The notes under the pieces are model-generated. The model was given only the letters and a program-made list of their open reading frames with translations. It was not told the DNA's origin and did no database searches. 64,000 nt of DNA from positions 2,542,001 through 2,606,000 of the forward strand of contig NC_092650.1 of the NCBI RefSeq assembly GCF_032118995.1, written 5' to 3'. The DNA comes from Asterias amurensis. Lineage: Eukaryota; Echinodermata; Asteroidea; Forcipulatida; Asteriidae. Shown here one piece after another: positions 1 through 64,000 of the stretch (position 1 is its first letter; every line of letters starts with the position of its first letter). Made by a program: the position numbers and the translations under genes.

Positions 1-786
1 GGGCGGTGAAAAAACGCGAGTAAATGCACAAAATAGGAACAGTGACACGTATAAGTTTCTCAAACAAACATAACAAATTGACTATTAATCAACCAATAAA
101 AGCAGTATAAAACAATGCAAACCAAAAATGGATGAACTTGTGATCTAAACCTTAAAAATGACTCTGTTCGGAACTTCAAACAAAGACAACCAAGTTAAAC
201 CTAAACCAAAATAAACTATAAGAAACCTTAACCAAAGCTAACAAAAAAACAAAACAAAAATCAAATTAAAATCAAAATGGCTTTTGAAACTGATTCCATA
301 ATTATTAGCAGGAAATACACTTGAAGCAGGCAAAATTATGTAGAAATTAAAACTTGAGAAGAGAGATAAACCAGAAGTGCTCCTTGCGCTGCCAGGCTGC
401 TATATGATTGTTATTCAAAGATATAACAATAAGTCACCCAGCCTCAAGTTCAAGATTTAATTAGCAAAATAACCAATCTGTGAAAGTTTCATCACATTGG
501 GATTGCTAGTGAATCCAATCTGAAAGATTTTGAGTACAGGAAATTAGAAACCTACCCAAGTTGGATCATTACCTGTTACACAGTTGTTTATTTTAGATTT
601 CATTCATAGATTATACTTCTGTCATAGATTATATCTGAGCATTAATTAACCAGGACATATCCATTGCAGTTAATATTAGTCTTATTATGCCTACTAAGAG
701 AATAATCGATTTCCACCATACCGCCGTTTGCTTGTTTCAAAGCATTTGCACGGGTGGGACCCAAACAGAACAATTATTGGGAAATG
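1..786. other. Gene-free spacer downstream of FReD gene 1
   Basis: AT-rich sequence shared, at high similarity, with 14,531-15,498, 30,350-31,030, 44,220-45,050 and 57,960-58,770. I see no gene in it; it is the common 3' flank of the FReD genes. Confidence 0.6.
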
Positions 787-1122
787 AGCACTATTGGTAA
801 TTGTCAAGGACCAGTCTTCTCACTTGTGAAAATTTGAGCTCAATTGGTCGTCGAAGTTGCGAGATCACTATGAAAGAAAAAACAACCTTGTCACACGTAG
901 TTGTGTGCTTTCAGATGCTTTGCGAGACCTCAAAATCTGGTTCTGAGGTCTCAAAATCAAATTCGTGGAAAATTACTTCTTTCTCGAAAACTACGTCACT
1001 TCAGAGGGAGCCGTTTCTCACAATGTGTTACACTATCAACCTCTCCCCATTACTCGTTACTAAGTAAGGTTTTATGCTAAGAACTATTTTGAGTAATTGC
1101 CAATAATTTCCACTGACTTTAA
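787..1122. mobile_element. Palindromic TTAA MITE, family A
   Basis: Copy of the family whose ends read TTAAAGGCAGTGGACACTATT and whose interior includes GAGACCTCAAAATC / GAGGTCTC arms. The left end is eroded; the right end still reads CCACTGACTTTAA. The 88-aa open frame inside is an accident of the repeat. Confidence 0.7.
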
Positions 1123-1637
1123 AAAAGACATCGATTTCGTATGGAACCGTATTAAACCTTTTTTAATGCCCGTTCTAAATTCTACGTGAACATTACAATA
1201 CCGGATCTTTTATGACAAAATTGACAAAATAAAATATTGTATTCGATTCAACGAGCAACCGCATTGCTTATAAAACACTCATGAAGATGTAGCATCAACT
1301 CTCATTATACGAGTCGGATTTAGAACGGGTTATTTAAAAGGGTATCTTGAGAGTTTTATAAGCAATGTGTTTGTACTTGTACTTACTAAGTATACTGGTC
1401 GTATCGAGTTTAAACTGACATTCCTTATTAGTTACTTTCTGCAACTATTTTAGCTACCCGATGTCACGGTTTTTATACATGTCTCATTTAATCCATTGCA
1501 TTAAAAGTTAATTCACATTAAATTGTTGTACATGTTTTACATTTTTAGGTTTTCAAAGTAGAGGTAAAATTATTATTTTTTCAAAATTACTAGAAACTTA
1601 GAAAAGATGAAGTGATCAGGTGATTTATAAGGAGATG

Positions 1638-1643
1638 TTTATT
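1638..1643 (-). promoter_or_regulatory. Polyadenylation signal of FReD gene 1
   Basis: AATAAA on the minus strand about 45 bases past the stop codon; a second AATAAA lies at 1,660-1,665. The site is kept in genes 2, 3 and 4 but changed in gene 5. Confidence 0.5.
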
Positions 1644-1688
1644 ACTGCATGCGTACCTTTTTATTATGGTATCCATCTTAATTAAGGA

Positions 1689-4600
1689 CTAAACTTTCCT
1701 TCTAATTTTCATCTCAGTTGTTTTGAGTGAGCGGACACTCGAAAAGTCAGACCACCCCATTGCTTCTATGTCCCAAGTGGCCACATTGAAGTATTTCCCG
1801 TTCAAATTGGTGAGGACGCAGGCATGGTACCACCAGGCTCCGTGGAATGTCTCAGCACAGTTAACACCACTCCAGCGATCGTTGTCTCGGTCTTTGGTCG
1901 AGAAGGCCATGTTATTGTGGTATGATAACTTGTCTCCTGTAAGATAACACACGTAGCCATTATAGTCATACGTGTAAATAAAGGCGATGTTGACAGGAGG
2001 TAACTTTAAACATTAATTTGTTTCGAACATAACTTAGGCCGATAAGGTGCGATTAGAAACAAATTTATCAATTAATGGAACTGGGATATTGGGAGAAGTG
2101 AAGTTAATGTTTCACAATCAGGTTCATTTGTTTAACTGCATTTTGCTTTCTTTATTTAAGTTACAGTTTAATAATATAGTTCGAAAAAGCAATCGGTCAC
2201 AACGATGGACACAGATTACCCTGCAATATTTCTGTATTACTACGAAGTTTCCATTTATAATCGTACCTGCGGTTCCATTGTAACTTCCTACAGTCAGCCT
2301 GTAGTTATCGCTCACATCGGCGATGCTGAAATAGCCATATAAGGCAAAGCCGGTATCGTCGCCGAAGCCTGTGAGATCTACGCGGAGTTCGTACTCGCCT
2401 TGAGCAGTCAGACGGTGCAAGTTGTCGTTACCGAGCCAAAACTCTCCCTCTAGATTCCCAAAGCCCCGGCTGTAGCTGGCAAAGTCCAAATAGAAATCTA
2501 CACTGCCGTCCTGACGCCGCTGGAAAACCTATCGAAGAAAAATTAACGCACATCATTTTGAATGGCTTTGTGTTCACATAACATTTTAGACTTTACACTT
2601 CTAAAAAATGTGTATTTTGGATGGAAAGTCCGCCATTGTCTTACCGTCCAGCCTCCGCCGTCTGTCTCCATATCACAGTACACATCGAATGGCGCACCGG
2701 AGTCCGGCTTCACGGCATAAACGCCACTGCCTGCCTCACCCCTTGCGAGCACGTCGGAACAATCTCTGACTCCTTCTATAAAAAAAACGAGATAATGATT
2801 TTAGTATAGATGGAAAACAGAATACCAGGACAAGATTGAAATGAGAAGAATCTACTATATCCCTCTCTTTAAAAGCACTGGACACTATTGGTAACTACTC
2901 AAAATAATCGTTAGCATAAAACTTACTTGGTAATGAGCAATGGAGAGCTGTTGGTGGTATAAAACAGTGTAAGAATTGAAACGGCTCCCTCTGAAGTAAC
3001 GTAGTTTTCGAGAAAGAAGTATTTTCCAACTTAAATACTTGATTTGAATTTGAGACTTCAGCTGAGGTCTCGAAATCAAGCGTCTGAAAGCACACAACTT
3101 GTGCGACAAGGGTGTTTTTTCTTTCTTTATTCTCTTGCAACTTCTACGACTATTTGACTCCCTAATTTCACAGGTTTGTTATTTTATGCATTATTGTTTT
3201 ACTGTCGAGTTACACCAAGTGAAAACACTGGTCTTTGACAATTACTGAAGGCGTCCAGTGCCTTTAAACATACGAACTCTCTTAATGTAAAAGAGTGAAA
3301 AAACACTCCTTTTGTCCGCCATACCACTCTCGCAAATAGCCATATGACGGTCAACTCTTCTGAGAGTGAAAGACGGGTACTTTCAACTCGATTTAGAGTG
3401 AAGTTAGTTTGTTTCAATTTCACTCAAAAAGAGTAACACAGTTTGACTTTCACTCTCAAAAGAGCGAAACTGACACCACTCGGACAAGAGAGTGACAACA
3501 CCCTCGTCGTCGCACTTTTGTGTATGAGTAAATTTGAACGCATGTTTATAACAGACAGAAGGTATAACGCTTACGATCGGGTGTGTAGGCGTACTTGTCA
3601 TCGCTGCAAACCGAGCTCTACTGTGTAAATACACACTCACACATCGAGGACTTTTAGCACAGCGAGGACGTCCTCGCTTTGAAAAATTGTGATAAATGCA
3701 GCATTATAGCCAGTTTGGACGCCACTGAGATATCTAAGCTTTTTGGGACATAAATCCTCGGTTTATGTCATTTACGAGAGGAGTATGTGTGAGTTAACAC
3801 AATTCTGTTGCCGGAGCGGTGGGTTAGCACTCTTGGATGGTTACATCGCCCTCTGTTGATATGAAGTTTCCTTCTTGTAGGTAGTAGAGGCGGCCATTTC
3901 TAAATCTGAACTCATTTATGCATGACGGTTAGCTTATTCGATTTGAGTCGGGTAGCGTGGCCGGTTGCAGCTGTCATGGGGACGCATCATAAACATTGAG
4001 TGCATTGCATCCACCAGGACCCTAGAGTCAACCATTCGACCCATGACAGCTCTCGAGAGAAGACAAGAAATGGTGAGTGATCTGAGCGTAAATAAATTTC
4101 CATGTAGGCCTAATCCTTACTCTTTACTGTACTGACTACATCACTATACTATATACAGTCGTTTGACCAGTTAACGATTTCTTACACACACTTGTCAACA
4201 AACACATAGTTGAATGATTTAGGACATGACAAATTGATGTTTATGCATGTGATTAAGAAATAACCCCTAAGAATACGTACCCCAGTTGGAATTCCACAAG
4301 TTCATTCGAACCAAAGTCAATTCGTGCCCAAGTAAATTCGTACCCGAGTCAATACGTACCCAAGTTCATTCGTAGCCAAGTCAATTCGTACCCAGGTGTA
4401 CTGATACCCAAGCACGTTTTAAAGATGGCACAAAGTTGTATGTTTCCCCCACCCCCCCCCCCCAAATGAAATGAAAATTAATAAACCCGTTTGCCTTTCA
4501 TTTTTCAGGGAAGTCACTCATCAAGTACTGTGTGCGTTACACTGATGATGGCATCACACGCTCCTTATTTGAGCACCAGGTGAGTAAATGATGATATCAT

Positions 4601-7600
4601 GTATTAATTCCATCGATATTAATTTAATAACATGCTATGTGTCTTCATAATATTTTATGTTCTGTACAATTGAGACGTTTTTCCAAGGTTGATGTGTTGA
4701 GGCAAACAAATGTCCTCTCTAAATGTAACAGAGTGCAAAAACACTTGCTGTTTACGGCAAGCGGCTCGCTTTATAGTAAAAGCTGCATAATAACCAATCC
4801 TGCCACATTGAGTACAATGATCAACACAAATATGGCTCAAAATTGCTAGGTATTCGTTTTACCTCGTTGACAAACACGGTCGGCCATTTATGGGAGTCAA
4901 AACTTGGACTCCCATAAATGGCCGACCGTGTTCGTTCGCGACGTAAAATGAAAACCGTGCAATTTGGAGTGATACTTGTGTGGATCATTATATTCTACTT
5001 GTAAAACATCTTTCTAACCATATGCATTTCATAAGAAACGGTTTCAAACGCTGTTCATAGACCAACTCGACCGATCCAAGGCAACGTGTTCCTTTAAGTT
5101 CTGACTAGCTTAGTGCTTATGTATTATTTGCCTATCAATTTAAGGGCACGCTGATCCACTCAACCGTATATATTTAATCCGTGTCATAATCCTAATCATA
5201 TCTCAGTGGTGTTAATTATGTCATTTATCTTTTCCTTGCTAGCTGGCCCATCAAACATCAGGTTTTCAGTGTGATACTTCAAGGTCTGTCAACCCCAACA
5301 CCAACTGCAGGGATGACGATGACCCACAAGCTATTTTTCAGTCTGATACTTCAAGGTCTGTCAACCCCAACACCAGTTCCTGGGATGACGATGACCCACA
5401 AGCTATTTTTCAGTCTGATCCTTCAAGTTGTGTCAACCCCAACACCAGTTCCTGGGATGACGATGACCCACAAGCTATTTTAGAAACTGCCGAGCTTCAC
5501 CAAAGCAATGAAGCTGTAGGATGTGAAACAAATGATTCGAGTGAGAAGTGTGCCGTAACAGTCATGCAGACCGATAATGTCGGTGGACAAAGGAAATGGG
5601 ACAAAAAACACTATTGTTTTACTGTGATGAGCCTCAGGCCAAGTTACCCCGTCATCTTCAGTCGCGTCACAAAGAGGAGAGGGAAGTTGTAGAGATAGCA
5701 TCGGAGACCGACGTTAGTGCCCGCAAGAAACTTCTGTTATACATCCGCAATATTGGTAATCACAGACACAATTGCCAAGTCCTTAGAGAGGGAAAGGGTG
5801 TCCTTATTATAGTATACAGACCAAATCATGAGGCATCTCCACACGCATATGGACCGACTGATGGTAGCAGTAGGAGAGGTCGTGTTAGGGGGCGAGTAGC
5901 TAACAAGAGTGATTTGTTAAAACCACCCCCTGCTGGTGTATCTTTCCAGTTGAACAAGGTTCTTAGTTCTATGAGGAGAGACAATGTTGGTCTGATTGTC
6001 AAGAATGATTCTTTGATTCTGGAAGTTGCCAAACGTGAATACCTTAGACTTGGCCACGATGTTACCCAACATGGCTACATTCGGAACAAACTACGAGAAC
6101 TTGGTCGTCTTGTTATACAACTGAGACAAAACACCCACCAACCAAATGCATCACTGGAAGTATTCGTGCATCCCCGCCATCTGAATGATATCGTCAAGGC
6201 TGTTCATGATGTCGCCGGCTTCAGTGAAGGAAAACAGATGTATCACGTTCCATCTCTAGCACTCAAGATTGGACATTCCATCAAGAGATGTGCACTCATA
6301 CTTCAAGCAAGTGCTTTAGAGTTTAATCTTAGGCAAAAAGCGGAACAGGCCGAACAGTTTAGGCAGTTATGTAAAATAAAGTGGCCAGAACTTGTGTCAA
6401 CGCACGCCCACAGAACACTGTACCAAGGAAAGCGCAACAAACCTGCTGATCTCCCCACAAATGCAGATGTGGTGAAAATCTCATCGTTCCTTCATGAAAC
6501 TGGCAACAGGGAAGTGCAGCTCCTACACTCTGCTAAGGGCCATGAAATTACACCAGCTTGGAAGAAATTGAATGAAGTCACACTGTGCCATCTCATTATC
6601 TTCAACCGCAGACGACAGGGGGAAGTATCCAAAATGAAACTTGAAGATTTTCAGAAGCGCAGTAGTGCAGCCATTGTGAATGGTGATTGCGTGATGACTG
6701 ATCTTGAACGGCACCTCTGTAAAATGTTCAAAGTCATTGAAATAGTTGGTAAGAGGGGCAGAACTGTTCCATTGCTTCTTGGTACTGATGTGATGGCGTG
6801 GTTGAAGGCTCTGGTCGCAAATAGAAATGCAGCTGGAGTGGCACAAGACAATATATTCTTATTCGCACGAAGTTGTTACGGAGGCTCAGGTCATATACGA
6901 GGAAGCGACTGTCTACGAGCATATGCAAATCAGGCGGGCCTTGAGAATGCTGATAGCATGCGGTCTACAAAGCTTCGTAAACATGTAGCGACTGTTTCAC
7001 AAATTCTGGCCTTGAATGAACATCAGCTTGAAACACTTGCAGACTTCATGGGTCATGATTTGCGGGTCCATCGTGAGTACTACCAGTTGCCAGACACTGT
7101 CCAGAGGGTTACCAAACTGTCTCGACTTTTCCTCAGCTTGGAGAGAGGCAACAATTGATTCGCAACATGGCAAATCTTTGGAGCAGTTGCATGTTACTGG
7201 AGGTAAACAAACCCGTTTTTAACTTGTCTTCCCATAACATTCATTCACTGTACAACCTCCCCCCCCCCCCACCCACCCCCCAATGGATTGGCCAACATGT
7301 TTAGGTGTGTGCGCCAAAAAGCAAGCAAACCTAAATGTAACAATTGCTCTTTGTTTTTGGGGCCTGATAACTCGGCCTGTGGCCGTCATCACCTAACCCC
7401 CCCCCCCCTTTTGAACATCATTCACTGTACACCCCAAACCCCACACACCCAACCCAACGGATTGGCCCACATTTTTATTTGTGTGCCAGAAAGCAATCAA
7501 AGCTAAGTGTAGAAGTTTAATTTCTTTTTATTGCAGAAGGCTTCACCGGCGATGAGGACAGCAGTGATTCAGGTGACTCGTGTTACCCAGCTTTGGAGGA

Positions 7601-10600
7601 CAGTGTTGATGACAGTCAGTTTGTAATATTTGTGACTGCCTATATCTCTTGTAGGTCTCTTGCATATGCTGGTCCTATTCCCTGTTGACCCCCCCCCCCC
7701 CCCTAGACCAACATGCGATAAGATGCCAGACTCCGTTTGCTTTCAACAAATTGAAGGTGTCATGCACCACCAAAGTACAGTCATAACCTAAAGTCACTCT
7801 GTAGGCACAGCCAAGTGATTAGCCCATCTCGGCAACTCATTTTGTACGGTAGCATGAAACAAGATGGCTGCTTCTTGTCAGGCATTTTCTGCAGGTACCT
7901 TTATCGCATTCTTTTGTGCTCAGTTGCGTATTGATTTACTCGAGGAGTAAATGTCACATCGGTAACATGAACATATTTAGGTTATGTATACGCCCCATTT
8001 GATTATGTTGACTAATTTACCTCTTCTTTCCTGTGTGTTGTAGGAAGGCCACCAACCCAAACGGATCCAGCTCCAAAAGATCGACAAGTCAAGCGTCGAC
8101 AATTCAAGCGACGCCCCTGGACTGCCCAGGAAAAGAAAGACGTCACCGAGGGCTTGCAGAGATTCTTTTTGCTGAAGAAGATTCCAGGGAAACGTGACAT
8201 TGAATCGTCCTGTCCTGTGGCATTGCAGACCAGAACTTGGAGAAACATTAAGGACTTTTGTAGAAACACGATGACACTTCAACAAATTTAAGGTCTCATG
8301 CACCACCAAAGTACAGTCATAACCTAGAGTGACTCTGTAGGCACAGCCAAATTATTAGTCTAGACCTTTGGCCTGCCCCCCGCCCCCCCCCCCCAAGAAC
8401 AAGAAAATACATGTACTACCCCCAACAACATTTCCTAGAAGGCCAGTATACACATTCACATTAGTGAACCGCAAGAACAAGGATTCATGTGTTATGCCCT
8501 CACATCGATAGGTACCATTCGACTTTTGGCAATGTCCGCCATTGGATAGTATGAAAAGTATGTCCTCAATCTGCAGTGTACACATGTATTGGTGTGTGTG
8601 TGAGGGGGGGGGGAAGTACGTTTCGAATGGTGATTAAATAGACCCCTTGCAAATGACGCCACTGATTGACTGAGAGTCATGCGCAGTGCGTACACACGAG
8701 TGCAGGTTTCCGTAGATTTACATTAAAGGTGGCCGCCATGCAAACGGTCGTTTGTGGTACAACAGTCTCCCCTAAACTTAATCTTGAGTATTTAAAGGAA
8801 CACAAATTTGCCTCGAAATTGCGTGGTTTTCCTTTTTCTTTGCGAACTAACACGGTCGGCCATTATGGGAGTCAAATAAATTGGCTCCCATAAATGGGAA
8901 AAATGTAAAAAACATCTGTTTGTCGCAGTCCGAAGATTAAAATAACAAAAATTAAAATACATATTTACATTTTTATATAAAATTTTTAAAAAGCACATGA
9001 GAATATTTATACACAAGAAACATTAAAAATTTAAAAAGCGAAAGTCAAAAGAGACGTTATGAGAACTTAAATTAGATAAACATAGACAATAAATTTTAAC
9101 AAGCACACCTAACTAACAAACCCAAACACCCAAACAAACACCCAAACGAACATCAAAACAAACAACTAAACAAACAAAATTGGAGGCCTGCTTAAATGTG
9201 TTAAAGTCATCTGGAAATATAAAAAAAATCTTCAAACATTAGAGTATATGTTTCTAAACAATAAAATAATTTTTTGAGTAATTGTTTTTAACGACTTATA
9301 TGCTTAAAAAAATTAATAAAGTGGTGTGGGGGTGACTCCGCCTACCCCTTTTGTGACGTCAATCGAGGCAGACTTTGCCTCGATCGAACATCGAATTCGA
9401 ACACACGTACGTGCAAGTACATTCAAGTCCTAGTCGTGAATTTGTACGTTTCGAACAAGTTTTTTTCTTGCATTTTTCCGGCAATGTCGACCAGGTGTAT
9501 TGCTGCTGGATGCAGCAAAACAACTAAAGATGACATGAAGAAAGAAGATCTTTTCTTAAACATAACGCCATCCCAACAATTTGTCCAGCTAGTGGGGAAG
9601 TCGAAGAAGGTAACTGAAAGACGTAACGAACCTAAATGAGCAGTTGCCTAACGTGACAAAAAATCAGGTATTGTTTCAACTTTTAGGGCATGTTTTTAGC
9701 TTTCGCCAAGCGTCACTATCTAGTGTTGGTACTGCATGCGATTCATCGCGCCTCGATTGACGTCACGAACAGCGCCCTCTCGGGTCGGGCTAATTTTCAA
9801 ATTTGTAAATAAAATGGAAACTAATTTTTTTAAAACCATAGTTAATTGTTTATTCATATTCCACTCATCAAACCACATATTTTAGTGACAAAAGCTTTAT
9901 TTTGACAAAATACCACTTCCATGTTCAAAATACTGGTGAGGTAGTGAATGTCGCTAGACCTGTATCGGTTGGTTCTGCACCTGATACTAGACAAAGAGTC
10001 GGAATTCCTAAGGTTATTATTCCATGCAGGAGGCAGCCACTCTCTATGTGGTTGAGGACAGGTCCGAATTACCAAAATTCAAAGAGAGCTGTTCAAGTCT
10101 TTCAGTGAGGGGCGGAATGTTAAGCACCACACAAATATCTGCAAAAAACACCAAACTTTAAAAGAAAAACCGGAGCTCTAACAGTTGCGATGTGGACGCG
10201 CTGAAAAACTCTACCAAAAAAGAAAAAAAAAAACATCTTTCCAACCATATGCATTGAATAACAAACGATTATCAACGCTTTTCAAAGACCAACTCGACCG
10301 GTCTAAGGCAACGTGTTCCTTTAAAAGATAATGTTGTGTGCTTGTGTCTTTTTCTACCTCCATGGTTTAACCACGATTGCAAGCAAACAAAACCTACCAT
10401 GGATCTTCGTCATAGATACTGACTCCTGGAGCTCTTCCACCTGACGCCCACTGACTCCCATTTCACGTCTTATGTCTTTTAACTGAAGTGTTGTGTTTCT
10501 TAGTGCGACAGTTACCATTTGTTGGTTGGTAGTTACTGCAACCTGCAACTCACTAACCATACGACGTGTTTCCTCTTGCTCAGAGGTGGCTGTTTCTTGG

Positions 10601-10995
10601 TTGGTTGATATTGCAGCCATTGTACGTCTTGCCGCAGTCTGCAACTCACTAACCATTCGACGTGTTTCCTCTTGCTCAGAGGTGGCTGTTTCTTGGTTGG
10701 TTGATATTGCAGCCATCGTACGTCTTGTGTCCTCCAGCTCAGATGAAACAGTTTCATGACTATCAGTCATTATTACTTTGAGCTCTTTCACCTGGTCTTG
10801 TGTGTTTCTGAGTTCATCTTCAAGAATGACTAGGTAGTTTTCTACTATAAGCCTCAACTCGTCTACCTTACTATTTGTATCTACATCACATGAAACCGTT
10901 CTCTGGTTGCTGGAAGCTTCAACTTGTAGTTCAACTTCAGACTTCACAATCAGAACGACCAAGAGCGAACGGATAAACAACCCCATTTTGCTCAA
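1689..10995 (-). CDS. FReD gene 1: secreted ficolin-like lectin, 412 aa
   Basis: Predicted secreted fibrinogen-related lectin. Exons (minus strand): 10398-10995, 2645-2775, 2267-2528, 1689-1936, with GT/AG introns in phases 1, 0 and 1, giving 412 residues. Residues 1-20 contain a hydrophobic [12 protein letters not shown] signal core. About 40-199 is a Glu/Gln/Thr-rich coiled coil with two 25-residue [16 protein letters not shown] repeats plus one degenerate repeat. The FReD runs from Cys205 to the end: Cys233 with DGGGW, calcium-site motif KDRDND (345-350), Cys pair 357/370 and SNLN-type motif TNLN (373-376). Ficolins and tachylectin-5A with this fold bind acetylated sugars through the pocket beside the second Cys; specificity here is inferred. 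Intron 1 is 7.6 kb because of transposon inserts. The ATG is the first in the signal frame and is shared by genes 3-5. Confidence 0.88.
2869..3267. mobile_element. Palindromic TTAA MITE, family A (intron 1 of gene 1)
   Basis: Begins TTAAAAGCACTGGACACTA and ends GTCCAGTGCCTTTAA, flanked by TTAA on both sides. Same position as copies in genes 3, 4 and 5, so it predates the unit duplications. Confidence 0.8.
3270..3580. repeat. Repeat rich in AGAGTGAAAG / CTTTCACTCT motifs
   Basis: Alternating short motifs (AAGAGTGAAA, CACTCT, ACTCAAAAAGAGT) in both orientations make a low-complexity, partly palindromic stretch. It is shared with 33,620-33,930, 48,640-48,930 and 61,790-62,080. No coding signal. 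Confidence 0.5.
4279..4412. repeat. ~16-bp minisatellite
   Basis: About eight imperfect copies of AAGTCAATTCGTACCC, 15-18 bp each, inside an intron of the recombinase-like gene. Confidence 0.7.
4509..8291 (+). CDS. Tyrosine-recombinase plus SANT/Myb-like gene (transposon-type), decayed
   Basis: Likely exons: 4509-4579, 5243-7202, 7537-7614, 8044-8291; all junctions fit in phase. The 5' start was not found. The first part encodes an acidic stretch with three ~22-residue repeats (key [11 protein letters not shown]). The main frame 5596-7158 (520 codons) has an RHL..H finger-like start and a C-terminal tyrosine-recombinase domain: R338-R340 (NRRRQGE), K386 (GKRGR), R461 (KLRKH), H487 (MGHD) and Tyr495/496 (REYY). 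The last exon encodes a basic SANT/Myb-like segment (RPWT..EK, PGKRD, WRNIK) ending in TAA. A YR-only protein points to a Crypton-type DNA transposon or a host gene derived from one. The reading frame changes about twice within the long exon, so this copy looks non-functional unless splicing differs. Confidence 0.65.
4810..5097. mobile_element. Palindromic TTAA MITE, family B, left end eroded
   Basis: Inner palindrome CGGTCGGCCATTTATGGGAG and its complement around 4,888-4,930. The right end GGCAACGTGTTCCTTTAA matches the family B end; the left end is not recognisable. Confidence 0.7.
7741..7813 (+). repeat. 73-bp direct repeat, copy 1
   Basis: TTCAACAAATTGAAGGTGTC..., nearly identical to 8,278-8,350. 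The second copy spans the stop codon of the SANT-like exon, so this copy is a duplicate of that gene end lying in the preceding intron. Confidence 0.75.
8278..8350 (+). repeat. 73-bp direct repeat, copy 2
   Basis: Partner of 7,741-7,813; begins within the last codons of the SANT-like exon. Confidence 0.75.
8792..10324. mobile_element. Family B TTAA MITE carrying a nested THAP-type element
   Basis: Left end TTAAAGGAACAC and right end CAACGTGTTCCTTTAA belong to one family B copy split by a ~1.3 kb insert (~8,900-10,230). Unit 3 has the same nest (34,139-35,779). Unit 4 has the uninterrupted target GATATTTAAGAGG at 49,157-49,160, which shows a TTAA target site. Confidence 0.75.
8900..10230 (+). 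mobile_element. THAP-exon-bearing DNA transposon remnant
   Basis: Contains an open frame 9484-9639 starting [17 protein letters not shown], like the first Cys pair of a THAP domain (C-x4-C then a basic/hydrophobic stretch), but the conserved Trp and the later Cys/His are missing. Flanks share GTGACGTCAATCGAGGCAGA and, in opposite orientation, CGCCTCGATTGACGTCACG, resembling terminal or subterminal inverted repeats. Relation to P/THAP9-type transposons is inferred. No transposase body remains. Confidence 0.5.
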
Positions 10996-11085
10996 TTATA
11001 ACTGCAACTACAAAACACGACTCCTTTCGTTGCTGAATAGAGTAGAAATGTATAGATGAGTGAGCAACAGCCTATCTGTAGATCA

Positions 11086-11092
11086 TTTTATA
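11086..11092 (-). promoter_or_regulatory. TATA-like box of FReD gene 1
   Basis: TATAAAA on the minus strand about 90 bases before the ATG. The sequence between it and the ATG is almost identical in genes 1, 3, 4 and 5. A family A MITE begins only ~90 bases further upstream. Confidence 0.45.
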
Positions 11093-11183
11093 TTGAACAG
11101 ATGGTACCCGCATTAAAGTTTGTTTTTCTTCCTGATATACTGTTAGAGCGACCTGGATTCTTAGGGGAAATAGCCGTTGAACG

Positions 11184-11564
11184 TTAAAGACACTGGACAC
11201 TTTTGGTTATTGTCAAAGACCAGTCTTCTCACATCTCAACATATGCATAAAATGACAAACCTGTGAAAATTTGAGCTCATTACTGGTCGTCGAAGTTGCG
11301 AGATAATGTGGAAGAAAAAATACACTTGTCACACGAAGTTGTGTGCTTTCAGTTGCTTGATTTCGAGGGCCTCAAAATCTAATTCTGAGGTCTCGAAATC
11401 AAACTCGGGGAAAGTTACTCCTTTCTCGGAAACTACGTTACTTCAGAGGGAGCCTTTACTCGCAATGTTTTATACTATCAACAGCTCTCCACTACTCGTT
11501 ACCAAGTAAGGTTTTGTGCTATTAATTATTTTGAGTAATTACCAATAGTGTCCACTGCCTTTAA
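11184..11564. mobile_element. Family A TTAA MITE just upstream of the FReD gene 1 promoter
   Basis: Begins TTAAAGACACTGGACAC, ends GTCCACTGCCTTTAA. Orthologous copies sit upstream of genes 3, 4 and 5. Confidence 0.8.
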
Positions 11565-11892
11565 GAGAGACTGACTCGGGAACTATGTAGGTAGGTCAGA
11601 GTTCAGAGAGTGTCGTGTGAACAACTTTCAACCAGACTCGAGGATTGGTTTTGGACTTGGGCCAGACCCAAAGTTGTTATAATGACGTGTTGACAACGAA
11701 CCAGGAAGTACAACTCAGTCTGAACATAACAAGGAAAGATGGCTTAACAAGAGATTGATGGTTTTTACAGCTTTCACTGTGGACAATGTGTAGTATAGCG
11801 CTTGGCTATGGGTTGGGTCCTGAGTCTCGGCTGAATAAAGGTGTAGAGGACGACTTTTGAGCTTTGTGACGTACGAAATGTACCCAAACCCT

Positions 11893-12232
11893 TTAAAGGG
11901 AAGGTACACCTTGGATACTTGTCAAAGACCAGTCTTCTCACTTGCTGTATCCCACCATAAGCATAAAATAACAAACCTGTGAAAATTTGAGCTCAATTTG
12001 TCATTGCGAGAAAACTATGACAGAAAAAACACCCTTGTCATTGTGTGCATAGGAATAAAAGACTTATAGCTAGAAGTCTTTTATTATTTTAGTGAGAAAT
12101 TACCTCTTTCTCAAAATCGATGATACTTCAGAATGTTTTATACCATCAACAGCTCTCCAAATGCTCGTTACCAAATCAGTTTTGAAGTTAATTTGCAATT
12201 ACCAAATTACCAAACGTGTACCTTCCCTTTAA
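11893..12232. mobile_element. Palindromic TTAA MITE, family C
   Basis: Ends TTAAAGGGAAGGTACAC and GTGTACCTTCCCTTTAA. The interior resembles family A (CTTCTCACTTG, AACAAACCTGTGAAAATTTG), with a central AAGACTT..AGAAGTCTT hairpin. Confidence 0.8.
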
Positions 12233-12381
12233 AAGAAAATCCCGCAATGGGTTATTATCCTTTTTGCAAAGATAAAAATCCGCATGATAGTTCATTGACC
12301 AAACTATTACTTGACATAAAGTCACCAGAGATTACTACGATCATTATTTTATGTAATTGTGACATCTGACTTTTTTTTCAG

Positions 12382-12521
12382 GAACCGTCAAAGATGCATT
12401 AGGGAGTTACACGCTACCGTTTTATCTTAACAGCCTAATGTTTGCTGAAGCAGCCAAAGTTATGACCTCTCGACCTTTTGCACATTGGTACAGCAGTCGA
12501 CGAGTTCAACAAGTCGCCTGA
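12382..12521 (+). pseudogene. Orphan terminal exon, SLC16-like, copy 1
   Basis: A strong acceptor (T-run then CAG) at 12,381 opens a 140-bp frame ending in TGA, immediately followed by AATAAA (12,521-12,526). The translation begins TVKDALGSYTLPFYL and ends RRVQQVA. The G-x-x-x-D-x-x-G-S-Y-x-x-P-F-Y pattern is what I would expect at the start of the last membrane segment of monocarboxylate transporter relatives (family knowledge). No upstream exon is visible, so it is most likely a duplicated exon carried along with the array. Copies with only a few changes lie in units 3 and 4. Confidence 0.5.
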
Positions 12522-12712
12522 ATAAAAGGTCGGGTTGCACTGTAGACTTGATTCAAGTCCCATTCTCGTGTGAGAGGTCCCGAAGCATATACTCAAACTT
12601 ACTATAAAACAACACATAGCATACACAGTACAGTGCGAGGGATTCCTTGTCGCGCTCGCCGTCCAAGTGTGCTCACGAGAACAGGTTTATTGGAGTGAAT
12701 GCGGAGCACTTC

Positions 12713-12863
12713 GGAATGTCAGCTGCGCATGTCTGTTACTGCTGACAACGGATTTTGTCTATCTCCCATAACCTTTTGACAATACCAGCGGGTATTGTCA
12801 AAAGGTTATGGGAGATAGACGAACCCATTGTCAGCAGTAACAGACATGCGCAGCTGACATTCC
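12713..12863. repeat. 150-bp near-perfect palindrome, copy 1
   Basis: Arms GGAATGTCAGCTGCGCATG... and ...CATGCGCAGCTGACATTCC meet around a ~4-base spacer at AATACC-AGCG-GGTATT. Only a few arm mismatches. Also at 38,181 and 52,018. Confidence 0.85.
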
Positions 12864-13620
12864 TAAGTGGCTTATACGCACAAACTTTTCCAAGTGACGT
12901 CATAACCATAGTTTTGGGGTCGCGACTCTATGGGGCGCCAACAGTAAAATTTTTTATTTAAAGCAATATTTACAAAATAGTTAATCATACAACACGTAAT
13001 TCATTATTCGTCCATTATTTTACCTTTATTTACAAATATTAAATTTTAAACCACACAATTATACATAAGCTTCGCAAGGGTGATGACACACACCGCAAGC
13101 ATAGAGAATCACACCGGATTCACCAACTCAAGACAGTCCAACCCTTTGAACCAAACATAAACACTGGTGTTAAATAACTTCCCATTACCCTCCATTTCAC
13201 TTTAGCTGAATAGTTTATTTGTTGAATATTTATTTTCTTTAAATAACGTGTAAAATAATATGCAATTTGAAAAGGTGAGGGTGAACTTCAGGGCCCATGG
13301 ACGGTGGGTCTGCCCACATTAAAAGCCCACATGTCAAAACACTCCAAATGAAATTAAAGATAATTTTAACCTTTGACATCGGTAAGCAATCCTTTCCATT
13401 GTTAAGAATACAGATAGTGTATGGGGTAATGGAATATTGTTACATCGTACAGTCAGCAGTGAAAAGTTTCAGACACTTTTAGCTCTGAAAAATTGAATCG
13501 AGCCTCTGAAATGTATTGAAAGGAGCAACATTTTTTTTATGCTAATTTCCACGCAATGTAGTAATGTATTATATTTTTTAAGTGTACCAATTAAATGATG
13601 ACAACAATTACTAAAAACCT
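12864..13620. other. Spacer without recognised genes
   Basis: AT-rich. Unit 1 joins AAAGCCCA to CATGTCAAAACACTCC at ~13,327, where units 3 and 4 have ~620 extra bases (38,934-39,556). No coding signal seen. Confidence 0.5.
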
Positions 13621-13962
13621 TTAAAGGGAAGGTACACGTTTGATAATTGCTCAAAACAAATATTAACTTAAAGACTGACTTGGTAAAGAGCATTGTGGAG
13701 CTGTTGGTAGTATAAACCATTGTGTGAAACGACTCCCTCTGAAGTAACGTAGTTTTTGAGAGAGAGGTAATTTCTCACTAAAATAATAAAAGACTTCTAG
13801 CTAGAAGTCTTTTATTCCTATCTGAAAGCACACAAATTCGTCCAACAAGGGTTTTTTTCTTTCATCGTTTTCTCGCATTGAGCTCAAATTTTCACAGGTT
13901 TGGGATACACCAAGAGAGAAGACTGGTCTTTGACAATTACCAAACGTGTACCTTCCCTTTAA
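13621..13962. mobile_element. Family C TTAA MITE
   Basis: TTAAAGGGAAGGTACACG to GTACCTTCCCTTTAA, with the central AGACTTCTAGCTAGAAGTCT hairpin. Confidence 0.8.
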
Positions 13963-14164
13963 GACAGGTGTCTCACTGGTCTTGTTTGGGAAACTCCAGG
14001 AAAACAAGAAACTGTAATTAGAGGTGAACAATTTATCTCGAGGATTGCCTGGCCCACTTGTTTCCACTTTAACTTAGAATCAATTTTAGGGCTTAGGACG
14101 AGTTCAGTTCCGTAACCATGGGCCTAGATGTTACGACGCATTGAACCCATCTCCTATAGGACGA

Positions 14165-14323
14165 GTTAATAATAATAATAACCCGTTTTTATATAGCGCT
14201 CTTCACACCCGGAGGGTGTCCCAAAGCGCTTCACATTATTACCCCTGGTCACTGGGCCTTAAATCACTCCTTAAACCATCTCAGCTCCCTGGTGGGGAGT
14301 ATGCAGCCTGTGCAACATTAGAC
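14165..14323 (-). mobile_element. SINE, truncated (tail part only)
   Basis: TAATAATAATAA simple tail next to CCGTTTTTATATAGCGC and CAAAGCGCTT, as in the full copies at 29,375 and 56,994. The tRNA-derived head is missing, removed together with the following ~0.6 kb of the unit. Confidence 0.75.
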
Positions 14324-15200
14324 TTTTAAACTAGACTTTGAACTGACTAACTTATCATGCTTAACAAAAACGATGTTTTACCTCAAAATCAGTTGTGGCC
14401 GAAGGAGGGTACTTCTCGTTTAATTGAATAAGTTGCATAAATTATAACAATCTCCGTGTGATGAAATGTAACCTGGAAAAAGGGTACACTATGAAAACTA
14501 TATTGAATATAACTAATAAAACACACTTAAGATCGGGTGGGGAAAAGACGCGAGGAAATGCACAAACAAAATAGGAACAGATGACACAAAGTATAGGTTT
14601 CTCAAACAAAAATAAAAAATGACTTTATTGATTATAAGACAATTTAACAAAAGCAATATAAAACATTGCAAACCAAAAATGGATGAACTTGTGATCTAAA
14701 CCTTAAAAATTACTCTGTTCGGAACTTCAAACACAGAAAACCAAGTTAAACCTAAACCAAAATAAACTATAAGAAACCTTGACCAAAGCTAACAAAAAAA
14801 CAAAACAAAAATCAAATTAAAATCAAAATGGCTTTTGAAACTGATTCCATAATTATTAGCAGGAAACACACTTGAAGCAGGCAAAATTATGTAGAAATTA
14901 AAACTTAAGCAGAGAGATAAACCAGAAGTGCTCCTTGCGCTGCCAGGCTGCTATCTGATTGTTATTTAAAGATACAATCAATCACAACCTCAAGTTCAAA
15001 ATCCATTTAGCAAAATAACCAATCTTTGAAAGTTTCATCACATTGGGATAGCCAGTGAATCCAATCTAAAAGATTTTGAGTACAGGAAATTAGAAACTTA
15101 CCCAAGTTGGATCATTACTTGTTACAGAGTTTTTTATTTTAGATTTCATTCATAGATTATACTTCTGTCATAGATTATATCTGAGCATTAATTAACCAGG

Positions 15201-15346
15201 GGCCGATTTCACAAAGATCTAAAATTGATCGTAACTGCAAATCAATCGTAGTTGCGTAGTAAAGTGTGATGTCACAATACAAATCACTATGGTGATACTG
15301 AAAATTTGTGTTGCGATGAATTTTATTGCTTTGTGAAATCGGCCCC
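15201..15346. mobile_element. MITE with ~19-bp TIRs, unit 2 only
   Basis: Ends GGCCGATTTCACAAAG and CTTTGTGAAATCGGCC. Units 1 and 3-5 read straight through as AACCAGGACATATCC, so this is a precise insert of about 146 bp with a short AGG/TGG flank. Confidence 0.8.
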
Positions 15347-15498
15347 TGGACATATCCATTGCATTTAGCATTAGTTTTATTGCTAAGACAATAATAAACG
15401 ATTTTATATAATATCATACTGCTATTCAGTTTTTACAAAACTGGGGGGAAAACCCCAAACAGAACAATTATTAGGAAACTAAACAGACAATATTGTGG

Positions 15499-15787
15499 TT
15501 AAAAGACACACGACACTATTATCAAGGCCCAGTCTTTTCACTTTGAGTATCTCAACATATGCATCAAATAACAAACCTGTGAAAATTTGAGCTCAAAAAT
15601 GGTCGTCGAAATTGCGAGATAACTATGTAAGAAAAAACACCCTTTCACACGAAAACTACGTCACTTCAGAGAGAGCCGTTTCTCACAATGTTTTATTCTA
15701 TCAACCTCTCCTCATAACTAGTTACCAGGTACGGTTTTACGCTAATAATTATTTTGGGTAATTACCAATAGTTTCCACTGCCTTTAA
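15499..15787. mobile_element. Family A TTAA MITE, internally shortened
   Basis: Starts TTAAAAGACACACGACAC, ends CCACTGCCTTTAA. The middle duplex arm is deleted. Confidence 0.7.
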
Positions 15788-15819
15788 AAAGGCGTCGATT
15801 TAGTATGGAACCGTATTAA

Positions 15820-16113
15820 AGATGCTATGTCAGATTTTTGGCCGATTTGACCCACAAACTTTGATTTAAAATTCAATAGGTATTTTGATGGGGGTGGAGA
15901 AAGTTACAAGCTTTCATTTGAGCCATTGCTTGAAAAGCCCGCCAATTAATGTGTTTTATAAGAAACGTTTTAAATTTTTGTCATGGTTTCTGACCATTGA
16001 AAGTAAAAGTTAATCTTTTTTTCGTTAGAGCGGGTGATGAAATTGAAATACCAGTCACTCAAAAAAATATTTTTTTAAATAATGTTTGAGGCCAAAAATC
16101 CGACATAGCATCT
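15820..16113. mobile_element. TTAA MITE, family E, unit 2 only
   Basis: Inverted ends AGATGCTATGTCAGATTTTT and AAAAATCCGACATAGCATCT with TTAA on both sides (15,816-15,819 and 16,114-16,117). Sister units have a single TTAA at this point (CCGTATTAAACC, CCGTATTAAGCC): a clean filled/empty pair for a piggyBac-like target site. Confidence 0.85.
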
Positions 16114-16671
16114 TTAAGCCCTTTTTAATGTTCGTATACATGTATATCTAAATTCTATGTGAACAACTTAAAATACCGGATCTTTCATGACAAAATTGAC
16201 AAAATAAAATAATTATTGTATTCGATTCAACGAGCCACCGCATTGCTTATAAAACACTCATGAAGATGTGGCATCCACTCTCATTATACGAGTCGGATTT
16301 AGAACGGGTTATATTAGAAGGATATCTTGAGAGTTTTATAAGCAATGCGTTTGTACTTGGAAGTCTTACATACTAAGTATACTGGTCGTATTGGGTTTAA
16401 ACTGACATTTATTAGTTACTTTCTGCAACTATTTTAGCTACCCGATGTCACGGTTTTTATACATGTCTCTTTTAATCCATTGCATTAAAAGTTAATTCAC
16501 ATCAAATTGTTGTACATGTTTTACATTTTTAGGTTTCAAAGTACAGGTTTAATTATTATGGTTTAAAACAATACGAGAAACTTAATGAGATGAAGTGATC
16601 AGGTGATTTATAAGGAGATGTTTATTACTGCATGCGTACCTTTTTACAATGGTATCCATCTTAATTAAGGA

Positions 16672-19600
16672 CTAAACTTTCCTTCTAATTTTCATCTCAG
16701 TTGTTTTGAGTGAGCGGTAACCCGAAAAGCCATACCACTTAATTCCTTCTGAGTTCGTAGTGGCATCATTGAAGTATCTCGCGTTCAAATTGGATTTGTA
16801 GCAGTAACCGTACCACCAGGCTCCGTGGTATAACTCAGCACAGTTAAAAGCATGGGCATCGTTGTCTCGGTCTTTGGTCGAGAAGGCCTGGTTATTGTGC
16901 CATGCTATTAACGCGTCTCCTGAAAGATAACACACGTAGCCATTATAGTCATACGTGTAAATAAAGGCGATGTTGACAGGAGGTAACTTTAAACATTAAT
17001 TTGTTTCGAACATAACTTAGGCCGATAAGGTGTGATTAGAAACAAATTTATCAATTAATGGAACTGGGATATTGGGAGAAGTGAAGTAAATGTTTCACAA
17101 TCAGGTTCATTTTTAACTGCATTTTGTTTTCTTTTCAAAGCCATTGGACACATTCTGAACAGAACCAAAAAATAAAAGTTCACAGATTTACAAATAACTT
17201 ACAAAGTTTACAGAAGGTACTGGTGAAAGACTTCCCATGAAATATTATTCCATGAAACGCTTTACTTTTTGAGAAAACATTAAAACACCTATCAATTTTC
17301 GATATCAACAATAACAGATTTATTATAAACACATTTCATGACATGGCGAAACGTGCGGAAACAAGAGTGGGTTTTTCCCGTTATTTTCTCCCGACTCCGA
17401 TGACCGATTGAGCCTAACTTTTCACAGGTTTGTTGTTTTATATTATTATACGTTGTGATACACGAAGTGGCCTTTGGACAATACTGTTTACCGATGTTGT
17501 GCAATTGCTTTAAGTTACAGTTTAATAAGATAGTTCGAAAATTGCTATCGAAACGGGATTTAAATGCAACGTTTATAAGTTATATTTGTTCTCCTCCAAA
17601 TTGTGATTTTACGAATCTTTTAAATGTTTCTAGCGAGTTTAAAATTGCTGAATTCAAGTTATTCCTCGTACATTTTTTCATTTTTAGTTTCAAGGGATAA
17701 ACATCATCTTCCTCTTTTTTACTTGGTGTTGGGCAGCAAAGGATAATAAAAGTTACACTCCCTCCAATTTTCGGCTTGGTTTGAGCAGCAAGGGATGCAA
17801 AATTCTACCCCTGCTTTTTCCGTCTGGAGTTGAGGAACAAAACATTGACAATTCCCCCTCCACTTTTAAAGGCACTCCAGACACTATTGGTTATTACTCA
17901 AAATGATTATTAGAAACCTACTTGAACTAGCATTGGAGAGATGTGAACATTGTGAGAAACGGCTCCCTCTGAAGGAACGTAGTTTCTGAGAAAGAGGTGA
18001 TTTCTCATTTAACTATTTGAATCACAATGTTGCTTTTCTGTCTTTCATTGACACCTACCAAAAACAATCAGTCACAGCGATGGACACAGAATACCCTGCA
18101 ATATTTCTGTATTACTACGAAGTTTCCACTTATAATCGTACCTGCGGTTCCATTGTAACTTCCTACAGTCAGCCTGTAGTTATCGCTCGCATCGGCGATG
18201 CTGAACGACCCATAAAAGGCAAAGCCGGTAACGTTGTCGAAGCTTGTGAGATCTACGCGGAGTTCGTACTCGCCCTGAGCAGTCAGACGGTGCAAGTTGT
18301 CGTTACCGAGCCAAAACTCTCCCTCTAGATTCCCAAAGCCCCGGCTGTAGCTGGCAAAGTCCAAATAGAAATCTACACTGCCGTCCTGACGCCGCTGGAA
18401 AACCTATCAAGAGAACGTGGAGGTTTTTAAAATAACCCTGGTCTTCTTTGACTTGATCAAACTTATTCTTATTTACAAATATATTCTAGACATGAGTGCT
18501 ATCTCATTCACTATAATCCGTAAACTTACCGTCCATCCACCACCGTCTGTTTCCATATCACAGTATACCTGGAAAGCTTCACCGGAGTCTAGAGGTTGAA
18601 CCAGGTACACGCCACTGATCAATTCACCCCTCGCAAGATTCTCGGAACAGACATTTGGAGGGGCAACTGCACAATATGTAAACAATAAAATAAAAACAAG
18701 TTTTTATTTCACCAACTGTAAGGACATAGATGTTATAATTTAAGAGAGTGCACAGCGCTGGAAAAGACTTGCAAACTGACCCCATCTTTAGTTGGTTTGC
18801 TGCATCCAGCCATCAGCACGTACGTGTATTTGCACGTACGTGTGTTCGATGCTTGATCGAGGCAAAGTCTGCCTCGATTGACGTCACAAAAGGGGTAGGC
18901 GGAGTCACCCCACACAACTTTATTTAATTGTTTAAACATATAAATCGTTAAAAACAATTACTCAACAAATTATTTTATTGTTCAGAAACATATACTCTAA
19001 TGTTTGAAAAAAAACATCTATTTCCAGGTGACTTTAAAGTCACCTGGAACATGATTTTTTTTTTCTTTCAAACATAAGAGTATATGCTTACGAACAATAA
19101 AATAATTCTTTTAGTAATTATTTGTCACGATTTATATGTTTAAAAAATATCTAAAGTTGTTTGGGGGGGCTGACTACGCCTACCCCTTTTGTGACGTCAA
19201 TCGAGGCAGACTTTGCCTGCAATGCGTATAGTAAACACACGTGCAAAGTACATGTACGTCCAAGTCGTGAGTTGGTACATTTCAAAAAGTTTGTTTCTGC
19301 ATTCAGCAGCAATACACCTGGTCGGTAGTGACGGGAAAAAAACTTTTTCCTTCTTCTTTTAAACGTACAAACTCACGACTTGGTCCGTACATGTACTTTG
19401 CAATTGTGTTTACTCTACGCATTACAGGCAAAGTCTGCCTCGATTTACGTCACAAACAGCGCCCTCTCGGGTCGGGGTCTACTCTTAAATTTGTAAATAA
19501 TATAAGAACTGATTTTTTAAAACCTTAGTTAACTGTTTGTTCACATTCCACTCATCAAAACACATATAATTAGTGACAAAAGCTTTATTTTGAAAAAAAT

Positions 19601-20024
19601 ACCACTTCCAGGTGACTTTAAACTGCTTTAAACTGCAACAAAGTTATCTTCGGCTTCGTGAACAATCTTTATATAGCCTTTATTACAATGTCTGTAAAGC
19701 AATAAACTTACGTCTAACATGAAGGAATTCAACCAAGGTAGAAACAGACACTTGAAGATCTTCAAGCTGTCGTCTTAAACCCTGTACCTCCGAGGAGACC
19801 GCTGAGACTGTGTTCTGCATTTCCTCGACTGTACGTTTAGTATCGGTCAGCTCGGAGGAAACAGTATCTACTTTACGTGTTGTATCTTCTTGATTTATTG
19901 ATACTGTATGAAGTATTTCCTGGACGGTCGTACAGTTGTAGCCGCCGGTACCGGAGTTCACGGGAACGGATCGTCTGCAAACTGGCGGGTTGACTGTGAT
20001 GTGTGGCTGGCACACACATCGCAC
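16672..20024 (-). CDS. FReD gene 2: ficolin-like, 5' end missing or replaced
   Basis: FReD exons 18530-18666, 18142-18403 and 16672-16919 match genes 1 and 3-5 in size and phase (exon 2 is 137 bp). The exon upstream (19712-20024, donor AGAC/GTAAGT, phase 1) encodes a coiled coil that ends like the other genes ([13 protein letters not shown] against [13 protein letters not shown]) but lacks the 25-residue repeats. From Met at 20,024 the product would be 319 aa with no signal peptide. Upstream DNA at ~20,026 is already a family D MITE, so the original 5' exon is probably lost. KDRDND, the Cys pair, GAWW and SNLN are intact, and there is no stop in the FReD. Either a truncated gene or one using an unseen upstream exon. 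Confidence 0.7.
17136..17513. mobile_element. TTAA MITE, family D (intron 3 of gene 2)
   Basis: AAAGCCATTGGACACATTC to GTTGTGCAATTGCTTTAA. Present in units 2, 3 and 4; absent in unit 1, which keeps TTTATTTAAGTTACAG (2,151-2,165), and in unit 5. Confidence 0.75.
17866..18050. mobile_element. Family A TTAA MITE, half copy
   Basis: Begins TTAAAGGCACTCCAGACAC; the second half is missing. Same half copy in units 3, 4 and 5. Confidence 0.65.
18740..19640. mobile_element. THAP-type element remnants, inverted pair
   Basis: In intron 1 of gene 2. One half (minus strand, ~18,750-18,910) has the [14 protein letters not shown]-like start and the GTGACGTCAATCGAGGCAGA flank. The other half (~19,150-19,480) is an inverted repeat of the same flank without the THAP start. 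The tail at 19,550-19,615 matches 9,860-9,915 in unit 1. Confidence 0.5.
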
Positions 20025-20025
20025 A

Positions 20026-20340
20026 ACTTACAGGGTTTACAGAAGGTAATGATGAAAGACTTCCCTTGAAATATTATTCCATGAAATGCTTTACTTTTTG
20101 AGAAAACATTAAAACAATTACCAATTCTCGTTATCGAGAATAACGGATTTATTTAAAACACATGTCATAACATGGCGAAACGTGCGGAAACAAGGGTGGG
20201 GTCTCCCGTTATTTTCTCCCGACTCCGATGAACGATTGAGCCTAAATTTTCACAGGTTTGTTATTTTATATATTAGTTGTGATACAAGATGTATGGGCCT
20301 TTGGACAATACTGTTTACCGATGTTGTGCGATTGCTTTAA
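20026..20340. mobile_element. TTAA MITE, family D, abutting the 5' end of FReD gene 2
   Basis: Matches 17,190-17,513 from ACTTACA/GTTTACAGAAGG to GATTGCTTTAA. Its left end is missing exactly where the gene 2 first exon begins. Confidence 0.7.
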
Positions 20341-20793
20341 CAAAGGAAGTTTTCATGGTCATTTATTTTTTGGAGTAATTGCCATTATACTTTATACCCC
20401 GCCTTTAAAGTATTTTAATTAACTTTTGTTCCATTCAGAGGGAGGTAATACTTTTATTGCGACCACAGAAGATGGGCAGGAATTATTGATTGATAGCTCC
20501 TATGTGTGTCAGTACTGTGGCAAGAAATTGAAGACATATTACCACCTCAAGACGCACATGACCATCCATAATAATGAGCAGGTAAGAACAGGTGTTCGTT
20601 TGTCCATTTTTCTAGATAACCCTTAAAGGAACTCGGCAAACTCCCACAAGGGGATATACACACCAAGCTGGCAACAGCCAACCTCTCTTATAAAAACATT
20701 GGTTTAATGTCTACGATTAAGAATTATACAAATCAAGAAACAATACTTATTCTAGTCATTGTAAAATCCGCGATTTGTTTGGAGCCCACAACC

Positions 20794-21008
20794 TTGCAAT
20801 AGACCGATCCATTAGGCTCCGCCCACGGCGCACGTGTGAGCAAGAACATGTGCGCATCTCCAATGTCATTCTGCACAACTCTGCCGGGTGCGCCAAGCCT
20901 ACGCACACGCATGTCGGACCTTAATTTGTCGGACTTTTGGTTGCGCAATGGGTTGTGATTGGTGTCAAAACGTAATGGGGCGGGGCTTAATGGATCGGTC
21001 TATTGCAA
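20794..21008. mobile_element. MITE with ~30-bp TIRs in a ZNF341-like intron
   Basis: TTGCAATAGACCGATCCATT and AATGGATCGGTCTATTGCAA frame 215 bp; the arms continue into GC-rich GCYCCGCCC / GGGCGGGGC. Confidence 0.85.
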
Positions 21009-21617
21009 GTCTTGCAGTCTAACCACTGGACCATGTTGACATGGAATGGGAGAAGAGACATACTTTTTCCTGATCTAAAGGTCTTTTTACACACAGTACC
21101 CCAGAGAATTGAAGTAGCCTTTTATGAATGCAAACTAAAGAGGTCTGATGCACATTATAGAGGCTTTGAAACCCAATTTGACCCCAAGTATGATTATCAT
21201 TGTTGCAGGTGTACAAGTGCGTTCTGAAATCCTGCAACACAACCTACAAGGATCTGTATTCTTTCTTGGAGCACACTAAAGCTCATGAGAGTGAGATGTC
21301 ATACCGATGTCATCTATGCAGTAAACACTTCCCATCGTTGTATGAGCTCGGTGTTCATCAGTACTCACATAGTCTATATCCCAACCAAGGACCAAGGCAA
21401 CATTAGAAGTAAGAATACTAATAATAATTACACAGCATTTGTAGGACCCACTTTCTCTGTTCAACATTCAAAGGCGTTGGTTTAGGCTCTTTTAGTAAAA
21501 TCGTTCTGATATCTGATGAGATTGAGCAAGCTCAGCTGATTCTGCAAAGAACAGAGACCGAATGTGCCAGAGTGGAGCTATTTCTCAACACCAGGAAGAC
21601 GCAGTACATGATGTTTA

Positions 21618-22745
21618 ACACACTGTAAAAAAATTGGGTAAAAAAATGCCCAACCTTTTACCCAATTAAGGGCGAATAGTGAACTCCTCCAACTTTTGGG
21701 CAAAATATTACCCATCAAAGTTGGGCACTCTGATTGCCAAATAATTGGGTAATATTTCCTCATCAATAGTTGGGTATATTTTGCTAACCAACAGTTGGGT
21801 AATATTTTGTTTACCCATTTTCTGGGTATTTAATACATTATCAATAACCCACTTATTGGGCGATGATTTTATTAATGATTTAACCCTTTTCGGTGTTATC
21901 CAACAATGGTGAATATATTTAACCCTTTGGTTTACAGTTTCTCCTGTGATACGTCATACAACCAGGCATAGAAAATATCTTTTCCACGATGGCAAACGGT
22001 AGTGAGCTGTGACCTCGACATCTCTCTCAAAATCGAGAGGGTGCTCAGTGGTTTGTAGATGCTTTGGAAGGTTAGTTTTTAACTAAATACAGTTTGTTTC
22101 CTGTTCAGTTGTTGTACACAGTCGTGACAGTTGCAGCGCAAGCACACGCATACTTGCCACAACCGGCATTGCACATAATGGCATGATAAAACTGAAACTA
22201 AAAACTGAAACTAATTCAACAGTTGTGTCACTGTGTTGCTCGCTCTGCAACTGTCACGACTGTGCACGACTGAATAGAAAACACAACTTCATATTTAGTT
22301 AAAAACTAACCTTCAAATTGGATCTATATCTACTGGACAACCCCGCTCGTCACAGCCACTCCTCCACTCGCCATGTTGGAAAATATCGCTATGTTTTTTA
22401 TACCATACCCAACTTTTGGGCAACTCTTTGATCGTAGTGCGCATGATCGGATGATTTTGACCAACTAATGTGCATCATTTTAACCAACAATCAAAAGTAA
22501 TTAAAATTACCCAAAAAGTTGCCCAATAAATAAGCAAAAGTGTAACCAACAGTTATGATAATTTCAGATTACGAATTATTTGCCCAACACTTGCCCAACT
22601 TTTGTTCCGCTTTTTAAACAAAAAATTGGCAAACAAAATGTTTGCCCAACAACACCAATTATTGGTTTTGTTGGGCAATTATCGACCAATAATTGTTGAA
22701 GTTACTTTGCTCAACAAATAATTTGACCAACGTTTTTGCAGTGCA
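21618..22745. mobile_element. 1.1-kb foldback element nested in the LINE
   Basis: Ends CACTGTAAAAAAATTGGG and (reverse) CACTGCAAAAACGTTGG. The outer parts are built of many TTGGGTAA / TTACCCAA-type words. The centre has arms GGTTAGTTTTTAACTAAATA and TATTTAGTTAAAAACTAACC. No coding sequence. Confidence 0.7.
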
Positions 22746-22991
22746 GCAACACTACCACCCCCTTAAAGACAACCGTCAGTTCCGAGCAGAACCGGGTAAC
22801 AGATTTTAAATACTTGGGCTCGTGGGTTAATGACACCGAGAAAGATGTGAAATGTCGTATCGCTTTTGCCTGGAAGGCACTCAACTCCATGAAGAACATA
22901 TGGTCAAGTCAGATGTCCCAGTCCCTAAAGGTAAAGTTCTTTACTGCTACTGTGGAATCAGTACTGTTGTATGGATGCGAGTCCTGGGGTG

Positions 22992-23130
22992 GCTTTCACA
23001 AAGAGTTAGGACTAGTCTTATCTCGAGTTAGGACCAGATAGTCGTCCTAACTTAGGACTATCCATGCAATTTGTATATCTCCTAGGACTAGTCCTAAGTT
23101 AGGAGTAGTCCTAACTCTTTGTGAAATCGA
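22992..23130. mobile_element. Palindromic MITE nested in the LINE
   Basis: TTTCACAAAGAGTTAGGACT and AGTCCTAACTCTTTGTGAAA ends, with further ACTAGTCCTAA repeats inside. It interrupts the LINE frame just after CESWG. Confidence 0.85.
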
Positions 23131-23535
23131 CAACTGGACACTAGCCAGTCGTCTAGAGAAGAGACTGAACGGCTGCTATACGAGAATGCTTCGCTGTGTT
23201 AAACAGATTCATTGGGAGAGGCATGTCACAAACCTGGAACTTTACGGTGGACTACCGAGAGTTAGCACCAAGATAAGGGCAAGAAGGCTGAGGAGACTAG
23301 CAGGTCACTGCCTCAGACATGCTGAGCTGGCAGTGAGCAAGCTTGTGCTTTGGGCCCCTACTCAAGGTCACTGTTCCCGAGGCAGACCACAAACCACCCA
23401 TGTGGACACCTTGTGCCGGGACTCTGGACTGCGTCGGGAAGAGATGCGTACAGCAATGGAGGACCAACGTTTTTGGAGGGCGATCATCCGATGCTCCGCA
23501 TCGACTGAATGAATAAAAATCTTCTTCTTCTTCCT

Positions 23536-24166
23536 TTCAAGTGCTGCTTCAATAATTGAAGATTACCGCACTGCGGCTGGGCGCACGCTTGAAACCATGA
23601 GACCGTAAGCCAATCTCTAGTGCGAGTGGTATAATGACAAATTATAGCACTTCTGTTTCCCTTCGGCCTTGTTGGATAATGGATAAGGGACCCAGACGCA
23701 CTATATTGTTCTATACACAAGCTTTCAGGCAAACATGATGCGCAGCTTAACGCAATATGCGGTGTTGAAACAGCACAATATGCAGGGTGTGATATGGGCC
23801 ATGCAATATAAATCACACCTCTTGTTGCTAAGGGTCGAACAATCAGAATCGAGTATTCAAGTCTGCTGTCAATACAGAAATAAATTTACTCACACAGAAG
23901 AAGATGCAAGTTGATACGTTCAGTTCTTACTGCACTGTTTCACCAAAAAGCAACAAATCTGTTTTAGCCACAACAGTTGCGATATGCCATACAAGTCAAC
24001 ATTTCAAAGCTTTATATTATGACTAGATTTGGGTTGCATTGTGGTGGTTATAACCAAAACCTGTTTCAGTTGAATTGTCCTTAAGTCAATTATTGGCCAA
24101 TGACTGCAACAGTTATTGGTTACAGTTGGGAAAACAAACCCCAAGTAGGAAATGTTCAAAGGATAT
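23536..24166. other. Spacer without recognised features
   Basis: Between the LINE tail and the next MITE, inside the last intron of the ZNF341-like fragment. No coding frame or inverted repeat that I can support. Confidence 0.4.
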
Positions 24167-24538
24167 TTAAAGACACTAAACACTATTGGTAATTGTCAAA
24201 GACTAGTCTTCATAGTTGGTGTATCTCAACATAATATGCATAAAATAACAAACCTGTGAAAATTTGAGCTCAATCGGTCGTCGAAGTTGCGAGATAATAA
24301 CGAAAGTAAAAACACCCTTGTCACACGAAGTTGTGTGCTTTTAGATTGTTGATTTCGAGACCTCAAATTCTAAATCTGAGGTCTCGAAATCAAATTCGCG
24401 GAAAATTACTTCTTTCTCGAAAACTATGCCACTTCAGAGGGAGCCGTTTCTCACAATGTTTTATACTATCAACCTCTCCCCATTACTCGTTACAAAATAA
24501 GGTTTTGAGTAATTACCAATAGTGTCCACTGCCTTTAA
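24167..24538. mobile_element. Family A TTAA MITE, well preserved
   Basis: TTAAAGACACTAAACACTA to GTGTCCACTGCCTTTAA. Inner arms CCTCAAATTCTAAATCTGAG and GAGGTCTCGAAATC show the palindromic plan clearly. Confidence 0.85.
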
Positions 24539-25420
24539 TAAGCTTAGGTAACCGTATACTAATGAGTTTTACATTTTATTCTACGCAGGGAGTATCGATG
24601 TAATAAATGCATGAACCGTTATTCAACCCCGGAGGCCTTAGAACACCACTTGGCAACAACGACCCATCACTACGGCTGCCCACACTGTAAGAAGGTCTTC
24701 CCTTGTGAACGCTACCTCCGTCGCCATCTCCCAACCCACAGCGCTTATGGGCAGTTCACATGCCACATCTGTCAGAAATCCTTCAAGACTGATCACTATA
24801 TCTTAAGTCTCATTTGCTCATACACAGCGGGGATAAACCGTATAAGTGTGACGCTTGTGAGAAGACGTTCAACCGCCCGGATAAGCTAAAGAGACATTAA
24901 CCTCACTCACGATCCTGTCAAGAAACTCAAATGTCCGTTCCGCTCCTTGACTGGATGTGAGAAGATGTTCAACCGTCCCGATAAACTCAAAGCACATATC
25001 ATATCACATAGCGGCATCAAGCCCTTTAAGTGTCCTCAGTGTTTCAAGTGTTTCAGCCGACGTCCCAATTTGGCGGAGCATATGCGAATTCATACCGATG
25101 ACTATACCATTCGTTGTAAAGTATGTAATAAAGGATTCGCCCGTGAGAAATATAAGAATGCTCATAATTGTCCGAGATGGGCACAAACAAGGGAAGCACT
25201 GAAATCCAATATAGAATGTGACATGAATGAATCTGTCCTTGGTGATTTGTCAAACGAAGCTTTGAAACAAACTGAATCCATCGTCGATGCCAAGACTCCA
25301 TCTCACAACATCTCCGAACATAATGAGAAACCCGAAGAAGTACATCCAGTTCTCTTAACCAAGACAAGGCAAGTCAGACTCAGGCACTCTGGTTTCTCTA
25401 TAGAAGGTTCATATGCTTGA

Positions 25421-25790
25421 CAACACGGTCACGAGGATGGCTCCGAGGAGTAGACGAGGGCGTGGCGGAGCAAGAGGCAGGCCAAGACGTGTCACTCAGA
25501 AGAGAAAAATCCCGAATTGATCGACGGAGGATATTGAGAGAGACTTAGAGGCTATCAGGAGTGGCTTGGAGGAGCAGCAACGACAGGAGATGGAGAGACA
25601 GAAAGCCAACCATGGAATCCGCACAGCATCAACAAGATGAGGATCTGATGGCAGGAAGCTCACGGATGATAACGATCATGGTGACCCCTGACCAGGAGGT
25701 GGTCAGTGTCACATCGGGAGAGACGGTCACTTTGAAACAGCAACAACAGCCAACTATTAATAACTCTACTTCTATTGCACTTCGATCATC
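25421..25790 (+). pseudogene. Decayed C-terminal coding region of the ZNF341-like gene
   Basis: Coding-like sequence continues past the stop at 25,420 in changing frames: a basic run (RSRRGRGGARGRPRRV), a helix (RDLEAIRSGLEEQQRQEMER) and SSRMITIMVTPDQEVVSV. It reads like a lost C-terminal tail but is not in one frame with the fingers. It runs into a MITE at ~25,795. Confidence 0.45.
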
Positions 25791-25794
25791 ATTC

Positions 25795-26353
25795 TCCGCT
25801 TACAAGCAAGTGGCGAATTTCTGCGCCAGCTCTGTAAGCGTAGAATTCCTAAGTAACATGTAATACACTTGGTAACCAGTGAAATAAGCTGGACATAAGT
25901 GCAGAATTCCGTGCTAACCAGTGAAATAAGCTTGACATAAGTGCAGAATTCCGTGCTAACCAGTGAAATAAGCTTGACATAAGTGCAGAATTCCGTGCTA
26001 ACCAGTGAAATAAGCTTGACATAAGTGCAGAATTCCGTGCTAACCAGTGAAATAAGCTTGACATAAGTGCAGAATTCCGTGCTAACCAGTGAAATAAGCT
26101 TGACATAAGTGCAGAATTCCGTGCTAACCAGTGAAATAAGCTTGACATAAGTGCAGAATTCCGTGCTAACCAGTGAAATAAGCTTGACATAAGTGCAGAA
26201 TTCCGTGCTAACCAGTGAAATAAGCTTGACATAAGTGCAGAATTCCGTGCTAACCAGTGAAATAAGCTTGACATAAGTGCAGAATTCCGTGCTTACGCGA
26301 GCGCAGATTCTTTGCTTACAGTAAGCAGAGCCATAAAACTTGGCCCAGGTCTT
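25795..26353. mobile_element. GCTTAC-family MITE with internal 42-bp expansion
   Basis: Outer parts (CTTACAAGCAAGTGGCGAATTTCTGCGCC at the left, TACAGTAAGCAGAGCC with ATAAAACTTGGCCCA at the right) match the compact copy at 59,526-59,773. The middle is replaced by the tandem array at 25,873-26,292. Confidence 0.7.
25873..26292. repeat. 42-bp tandem repeat, ~10 copies
   Basis: Near-identical units GTGCTAACCAGTGAAATAAG + CTTGACATAAGTGCAGAATT + CC. Since 42 is divisible by 3, every frame without a stop stays open, giving a 141-codon minus-strand frame of 14-residue repeats that is not a gene. Confidence 0.95.
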
Positions 26354-26749
26354 GCTGGCCAGTCACTAAAAAAGTAAAGGGCAAACCTGTGGCAACAAAT
26401 TGACCACTCTCCAATAAAAAACAAAAATGTTTTATAAAGGAAAACGTGAAACATTAGAATAGATGTCTTTGTAATTTCTTGGCTTACAGAGATTGCCCAA
26501 TTTCCTAATTGGAAGGTATCTATCTAGTTGGGTGCAATATTTACCTGGATTAATACTGACCTGGTCGTATCTGTTCTTTTTACACTATCAATGCATTTCT
26601 TATCTTTAGGATAGGAGTAATTTTTCTAAATCAATCACACACTGTCAAATGCAATCCTTGTTATTAACTAAATGAACAAATCTTTTAGAAAAAATCTTTG
26701 TATATGTGCATTTAATTTCTGAACCATCGTAGACATCTGTGACAGACAG
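26354..26749. other. Spacer without recognised features
   Basis: AT-rich; could include 3' untranslated sequence of the ZNF341-like fragment, but nothing shows this. Confidence 0.35.
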
Positions 26750-27001
26750 GGACCTTATTTCATGGCTCTGCTTTATACCGTAAGCAAAGAATCAGCGCTT
26801 GCGGAATCAGGGAATTCCATGCTGATGTTAAGCGTATTTCATGGTTAGCTGGGAACTTAGCTGGTGCATACTCCAATATACTAGGCATTTTTTGCTTACA
26901 CAGCTAGTACAGAAAACCTGTGCTTGGCTTTCACAGTAAGCGAAGAATGGTGATCGTAAGTGCAGACTTCAGCAGTAAGCAAAGCCATGAAATTGAGCCC
27001 A
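26750..27001. mobile_element. GCTTAC-family MITE
   Basis: TTATTTCATGGCTCTGCTTT at the left and GTAAGCAAAGCCATGAAATT at the right are inverted ends. Inside are repeated GTAAGC / GCTTAC words. Same family as 25,795 and 59,526. Confidence 0.8.
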
Positions 27002-27780
27002 TATGAACTGGATAATTAAAAAAAAACTAATCATGAGGATATTCAATCTTGTGAAATTTAGATATTATAGTTACAACTGTAATATAGGACAAATCTTTGC
27101 TGAGGTGATATTTATTTGTTTACAGTGTTTCATTGGTAGACATTTTATTTTTTTAGTTGTACATCTTTATATGTTTTTAAGGTGTACATGTGCCATTGTG
27201 CAGAAGATTAGATTAAGTTCATCTTTTAGCTTTCAATTGTCACACCATGCAACCAAATCAACATACTTGAAATATTCATCAAATTCAGTGACCACAAACA
27301 AAAGGGCTTTCTTATTGTTATAAGGAGTTTCGAGCTTGTATATTTTAGGCTCATTTTGATTGCAACAATTGAACTAATAAGCAGTTTTGTTTGCAAGGTT
27401 ATAAAATCTATTTTACTCAAGCTTTGATGGTGTGTTAGATGGAAGTAATTATCTGGAGGATTGGTACTGGTATGAACCATTTAAATCTGTGAGTTTTCAC
27501 ATTGAGAGTAGTTATTTTCCCCCAGGAAACTTTGTCTTCTAAAACGATGTGTTTTCATTTATTGAATGATGTATACATGTACATGTATGTATGCCAATTG
27601 AAGTGTTTGAAATTATTAAACCAAACTTAAATGGTCCAGAATGTTGTATTCAGTAGAAAGCTGTTGAGTTGTTTTGTTTTTGTGTATATTTAATGAGTCA
27701 AACAAAGACTGAGGCAATAAAAGATTGCTGTAGCAAAACAATAAAAACGGCCAGAAGTTGGTGGCAAGGTCGTAATTTTT
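27002..27780. other. AT-rich spacer without recognised genes
   Basis: Short open frames exist on both strands but show no domain, repeat or splice context. Confidence 0.4.
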
Positions 27781-27782
27781 AA

Positions 27783-27930
27783 CCTTGTCGCAAATACTCT
27801 GTACGTGCACAATAGACGTGGAATGAGATGCATGGTGGTCTAGCTATAGCTGTCAAATTTGGGTACTAGCTAGACCAGCATGCACCTCATTCGACAGTTT
27901 GCGCCTGCGCAATGGTATTTGCGAAAAGGT
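27783..27930. mobile_element. Imperfect palindromic MITE
   Basis: Arms TCGCAAATACTCTGTACGTG... and ...GCGCAATGGTATTTGCGA; the inner arms GATGCATGGTGGTCTAGCTA and TAGCTAGACCAGCATGCACC pair well. Confidence 0.75.
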
Positions 27931-28009
27931 ATGTGGGTGCACAGCACCACTAAATGAACTCCCGAGCACAGCTGTGCATAATGTTATAATACACAAACAA
28001 GTTGAAGAT

Positions 28010-28264
28010 AATAATGAAAGAAAAAACACCCTTGTCACACGGTGACGAAGTTGTGTGATTTCTGATGCTTGATTTCTAGACCTCAAATTCTCTGAGGTCT
28101 CGAATCAAACTCGTGGAAAATTACTTCTTTCTCAAAAACTACGTCACTTTAGCCGTTTCTCACAATGTTTTATACTATCAACCTTTCCCCATTACTCGTA
28201 ACCAAGTACGGGTTTAGGCTAATAATTGTTTTTGGTAGTTACCAATAGTGTCCACTGCCTTTAA
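28010..28264. mobile_element. Family A TTAA MITE, right half
   Basis: Starts at AATGAAAGAAAAAACACCC and ends GTGTCCACTGCCTTTAA. Same truncated copies in units 3 and 4 (even shorter). Confidence 0.7.
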
Positions 28265-28703
28265 ATACACTGCTCAATTTAATATGAGTAGTCCCTATAG
28301 GCCTGTCGAGTTAGTCTCCCTGCTGGCCTCCAAGTCAATAATGCCACTTTTTTAGGGACTCATCCAAATCGTACATCAAGATGGTAGTCAACAACCCCAA
28401 GTCACATTAGGGAAAATGTGTGTAGGCCTACACCCTGAAAACCCTTTGGGTATTGTAGCGGCCCTATACTTGCTTTTGCACCATCAGTGATTTCATTGGA
28501 TACAATGATTTCATTGGATAAACGTGAAGTGACGTTAGCTTTCCACATCTGTATTTCAATTGGTCAGAGGTGATGTGGGTACAGCTGACAAACATCACAT
28601 TGGACCAATCATCAAAACACAGATTTGGTCGTCTGCATGTTGTGGGCGCACTGCTGGGGTCTGCGATGGTTAGTCTAGCGATAGCCAGCGCCCCTTGTTA
28701 GAT
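28265..28703. other. Shared unit spacer
   Basis: Nearly identical to 42,251-42,677 and 55,717-56,153; includes a local duplicate of TGATTTCATTGGATA. No coding signal. Confidence 0.5.
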
Positions 28704-29051
28704 TTAAAGGAACACGTTGCCTACGGTCGAGTTGGTCTTTGAAAAACGTGTGTAACAGTTTGTTATGAAATGCACATGGGTAAAAAGATGTTGTAAAAGT
28801 AGAATACAATGATCCACACAAACAAGCCTCGAAATTGCACGGTTTTCCTTTTACCTCGTCGACTAACACGGTCGGCCATTTATGGGAGTTCGCACAGTAA
28901 AAGGCAAACCTCGCAATTTCGAGGCAAACTTGTGTGGATCATTGTATTCCACTTTAAAAACATCTTTCTAACCATATGCATTTTATAAAAAATGGTTACA
29001 AACGCTTTTTATAGACCAACTCGTCTGATCCAAGGCAACGTGTTCCTTTAA
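28704..29051. mobile_element. Family B TTAA MITE
   Basis: TTAAAGGAACACGTTGCC to GGCAACGTGTTCCTTTAA, with inner CGGTCGGCCATTTATGGGAG. TTAA at both borders. Confidence 0.85.
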
Positions 29052-29374
29052 CTTCAGTCGTTTGCCCTATCCACTGCGAGTTGGGGGGCACGATAGCTAG
29101 CTTACCTGGGGCGTTTTTTCTTTCTTTCATTATTCTCTTGCAACTTCGACCAGTTGAGTCCACTTTTCCACAGATTGTTATTTCTGCATTATGTTGAGAT
29201 ACACCAAGTGAGAATGGTCTTTGACAGTCAATACCAAACGTGTCCAGCCGTCATTTTCACCAAACTCTGCCTAACTTTAGAATCAATTTTAGGACTTAGG
29301 ACGAGTTCAGTTCAGTTCCGTAACCATGGGCCTAGATGTTACGACGCATTGAACCCATCTCCTATTGGACGAGT

Positions 29375-29716
29375 TAATAATAATAATCCGTTTTTATATA
29401 GCGCTCTTCACACCCAGAGGGCGTCCCAAAGCGCTTAACATTATTACCCCTGGTCACTGGGCCTTAAATCACTCCTTAAACCATCTCAACTCCCCGGTGG
29501 GGAGTATGCAGCCTGCGCAACATTAGTTGTGCGCTACTCGGCTAAATCAATCACAAGAACCATCTCTGCCCTCACAGGTACCCATCTACCCCTGGGTGGA
29601 GATAAGCAATTTTAGTGAAGTGTCTTGCTCAGGGACACAAGTGTCACGACCGGGATTCGAACCCACACTCTGCTGAACAGAAGCACCAGAGCACCTTTCC
29701 GCTCGGCCACGACACC
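29375..29716 (-). mobile_element. tRNA-headed SINE, full length
   Basis: On the minus strand the head has a box A (TGGCCGAGCGG, 29,699-29,709) and a box B (GGGTTCGAATCCCGG, 29,650-29,664), as in Leu/Ser-type tRNA, with no tRNA-like 3' fold after it. The body ends with AAGCGCTTTGGG..GCGCTATATAAAAACG and an (ATT)n tail, a LINE-derived-looking 3' end seen in many animal SINEs. Confidence 0.85.
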
Positions 29717-30144
29717 CTGAGTTACTCGTCCTAACTCGAGATAGGATTTATCCTAGCATTTCATGAAATCGGCTGCAGTGCCTTTTATTCTAATTTCAAC
29801 ATTCAATTCAATTTAATTCACTTTATTATCCCAGATGGGAAATTCAGTTTAGACAAGACGACTTATTTATGCACTAACAAAAAATGTTTGGTCCACAGTT
29901 AAAACACTGGCTTATTTGCTTTGCGCACAAAAATATTGTGTGTGTTTTTTTGGTCAATCATTGGACCAAAACGTACACCAACAACGTTGTTTTTCGATCT
30001 ATCCATTAACCTACACGGGTTAATATTCCAGAAAGTATGAAGTACATACATGTACACTGCACTACACTTTGTATACAGCGGTAGGTAACACAAATCATTG
30101 CACTGTCTGGGCTGATTTTATTTGGTTATTATTTTTTATTTTTT

Positions 30145-31206
30145 AAACTAGACTTTGAACTGACTAACTTATCATGCTTAACAAAAACGATGTTTTACCT
30201 CAAAATCAGTTGTGGCCGAAGGAGGGTACTTCTCGTTTAATTGAAGAAGTTGCATAAATTATAACAATCGCCGTGTGATGAAATGTAACCTGGAAAAAGG
30301 GTACACTATGAAAACTATATTGAATATAACTAATAAAACACACTCAAGAGCGGGTGAGGAAAAGACGCGAGGAAATGCACAAACAAAATAGGAACAGATG
30401 ACACAAAGTATAGGTTTCTCAAAAAAAAATAAAAAATGACTTTATTGATTATAAGACAATTTAACAAAAGCAGTATAAAACATTGCAAACCAAAAATGGA
30501 TGAACTTGTGATCTAAACCTTAAAAATGACTCTGTTCGGAACTTCAAACACAGAAAACCAAGGTAAACCTAAACCAAAATAAACTATAAGAAACCTTGAC
30601 CAAAGCTAACAAAAAAACAAAACCAAAAATCAAATTAAAATCAAAATGGCTTTTGAAACTGATTCCATAATTATTAGCAGGAAATACACTTGAAGCAGGC
30701 AAAATTATGTAGAAATTAAAACTTAAGCAGAGAGATAAACCAGAAGTGCTCCTTGCGCTGTCAGGCTGCTATATGATTGTTATTCAAAGATATAACAATG
30801 AGTCACCCAGCCTCAAGTTTTAATTAGCAAAATAACCAATCTTTGAAAGTTTCATCACATTGGGATTGCCAGTGAATCCAACCTGAAAGATTTTGAGTAC
30901 AGGAAATTAGAAACCTACCCAAGTTGGATCATTACCTGTTACAGAGTTGTTTATTTTAGATTCCATTCATAGATTATACTTCTGTCATAGATTATATCTG
31001 AGCATTAATTAACCAGGACATATCCATTGTAGTTAATATTTTTTATACATGTCTCATTCAATCCATTGCATTAAAAGTTAATTCACATTAAATTGTTGTA
31101 CATGTTTTCCATTTTTTGGTTTCAAAGTACAGGTTTAATTATTATTGTTTAAAACATTACGAGAAACTTAATAAGATGAAGCGATCAGGTGATTTATGAG
31201 GAGATG
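30145..31206. other. Spacer downstream of FReD gene 3
   Basis: Shared 3' flank. Compared with units 1, 2 and 4 the stretch with family A MITEs is missing: CAGTTAATATT at 31,030 joins directly to TTTTATACATGTCTC. Confidence 0.55.
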
Positions 31207-31212
31207 TTTATT
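31207..31212 (-). promoter_or_regulatory. Polyadenylation signal of FReD gene 3
   Basis: AATAAA on the minus strand, same position as in genes 1, 2 and 4. Confidence 0.45.
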
Positions 31213-31253
31213 ACTGCATACCTTTTTATAATGGTATCCATCTTAATTAAGGA

Positions 31254-34200
31254 CTAAACTTCTCTTCTAATTTTCATCTCAGTTGTTTTGAGTGAGCGGC
31301 TACCCGAAAAGCCATTCCACCTCATTTCTCCTCGGGTTATAGCTGAGGACTCATTTAAGTATCTCCCGTTCAAATTGGAGTCGAAGCAGGCACGGTACCA
31401 CCAGGCTCCGTACCACTCAGCACAGTTACTAGAATAGGCATCGTTGTCTCGGTCTTTGGTCGAGAAGGCCATGTTATTGTGGTATGATAACATGTCTCCT
31501 GTAAAATAACACACGTAGCCATTATAGTCATACGTGTAAATAAAGGCGATGTTGACAGGAGGTAACTTTAAACATTAATTTGTTTCGAACATAACTTAGG
31601 CCGATAAGGTGTGATTAGAAACAAATTTATCAATTAATGGAACTGGGATATTGGGAGAAGTGAAGTAAATGTTTCACAATCAGGTTCATTTTTAACTGCA
31701 TTTTGTTTTCTTTTTAAAGCCATTGGACACATTCTGAACAGAAACACAAATTAAAAGTTCACAGACTTACAAAGTTTACAGAAGGTACTTTTCGAGAAAA
31801 CATTAAAACACCTATCAATTTTCGATTTCAACAATAACGGATTTATTATAAACACATTTCATGACATGGCGAAACTTGCGGAAACAAGAGTGGGTTTTCC
31901 CTTTATTTTCTCCCGACTCCGATGACCGATTGAGCCTAACTTTTCACAGGTTTGTTGTTTTATATATATGTTGTGATACACGAAGTGGCCTTTGGACAAT
32001 ACTGTTTACCGATGTTGTGCAATTGCTTTAAGTTACAGTTTAATAAGATAGTTCGAAAATTGCTATCGAAACCGGATTTAACGTTTATACGTTCTATTTG
32101 TTCTCCTTCAAATTGTGGTTTTACGATTCTGTTAAATGTTTCCAGCGAGTTTAAAATTGCTGAATTCAAGTTGTTTGCCGTACATTTTGTAATTTTTTAG
32201 TTTCAAGGGATAAACATTATCTTCCTCTTTTTTACTTGGTGTTGGGCAGCAAAGAATAATAAAAGTTACACCCCTCCAATTTTCGGATTGGTTTGAGCAG
32301 CAATGGATGCAAAATTCTACCCCTCCTTTTTCCGTCTGGAGTTGAGGAACAAAACATAGACAATTCCCCCTTCACTTTTAAAGGCACTCCAGACACTATT
32401 GGTTATTACTCAAAATGATTATTAGAAACCTACTTGAACTAGCAATGGAGAGATGTGAACATTGTGAGAAACGGCTCCCTCTGATGGAACGTAGTTTTTG
32501 AGAAAGAGGTGATTTCTCATTTAACTATTTGAATCACGATGTTGCTTTTCTGTCTTTCATTAAGACCTACCAAAAGCAATCGGTCACAACGATGGACACA
32601 GATTACCCTGCAATATTTCTGTATAACTACAAGTATCCACTTATAATCGTACTTGCGGTTCCAGAGTGTTTTCCTACAGTCAGCGTGTAGTTATCGCTCA
32701 CATCGGTGATGGTAAACGAGTCATACACGGCAAAGCCGGTATCGTCGTCGAAGCCTGTGAGATCTACACGGAGTTCATACTCGCCCTGAGCAGTCAGACG
32801 GTGCAAGTTGTCGTTACCGAGCCAAAACTCTCCCTCTAGATTCCCAAAGCCCCGGCTGTAGTTGGCAAAGTCCAAAAAGAAATCTACACTGCCGTCCTGA
32901 CGCCGCTGGAAAACCTATCGAAGAAAAATTAACGCACATCATTTTGAATGGCTTTGTGTTCACATAACATTTTAGACTTTACACTTCTAAAAAACATGTA
33001 TTTTGGATGGAAAGTCCTCCATTGTCTTACCGTCCAGCCTCCGCCGTCTGTCTCCATATCACAGTACACCTTGAATGGCCTACCGGAGTCCGGCTTCACG
33101 GCATAAACGCCACTGCGTGCCTCACCTCTTGCGAGCACGTCGGAACAATCTCTGACTCCTTATATAAAAAACGAGATAATGATTTTAGTATAGATGGAAA
33201 ACAGAATACCAGGACAAGATTGAAATGAGAATCATCTGCTATATCCCTCTCTTTAAAGTCACTGAATACTATTGGTAACTACTCAAAATAATCGTTAGCA
33301 TAAAACTTACTTGGTAATGAGCAATGGAGAACTGTTGGTGGTATAAAACAGTGTAAGAAACGGCTCCCTCTTAAGTAACGTAGTTTTCGAGAAAGAAGTA
33401 ATTTCCCACTAAAATATTTGATTTGAATTTGTGACTTCAGCTGGGGTCTCGAAATCAAGCGTCTGAAAGCACACAACTTGTGCGACAAGGGTGTTTTTTT
33501 CTTTCTTTATTCTCTTGCAAATTCGACGACTACACAGGTTTGTTATTTTATGCATAATAATGTCGAGTTACACCAAGTGAAAACACTAGTCTTTAACAAT
33601 TACTAAAAGGCGTCCAGTACAAACTCTCTTAATGTAAAAGAGTGAAAAAACACTCCTTTTGTCCGCCATACCACTCTTGCAAAGAGCCATATGACGAAAA
33701 ACTCTTCTTAGAGTGAAAGACGGGTACTTTCAACTCGATTTAGAGTGAAGTTAGTTTGTTTCAATTTCACTCAAAAAGAGTAACACAGTTTGACTTTCAC
33801 TCTCAAAAGAGCGAAACTGACACCACTCGGACAAGAGAGTGACAACACCCTCGTCGTGGCACTTTTGTGTATGAGTAAATTTGAACGCATGTTTATAACA
33901 GACAGAAGGTGTAACGCTTACGATCGGGTGTGTATGCGTGTGTGTGAGGGGGGGGGTGGGAAGTACGTTTCGAATGGTGATTAAATCGACCCCTTGCATA
34001 TGACGCCACTGATTGCCTGAGAGTCATGCGCAGTGCGTACACACGAGTGCAGGTTTCCGTAGATTGACATTAAAGGTGGCCGCCATGCAAACGGTCGTTT
34101 GTGGTACAACAGTCTCCCCTAAACTTAATCTTGAGTATTTAAAGGAACACAAATTTGCCTCGAAATTGCGTGGTTTTCCTTTTACTTTGCGAACTAACAC

Positions 34201-36450
34201 GGTCGGCCATTATGGGAGTCAAATAAATTGGCTGCCATAAATGGCCGACCGTTAGTCGACGCGGTAAAAGGAAAACCACGCAATTTCGAGGCATATTGTG
34301 TGGATCATTGTATTCTACTTTTTTTTATTATATTATTAGTGGTTTATTGTAAAAAACATCTGTTTGTCGCAGTCCAAAAATTAAAATAACAAAAATTAAA
34401 ATACAGATTTACATTTACAAAAGAGACGTTATGAGAACTTAAATTAGATAAAACAAAGACAATACATTTTAACAAGCACACCTAACTAACAAACCCAAAC
34501 ACCAAAACACCCAAACAAACACCCAAACGAACATCCAAACAAACAAACAAACAAACAAACAAACAAACAAACAAACAAACAAACAAACAAACCCAAACAA
34601 ACAAACAAACAAACAAACAAACAAAACAAAAAAAATTGGAGGCCTGCTAAAATGTTTTAAAGTCATCTGGAAATATAAAAAAAAATCTTCAAACATTAGA
34701 GTATATGTTTCTAAACAATAAAATAATTTTTGAGTAATTGTTTTTAACGATTTATATGCTTAAAAAAATTAATAAAGTGGTGTGGGGGTGACTCCGCCTA
34801 CCCCTTTTGTGACGTCAATCGAGGCAGACTTTGCCTCGATCGAACATCGAATTCGAACACACGTACGTGCAAGTACATTCAAGTCCTAGTCGTGAGTTTG
34901 TACGTTTGGAACAAGTTTTTTTCTTGCATTTTTCCGGCAATGTCGACCAGGTGTATTGCTGCTGGATGCAGCAAAACAACTAAAGATGACATGAAGAAAG
35001 AAGTTCTTTTCTTAAACATAACGCCATCCCAACAATTTGTCCAGCTAGTGGGGAAGTCGAAGAAGGTAACTGAAAGACGTAACGAACCTAAATGAGCAGT
35101 TGCCTAACGTGACAAAAAATCAGGTATTGTTTCAACTTTTAGGGCATGTTTTTAGCTTTCGCCAAGCGTCACTATCTTGTGTTGGTACTGCATGCGATTC
35201 ATCGCGCCTCGATTGACGTCACGAACAGCGCCCTCTCGGGTCGGGCTAATTTTCAAATTTGTAAATAAAATGGAAACTAATTTTTTTAAAACCATAGTTA
35301 ATTGTTTATTCATATTCCACTCATCAAACCACATATTTTAGTGACAAAAGCTTTATTTTGACAAAATACCACTTCCATGTTCAAAATACTGGTGAGGTAG
35401 TGAATGGCGCTAGACCTGTATCGGTTGGTTCTGCACCTGATACTAGACAAAGAGTCGGAATTCCTAAGGTTATTGTTCCATGCAGGAGGCAGCCACTCTC
35501 TATGTGGTTGAGGACAGGTCCGAATTACCAAAATTCAAAGAGAGCTGTTCAAGTCTTTCAGTGAGGGGCGGAATGTTAAGCACCACACAAATATCTGCAA
35601 AAAACACCAAACTTTAAAAGAAAAACCGGAGCTCTAACAGTTGCGATGTGGACGCGCTGAAAAACTCTACCAAAAAAGAAAAAAAAAACATCTTTCCAAC
35701 CATATGCATTGAATAACAAACGATTATCAACGCTTTTCAAAGACCAACTCGACCGGTCTAAGGCAACGTGTTCCTTTAAAAGATAAAGTTGTGTGCTTGT
35801 GTCTTTTTCTACCTCCATGGTTTAACCACGATTGCAAGCAAACAAAACCTACCATGGATCTTCGTCATAGATACTGACTCCTGGAGCTCTTCCACCTGAC
35901 GCCCACTGACTCCCATTTCACGTCTTATGTCTTTTAACTGAAGTGTTGTGTTTCTTAGTGCGACAGTTACCATTTGTTGGTTGGTAGTTACTGCAACCTG
36001 CAACTCACTAACCATACGACGTGTTTCCTCTTGCTCAGAGGTGGCTGTTTCTTGGTTGGTTGATATTGCAGCCATTGTACGTCTTGCCGCAGTCTGCAAC
36101 TCACTAACCATTCGACGTGTTTCCTCTTGCTCAGAGGTGGCTGTTTCTTGGTTGGTTGATATTGCAGCCATCGTACGTCTTGTGTCCTCCAGCTCAGATG
36201 AAACAGTTTCATGATTATCAGTCATTATTACTTTGAGCTCTTTCACCTGGTCTTGTGTGTTTCTGAGTTCATCTTCAAGAATGACTAGGTAGTTTTCTAC
36301 TATAAGCCTTAACTCGGCTACCTTACTATTTGTATCTACATCACATGAAACTGTTCTCTGGTTGCTGGAAGCTTCAACTTGTAGTTCAACTTGAGACTTC
36401 ACAATCAGAATGACCAAGAGCGAACGGATAAACAACCCCATTTTGCTCAA
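31254..36450 (-). CDS. FReD gene 3: secreted ficolin-like lectin, 410 aa
   Basis: Exons 35853-36450, 33031-33158, 32653-32914, 31254-31498; phases as in gene 1. The first exon differs from gene 1 at only four residues (two coiled-coil repeats), but the last exon differs at roughly a third of positions and is one codon shorter. Exon 2 uses an acceptor three bases further in (TATAAG/GAGTC), removing one residue without shifting frame. The exon 3 donor is CAA/GTACGA instead of CAG/GTACGA, so the junction codon becomes Arg instead of Gly. KDRDND, the Cys pair ([14 protein letters not shown]) and SNLNGRY are present; the His of the loop H-G-A-W-W is deleted. The residue after the second Cys is Phe. 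Confidence 0.88.
31714..32031. mobile_element. TTAA MITE, family D
   Basis: TTAAAGCCATTGGACACATT to CAATTGCTTTAA, intron 3 of gene 3; internally shorter than the unit 2 copy. Confidence 0.75.
32378..32565. mobile_element. Family A TTAA MITE, half copy
   Basis: TTAAAGGCACTCCAGACAC then family A left half only; orthologous to 17,866. Confidence 0.65.
33253..33620. mobile_element. Family A TTAA MITE (intron 1 of gene 3)
   Basis: TTAAAGTCACTGAATACTA to GGCGTCCAGTAC; the right terminal bases are lost. Orthologous to 2,869. Confidence 0.75.
34139..35779. mobile_element. Family B TTAA MITE with nested THAP-type element
   Basis: Same nest as 8,792-10,324, but more of the left arm is kept (up to GTGTGGATCATTGTATTC). 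The THAP-like frame 34,939-35,095 and its flanks are nearly identical to unit 1. Confidence 0.75.
34536..34625. repeat. (AAAC)n microsatellite
   Basis: About 20 AAAC units with one AAACCC interruption; unit 1 has only a few at 9,117-9,175. The FVCLFVCL minus-strand frame is its shadow. Confidence 0.9.
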
Positions 36451-36540
36451 TTATAACTGCAACTACAAAACACGACTCCTTTCGTTGCTGAATAGAGTAG
36501 AAATGTATAGATGAGTGAGCAACAGCCTATCTGTAGATCA

Positions 36541-36547
36541 TTTTATA
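36541..36547 (-). promoter_or_regulatory. TATA-like box of FReD gene 3
   Basis: TATAAAA on the minus strand ~90 bases before the ATG, as in gene 1. Confidence 0.45.
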
Positions 36548-36639
36548 TTAAACAGATGGTACCCGCATTAAAGTTTGTTTTTCTTCCTGATATACTGTTA
36601 GAGCGACCTGGATTCTTAGGGGAAATAGCCGTTGAACGT

Positions 36640-37018
36640 CAAAGACACTGGACACTTTTGGTTATTGTCAAAGACCAGTCTTCTCACATCTCAACATATG
36701 CATAAAATGACAAACCTGTGAAAATTTGAGCTCATTACTGGTCGTCGAAGTTGCGAGATAATATGGAAGAAAAAATACACTTGTCACACGAAGTTGTGTG
36801 CTTTCAGTTGCTTGATTTCGAGGGCTCAAAATCTAATTCTGAGGTCTCGAAATCAAACTCGGGGAAAGTTACTCCTTTCTCGGAAACTACGTTACTTCAG
36901 AGGGAGCCTTTACTAGCAATGTTTTATACTATCAACAGCTCTCCACTACTCGTCACCAAGTAAGGTTTTGTGCTATTAATTATTTTGAGTAATTACCAAT
37001 AGTGTCCACTGCCTTTAA
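36640..37018. mobile_element. Family A TTAA MITE upstream of gene 3
   Basis: Left TTAA is changed to GTCAAAG; the right end CCACTGCCTTTAA is intact. Orthologous to 11,184. Confidence 0.75.
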
Positions 37019-37346
37019 GAGAGACTGACTCGGGAACTATGTAGGTAGGTCAGAGTTCAGAGAGTGTCGTGTGAACAACTTTCAACCAGACTCGAGGATT
37101 GGTTTTGGACTTGGGCCAGACCCAAAGTTGTTACAATGACGTGTTGACAACGAACCAGGAAGTACAACTCAGTCTGAACATAACAAGGAAAGATGGCTTA
37201 ACAAGAGATTGATGGTTTTTACAGCTTTCACTATGGACAATGTGTAGTATAGCGCTTGGCTATGGGTTGGGTCCCGAGTCTCGGCTGAATAAAGGTGTAA
37301 AGGACGACTTTTGAGCTTTGTGACGTACGAAATGTATCCAAACCCT

Positions 37347-37699
37347 TTAAAGGGAAGGTACACCTTTGGTACTTGTCAAAGACCAGTCTTCTCACTTGCT
37401 GTATCCCACCATAAGCATAAAATAACAAACCTGTGAAAATTTGAGCTCAATTGGTCATCGGAGTTGCGAGAAAACTATGACAGAAAAAACACCCTTGTCA
37501 TTGTGTGCTTTCAGATAGGAATAAAAGACTTCTAGCTAGAAGTCTTTTATTATTTTTAGTGAGAAATTACCTCTTTCTCAAAATCGATGATACTTCAGAA
37601 TGTTTTATACCATCAACAGCTCTCCAAATGCTCGTTACCAAATCAGTTTTGAAGTTAATTTGCAATTACCAAATTACCAAACGTGTACCTTCCCTTTAA
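37347..37699. mobile_element. Family C TTAA MITE
   Basis: TTAAAGGGAAGGTACACC to GTACCTTCCCTTTAA; orthologous to 11,893. Confidence 0.8.
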
Positions 37700-37849
37700 A
37701 AGAAAATCCCGCAATGGGTTATTATCCTTTTTTTCAAAGATAAAAATCCGCATGATAGTTCATTGACCAAACTATTACTTGACATAAAGTCACCAGAGAT
37801 TACTACGATCATTATTTTATGTAATTGTGACATCTGACTTTTTTTTCAG

Positions 37850-37989
37850 GAACCGTCAAAGATGCATTAGGGAGTTACACGCTACCGTTTTATCTTAACA
37901 GCCTAATGTTTGCTGAAGCAGCCAAAGTTATGACCTCTCGACCTTTTGCACATTGGTACAGCAGTCGACGAGTTCAACAAGTCGCCTGA
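37850..37989 (+). pseudogene. Orphan SLC16-like terminal exon, copy 2
   Basis: Same acceptor, 140-bp frame, TGA and overlapping AATAAA as at 12,382. Translation TVKDALGSYTLPFYL... is unchanged from copy 1 over its length as far as I can see. Confidence 0.5.
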
Positions 37990-38180
37990 ATAAAAGGTCG
38001 AGTTGCACTGTAGACTTGATTCAAGTCCCATTCTCGTGTGAGAGGTCCCGAAGCATATATTCAAACTTACTATAAAACAACACGTAGCATACACAGTACA
38101 GTGCGAGGGATTCCTTGTCGCGCTCGCCGTCCAAATGTGCTCACGAGAACAGGTTTATTGGAGTGAATGCGGAGCACTTC

Positions 38181-38331
38181 GGAATGTCAGCTGCGCATGT
38201 CTGTTACTGCTGACAACGGATTTTGTCTATCTCCCATAACCTTTTGACAATACCAGCGGGTATTGTCAAAAGGTTATGGGAGATAGACGAACCCATTGTC
38301 AGCAGTAACAGACATGCGCAGCTGACATTCC
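38181..38331. repeat. 150-bp palindrome, copy 2
   Basis: As at 12,713; followed nine bases later by the unit-3-specific MITE. Confidence 0.85.
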
Positions 38332-38342
38332 TAAGTGGCTTA

Positions 38343-38471
38343 GGCCGTGTCCGAAACGACGACTTCGGCTACAGCTACGTCTAGATCAGCGCGTCTACCA
38401 GTGTTGAAGAATAGGCAGACGCGCGCGATCTAGCCGTAGCTGTAGCCGAAGTCGTCGTTTCGGACACGGCC
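38343..38471. mobile_element. 129-bp MITE, unit 3 only (Harbinger-like target)
   Basis: Ends GGCCGTGTCCGAAACGACGA and TCGTCGTTTCGGACACGGCC, flanked by TTA (38,340-38,342) and TCA (38,472-38,474). Units 1 and 4 have the empty site GGCTTATACGC. A 3-bp T-A-type target fits PIF/Harbinger elements. Confidence 0.85.
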
Positions 38472-38474
38472 TCA

Positions 38475-39849
38475 TACGCACAAACTTTTCCAAGTGACGT
38501 CATAACCATAGTTTTGGGGTCGCGACTCTATGGGGCGCCAACAGTAAAAATTTTTATTTAAAGCAATATTTACAAAATAGTTAATCATACAACATGTAAT
38601 TCATTATTCGTCCATTATTTTACCTTTATTTACAAATATTAAATTTTAAACCGCACAATTATACATAAGCTTCGCAAGGGTGATGACACACACCGCAAGC
38701 ATAGAGAATCACACCGGATTCACCAACTCAAGACAGTCCAACCCTTTGAACCAAACATAAACACTGGTGTTAAATAACTTCCCATTACCCTCCATTTCAC
38801 TTTAGCTGAAGAGTTTATTTGTTGTATATTTATTTTCTTTAAATAAAGTGTAAAATAATACGCAATTTGAAAGGGTGAGTGTGAACTTCAGGGCCCATGG
38901 ACGGTGGGTCTGCCCACATTAAAAGCCCATACAATCATGACATAATTAATCGTTTGTGTAATTCGGTCTTAAAGGTCAGAAAATGTAATATTTAAAACAG
39001 ATTTACAAATGATAACTCAATATGGACACAGAATGTTTAAAACATTTACAATCGTTTATTCACAGTCAGAAAAAAAAAAAAAATCTGCATAATCACATTA
39101 TAATTATGATAATAAAACATTTTACCCATTAATCACTAATAAGCAGTGGGAATTCAACATTACCAAAACGATATTTCTTTCAGATGTCATTATTTTTGTA
39201 GGAACACCATACTTTCGTCAAAATCGTTGGGTATTCTACTATTATGGTAGATATTGATGCTTTTGTGTAAAAGCTTGTAGGCCTACACTGGTGACCAGCC
39301 AGAATGCTGTGCAATGTACATTAGTAGCTGGTATCCTGCTCATTCACGTTACACCATCATTCTTTCTTTCTTATTTGCTTCATGAAAATGCAGCACTTAA
39401 AAATGAATCAAACAGGTGGCAATGTATGGTAAGAACACATTAATGCTCCTAAAAAAACATGATTATAGGTTCCTAAATCAACTTAAATCTAATATTACAT
39501 CATGAGTGGCACCTTAAACTTAATTATGTAAATAAGGGGTCAATCTACTCTTCAAAACCATGTCAAAACACTCCAAAGGAAATTAAAGATAATTTTAACC
39601 TTTGACATCGGTAAGCAATCCCTTCCATTGTTAAGAATACAGATAGTGTATGGGGTAATGGAATATTGTTACATCGTACAGTCAGCAGTGAAAAGTTTCA
39701 GACACTTTTAGCTCTGAAAAATTAAATCGAGTCTCTGAAATGTATTGAAAGGAGCAACATTTTTTTATGCTAATTTCCACGCAATGTAGTAATGTATTAT
39801 ATTTTTTAAGTGTACCAATTAAATGATGACAACAATTCATAAAAAACCT
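38475..39849. other. Spacer without recognised genes
   Basis: AT-rich; shared with 52,180-53,551. 38,934-39,556 is missing from unit 1. No coding signal. Confidence 0.5.
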
Positions 39850-40220
39850 TTAAAGGGAAGGTACACGTTTGGTAATTACTCAAAAAACTTATTAACTTAA
39901 AAACTGACTTGGTATCAAGCATTGGAGAGCTGTTGGTAGTATAAAACATTGCGGGAAACGACCCCCTCTGATGTAACGTAGTTTTTGAGAGAGGTAATTT
40001 CTCACTAAAATAATAAAAGACTTCTAGCTAGAAGTCTTTTATTCCTATCTAAAAGCACACAAACTCGTCCAACAAGGGTGTTTTTTCTTTCATCATTTTC
40101 TCGCAACTCCGATGACCAATTGGGCTCAAATTTTCACAGGTTTGTTGTTTTATGCTTATGATGGGATACACCAAGTGAGAAGACTGGTCTTTGACAATTA
40201 CCAAACATGTACCTTCCCTA
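39850..40220. mobile_element. Family C TTAA MITE
   Basis: TTAAAGGGAAGGTACACG to CATGTACCTTCCCTA; central AGACTTCTAGCTAGAAGTCT hairpin. Orthologous to 13,621. Confidence 0.75.
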
Positions 40221-40659
40221 TGAGACAGGTGTCTCACTGGTCTTGTTTGGGAAACACCAGGAAAAAAAAGAAACTGTAATTAGAGGTGAACATTTTATCT
40301 CGAGGATTGCCTGGCCCACTTGTTTCCACTTTAACTTATCACAATACTATAATAATTACACTTTTCATAAACTTATTTTAAACGGATCTTTCTTTCCTGC
40401 AACAGAAGATTCCATTATGCCAAAATAGAGTTAAAATATTTGAAATACTGTTAGTTTCTTTTCTTTTTTTAAACTTAAGTCATCGTGAATTTAAAGTAAA
40501 TATATAAATCTCATTTTTGTTTAAAGTCATACATGGTTACTCATAAAAAAAGTGTCAAGTAACGAAGTGCCTTAATATACATTGCATTTAGATAGATGAC
40601 CCCTAACCCCTTACCCCCCCCCCCACACACACACACAAAACAAACAACTAAGACAGAAT

Positions 40660-40790
40660 CCGATTTGCTACTACAGCTAAGGCTAAGGCTACGGCTGTTG
40701 CTAATGGAGTTGCTAAGGGACGTCCTATACTTCAACACATGATAATGCAGAATTCTAGCCGTAGCCGTTGCCGTCAGTTGGACACGGCCC
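40660..40790. mobile_element. MITE related to the 38,343 element
   Basis: Repeated TAAGGCTAAGGCTACGGC at the left, and AGCCGTAGCCG.. ending GGACACGGCCC at the right, share the GGACACGGCC end with the 38,343 MITE. Also at 54,360-54,495. Confidence 0.5.
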
Positions 40791-40797
40791 GAGTAAT

Positions 40798-41001
40798 AAA
40801 GACAAAGGACAACGAATTTCCAATCTCATCCAACTTGCTCGTCACTATCTCGCAAAAAAAAGTGACATTTACATAATCAAAGAAACAACCAAAAAAGCTA
40901 ACCGTCCTCAGTTTTTGAAAGACTTGGTATCATCTGGTTATAAGGCTGGAGTTTCCCACATTAAATGTCATCCTATTACTATAAAATATAACAACAACTG
41001 A
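40798..41001 (+). other. Possible LINE endonuclease N-terminal fragment
   Basis: Frame NKDKGQRISNLIQLARHYL..SDIYIIKETTK resembles the start of an AP-type endonuclease (hydrophobic D-I-x-x-I-x-E-T strand). The unit 4 copy (54,490-54,700) is frame-shifted. Weak, no further domain. Confidence 0.25.
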
Positions 41002-41102
41002 CCAATCAGACAAAATGGCGCCAGTTTGCACTTAAAACATTCCCTGTATTTTTATGATCAATTGGCAGTAATTAGTGGCATCACACCAAGTCGCTTTTTT
41101 TT

Positions 41103-41481
41103 TTAAGGCACTGGACACTATTGGTAATTATTCAAAATAGCTGTAAGCGTAAAAACTTAATTGGTAACGAGCAATGGAGAGCTGTTGGTAAGTATAAAAC
41201 ATTGTGAGAAACTGCTTCCTCTGAAATACCGTAGTTTTTTTTAGAAAGAGGTACTTTCTCACTCAAATAATAAAATACTTAAGCTGAAGCCTTTTATTAT
41301 GCATCTGGAAAGCACACAAAGTAAAGTAACAGGTGTGTTTTTTCTTTCATTATTCTCTTGCAAAATTTGATGAACAATTGAGCACAAATTTCTACAGGTT
41401 TGTTATTTTGTGCATATGTTGCGATACACCAAGTGAGAATACTGGTCTTTGACAATTACCAATAGTGTCCAGTGCCTTTAA
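41103..41481. mobile_element. Family A TTAA MITE
   Basis: TTAAGGCACTGGACACTATT to GTCCAGTGCCTTTAA. Confidence 0.8.
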
Positions 41482-41681
41482 GTCCAATTATCTTCACTCG
41501 TGAATCCAATTCCTTTACTCAGCCTTCCAATCATTATTTGAACGCAGCATCTTGAAATGCCCGATAAAAAAAAGCACCACCGTAAAAGAAAAACTTACAA
41601 ATATTACTGCACAATGAAAGATAAAAAGATCCAGTTCTCTTTCCAGAGGCTGGTTATTGTCATGCACTGTTTACTCTGGCC

Positions 41682-41838
41682 CTTTTCGAATCCACGGCTT
41701 CGTCTTTGGATTTGGCTTCGGGCTCCGTCCACTTGTCTGAAGCCCTGAGCGCGTACACAAAGCACGGGCAAATGTCAAAACAACCGGGGGCCAAGCTAGC
41801 CGAGCCGAATCCAAAGCCGAGGTTTCGAAAAGTGCCTA
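41682..41838. mobile_element. Palindromic MITE
   Basis: GGCCCTTTTCGAATCCACGG and, inverted, CCGAGGTTTCGAAAAGTGCC ends, with GGATTTGGCTTCGG / CCGAATCCAAAGCC inner arms. Copy in unit 4 at 55,380. Confidence 0.8.
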
Positions 41839-42071
41839 TATCACAACTTTACGTTTATCTGTTTTCCTTTTTAATATAAACAAAATCGCATTGATGTTGA
41901 TCTACTTGGTAAGGACATCATAATGCATATCAACGACTGGATTTATACAGTTCTGAAGGCACGATTGTTAATAATAACATCAACAGGTTAATTAGTTATC
42001 TGTGTTCTACACATGTGTGCAAAACATCATCCCATCCGCACAAACTGCTTGTGGTGAACGATCAAAAGTGA

Positions 42072-42250
42072 AATAATCTGAGGTCTCGAAATCAAATTCG
42101 TGGAAAATTACTTCTTTCTCAAAAACTACGTCACTTAGCCGTTTCTCACGACGTTTTATACTATCAACCTCTCCCCATTACTCGTAAACAAGTACGAGTT
42201 TATGCTAATAATTGTTTTGGGTAGTTACCAATAGTGTCCACTGCCTTTAA
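42072..42250. mobile_element. Family A TTAA MITE, right half
   Basis: Starts in GAGGTCTCGAAATC and ends CCACTGCCTTTAA. Confidence 0.65.
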
Positions 42251-42677
42251 ATACTCTGCTTAATTTTATATGAGTAGTCCCTAGGCCTGTCGAGTTAGTC
42301 TCCCTGCTGGTCTCCAAGTCAATAATGCCACTTTTTTTTTAGGGAATCATCTAAATCGTACATCAAGATGGTAGTCAACAACCCCAAGTCACAATAGGGA
42401 AAATGTGTGTAGGCCTACACCCTGAAAACCCTTTGGGTATTGTAGCGGCCCTATACTTGCTTTTGCACTATCAGTGATTTCATTGGATACAATGATTTCA
42501 TTGGATAAACGTGAAGTGACGTTAGCTTTCCACATCTGTATTTCAATGTGGGTACAGCTGACAAACATCACATTGGACCAATCATCAAAACACAGATTTG
42601 GTCGTCTGCATGTTGTGGGCGCTCTGCTGGGGTCTGCGATGGTTAGTCTAGCCGATAGCCAGCGCCCCTTGTTAGAT

Positions 42678-43025
42678 TTAAACGAACACGTTGCCTACGG
42701 TCGAGTTGGTCTTTGAAAAACGTGTGTAACCGTTTGTTATGAAATGCACATGGGTTAAAAGATGTTGTAAAAGTAGAATACAATGATCCACACAAACATG
42801 CATCGAAATTGCACGGTTTTCCTTTTACCTCGTCGACTAACACGGTCGGCCATTTATGGGAGTTCGCACAGTAAAAGGCAAACCTCGCAATTTCGAGGCA
42901 AACTTGTGTGGATCATTGTATTCTACTTTTGAAACATCTTTCTAATCATATGCATTTTATAAAAAATGGTTACAAACGCTTTTTATAGACCAACTCGTCC
43001 GATCCAAGGCAACGTGTTCCGTTAA
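42678..43025. mobile_element. Family B TTAA MITE
   Basis: TTAAACGAACACGTTGCC to GGCAACGTGTTCCGTTAA; orthologous to 28,704. Confidence 0.85.
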
Positions 43026-43344
43026 CATCAGTCGTTTGCCCTATCCACTGCGAGTTGGGGGGCACGATAGCTAGCTTACCTGGGGCATTTTTTCTTTCTT
43101 TCATTATTCTCTTGCAACTTCGACCAGTTGAGTCTACTTTTCCACAGATTGTTATTTCTGCATTATGTTGAGATACACCAAGTGAGAATGGTCTTTGACA
43201 GTCAATACCAAACGTGTCCAGCCGTCATTTTCACCAAACTCTGCCAGACTTTAGAATCAATTTTAGGACTTAGAACGAGTTCAGTTCCTTAACCATGGGC
43301 CTAGATGTTACGACGCATTGAACCCATCTCCTATAGGACGAGTT

Positions 43345-43590
43345 AATAATAATAATAATAACCCGTTTTTATATAGCGCTTTAGACAAGAAGGGCATCCC
43401 AAAGTGCTTCACATTATTACCCCTGGTCACTGGGCCTTAAATCACTCCTTAAACCATCTCAGCTCCCTGGTGTGAGAGAAGCAATTATAGTGAAGTGTCT
43501 TGCTCAGGGACACAAGTGTCACGACCGGGATTCGAACCCACCCTCTGCTGAACAGAAGCACCAGAGCACCTATCCGCTCGGCCACGACAC
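43345..43590 (-). mobile_element. tRNA-headed SINE with internal deletion
   Basis: Same tail and tRNA-like boxes as 29,375, but the stretch between CTCCCTGGTG and GAGAGAAGC is missing (~100 bp). Confidence 0.8.
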
Positions 43591-45051
43591 ACTGAGTTAC
43601 TCGTCCTAACTCGAGATAGGATTTATCGTAGCATTTCATGAAATCGGCTGCAGTGCCTTTAATTCTAATTGCAACATTCAATTCAATTTAATTCACTTTA
43701 TTATCCCAGATGGGAGATTCAGTTTAGACGAGACGACTTATTTATGCACTAACAAATATGTTTGGTCCACAGTGAAAACACTGGCTTATTTGCTTTGCGC
43801 ACAAAAATATTGTGTGTTTTTTTTGGTCAATCATTGGACCAAAACGTACACCAACAACGTTGTTTTTCGATCTATCCATTAACCTACACGGGTTAATATT
43901 CCAGAAAGTATGAAGTACATACATGTACACTGCACTACACTTTGTATACAGCGGTAGGTAACAAAAATCATTGCACTGTCTTGGCTGATTTTATTTGGTT
44001 GTTGTTATTTTGTATTTTTTTAAACTAGACTTGGAACTGACTATTTATCATGCTTAACAAAATCGATGTGTTACCTCAAAATCAGTTGTGGCCGAAGGAG
44101 GGTACTTCTCATTTAATTGAAGAAGTTGCATAAATTATAACAATCGCCGTGTGATGAAATGTAACCTGGAAAAAGGGTACACTATGAAAACTATATTGAG
44201 TATAACTAATAAAACACACTCAAGATCGGGTGGGGAAAAGACGCGAGGAAATGCACAACAAAAAATAGGAACAGATGACACAAAGTATAGGTTTCTCAAA
44301 CAAAAATAAAAAATGACTTTATTGATTATAAGACAATTTAACAAAAGCAGTATAAAACAATGCAAACCAAAAACGTATGAACTTGTGATCTAAACCTTAA
44401 AAATGACTCTGTTCGGAACTTCAAACAAAGAAAACCAAGTTAAACCTAAACCAAAATAAACCATAAGAAACCTTGACCAAAGCTAACAAAAAAACAAAAC
44501 AAAAATCAAATTAAAATCAAATTAAAATCAAAATGGCTTTTGAAACTGATTCCATAATTATTAGCAGGAAATACACTTGAAGCAGGCAAAATTATGTAGA
44601 AATTAAAACTTAAGCAGAGAGATAAAACAGAAGTGTTCCTTGCGCTGCCAGGCTGCTATATGATTGTTATTCAAAGATATAACAATAAGTCACCAGCCTC
44701 AAGTTCAAGATTTAATTAGCAAAATAACCAATCTTTGAAAGTTTCATCACATTGGGATTGCTAGTGAATCCAATCTGAAAGATTTTGAGTACAGGAAATT
44801 AGAAACCTACCCAAGATGGATCATTACCTGTTACACAGTTGTTTATTTTAGATTTCATTCATAGATTATACTTCTGTCATAGATTATATCTGAGCATTAA
44901 TTAACCAGGACATATCCATTGCAGTTAATATTAGTCTTATTAGGCCTACTAAGAGAATAAATTATTTCTACCAAACCGCCATTTGCTTACAAAGCATTTG
45001 CAAGAGGGACAACCCAAATTGAACAATTGTTAGGAAATGAGACAGTTGTGG
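43591..45051. other. Spacer at the unit 3/unit 4 junction
   Basis: Shared AT-rich flank; the unit border is placed at ~44,020. No gene recognised. Confidence 0.5.
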
Positions 45052-45197
45052 TTAAAGACACTGGACACTATTGGTAATTGTCAAGGACTATGTCTTCTCA
45101 CTTGGAGTATCTAAACATAATGCATACAATTACAAACCTGTGAAAATTTGAACTTGGTCGTACAAATTGCGAGATAGCAATGAAACAAAAATACCCT
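45052..45197. mobile_element. Family A TTAA MITE, left part
   Basis: TTAAAGACACTGGACACTA start; broken off after ~145 bp, where a local repeat of TTAATATTAGTCTTATTAGG begins again. Confidence 0.65.
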
Positions 45198-45309
45198 TAA
45201 TATTAGTCTTATTAGGCCTACTAAGAGAATAAATTATTTCTACCATACCGCCATTTGCTTGTTTCAAAGCATTTGCGGGGGGGGGACCCAAACAGAACAA
45301 TTATTGGGA

Positions 45310-45676
45310 AATAAGCACTATTGGTAATTGTCAAGGACCAGTCTTCTCACTTGGAGTATCTAATATGCATAAAATAACAAACCTGTGAAAATTTGAGCTC
45401 AATTGGTCGTCAAAGTTGCGAGATAACTATGAAAGAAAAAACAACCTTGTCACACGAAGTTGAGTGCTTTCAGATGCTTTGCGAGACCTCAAAATCTAGT
45501 TCTGATGTCTCAAAATCAAATTCGTGGACACTTACTTCTTTCTCGAAACCGCGTCACTTCAGAGAGAGCCGTTACTCACAATGTTGTATACTATCAACCT
45601 CTCCTCATTACTAGTTACCAAGGTTTTATGCTAATAACTATTTGGAGTAATTACCAATAGTGTCCACTGCCTTTAA
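45310..45676. mobile_element. Family A TTAA MITE
   Basis: Eroded left end (CACTATTGGTAATTG), right end CCACTGCCTTTAA; orthologous to 787. Confidence 0.7.
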
Positions 45677-46139
45677 AAAGGCGTCGATTTAGTATGGAAC
45701 CGTATTAAGCCATTTTTAATGTTCGTATATGTAAATTCTATGTGGGGAGTATGCAGCCTGTGCAACATTAGTATGCGCTACTCGTGAAGATGTAGCATCC
45801 ACTCTCATTATACGAGTCGGATTTAGAACGGGTTATTTAAAAGGGTATCTTGAGAGTTTTATAAGCGATGCGTTTGTACTCGGAAGTCTTACATACTATA
45901 CTGGTCGTATTGGGTTTAGAGTGACATTCCTTATTAGTTACTTTCTGCAACTATTTTAGCTACCCGATGTCAATATTTTTATACATGTCTCATTTAATCC
46001 ATTGCATTAAAAGTTAATTCACATTAAATTGTTTTCCATGTTTTCCATTTTTAGGTTTCAAAGTACAGGTTTAACTATTATGGTTTAAAACATTACGAGA
46101 AACTTAATAAGATGAAGTGATCAGGTGATTTATGAGATG

Positions 46140-46145
46140 TTTATT
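46140..46145 (-). promoter_or_regulatory. Polyadenylation signal of FReD gene 4
   Basis: AATAAA on the minus strand downstream of the stop. Confidence 0.45.
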
Positions 46146-46186
46146 ACTGCGTACCTTTTTATAATGGTATCCATCTTAATTAAGGA

Positions 46187-49100
46187 CTAAACTTTCCTTC
46201 TAATCTTCATCTCAGTTGTTTTGAGTGAGCGGCCACCCGAAAAGCCTAACCACCTAATTCCTTCTGTGTTCGTAGTGGCCTCATTGAAGTATCTCCCGTT
46301 CAAATTGGAGTTGATGCAGTACTTGTACCACCAGCCTCCGTGGTATTCCTCAGCACAGTCACCACTACTCCAGGCATCGTTGTCTCGGTCTTTGGTCGAG
46401 AAGGCCTGGTTATTGTGGTAGTGTGATAACCTGTCTCCTGTAAGATAACACACGTAGCCATTATAGTCATACGTGTAAATAAAGGCGATGTTGACAGGAG
46501 GTAACTTTAAACATTAATTTGTTTTGAACATAACCTAGGCCGATAAGGTGTGATTAGAAACAAATTTATCAATTAATGGAACTGGGATATTGGGAGAAGT
46601 GAAGTAAATGTTTCACAATCAGGTTCATTTTTAACTGCATTTTGTTTTCTTTTTAAAGCCATTGGACACATTCTGAACAGAACCAAAAATTAAAAGTTCA
46701 CAGATTTACAAATAACTTACAAAGTTTACAGAAGGTACTGGTGAAAGACTTCCCTTGAAATATTATTCCATGAAACGCTTTACTTTTTGAGAAAACATTA
46801 AAACACCTATCAATTCTCGATATCAACAATAACGGATTTATTTTAAATACATGTCATGACATGGCAAAACGTGCGGAAACAAGAGTGGGTTTTCCCGTTA
46901 TTTTCTCCCGACTCCGATGACCGATTGAGCCTAACTTTTCACAGGTTTGTTGTTTTATATCGTTGTGATACACGGAGTGGCCTTTGGACAATACTGTTAA
47001 CCGATGTTGTGCAATTGCTTTAAGTTACAGTTTAATAAGATAGTTCGAAAATTGCTATCGAAACGGGATTTAAAAGCAACGTTTATACGTTATATTTGTT
47101 CTCCTCCAAATTGTGGTTTTACGATTCAGTTAAATGTTTCTAGCGAGTTTAAAATTGCTGAATTCAAGTTATTTGTCGTACATTTTGTCATTTTTTAGTT
47201 TCAAGGGATAAACATCATCTTCCTCTTTTTTACTTGGTGTTGGGCAGCAAAGGATAATAAAAGTTACACCCCTCCAATTTTCGGCTTGGTTTGAGCAGCA
47301 AGGGATGCAAAAATCTACCCCTCCTTTTTCCGTCTGGAGTTGAGGAACAAAACATAGACAATTCCCCCTCCACTTTTAAAGGCACTCCAGACACTATTGG
47401 TTATTACTCAAAATGATTATTAGAAACCTACTTGAACTAGCAATGGGGAGATGTGAACATTGTGAGAAACGGCTCCCTCTGAAGGAACGTAGTTTTTGAG
47501 AAAGAGGTGATTTCTTATTCAACTATTTGAATCACGATGTTGCTTTTCTGTCTTTCATTGACACCTACCAAAAGCAATCGGTCACAACGATGGACACAGA
47601 TTACCCTGCAATATTTCTGCATAACTACAAGTATCCACTTATAGCATCTTACCTGCGGTTCCCGAGTAACTTCCTACAGTCAGCCTGTAGTTATCGCTCA
47701 CATCGGCGATGCTGAACGATCCATACCAGGCAAAGCCGGTATCGTCGTCGAAGCTTGTGAGATCTACGCGGAGTTCGTACTCGCCCTGAGCAGTCAGACG
47801 GTGCAAGTTGTCGTTACCCAGCCAAAACTCTCCCTCTAGATTCCCAAAGCCCCGGCTGTAGTTGGCAAAGTCCAAATAGAAATCTACACTGCCGTCCTGA
47901 CGCCGCTGGAAAACCTATCGAAGACAAATTAACGCACATCATTTTGAATGGTTTTGTGTTCACCTAACATTTTAGACTTTACACTTCTAAAAAATGTGTA
48001 TTTTGGAAGGAAAGTCCTCCATTGTCTTACCGTCCAGCCTCCGCCGTCTGTCTCCATATCACAGTACACCTTGAATGGCCTACCGGAGTCCGGCTTCACG
48101 GCATAAACGCCACTGCGTGCCTCACCTCTTGCGAGCACGTCGGAACAATCTCTGACTCCTTATATAAAAAACGAGATAATGGTTTTAGTATAGATGGAAA
48201 ACAGAATACCAGGACAAGATTGAAATGAGAATCATCTGCTATATCCCTCTCTTTAAAGTCATTGAATACTATTGGTAACTACTCAAAATAATCGTTAGCA
48301 TAAAACTTAATTGGTAATGAGCAATGGAGAGCTGTTGATGGTATAAAACAGGTAAGAATTGAAACGGCTCCCTCTGAAGTAACGTAGTTTTCGAGAACGA
48401 AGTATTAAATACTTCAATTGAATTTGAGACCTCAGCTGAGGTCTCGAAATCAAGCGTCTGAAAGCATACAACTTGTGCGACAAGGGTGTTTTTTCTTTTT
48501 TTTATTCTCTTGCAACTTCTACGACTATTTGACTCCCTAATTTCACAGGTTTGTTATTTTATGCATTATTTTTTACTGTCGAGTTACACCAAGTGAAAAC
48601 ATTGGTCTTTGACAATTACTGAAGGCGTCCAGTGCCTTTAAACATACAAACTCTCTTAATGTAAAAGAGTGAACAAACACTCCTTTTGTCCGCCATACCA
48701 CTCTTGCAATGAGCCATATGACGAAAAACTCTTTTTAGAGTAAAAGACGGGTACTTTCAACTCAATTTAGAGTGAGGTTTGTTCCAATTTCACTCAAAAA
48801 GAGTAACACAGATTGACTATCACTCTCAAAAGAGCGAAAGTGATACCACTCGGAGTGAAAACACCCTTGTCGTCGCACTTTTATGTACGAGTAAATTTGA
48901 ACGCATGTTTATAATGGACAGTTTAAGGTGTAATGCTTACGATCAGGTGTTGGGGGGGGGGGGGGGCGAGTACGTTTCGAATGGTGATTAAATAGACCCC
49001 TTGCATAAATGTCGCCACTGAGGTCCATAAAGGGCCATCTTTGGCGGAGAGTAATGCGCAGCGCGTCACCGCGTTGATAGATTGACATTAAAGGTGGCCG

Positions 49101-50308
49101 CCAATGCTAGGGGTCTTTTGTGTACAACAGTCACCCCTCAACAAAGTCTTGGATATTTAAGAGGTAGTGTTGTCTGCTTGTGTCTATTTTTACCTCCATG
49201 GTTTAACCAATATTGTGAGCAAACAAAACCTACCATGGATCTTCGTCAACCTAGATACTGACTCCTGGAGCTCTTCCACCTGACGCCCAATGACTCCCAT
49301 TTCACGTCTTGTGTCTTTTAACTGAAGTGTTGTGTTTCTTAGTGCGACAGTTACCTTTTGCTGGTTGGTCGAAACTGCAGTCTGCAACTCACTAACCATT
49401 CGACGTGTTTCCTCTTGCTCAGAGGTGGCTGTTTCTTGGTTGGTTGATATTGCAGCCATTATACGTCTTGCCGCAGTCTGCAACTCACTAACCATACGTC
49501 GCGAATTCTGAGCAATAGGTAACACGACGCGTCGTGTTTCCTCTTGCTCAGAGGTGGCTGTTTCTTGGTTGGTTGATATTGCAGCCTGCAACTCACTAAC
49601 CATTCGACGTGTTTTCTCTTGCTCAGAGGTGGCTGTTTCTTGGTTGGTTGATACTGCAGCCTGCAACTCACTAACCATTCGACGTGTTTCCTCTTGCTCA
49701 GAGGTGGCTGTTTCTTGGTTGGTTGATACTGCGACCTGTAACTCACTAACCATACGTCGTGTTTCCTCTTGCTCCGAGGTGGCTGTTTCTTGGTTGGTTG
49801 ATATTGCAACCTGCAACTCACTAACCATTCGACGTGTTTCCTCTTGCTCAGAGGTGGCTGTTTCTTGGTTGGTTGATATTGCAACCTGCAACTCACTAAC
49901 CATTCGACGTGTTTCCTCTTGCTCAGAGGTGGCTGTTTCTTGGTTGGTTGATATTGCAACCTGCAACTCACTAACCATTCGACGTGTTTCCTCTTGCTCA
50001 GAGGTGGCTGTTTCTTGGTTGGTTGATATTGCAGCCATCGTACGTCTTGTGTCCTCCAGCTCCGATGAAACAGTTTCAGTCATTATTACTTTGAGCTCTT
50101 TCACCTGGTCTTGTGTGTTTCTGAGTTCATCTTCAAGAATGACTAGGTAGTTTTCTACAATAAGCCTTAACTCGGCTACCTTACTACTTGTATCTACATC
50201 ACATGAAACCGTTCTCTGGTTGCTGGAAGCTTCAACTTGTAGTTCAACTTGAGACTTCACAATCAGAACGACCAAGAGCGAACGGATAAACAACCCTATT
50301 TTGCTCAA
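46187..50308 (-). CDS. FReD gene 4: secreted ficolin-like lectin with long stalk, 571 aa
   Basis: Exons 49234-50308, 48031-48158, 47653-47914, 46187-46437; phases 1, 0, 1. Signal peptide as in gene 1. The stalk has eight [16 protein letters not shown] repeats on a 25-residue (75-bp) period plus the degenerate ninth; the seventh carries an odd insert (VVLPIAQNS). The exon 3 donor is the best of the family (CAG/GTAAGA). The FReD has [21 protein letters not shown] and SNLNGRYF; Ile follows the second Cys. The short 1.07 kb intron 1 lacks the family B nest. Function inferred as for gene 1; the longer stalk would place the lectin heads further apart in an oligomer. Confidence 0.88.
46653..47023. 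mobile_element. TTAA MITE, family D
   Basis: TTAAAGCCATTGGACACATT to CAATTGCTTTAA, intron 3 of gene 4. Confidence 0.75.
47376..47565. mobile_element. Family A TTAA MITE, half copy
   Basis: Orthologous to 17,866. Confidence 0.65.
48253..48641. mobile_element. Family A TTAA MITE (intron 1 of gene 4)
   Basis: TTAAAGTCATTGAATACTA to GTCCAGTGCCTTTAA. Confidence 0.8.
49377..50040 (-). repeat. 75-bp coding minisatellite in gene 4
   Basis: Period checked at 49,811 / 49,886 / 49,961 (75 bases each, starting CTGCAACTCACTAACC). All in frame; encodes the coiled-coil repeats. Long frames on both strands over it are shadows. Confidence 0.95.
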
Positions 50309-50398
50309 TTATAACTGCAACTACAAAACACGACTCCTTTCGTTGCCGAATAGATTAGAAGTGTAAAGATGAGTGAGCAACAGCCTATCTGTAGATCA

Positions 50399-50405
50399 TT
50401 TTATA
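50399..50405 (-). promoter_or_regulatory. TATA-like box of FReD gene 4
   Basis: TATAAAA on the minus strand ~90 bases before the ATG. Confidence 0.45.
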
Positions 50406-50496
50406 TTGAACAGATGGTACCCGCATTAAAGTTTGTTTTTCTTCCTGATATACTGTTAGAGCGACCTGGATTCTTAGGGGAAATAGCCGTTGAACG

Positions 50497-50868
50497 TTAA
50501 AGACACTGGACACTTTTGGTTATTGTCAAAGACCAGTCTTCTCACATCTCAACATATGCATAAAATGACAAACCTGTGAAAATTTGAGCTCATTACTGGT
50601 CGTCGAAGTTGCGAGATAATATGGTAGACAAAATACACTTGTCACACGAAGTTGTGTGCTTTCAGTTGCTTGATTTCGAGGGCCTCAAAATCTAATTCTG
50701 AGGTCTCGAAATCAAACTCTTTTTTTTTCTCGGAAACTACGTTACTTCAGAGGGAGCCTTTACTCACAATGTTTTATACTATCAACAGCTCTCCATTACT
50801 CGTTACCAAGTAAGGTTTTGTGCTATTAATTATTTTGAGTAATTACCAATAGTGTCCACTGCCTTTAA
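50497..50868. mobile_element. Family A TTAA MITE upstream of gene 4
   Basis: TTAAAGACACTGGACAC to CCACTGCCTTTAA. Confidence 0.8.
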
Positions 50869-51180
50869 GAGAGACTGACTCGGGAACTATGTAGGTAGGT
50901 CAGAGTTCAGAGAGTGTCGTGTGAACAATTTTCAACCAGACTCGAGGATTGGTTTTGGACTTGGACCAGACCCAAAGTTGTTATAATGACGTGTTGACAA
51001 CGAACCAGGAAGTACAACTCAGTCTGAACATAACAAGGAAAGATTACTTAACAAGAGATTGATGGTTTTTACAGCTTTCACTGTGGACAATGTGTAGTAT
51101 AGCGCTTGGCTATGGGTTGGGTCCTGAGGTGTAGAGGACGACTTTTGAGCTTTGTGACGTACGAAATGTACCCAAACCAT

Positions 51181-51532
51181 TTAAAGGGAAGGTACACCTT
51201 TGGTACTTGTCAAAGACCAGTCTTCTCACTTACTGTATCACACCATAAGCATAAAATAACAAACCTGTGAAAATTTGAGCTCAATTGGTCATCGGAGTTG
51301 CGAGAAAACTATGACAGAAAAAACACCCTTGTCATTGTGTGCTTTCAGATAGGAATAAAATACTTCTAGCTAGAAGTCTTTTATTATTTTAGTGAGAAAT
51401 TACCTCATTCTCAAAATCGATGATACTTCAGAATGTTTTATACCATCAACAGCTCTCCAAATGCTCGTGACCAAATCAGTTTTGAAGTTAATTTGCAGTT
51501 ACCAAATTACCAAACGTGTACCTTCCCTTTAA
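51181..51532. mobile_element. Family C TTAA MITE
   Basis: TTAAAGGGAAGGTACACC to GTACCTTCCCTTTAA. Confidence 0.8.
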
Positions 51533-51686
51533 AAGAAAATCCCGCAATGGGTTATTATCTTTTTTCAAAGATAAAAATCCGCATGATAGTTCATTGACCG
51601 AAACCCAAACTATCACTTGACATAAAGTCACCAGAGATTACTACGATCATTATTTTATGTAATTGTGACATCTGACTTTTTTTCAG

Positions 51687-51826
51687 GAACCGTCAAAGAT
51701 GCATTAGGGAGTTACACGCTACCGTTTTATCTTACCAGCCTAGTGTTTGCCGGAGCAGCTACAGTTATGACCTCTCGACCTTTTGCACATTGGTACAGCA
51801 GTCGACGAGTTCAACAAGTCGCCTGA
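51687..51826 (+). pseudogene. Orphan SLC16-like terminal exon, copy 3
   Basis: As copies 1 and 2, with a few residue changes (LTSLVFAGAATVMTSRP): still open, still with acceptor, TGA and AATAAA. These changes make it slightly more hydrophobic, closer to a membrane segment. Confidence 0.5.
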
Positions 51827-52017
51827 ATAAAAGGTCGAGTTGCACAGTAGACTTGATTCAAGTCCCATTCTCGTGTGAGAGGTCCCGAAGCATATATTCA
51901 AACTTACTATAAAACAACACGTAGCATACACAGTACAGTGCGAGGGATTCCTTGTCGCGCTCGCCGTCCAAATGTGCTCACGAGAACAGGTTTATTGGAG
52001 TGAATGCGGAGCACTTC

Positions 52018-52169
52018 GGAATGTCAGCTGCGCATGTCTGTTACTGCTGACAACGGATTTTGTCTATCTCCCATAACCTTTTGACAATACCAGCGGGTAT
52101 TGTCAAAAGGTCATGGGAGATAGACGAACCCCATTGTCAGCAGTAACAGACATGCGCAGCTGACATTCC
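52018..52169. repeat. 150-bp palindrome, copy 3
   Basis: As at 12,713, with one extra C in the right arm. Confidence 0.85.
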
Positions 52170-53551
52170 TAAGTGGCTTATACGCACAAACTTTTCCAAG
52201 TGACGTCATAACCATAGTTTTGGGGTCGCGACTCTATGGGGCGCCAACAGTAAAACAAATTATTTAAAGCAATATTTACAAAATAGTTAATCATACAACA
52301 CGTAATTCATTATTCGTCCATTATTTTACCTTTATTTACAAATATAAAATTTTAAACCACACAATTATACATAAGCTTCGCAAGGGTGATGACACACACC
52401 GCAAGCATAGAGAATCACACCGGATTCACCAACTCAAGACAGTCCAACCCTTTGAACCAAACAAAAACACTGGTGTTAAATAACTTTCCATTACCCTCCA
52501 TTTCACTTTAGCTGAAGAGTTTATTTGTTGTATATTTATTTTCGTTAAATAAACTGAAAATAATATGCAATTTGAAAAGGTGAGGGTAAACTTCAGGGCC
52601 CATGGACGGTGGGTCTGCCCACACTAAAAGCCCATACAATCATGACATGATTAATCGTTTGTGTAATTCGGTCTTAAAGGTCAGAAAATGTAATATTTAA
52701 AACAGATTTACAAATAATAACTCAATATGGACACAGAATGTTTAAAACATTTACAATCGTTTATTCACAGTCAGAAAAAAAAACAAAATCTGCATAATCA
52801 CATTATAATTATGATAATAAAACATTTTACCCATTAATCACTAATAAGCAGTGGGAATTCAACATTACCAAAACGATATTTCTTTCAGATGTCATTATTT
52901 TTGTAGGAACACCATACTTTCGTCAAAATCGTTGGGTATTCTACTATTATGGTAGATATTGATGCTTTTGTGTAAAAGCTTGTAGGCCTACACTGGTGAC
53001 CTGCCAGAATGCTGTGCAATTTACATTAGTGGCTGGTATCCTACTCATTCACGTTACACCATCATTCTTTCTTTCTTATTTGCTTCATGAAAATGCAGCA
53101 CTTAAAAAAAATCAAACAGGTGGCCATGTATGGTAAGAACACTTCAATGCTCCTAAAAAAACATGATTATAGGTTCCTAAATCAACTTAAATCTAATATA
53201 ACATCATGAGTGGCACCTTAAACTTAATTATGTAAATAAGGGGTCAATCTACTCTTCAAAACCATGTCAAAACACTCCAAAGGAAATTAAAGATAATTTT
53301 AACCTTTGACATCGGTAAGCAATCCTTTCCATTGTTAAGAATACAGATAGTGTATGGGGTAATGGAATATTGTTACATCGTACAGTCAGCAGTGAAAAGT
53401 TTCAGACACTTTTAGCTCTGAAAAATTAAATCGAGTCTCTGAAATGTATTGAAAGGAGCAACATTTGTTATGCTAATTTCCACGCAATGTAGTAATGTAT
53501 TATATTTTTTAAGTGTACCAATTAAATGATGACAACAATTACTAAAAACCT
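52170..53551. other. Spacer without recognised genes
   Basis: Shared with 38,475-39,849, without the 129-bp MITE. Confidence 0.5.
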
Positions 53552-53925
53552 TTAAAGGGAAGGTACACGTTTGATAATTACTCAAAAAACTTATTAACTT
53601 AAAAACTGACTTGGTAACAAGCATTGGAGAGCTGTTGGTAGTATAAAACATTGCGGGAAACGACCCCCTCTGATGTAACGTAGTTTTTGAGAGAGGGGTA
53701 ATTTCTCACTAAAATAATAAAAGACTTCTAGCTGGAAGTCTTTTATTCCTATCTAAAAGCACACAAACTCGTCCAACAAGGGTATTTTTTCTTTCATCAT
53801 TTTCTCGCAACTCCGATGACCAATTGGGCTCAAATTTTCACAGGCTTGTTGTTTTATGCTTATGATGGGATACACCAAGTGAGAAGACTGGTCTTTGACA
53901 ATTACCAAACATGTACCTTCCTTAT
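53552..53925. mobile_element. Family C TTAA MITE
   Basis: TTAAAGGGAAGGTACACG to CATGTACCTTCC; orthologous to 39,850. Confidence 0.75.
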
Positions 53926-54801
53926 GAGACAGGTGTCTCACTGGTCTTGTTTGGGAAACACCAGGAAAAAAAAGAAACTGTAATTAGAGGTGAACAATTT
54001 ATCTCGAGGATTGCCTGGCCCACTTGTTTCCACTTTAACTTATCCCAATACTATAATAATTACACTTTTCATAAACTTACTTTAAACGGATCTTTCTTTC
54101 CTGCAACAGAAGATTCCATTATGCCAAAATAGAGTTAAAATATTTGAAATACTGTTAGTTTCTTTTCTTTTTTTAAACTTAAGTCATCGTGAATTTAAAG
54201 TAAATATATAAATCTCATTTTTGTTTAAAGTCATACATGGTTACTCATAAAAAAAGTGTCAAGTAACGAAGTGCCTTAATATACATTGCATTTAGATAGA
54301 TGACCCCTAACCCCTTACCCCCCCCCCCCCCCCACACACACAAAACAAACAACTAAGACAGAATCCGATTTGCTACTACAGCTAAGGCTAAGGCTACGGC
54401 TGTTGCTAATGGAGTTGCTAAGAACGTCCTATACTTCAACACATGATAATGCAGAATTCTAGCCGTAGCCGTAGCCGTCAGTTGGACACGGCCCGAGTAA
54501 TAAAGACAAAGGACAACGAATTTCCAATCTCATCCAACTTGCTCGTCACTATCTCGCAAAAAAAGTGACATTTACATAATCAAAGAAACAACCAAAAAAA
54601 CTAACCGTCCTCAGTTTTTGAAAGACTTGGTATCATCTGGTTATAAGGCTGGAGTTTCCCACATTAAATGTCATTCTATTACTATAAAATATAACAACTG
54701 ACCAATCAGACAAAATGGCGCCAGTTTGCAATTAAAACATTCCCTGTATTTTTATGATCAATTGGCAGTAATTAGTGGCATCACACCAAATCGATTTTTT
54801 T

Positions 54802-55181
54802 TTAAAGGCACTGGACACTATTGGTAATTATTCAAAATAGCTGTAAGCGTAAAAACTTAATTTGGTAACGAGCAATGGAGAGCTGTTGGTAAGTATAAAA
54901 CATTGTGAGAAACTGCTTCCTCTGAAATACCGTAGTTTTTTTTAGAAAGAGGTACTTTCTCACTCAAATAATAAAATACTTAAGCTGAAGCCTTTTATTA
55001 TGCATCTGGAAAGCACACAAAGTAAAGTAACAGGTGTGTTTTTTCTTTCATTATTCTCTTGCAAAATTTGATGAACAATTGAGCACAAATTTCTACAGGT
55101 TTGTTATTTTGTGCATATGTTGGGATACACCAAGTGAGAATACTGGTCTTTGACAATTACAGAAGGTGTCCAGTGCCTTAA
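54802..55181. mobile_element. Family A TTAA MITE
   Basis: TTAAAGGCACTGGACACTA to GTCCAGTGCCTTAA. Confidence 0.8.
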
Positions 55182-55379
55182 AGTCCAATTATCTTCACTC
55201 GTGAATCCAATTCCTTTACTCAGCCTTCCAATCATTATTTGAATGCAGCATCTCGAAATGCCCGATAAAAAAAAAGCACCACCGTAAAAGAAAAACTTAC
55301 AAATATTACTGCACAATGAAAGATAAAAAGATCCAGTTCTCTTTCCAGAGGCTGGTTATTGTCATGCACTGTTTACTAT

Positions 55380-55537
55380 GGGCCTTTTCGAATCCACGGC
55401 TTCGTTTTTGGATTTGGCTTCAGGCTCCGTCCACTTGTCTGAAGCCCTGAGCGCGTACGCAAAGCACAGGCAAATGTCAAAACAACCGGGGGCCAAGCTA
55501 GCCGAGCCGAATCCAAAGCCGAGGTTTCGAAAAGTGA
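55380..55537. mobile_element. Palindromic MITE (as 41,682)
   Basis: GGGCCTTTTCGAATCCACGG / CCGAGGTTTCGAAAAGTG ends. It runs directly into the next family A fragment; ~230 bp present in unit 3 are missing here. Confidence 0.75.
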
Positions 55538-55716
55538 AATAATCTGAGGTCTCGAAATCAAATTCGTGGAAAATTACCTCTTTCTCAAAAACTACGTCAC
55601 TTAGCCGTTTCTCACGATGTTTTATACTATCAACCTCTCCCCATTACTCGTAACCAAGTACGGGTTTATGCTAATAATTATTTTGGGTAGTTACCAATAG
55701 TGTCCACTGCCTTTAA
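55538..55716. mobile_element. Family A TTAA MITE, right half
   Basis: GAGGTCTCGAAATC to CCACTGCCTTTAA. Confidence 0.65.
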
Positions 55717-56153
55717 ATACTCTGCTTAATTTAATATGAGTAGTCCCTAGGCCTGTCGAGTTAGTCTCCCTGCTGGCCTCCAAGTCAATAATGCCACTTT
55801 TTAGGGACTCATCCAAATCATACATCAAGATGGTAGTCAACAACCCCAAGTCACAATAGGGAAAATGTGTGTAGGCCTACACCCTGAAAACCCTTTGGGT
55901 ATAGTAGCGGCCCTATACTTGCTTTTGCACCATCAGTGATTTCATTGGATACAATGATTTCATTGGATAAACGTGAAGTGACGTTAGCTTTCCACATCTG
56001 TATTTCAATTGGTCAGAGGTGATGTGGGTACAGCTGACAAACATCACATTGGACCAATCATCAAAACACAGATTTGGTCGTCTGCATGTTGTGGGCGCAC
56101 TGCTGGTGTCTGCGATGGTTAGTCTAGCCGATAGCCAGCGCCCCTTGTTAGAT

Positions 56154-56501
56154 TTAAAGGAACACGTTGCCTACGGTCGAGTTGGTCTTTGAAAAACGTG
56201 TGTAACCGTTTGTTATGAAATGCACATGGGTAAAAAGATGTTGTAAGAGTAGAATACAATGATCCACACAAACGTGCCTCGAAATTGTACGGTTTTCCTT
56301 TTACCTCGTCGACTAATACGGTCGGCCATTTATGGGAGTTCGCACAGTAAAAGGCAAACCTCGCAATTTCGAGGCAAACTTGTGTGGATCATTGTATTCT
56401 ACTTTAAAAACACCTTTCTAACCATATGCATTTTATAAAAAATGGTTACAAACGCTTTTTATAGACCAACTCGTCCGATCCAAGGCAACGTGTTCCTTTA
56501 A
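56154..56501. mobile_element. Family B TTAA MITE
   Basis: TTAAAGGAACACGTTGCC to GCAACGTGTTCCTTTAA; orthologous to 28,704 and 42,678. Confidence 0.85.
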
Positions 56502-56639
56502 CATCAGTCGTTTGCCCTATCCACTGCGAGTTGGGGGGCACGATAGCTAGCTTACCTAGGGCGTTTTTTCTTTCTTTCATTATTCTCTTGCAACTTCGAC
56601 CAGTTGAGTCCACTTTTCCACAGATTGTTTATTTCTGCA

Positions 56640-56815
56640 TAGTCTAGCCGATAGCCAGCGCCCCTTTATCAGATTTAACATCAGTCGTTTGCCCTACGAC
56701 TGCGAGTTGGGGGGCACGATAGCTAGCTTATCTGGGCGTTTTTTCTTTCTTTCATTATTCTCTTGCAACTTCGACCAGTTGAGTCCACTTTTCCACAGAT
56801 TGTTATTTCTGCATT
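56640..56815 (+). repeat. Local tandem duplicate with an empty MITE site
   Basis: Repeats the flanks of the preceding family B MITE (AGTCTAGCCGATAGCCAGCG on one side; CATCAGTCGTTTGCCCTA on the other) but with a single TTAA (56,675-56,678) and no MITE between them. Confidence 0.85.
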
Positions 56816-56993
56816 ATGTTGAGATACACCAAGTGAGAATGGTCTTTGACAGTTCATACCAAACGTGTCCAGCCGTCATTTTCACCAAACTCTGCCAAAC
56901 TTTAGAATCAATTTTAGGGCTTAGAACGAGTTTAGTTCCTTAACCATGGGCCTAGATGTTACGACGCATTGAACCCATCTCCTATTGGACGAG

Positions 56994-57339
56994 TTAATAA
57001 TAATAATAATAACCCGTTTTTATATAGCGCTTTAGACAAGAAGGGCATCCCAAAGCGCTTCACATTATTAACCCTGGTCACTGGGCCTTAAATCACTCCT
57101 TAAACCATCTCAGCTCCCTGGTGGGGAGTATGCAGCCTGTGCAACATTAATTTGCGCTACTCGGCTAAATCAATCACAAGAACCATCTCTGCCCTCACAG
57201 GTACCCATCTACCCCTGGGTGGAGAGAAGCAATTATAGTGAAGTGTCTTGCTCAGGGACACAAGTGTCACGACCGGGATTCGAACCCACACTCTGCTGAA
57301 CAGAAGCACCAGAGCACCTATCCGCTCGGCCACGACACC
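56994..57339 (-). mobile_element. tRNA-headed SINE, full length
   Basis: Box A and box B as in the 29,375 copy; (ATT)n tail at the 56,994 end. Confidence 0.85.
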
Positions 57340-58775
57340 CTGAGTTACTCGTCCTAACTCGAGATAGGATTTATCCTAGCATTTCATGAAATCGGCTGCT
57401 GTGCCTTTAATTCTAATTGCAACATTCAATTCAATTTAATTCACTTTATTATCCCAGATGGGAAATTCAGTTTAGACGAGACGACTTATTTATGCACTAA
57501 CAAAAATGTTTGGTCCACAGTGAAAACACTGGCTTATTTGCTTTGCGCACAAAAATATTGTGCGTTTTTTTTGGTCAATCATTGGACCAAAACGTACACC
57601 AACAACGTTGTTTTTCGATCTATCCATTAACCTACACGGGTTAATATTCCAGAAAGTATGAAGTACATACATGTACACTGCACTACACTTTGTATACAGC
57701 GGTAGGTAGCAAAAATCATTGCACTGTCTGGGCTGATTTTATTTGGTTGTTATTATTTTTTATTTTTTAAACTAGACTTTGAACTGACTAACTTATCATG
57801 CTTAACAAAAACGATGTTTTACCTCAAAATCAGTTGTGGCCAATGGGTACTTCTCGTTTAATTGAAGAGGTTGCATAAATTATAACAATCGCCGTGTGAT
57901 GAAATGTAACCTGGAAAAAGGGTACACTATGAAAACTATATTGAATATAACTAATAAAACACACTCAAGATCGGGTGGGGAAAAGACGCGAGGAAATGCA
58001 CAAACAAAATAGGAACAGATGACACAAAGTATAGGTTTATCAAACAAAAATAAAAAATGACTTTATTGATTATAAGACAATTTAACAAAAGCAGTATAAA
58101 ACAATGCAAACCAAAAACAGATGAACTTGTGATCTAAACCTTAAAAAACTCTGTCCGGAACTTCAAACAAAGAAAACCAAGTTAAACCTAAACCAAAATA
58201 AACTATAAGAAACCTTGACCAAAGCTAAAAAAAAAAAAAAAAAAGAATATCAAAATAAAATCAAAATGGCTTTTGAAACTGATTCCATAATTATTAGCAG
58301 GAAATACACTTGAAGCAGGCAAAACTATGTAGAAATTAAAACTTAGACAGAGAGATAAACCGGAAGTGCTCCTTGCGCTGCCAGGCTGCTATATGATTGT
58401 TACTCAAAGATATAACAATAAGTCACCAGCCTCAAGTTCACGATTTGATTAGCAAAATAACCAATCTGTGAAAGTTTCATCACATTGGGATAGCCAGTGA
58501 ATCCAACCCGAAAGATTTTGAGTACAGGAAATTAGAAACTAACCCAAGATGGATCATTACTTGTTACACAGTTGTTTATTTTGATTCCATTCATAGATTA
58601 TACTTCTGTCATAGATTATATCTGAGCATTAATTAACCAGGACATATCCATTGCAGTTAATATTAGTCTTATTAGGCCTACTAAGAGAATAAATTATTTC
58701 CACCATACCGCCATTTGCTTGTTTCAAAGCTTTTGCGGGGGGGGGGACCCAAACAGAACAATTACTGGGAAATGA
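57340..58775. other. Spacer at the unit 4/unit 5 junction
   Basis: Shared AT-rich flank; unit border placed at ~57,766. No gene recognised. Confidence 0.5.
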
Positions 58776-59137
58776 GCACTATTGGTAATTGTCAAGGACC
58801 AGTCTTCTCACTTGGAGTATCTAATATGCATAAAATAACAAACCTGTGAAAATTTGAGCTCAATTGGTCGTCGCAGTTGCGAGATAACTATGAAAGAAAA
58901 AACAACCTTGTCACACGAAGTTGAGTGCTTTCAGATGCTTTGCGAGACCTCAAAATCTAGTTCTGATGTCTCAAAATCAAATTCGTGGACACTTACTTCT
59001 TTCTCGAAACCGCGTCACTTCAGAGAGAGCCGTTACTCACAATGTTGTATACTATCAACCTCTCCCCATTACTAGTTACCAAGGTTTTATGCTAATAACT
59101 ATTTGGAGTAATTACCAATAGTGTCCACTGCCTTTAA
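58776..59137. mobile_element. Family A TTAA MITE
   Basis: Orthologous to 787 and 45,310; right end CCACTGCCTTTAA. Confidence 0.7.
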
Positions 59138-59525
59138 AAAAGGCATCGATTTAGTATGGAACCGTATTAAGCCATTTTTAATGTTCGTATATATCTAAAT
59201 TCTATGTGAACAACTTACAATACCGGATCTTTCACGACAAAATTGACAAAATAAAATATTGTATTCGATTCAATTGTATTCGTTTTATAAGCAATGCGTT
59301 TGTACTCGGAAGTCTTATGAGTTTAAAAGTGACATTCCTTATTAGTTACTTTCTGCAACTATTTTAGCTACCCGATGTCACGATTTTTATACATGTCTCA
59401 TTTAATCCATTGCATTAAAAGTTAATTCACATTAAATTGTTTTCCCTGTTTTAGGTTTCAAAGTACAGGTTTAATTATTTTGGTTTAAAAAATTACTAGA
59501 AACTTAATAAGATGAAGTGATCAGG

Positions 59526-59773
59526 GCCCAATTTCATCGTTCTGCTTACCGCCGAATTCTGTGCTTACGATCATGATTCCCCGCTTACGTGCAAGCGCCG
59601 AATTTCTGCGCTAGCCTTGTAAGCGTAGAATGTCTAGTAACGTGGAGTACGCACGCGCAGAAGCCAAAACTCGCCGCTAACCCGTGAAATACGCTTGCCG
59701 TAAGCACAGAATTCCCGCTTCCGTAAGCGCCGATTCTGTGCTTGCCGTTAGCAGAGCCATGAAATTTTGCCCC
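59526..59773. mobile_element. GCTTAC-family MITE, compact copy, unit 5 only
   Basis: 248-bp insert in GATCAGG / GGTGATT; the other units read GATCAGGTGATTTAT. Ends GCCCAATTTCATCGTTCTGC and GCAGAGCCATGAAATTTTGC; interior has the GTAAGC words from which the 42-bp array at 25,873 derives. Confidence 0.9.
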
Positions 59774-59838
59774 GGTGATTTATAAGAAGATGTTAATACT
59801 GCATACCTTTTTATAATGGTATCCATCTTAATTAAGGA

Positions 59839-62800
59839 CTAAACTTTCCTTCTAATTTTCATCTCAGTTGTTTTGAGTGAGCGGCTACCCGAAAAGCCAT
59901 GCCACCTATTTCCTTCTCCGTTCGTAGTGGCCTCATTGAAGTATCTCCCGTTCAAATTGGAGCTGTAGCAGGAACGGTGCCACCAGGCTCCGTGGTATCG
60001 CTCAGCACAGTTACCACTACTCCAGGTATCGTTGTCTCGGTCTTTGGTCGTAAAGGCCTGGTTATTGTGGACTGACAACTTGTCTGCTGTAAGATAACAC
60101 ACGTAGCCATTATAGTCATACGTGTAAATAAAGGCGATGTTGACAGGAGGTAACTTTAAACATTAATTTGTTTTGAACATAACTTAGGCCGATGAGGTGT
60201 GATTAGAAACAAATTTATCAATTAATGGAACTGGGATATTGGGAAAAGTGAAGTAAATGTTTCACAATCAGGTTCATTTTTAACTGCATTTTGTTTTCTT
60301 TATTTAAAGTTATCATTTAAAGTTGTATTTAAAATTGCTATTGAATTTAAGCAACGTTTATACGTTATAATTTTCCCCTCCAAAGTGTGGTTTAACGATT
60401 CAATAAAGATGTTTCTAACAAGTTTGAATTTCCTCTTTTTCGCTTAGTTTTGGCTACAAGGGGTGCAAAATTCTACCCCTCCTCTTCCGTCTGGAGTTGA
60501 GGAACAAAACATAGACAATTCCCCTCCACTTTTAAAGGCACTCCAGACACTATTGGTTATTACTCAAAATGATTTTTAGAAACTTACTTGAACTAGCATT
60601 GGGGAGATGTGAACATTGTGAGAAACGGCTCCCTCTGAAGGAGCGTAGTTTTTGAGAAAGAGGGGATTTCTCATTCAACTATTTGAATCACGATGTTGCT
60701 TTTCTGTCTTTCATTGACACCTACCAAAAGCAATCGGTCACAACGATGGACACAGATTACCCTGCAATATTTCTGCATAACTACAAGTATCCACTTATAA
60801 TCGTACTTGCGGTTCCAGAGTGACTTCCTACAGTCACCCTGTAGTTATCGTTCACATCGGCGATGCTAAACGTGCCATACAAGGCAAAGCCGGTATCGTC
60901 GTCGAAGCCTGTGAGATCTACCCGGAGTTCGTACTCGCCCTGAGCAGTCAGACGGTGCAAGTTGTCGTTACCGAGCCAAAACTCTCCCTCTAGATTCCCA
61001 AAGCCCCGGCTGTAGCTGGCAAAGTCCAAATAGAAATCTACACTGCCGTCCTGACGCCGCTGGAAAACCTATCGAAGAAAAATTAACGCACATCATTTTG
61101 AATGGCTTTGTGTTCACATAACATTTTAGACTTTACACTTCTAAAAATGTGTATTTTGGATGGAAAGTCCTCCATTGTCTTACCGTCCAGCCTCCGCCGT
61201 CTGTCTCCATATCACAGTACACCTTGAATGGCCTACCGGAGTCCGGCTTTACGGCGTAAACGCCACTGCGTGCCTCACCCCTTGCGAGCACGTCGGAACA
61301 ATCTCTGACTCCTTGTATAAAAACGAGATAATGATTTTAGTATAGATGGAAAACAGAATACCGGGACAAGATTGAAATGAGAATCATCTGCTATATCCCT
61401 CTCTTTAAAGTCACTGAATACTATTGGTAACTACTCAAAATAATCGTTAGCATAAAACTTACTTGGTAATGAGCAATGGAGAGCTGTTGATGGTATAAAA
61501 CAGGGTAAGAATTGAAACGGCTCCCTCTGAAGTAACGTAGTTTTCGAGAACGAAGTATTAAATACTTCAATTGAATTTGAGACCTCAGCTGAGGTCTCGA
61601 AATCAAGCGTCTGAAAGCACACAACTTGTGTGACAAGGGTGATTTTTCTTTCTTTATTCTCTTGCAACTTCTACGACTATTTGACTCCCTTATTTCACAG
61701 GTTTGTTATTTTATGCATTATTTTTTTACTGATGAGTTACACCAAGTGAAAACACTGGTCTTTGACAATTACTTAGGCGTCCAGTGCCTTTAAACATACG
61801 AACTCTCTTAATGTAAAAGAGTGAAAAAACACTCCTTTTGTCCGCCATACCACTCTTGCAAAGAGCCATATGACGAAAAACTCTTTTTAGAGTGAAAGAC
61901 GGGTACTTTCAACTCAATTTAGAGTGAGGTTTGTTCCAATTTAACTCAAAAAGAGTAACACAGATTGACTTTTACTCTCAAAAGAGCGAAAGTGATACCA
62001 CTCGGAGTGAAAACACCCTTGTCGTCGCACTTTTGTGTACGAGTAAATTTGAACGCACGTTTATAATGGACAGTTTAAGGTGTAATGCTAACGATCAGGT
62101 GTGGGGGGGCGAGTACGTTTCGAATGGTGATTAAATAGACCCCTTGCATAATGTCGCCACTGAGGTCCATTAAGGGCCATCTTTGGCGGAGAGTAATGGG
62201 CAGCGCGTTACCGCGCGTTGATAGATTGACATTAAAGGTGGCCGCCAATAGGGGTCTTTTGTGTACAACAGTCTCCCCTAAACTAGTGTTGTCTGCTTGT
62301 GTCTATTTCTACCTGTATGGTTTAACCACTATTGTGAGCAAACAAAACCTACCATGGATCTTCGTCAACGTAGAAACTGACTCCTGGAGCTCTTCCACCT
62401 GACGCCCAACTGCAGTCTGCAACTCACTAACCATTCGACGTGTTTCCTCTTGCTCAGAGGTGGCTGTTTCATGGTTGGTTGATATTGCAGCCATTGTACG
62501 TCTTGCCGCAGTCTGCAACTCACTAACCATTCGACGTGTTTCCTCTTGCTCAGAGGTGACTGTTTCTTGGTTGGTTGATATTGCAGCCATTGTACGTCTT
62601 GCCGCAGTCTGCAACTCACTAACCATTCGACGTGTTTCCTCTTGCTCAGAGGTGACTGTTTCTTGGTTGGTTGATATTGCAGCCATTGTACGTCTTGCCG
62701 CAGTCTGCAACTCACTAACCATTCGACGTGTTTCCTCTTGCTCAGAGGTAGTTGTTTCTTGATTGGTTGATACTGCAACCTGCAACTCACTAACCATTCG

Positions 62801-63436
62801 ACGTGTTTCCTCTTGCTCAGAGCTAGCTGTTTCTTGGTTGGTTGATATTGCAACCTGCAACTCACTAACCATTCGACGTGTTTCCTCTTGCTCAGAGGTG
62901 GCTGTTTCTTGGTTGGTTGATATTGCAGCCTGCAACTCACTAACCATTCGAAGTGTTTTCTTTCGCGCAGAGGTGGCTGTTTTTTTGTTGGTTGATATTG
63001 CAGCCTGCAACTCACTAACCAGTCGACGTGTTTCCTCTTGCTCAGAGGTGGCTGTTTCTTGGTTGGTTGATATTGCAGCCTGCAACTCACTAACCATTCG
63101 ACGTGTTTCCTCTTGCCCAGAGGTGGCTGTTTCTCGGTTGGTTGATATTGCAGCCATCGTACGTCTTGTGTCCTCCAGCTCAGATGAAACAGTTTCATGA
63201 CTATCAGTCATTATTACTTTGAGCTCTTTCACCTGGTCTTGTGTGTTTCTGAGTTCATCGTCAATAATGACCAGGTAGTTTTCTACTATAAGCCTTAACT
63301 CGTCTACCTTACTATTTGTGTCTACATTACATGAAACCGTTCTCTGATGTCTGGAAGCTTCAACTTGTAGTTCAACTTCAGACTTCACAATCAGAACGAC
63401 CAAGAGCGAACGGATAAACAACCCCATTTTGCTCAA
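59839..63436 (-). CDS. FReD gene 5: secreted ficolin-like lectin with long stalk, 573 aa
   Basis: Exons 62353-63436, 61184-61311, 60807-61068, 59839-60086; phases 1, 0, 1. The stalk has nine repeats: some on a 25-residue period, and the last ones on a 32-residue (96-bp) period with an added TAARRTM heptad. The degenerate segment found before the exon end in genes 1, 3 and 4 is deleted. One repeat is strongly altered (TNKKTATSARKKTL). The exon 3 donor is CAA/GTACGA and exon 4 starts with C, so the junction codon is Thr. The FReD has TKDRDND, NCAERYHGAWWHRSC and SNLNGRYF; Tyr follows the second Cys. The family's usual AATAAA behind the stop is changed, and a MITE sits ~65 bases past the stop. 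Confidence 0.88.
60532..60722. mobile_element. Family A TTAA MITE, half copy
   Basis: Orthologous to 17,866. Confidence 0.65.
61405..61793. mobile_element. Family A TTAA MITE (intron 1 of gene 5)
   Basis: TTAAAGTCACTGAATACTA to GTCCAGTGCCTTTAA. Confidence 0.8.
62415..63160 (-). repeat. 75/96-bp coding minisatellite in gene 5
   Basis: 96-base period checked at 62,511 / 62,607 / 62,703 (GTCTGCAACTCACTAACC); 75-base period in the rest. Long frames on either strand over it are shadows of the coding frame. Confidence 0.95.
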
Positions 63437-63526
63437 TTATAACTGCAACTACAAAACACGACTCCTTTCGTTGCCGAATAGATTAGAAGTGTAAAGATGA
63501 GTGAGCAACAGCCTATCTGTAGATCA

Positions 63527-63533
63527 TTTTATG
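63527..63533 (-). promoter_or_regulatory. TATA-like position of FReD gene 5, altered
   Basis: Reads CATAAAA where genes 1, 3 and 4 have TATAAAA; the surrounding sequence is conserved. Confidence 0.4.
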
Positions 63534-63624
63534 TTGAACAGATGGTACCCGCATTAAAGTTTGTTTTTCTTCCTGATATACTGTTAGAGCGACCTGGATT
63601 CTTAGGGGAAATAGCCGTTGAACG

Positions 63625-63994
63625 TTAAAGACACTGGACACTTTTGGTTATTGTCAAAGACCAGTCTTCTCACATCTCAACATATGCATAAAATGACAAA
63701 CCTGTGAAAATTTGAGCTCATTACTGGTCGTCGAAGTTGCGAGATAATATGGTAGAAAAAATACACTTGTCACACGAAGTTGTGTGCTTTCAGTTGCTTG
63801 ATTTCGAGGGTCTCAAAATCTAATTCTGAGGTCTCGAAATCAAACTCTTTTTTTCTCGGAAACTACGTTACTTCAGAGGGAGCCTTTACTCACAATGTTT
63901 TATACTATCAACAGCTCTCCATTACTCGTTACCAAGTAAGGTTTTGTGCTGTTAATTATTTTGAGTAATTACCAATAGTGTCCACTGCCTTTAA
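63625..63994. mobile_element. Family A TTAA MITE upstream of gene 5
   Basis: TTAAAGACACTGGACAC to CCACTGCCTTTAA. Confidence 0.8.
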
Positions 63995-64000
63995 GAGAGA

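What the first reader, a model, noticed from the sequence alone, without database searches (positions are those of the whole stretch)
59839..60086. Hypervariable last exon: pocket residues change while scaffold residues and introns stay fixed
Across the five last exons (1689-1936, 16672-16919, 31254-31498, 46187-46437, 59839-60086) KDRDND, the Cys pair, WW, SNLN and TTEMKIRR are kept. The residues between and after the two Cys and the next ~20 residues change freely. Genes 1 and 3 differ at only four residues in the repeat-bearing first exon but at about a third of the last exon. The residue right after the second Cys, which is His in tachylectin-5A and ficolins and lines the acetyl pocket, is Val, Tyr, Phe, Ile and Tyr in genes 1-5. 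That fits diversifying selection on binding.
Basis: partly seen in the sequence, partly recalled or inferred. Interest (0 to 1): 0.85.

Follow-up and report, generated by a model that had tools for sequence, protein, structure and literature searches.

The report
Lectin genes with hypervariable binding pockets
A tandem set of lectin genes, most likely from an echinoderm, keeps its protein frame almost unchanged while residues around the predicted ligand pocket change many times faster than neutral DNA, the mark of strong selection for new binding specificities.

Summary
Five tandem fibrinogen-domain (FReD) genes lie on the minus strand; their last exons are open and correctly placed. Between them the 3' end of intron 3 differs by about 2% and third positions of unchanged codons by 3%, but positions 1 and 2 of the 18 most variable exon-4 codons by 54-58%. 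Codon models give omega 8-12 at about 27% of exon-4 sites, with a tree or with disjoint pairs (17.9 at 20% on an intron tree). Selected columns are enriched at positions aligned to the M-ficolin/FIBCD1 pocket (5 of 7, P=0.005; 7 of 10, P=0.0007), though 11 of 18 are not listed pocket residues. In one intronless FReD group 8 of 9 selected codons fall on the same columns, so the unit is the binding face, not the exon; two other groups show this weakly or not. Corrections: intron 3 is alike across all five genes only near exon 4; gene 1 reads TNLN; no exon 1 was found for gene 2; gene 4's exon 1 begins ATA. Ordinary mutation under strong diversifying selection, with exchange between copies, explains it best. 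Deaminase hot spots were not enriched; templated mutagenesis was not tested. Ligand and role are unknown.

The parts
59839..60086 (-). gene 5, exon 4 (last exon; P-subdomain of the FReD, stop codon included)
   Evidence: AG acceptor, open frame, stop
59884..60027 (-). gene 5 hypervariable block, exon-4 alignment columns 22-71
   Evidence: coordinates checked; pN/pS 3.5 for columns 21-71 in the five genes; M8 sites
60087..60336 (-). gene 5, last ~250 bp of intron 3, nearly identical between copies (far end approximate)
   Evidence: 0.0167 pairwise difference in the five genes
60807..61068 (-). gene 5, exon 3
   Evidence: tblastn and splice signals
61184..61311 (-). gene 5, exon 2
   Evidence: tblastn and splice signals
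62353..63427 (-). gene 5, exon 1: hydrophobic N-terminus (likely signal peptide) and ~25-residue helical-looking repeats, both read by eye
1689..1936 (-). gene 1, exon 4
2267..2528 (-). gene 1, exon 3
2645..2772 (-). gene 1, exon 2
10398..10986 (-). gene 1, exon 1
16672..16919 (-). gene 2, exon 4
18142..18403 (-). gene 2, exon 3
18530..18649 (-). gene 2, exon 2 (5' limit not settled); no exon 1 found for this gene
31254..31498 (-). gene 3, exon 4
32653..32914 (-). gene 3, exon 3
33031..33158 (-). gene 3, exon 2
35853..36441 (-). gene 3, exon 1
46187..46437 (-). gene 4, exon 4
47653..47914 (-). gene 4, exon 3
48031..48158 (-). gene 4, exon 2
49234..50299 (-). gene 4, exon 1; first codon reads ATA where genes 1, 3 and 5 have ATG

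Best explanation
These are tandemly duplicated, probably secreted FReD lectin genes (repeat-bearing exon 1, FReD in exons 2-4), most likely of an echinoderm. Strong diversifying selection acts on about a quarter of the codons of the pocket-bearing P-subdomain, so that each copy presents a different binding face on one fixed scaffold (fold, disulfide, KDRDND calcium-loop motif). Shown: open exon-4 frames in the 20 copies analysed, excess of amino-acid change at particular codons, enrichment of these at pocket-aligned positions, and recurrence at the same columns in one intronless FReD group. Inferred: that the face binds foreign or partner glycans and that host-microbe recognition drives the change; that unequal exchange and gene conversion between units keep neutral DNA alike. 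The acetyl chemistry of ficolins and tachylectin-5A is probably not kept in this set, because the His after the second Cys is present in 1 of 14 close copies; 4 of 5 more distant relatives, on C13, C14 and C17 (not the one on C2), still have it.
For: In the five genes: intron 3' end 0.019, third positions of unchanged codons 0.032, exon-wide positions 1+2 0.189, variable codons 0.54/0.58/0.16 at positions 1/2/3. M2a omega 7.7 (29% of sites) on an exon tree, 17.9 (20%) on an intron tree; M8 vs M7 2dlnL 136.7, M8 vs M8a 131.0; tree-free disjoint pairs 2dlnL 117.5, omega 11.5, 27% of sites. Same columns in an intronless group: 8 of 9, Fisher P=4.9e-6, and 6 of 7, P=2.9e-4, in a tighter cluster that shares most of its genes with it, with no selected codon outside the exon-4-equivalent part of the 208-210 codons. 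Pocket enrichment 5 of 7 and 7 of 10; 4 of 6 (P=0.019) and 5 of 8 (P=0.011) without the hand-placed columns. Pfam Fibrinogen_C 6.7e-72; best solved relatives are ficolins. His counts: for the 14, for the distant five.
Against: Over the whole exon in all 14 copies pN/pS is only 1.30 (CI 0.85-1.99). By Nei-Gojobori counting, synonymous differences in residue-invariant codons (0.064 in five genes, 0.147 in 14) are three to four times the intron figure, so the strength of selection depends on the clock chosen. Recombination among copies violates the single tree; only the disjoint-pair test avoids it. Selected columns 3, 5, 6, 7, 25, 26, 31, 43, 56, 63 and 65 are not listed pocket residues in the passages read. 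Intronless groups C6 (2 of 3 columns shared, P=0.12, two further codons elsewhere) and C9 (no exon-4 column, one elsewhere) do not show the pattern clearly. Exon 3 carries a few selected codons (3.7% of sites, 2dlnL 41). Genes 2 and 4 may lack a working 5' end, yet their pockets vary too.
Confidence: 0.83

Rival explanations
1. Gene conversion homogenised introns and flanks, and exon 4 is simply old or under relaxed constraint, without selection for change.
For: Tandem units are mosaic: different segments have different nearest copies at 90-98% identity (blocks over 800 bp); synonymous divergence is patchy, e.g. pS 0 to 0.30 along exon 3 in the five genes, and exon-4 synonymous sites are above the intron level by Nei-Gojobori (0.064 vs 0.017).
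Against: Synonymous sites lie between the variable codons of the same exon and stay low (0.032 by third positions; 0.064-0.085 by Nei-Gojobori) against pN 0.52 at the variable codons; a tract that spared exon 4 would have spared them too. Change exceeds the synonymous level in the contiguous block (pN/pS 3.5), which relaxed constraint cannot give. Exon-4 frames are open in 20 of 20 copies and 33 columns are invariant in 14 copies.
Confidence: 0.09
2. Targeted mutagenesis of pocket codons (template-based, or cytidine-deaminase hot spots) rather than selection on ordinary mutation.
For: Variable codons are near saturation at positions 1 and 2 while neutral DNA differs by 2-3%; third positions change less (0.225 against 0.307) and double changes are commoner (0.42 against 0.36) than a codon model predicts over all pairs; selected codons hold more WRC/GYW bases (17% vs 11%).
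Against: WRC/GYW content is what the encoded residues predict (120 against 117 or 110 expected, P 0.37 and 0.07). Single-step changes show no dominant class (15 transitions, 22 transversions). In the seven disjoint pairs (106 codon pairs) the third-position shortfall is slight (0.245 vs 0.284). Template-based mutagenesis was not tested: no template copy or reverse transcriptase was searched for, and base composition at the variable positions cannot decide it.
Confidence: 0.05
3. Selection is real but the driver is not immunity: gamete or self recognition, or adhesion.
For: Nothing computed here distinguishes drivers; FBG domains have also been linked to allorecognition (PMC7588048, passage).
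Against: Closest solved relatives by sequence are ficolins, innate-immune lectins; at least one further FReD group diversifies at the same face. Both are weak arguments.
Confidence: 0.25

Closest known systems
Ficolins (M-ficolin, L-ficolin) and tachylectin-5A
   Same: FReD fold, conserved Cys pair, KD(R/Q)DND motif, WW, NLNG; E 8e-68 to ficolin-2 and 7e-47 to tachylectin-5A
   Different: No collagen stem in the exons read; a repeat exon instead. Columns aligned to Phe274, Asp282, His284, Ala301 and (hand-placed) Tyr312 of M-ficolin are hypervariable here
FIBCD1
   Same: FReD with an extended S1(1)-S1(3) groove (PMC10825690, passages); columns aligned to Arg412, Asn413 and (hand-placed) His396 are among the selected ones
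   Different: Tetrameric membrane protein (abstract start); its acetyl pocket is described as conserved with ficolins and TL5A
Biomphalaria FREPs
   Same: Large family of FBG-domain immune proteins with coiled-coil-prone segments; diversity by gene conversion and point mutation (PMC7588048, PMC12074976, passages)
   Different: In FREPs the IgSF domains vary and the FBG domain is relatively conserved, although FBG domains of single-FReD proteins of the same snail are less so; here the FBG pocket varies and Pfam gave no IgSF domain for gene 5
Drosophila FBG proteins
   Same: Considerable diversity at positions of the TL5A P-domain binding site is noted (PMC2429915, passages)
   Different: That passage describes diversity across genes; the words selection and nonsynonymous do not occur in the main text
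ASSET in snake venom three-finger toxins
   Same: Introns alike, exon surface segments changed, cysteines and fold kept (PMC2474615, abstract and passages)
   Different: There whole short segments are switched; here single codons change between fixed ones, and adjacent variable states are not co-shared beyond chance (P=0.25)
Sea urchin SpTransformer (185/333)
   Same: Echinoderm tandem immune gene family with high diversity (search listings)
   Different: Unrelated protein; element presence and absence defines its variants (abstract start)

Membership tests
Fibrinogen-related domain (FReD) lectins | Fibrinogen_C domain over its curated cut-off | tested here: met
   242 bits against a cut-off of 22, profile 3-219 of 221, gene 5
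Fibrinogen-related domain (FReD) lectins | Cys pair of the P-subdomain and calcium-loop motif KDxDND | tested here: met
   Both Cys in 14 of 14 close copies; one-residue departures in the motif in L012 and L018
Acetyl-binding ficolin/TL5A type | His directly after the second Cys, lining the acetyl pocket | tested here: not met
   His in 1 of 14 close copies (L013); Tyr 8, Ile 2, Val, Phe, Asn one each; His in 4 of 5 distant relatives
Acetyl-binding ficolin/TL5A type | Binds acetylated ligands with calcium | not testable with these tools
   Needs protein
Ficolin proper | Collagen-like stem | tested here: not met
   Exon 1 of genes 1, 3, 4, 5 reads as ~25-residue repeats without Gly-X-Y runs (by eye); Pfam for gene 5 exon 1 lists HTH_70 (31 bits, cut-off 27, probably chance on the helical repeats) and ILEI below cut-off, no collagen
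FREP (snail type) | IgSF domain(s) N-terminal to the FBG domain | tested here: not met
   No IgSF hit for exon 1 or exons 2-4 of gene 5; other genes not scanned
Diversifying selection on a binding site | dN/dS above 1 at a class of codons, whatever tree is used | tested here: met
Diversifying selection on a binding site | Those codons line the ligand site in three dimensions | tested here: inconclusive
   Enriched at aligned pocket residues; 11 of 18 columns not listed; no coordinates used
Targeted mutagenesis system | Mutation signature beyond what selection gives, or a template | tested here: inconclusive
   Hot-spot and spectrum tests negative; template not searched for

The most novel reading that the evidence does not exclude
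The animal carries a germline repertoire of antibody-like pockets on one lectin scaffold: many FReD copies whose ligand-face codons are randomised to near saturation while everything else is kept alike, perhaps also rewritten somatically or by germline conversion or templated copying from truncated donors such as the partial exon 4 at C20:13173803.
Probability: 0.07. Interest if true: 0.92.

Novelty: new variant of a known kind. Interest (0 to 1): 0.62.

Why it matters
FReD lectins are usually treated as fixed pattern receptors, and in snail FREPs the fibrinogen domain is reported as relatively conserved beside the IgSF domains. Here the pocket face itself is the hypervariable part, at codon resolution, with fold, disulfide and neighbouring synonymous sites nearly fixed, and the same columns are hit again in an intronless group. 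That gives a natural set of pocket variants on one scaffold, makes 'what do they bind?' directly testable by binding arrays, and points to a germline route to a large recognition repertoire in an animal without antibodies.

Tried and rejected
Linkage of variable states as a sign of segment swapping: adjacent sites are not co-shared more than under permutation (84 against 78, P=0.25), though copies differ more than chance in overall sharing (P=0.028). Deaminase hot-spot enrichment: none beyond residue content. Template-based mutagenesis: considered, not tested; mixed bases at variable positions do not decide it. An intron-specific constraint as the cause of the conserved intron end: the alignable part (on average 128 of 296 bp) diverges to 0.15 between set A and set B copies, beside 0.11 at synonymous third positions, so it looks roughly neutral. 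A structure prediction was not attempted: the spliced protein is not given letter for letter by the DNA, and loci from the genome search are not among the sources that tool names; distances to the pocket were therefore not measured. The raw ratio of variable-codon change to intron change (30-50 fold, my arithmetic, no call) is not used as omega, because the repeated units differ by 2-10% over long blocks.

Full report
What is there. The window is G000:C3:2542001-2606000 of a 491.5 Mb genome in 23 contigs. Contig C23 carries COX1. Read with table 9 (AAA Asn, AGR Ser) it gives the residues expected in COX1, judged by eye against recalled motifs; tables 4, 5 and 13 do not. Table 9 serves echinoderms and flatworms, so an echinoderm is most likely; the 22 other contigs and the repeats remind me of sea stars (recalled, not tested). 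Five FReD genes lie on the minus strand, 14-15 kb apart. Genes 1, 3 and 5 are complete: exon 1 (589, 589 and 1075 bp) and exons 2-4 with matching splice signals and phases. Gene 4's exon 1 begins ATA. For gene 2 exons 2-4 are open but no exon 1 was found: in the 2.51-2.60 Mb cluster seven exon-4 hits face six exon-1 hits. Pfam gives Fibrinogen_C for gene 5; its exon 1 passes a cut-off only for HTH_70 (31 bits, cut-off 27), probably by chance on helical repeats. The best solved relatives are ficolins.

Copies used. DNA search with exon 4 gave 25 places in the genome. Five are the window's own genes; five were left out (L029 a truncated exon, L030, L031 and L032 divergent, L033 only 46 bp). The remaining 15 plus the five genes make 20 exon-4 copies, all with open frames ending at a stop. 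Fourteen close copies form set A; six (L022, L024-L028) set B. Exon 3 was used for 12 of the 14 (not L013, L018). L021 was left out of the intron comparison and of the 13-copy trees because most of its intron does not align.

Exon against intron. In the five genes the ~250 columns of intron 3 before exon 4 differ by 0.0167 and the 3' UTR by 0.032; in 13 copies by 0.051 and 0.053. A second count gives 0.019 for the intron, 0.032 for third positions of codons with the same residue, and 0.189 for positions 1+2 of exon 4. Nei-Gojobori pS in residue-invariant codons is higher, 0.064 in five genes and 0.147 in 14. From the five genes to the A-B comparison the intron rises from 0.02 to 0.15 while positions 1+2 rise only from 0.19 to 0.24: variable codons are close to saturated already among the closest copies. 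At the 18 columns with five or more residues among 14 copies, pN is 0.52 and pS 0.085 in the five genes; this choice of columns is circular, so the contiguous block of columns 21-71 was tested too: pN/pS 3.5 (CI 2.0-8.9) in the five genes, 3.2 in genes 1, 3 and 5 alone, 1.7 (CI 1.2-2.6) in all 14. Exon 3 codons 1-50 give 0.15-0.17; exon 3 codons 51-87 give 1.2 in the five genes and 0.62 in 12; the whole of exon 4 in 14 copies gives 1.30, not significant.

Codon models. These are my own implementation with branch lengths from FastTree, scaled, and naive empirical Bayes for sites. M2a against M1a: 2dlnL 131 on an exon-4 tree (omega 7.7, 29% of sites) and 242 on an intron tree (omega 17.9, 20%). 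M8 against M7 137 and against M8a 131. Because copies recombine, I also fitted seven disjoint pairs with no tree: 2dlnL 117.5, omega 11.5, 27% of sites; exon 3 with six pairs gave 41, but at only 3.7% of sites. M8 puts 18 columns over 0.95: 3, 5, 6, 7, 23, 25, 26, 31, 32, 39, 40, 42, 43, 56, 58, 63, 65, 71; M2a the same without 56. Column 6 is an insertion present in two copies.

Pocket. M-ficolin's GlcNAc site is Phe274, Asp282, Cys283, His284, Tyr300, Ala301, Tyr312 (PMC3088710, passages); FIBCD1's extended site adds His382, His396 and Arg412 (PMC10825690, passages). Through the ficolin-2 alignment and the published numbers these are columns 32, 40, 41, 42, 57, 58, 71 and 8, 23, 39. Two are hand-placed: HMMER sets Tyr312 against a gap next to column 71, and column 23 for His396 is by distance from the Cys. 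Selected: 5 of 7 (Fisher P 0.0049) and 7 of 10 (P 0.0007); with the hand-placed columns not counted as pocket, 4 of 6 (P 0.019) and 5 of 8 (P 0.011). Eleven selected columns are outside the list; some neighbour it in sequence, but no distances were measured. Column 42, His284, is Tyr in 8, Ile in 2, and Val, Phe, His, Asn in one each of 14. Five more distant relatives have His in four (C13, C17, two on C14) and Tyr in one (C2), so the loss of His belongs to this set.

Not an exon effect. The genome holds at least 150 scored Fibrinogen_C places (150 of 700 candidates scored), most of them whole domains in one open frame, that is, intronless there. I took 48 of these (8 loci, 40 fetched), chosen by me among those listed without stops and in clusters; L048 and L051 read the same. 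In a group of 12 from C10, M2a beats M1a by 129 (omega 7.1, 8% of 208 codons); of nine codons over 0.95 eight are set-A selected columns (P 4.9e-6) and none lies outside the exon-4-equivalent part. The tighter cluster of eight, mostly the same genes, gives 6 of 7 (P 2.9e-4). C6 gives 2 of 3 (P 0.12) with two further codons elsewhere, and C9 none in the exon-4-equivalent part and one elsewhere. Some other intronless copies are nearly identical to each other. So the pattern recurs but is not universal.

Mechanism. Most likely: duplication makes copies, exchange keeps neutral DNA alike (the units are mosaics of 90-98% identity), and selection for new pockets fixes residue changes at a set of face codons. 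Deaminase hot spots are not enriched beyond residue content and single-step changes show no dominant class; third positions change somewhat less, and double changes somewhat more, than the codon model predicts; templated mutagenesis was not tested. What the pockets bind, and whether the driver is microbes, is inference.

Literature. Eight answered searches of an open-licence library listed no paper whose title or abstract start reports hypervariable FReD pockets in echinoderms; I saw listings and abstract starts, and passages of six papers. Subscription papers are not held, so absence from print is not shown.

Noticed in passing
46187-50299 (gene 4): Exon 1 begins ATA where genes 1, 3 and 5 have ATG, in otherwise near-identical context; the gene may not be translated from the usual start.
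   Followed up: partly
16672-18649 (gene 2): Exons 2-4 open but no exon 1 found; seven exon-4 and six exon-1 hits in the cluster.
   Followed up: partly
L025:2139-2309 (C20:13173803-13173978): A second exon 4 lacking its first 24 codons lies about 410 bp after a complete one; possible alternative end or conversion donor.
   Followed up: no
L036, L037, L038-L040: Exon-1 copies (C3:4.04, 4.06 and 23.57-23.59 Mb) with no exon 2-4 match by tblastn (E 1e-4) in the roughly 7-9 kb held downstream; gene 1 has an intron 1 of 7.6 kb, so exons further away are not excluded.
   Followed up: no
exon 1 of genes 1, 3, 4, 5: The number of ~25-residue repeats differs between genes (exon 1 of 589 bp in genes 1 and 3, 1066 and 1075 bp in genes 4 and 5), so stem length also varies.
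   Followed up: partly
G000:C5:658874-676634: Two COX1-like copies in a nuclear contig beside the mitochondrial contig C23: likely nuclear insertions of mitochondrial DNA or an assembly artefact.
   Followed up: no
L067-L070 and L072-L075: Intronless FReD copies that are nearly identical (C10:19.60-19.62 Mb; C10:12.10 and 13.65 Mb), in contrast to the diversified clusters: recent duplication or haplotype copies.
   Followed up: no
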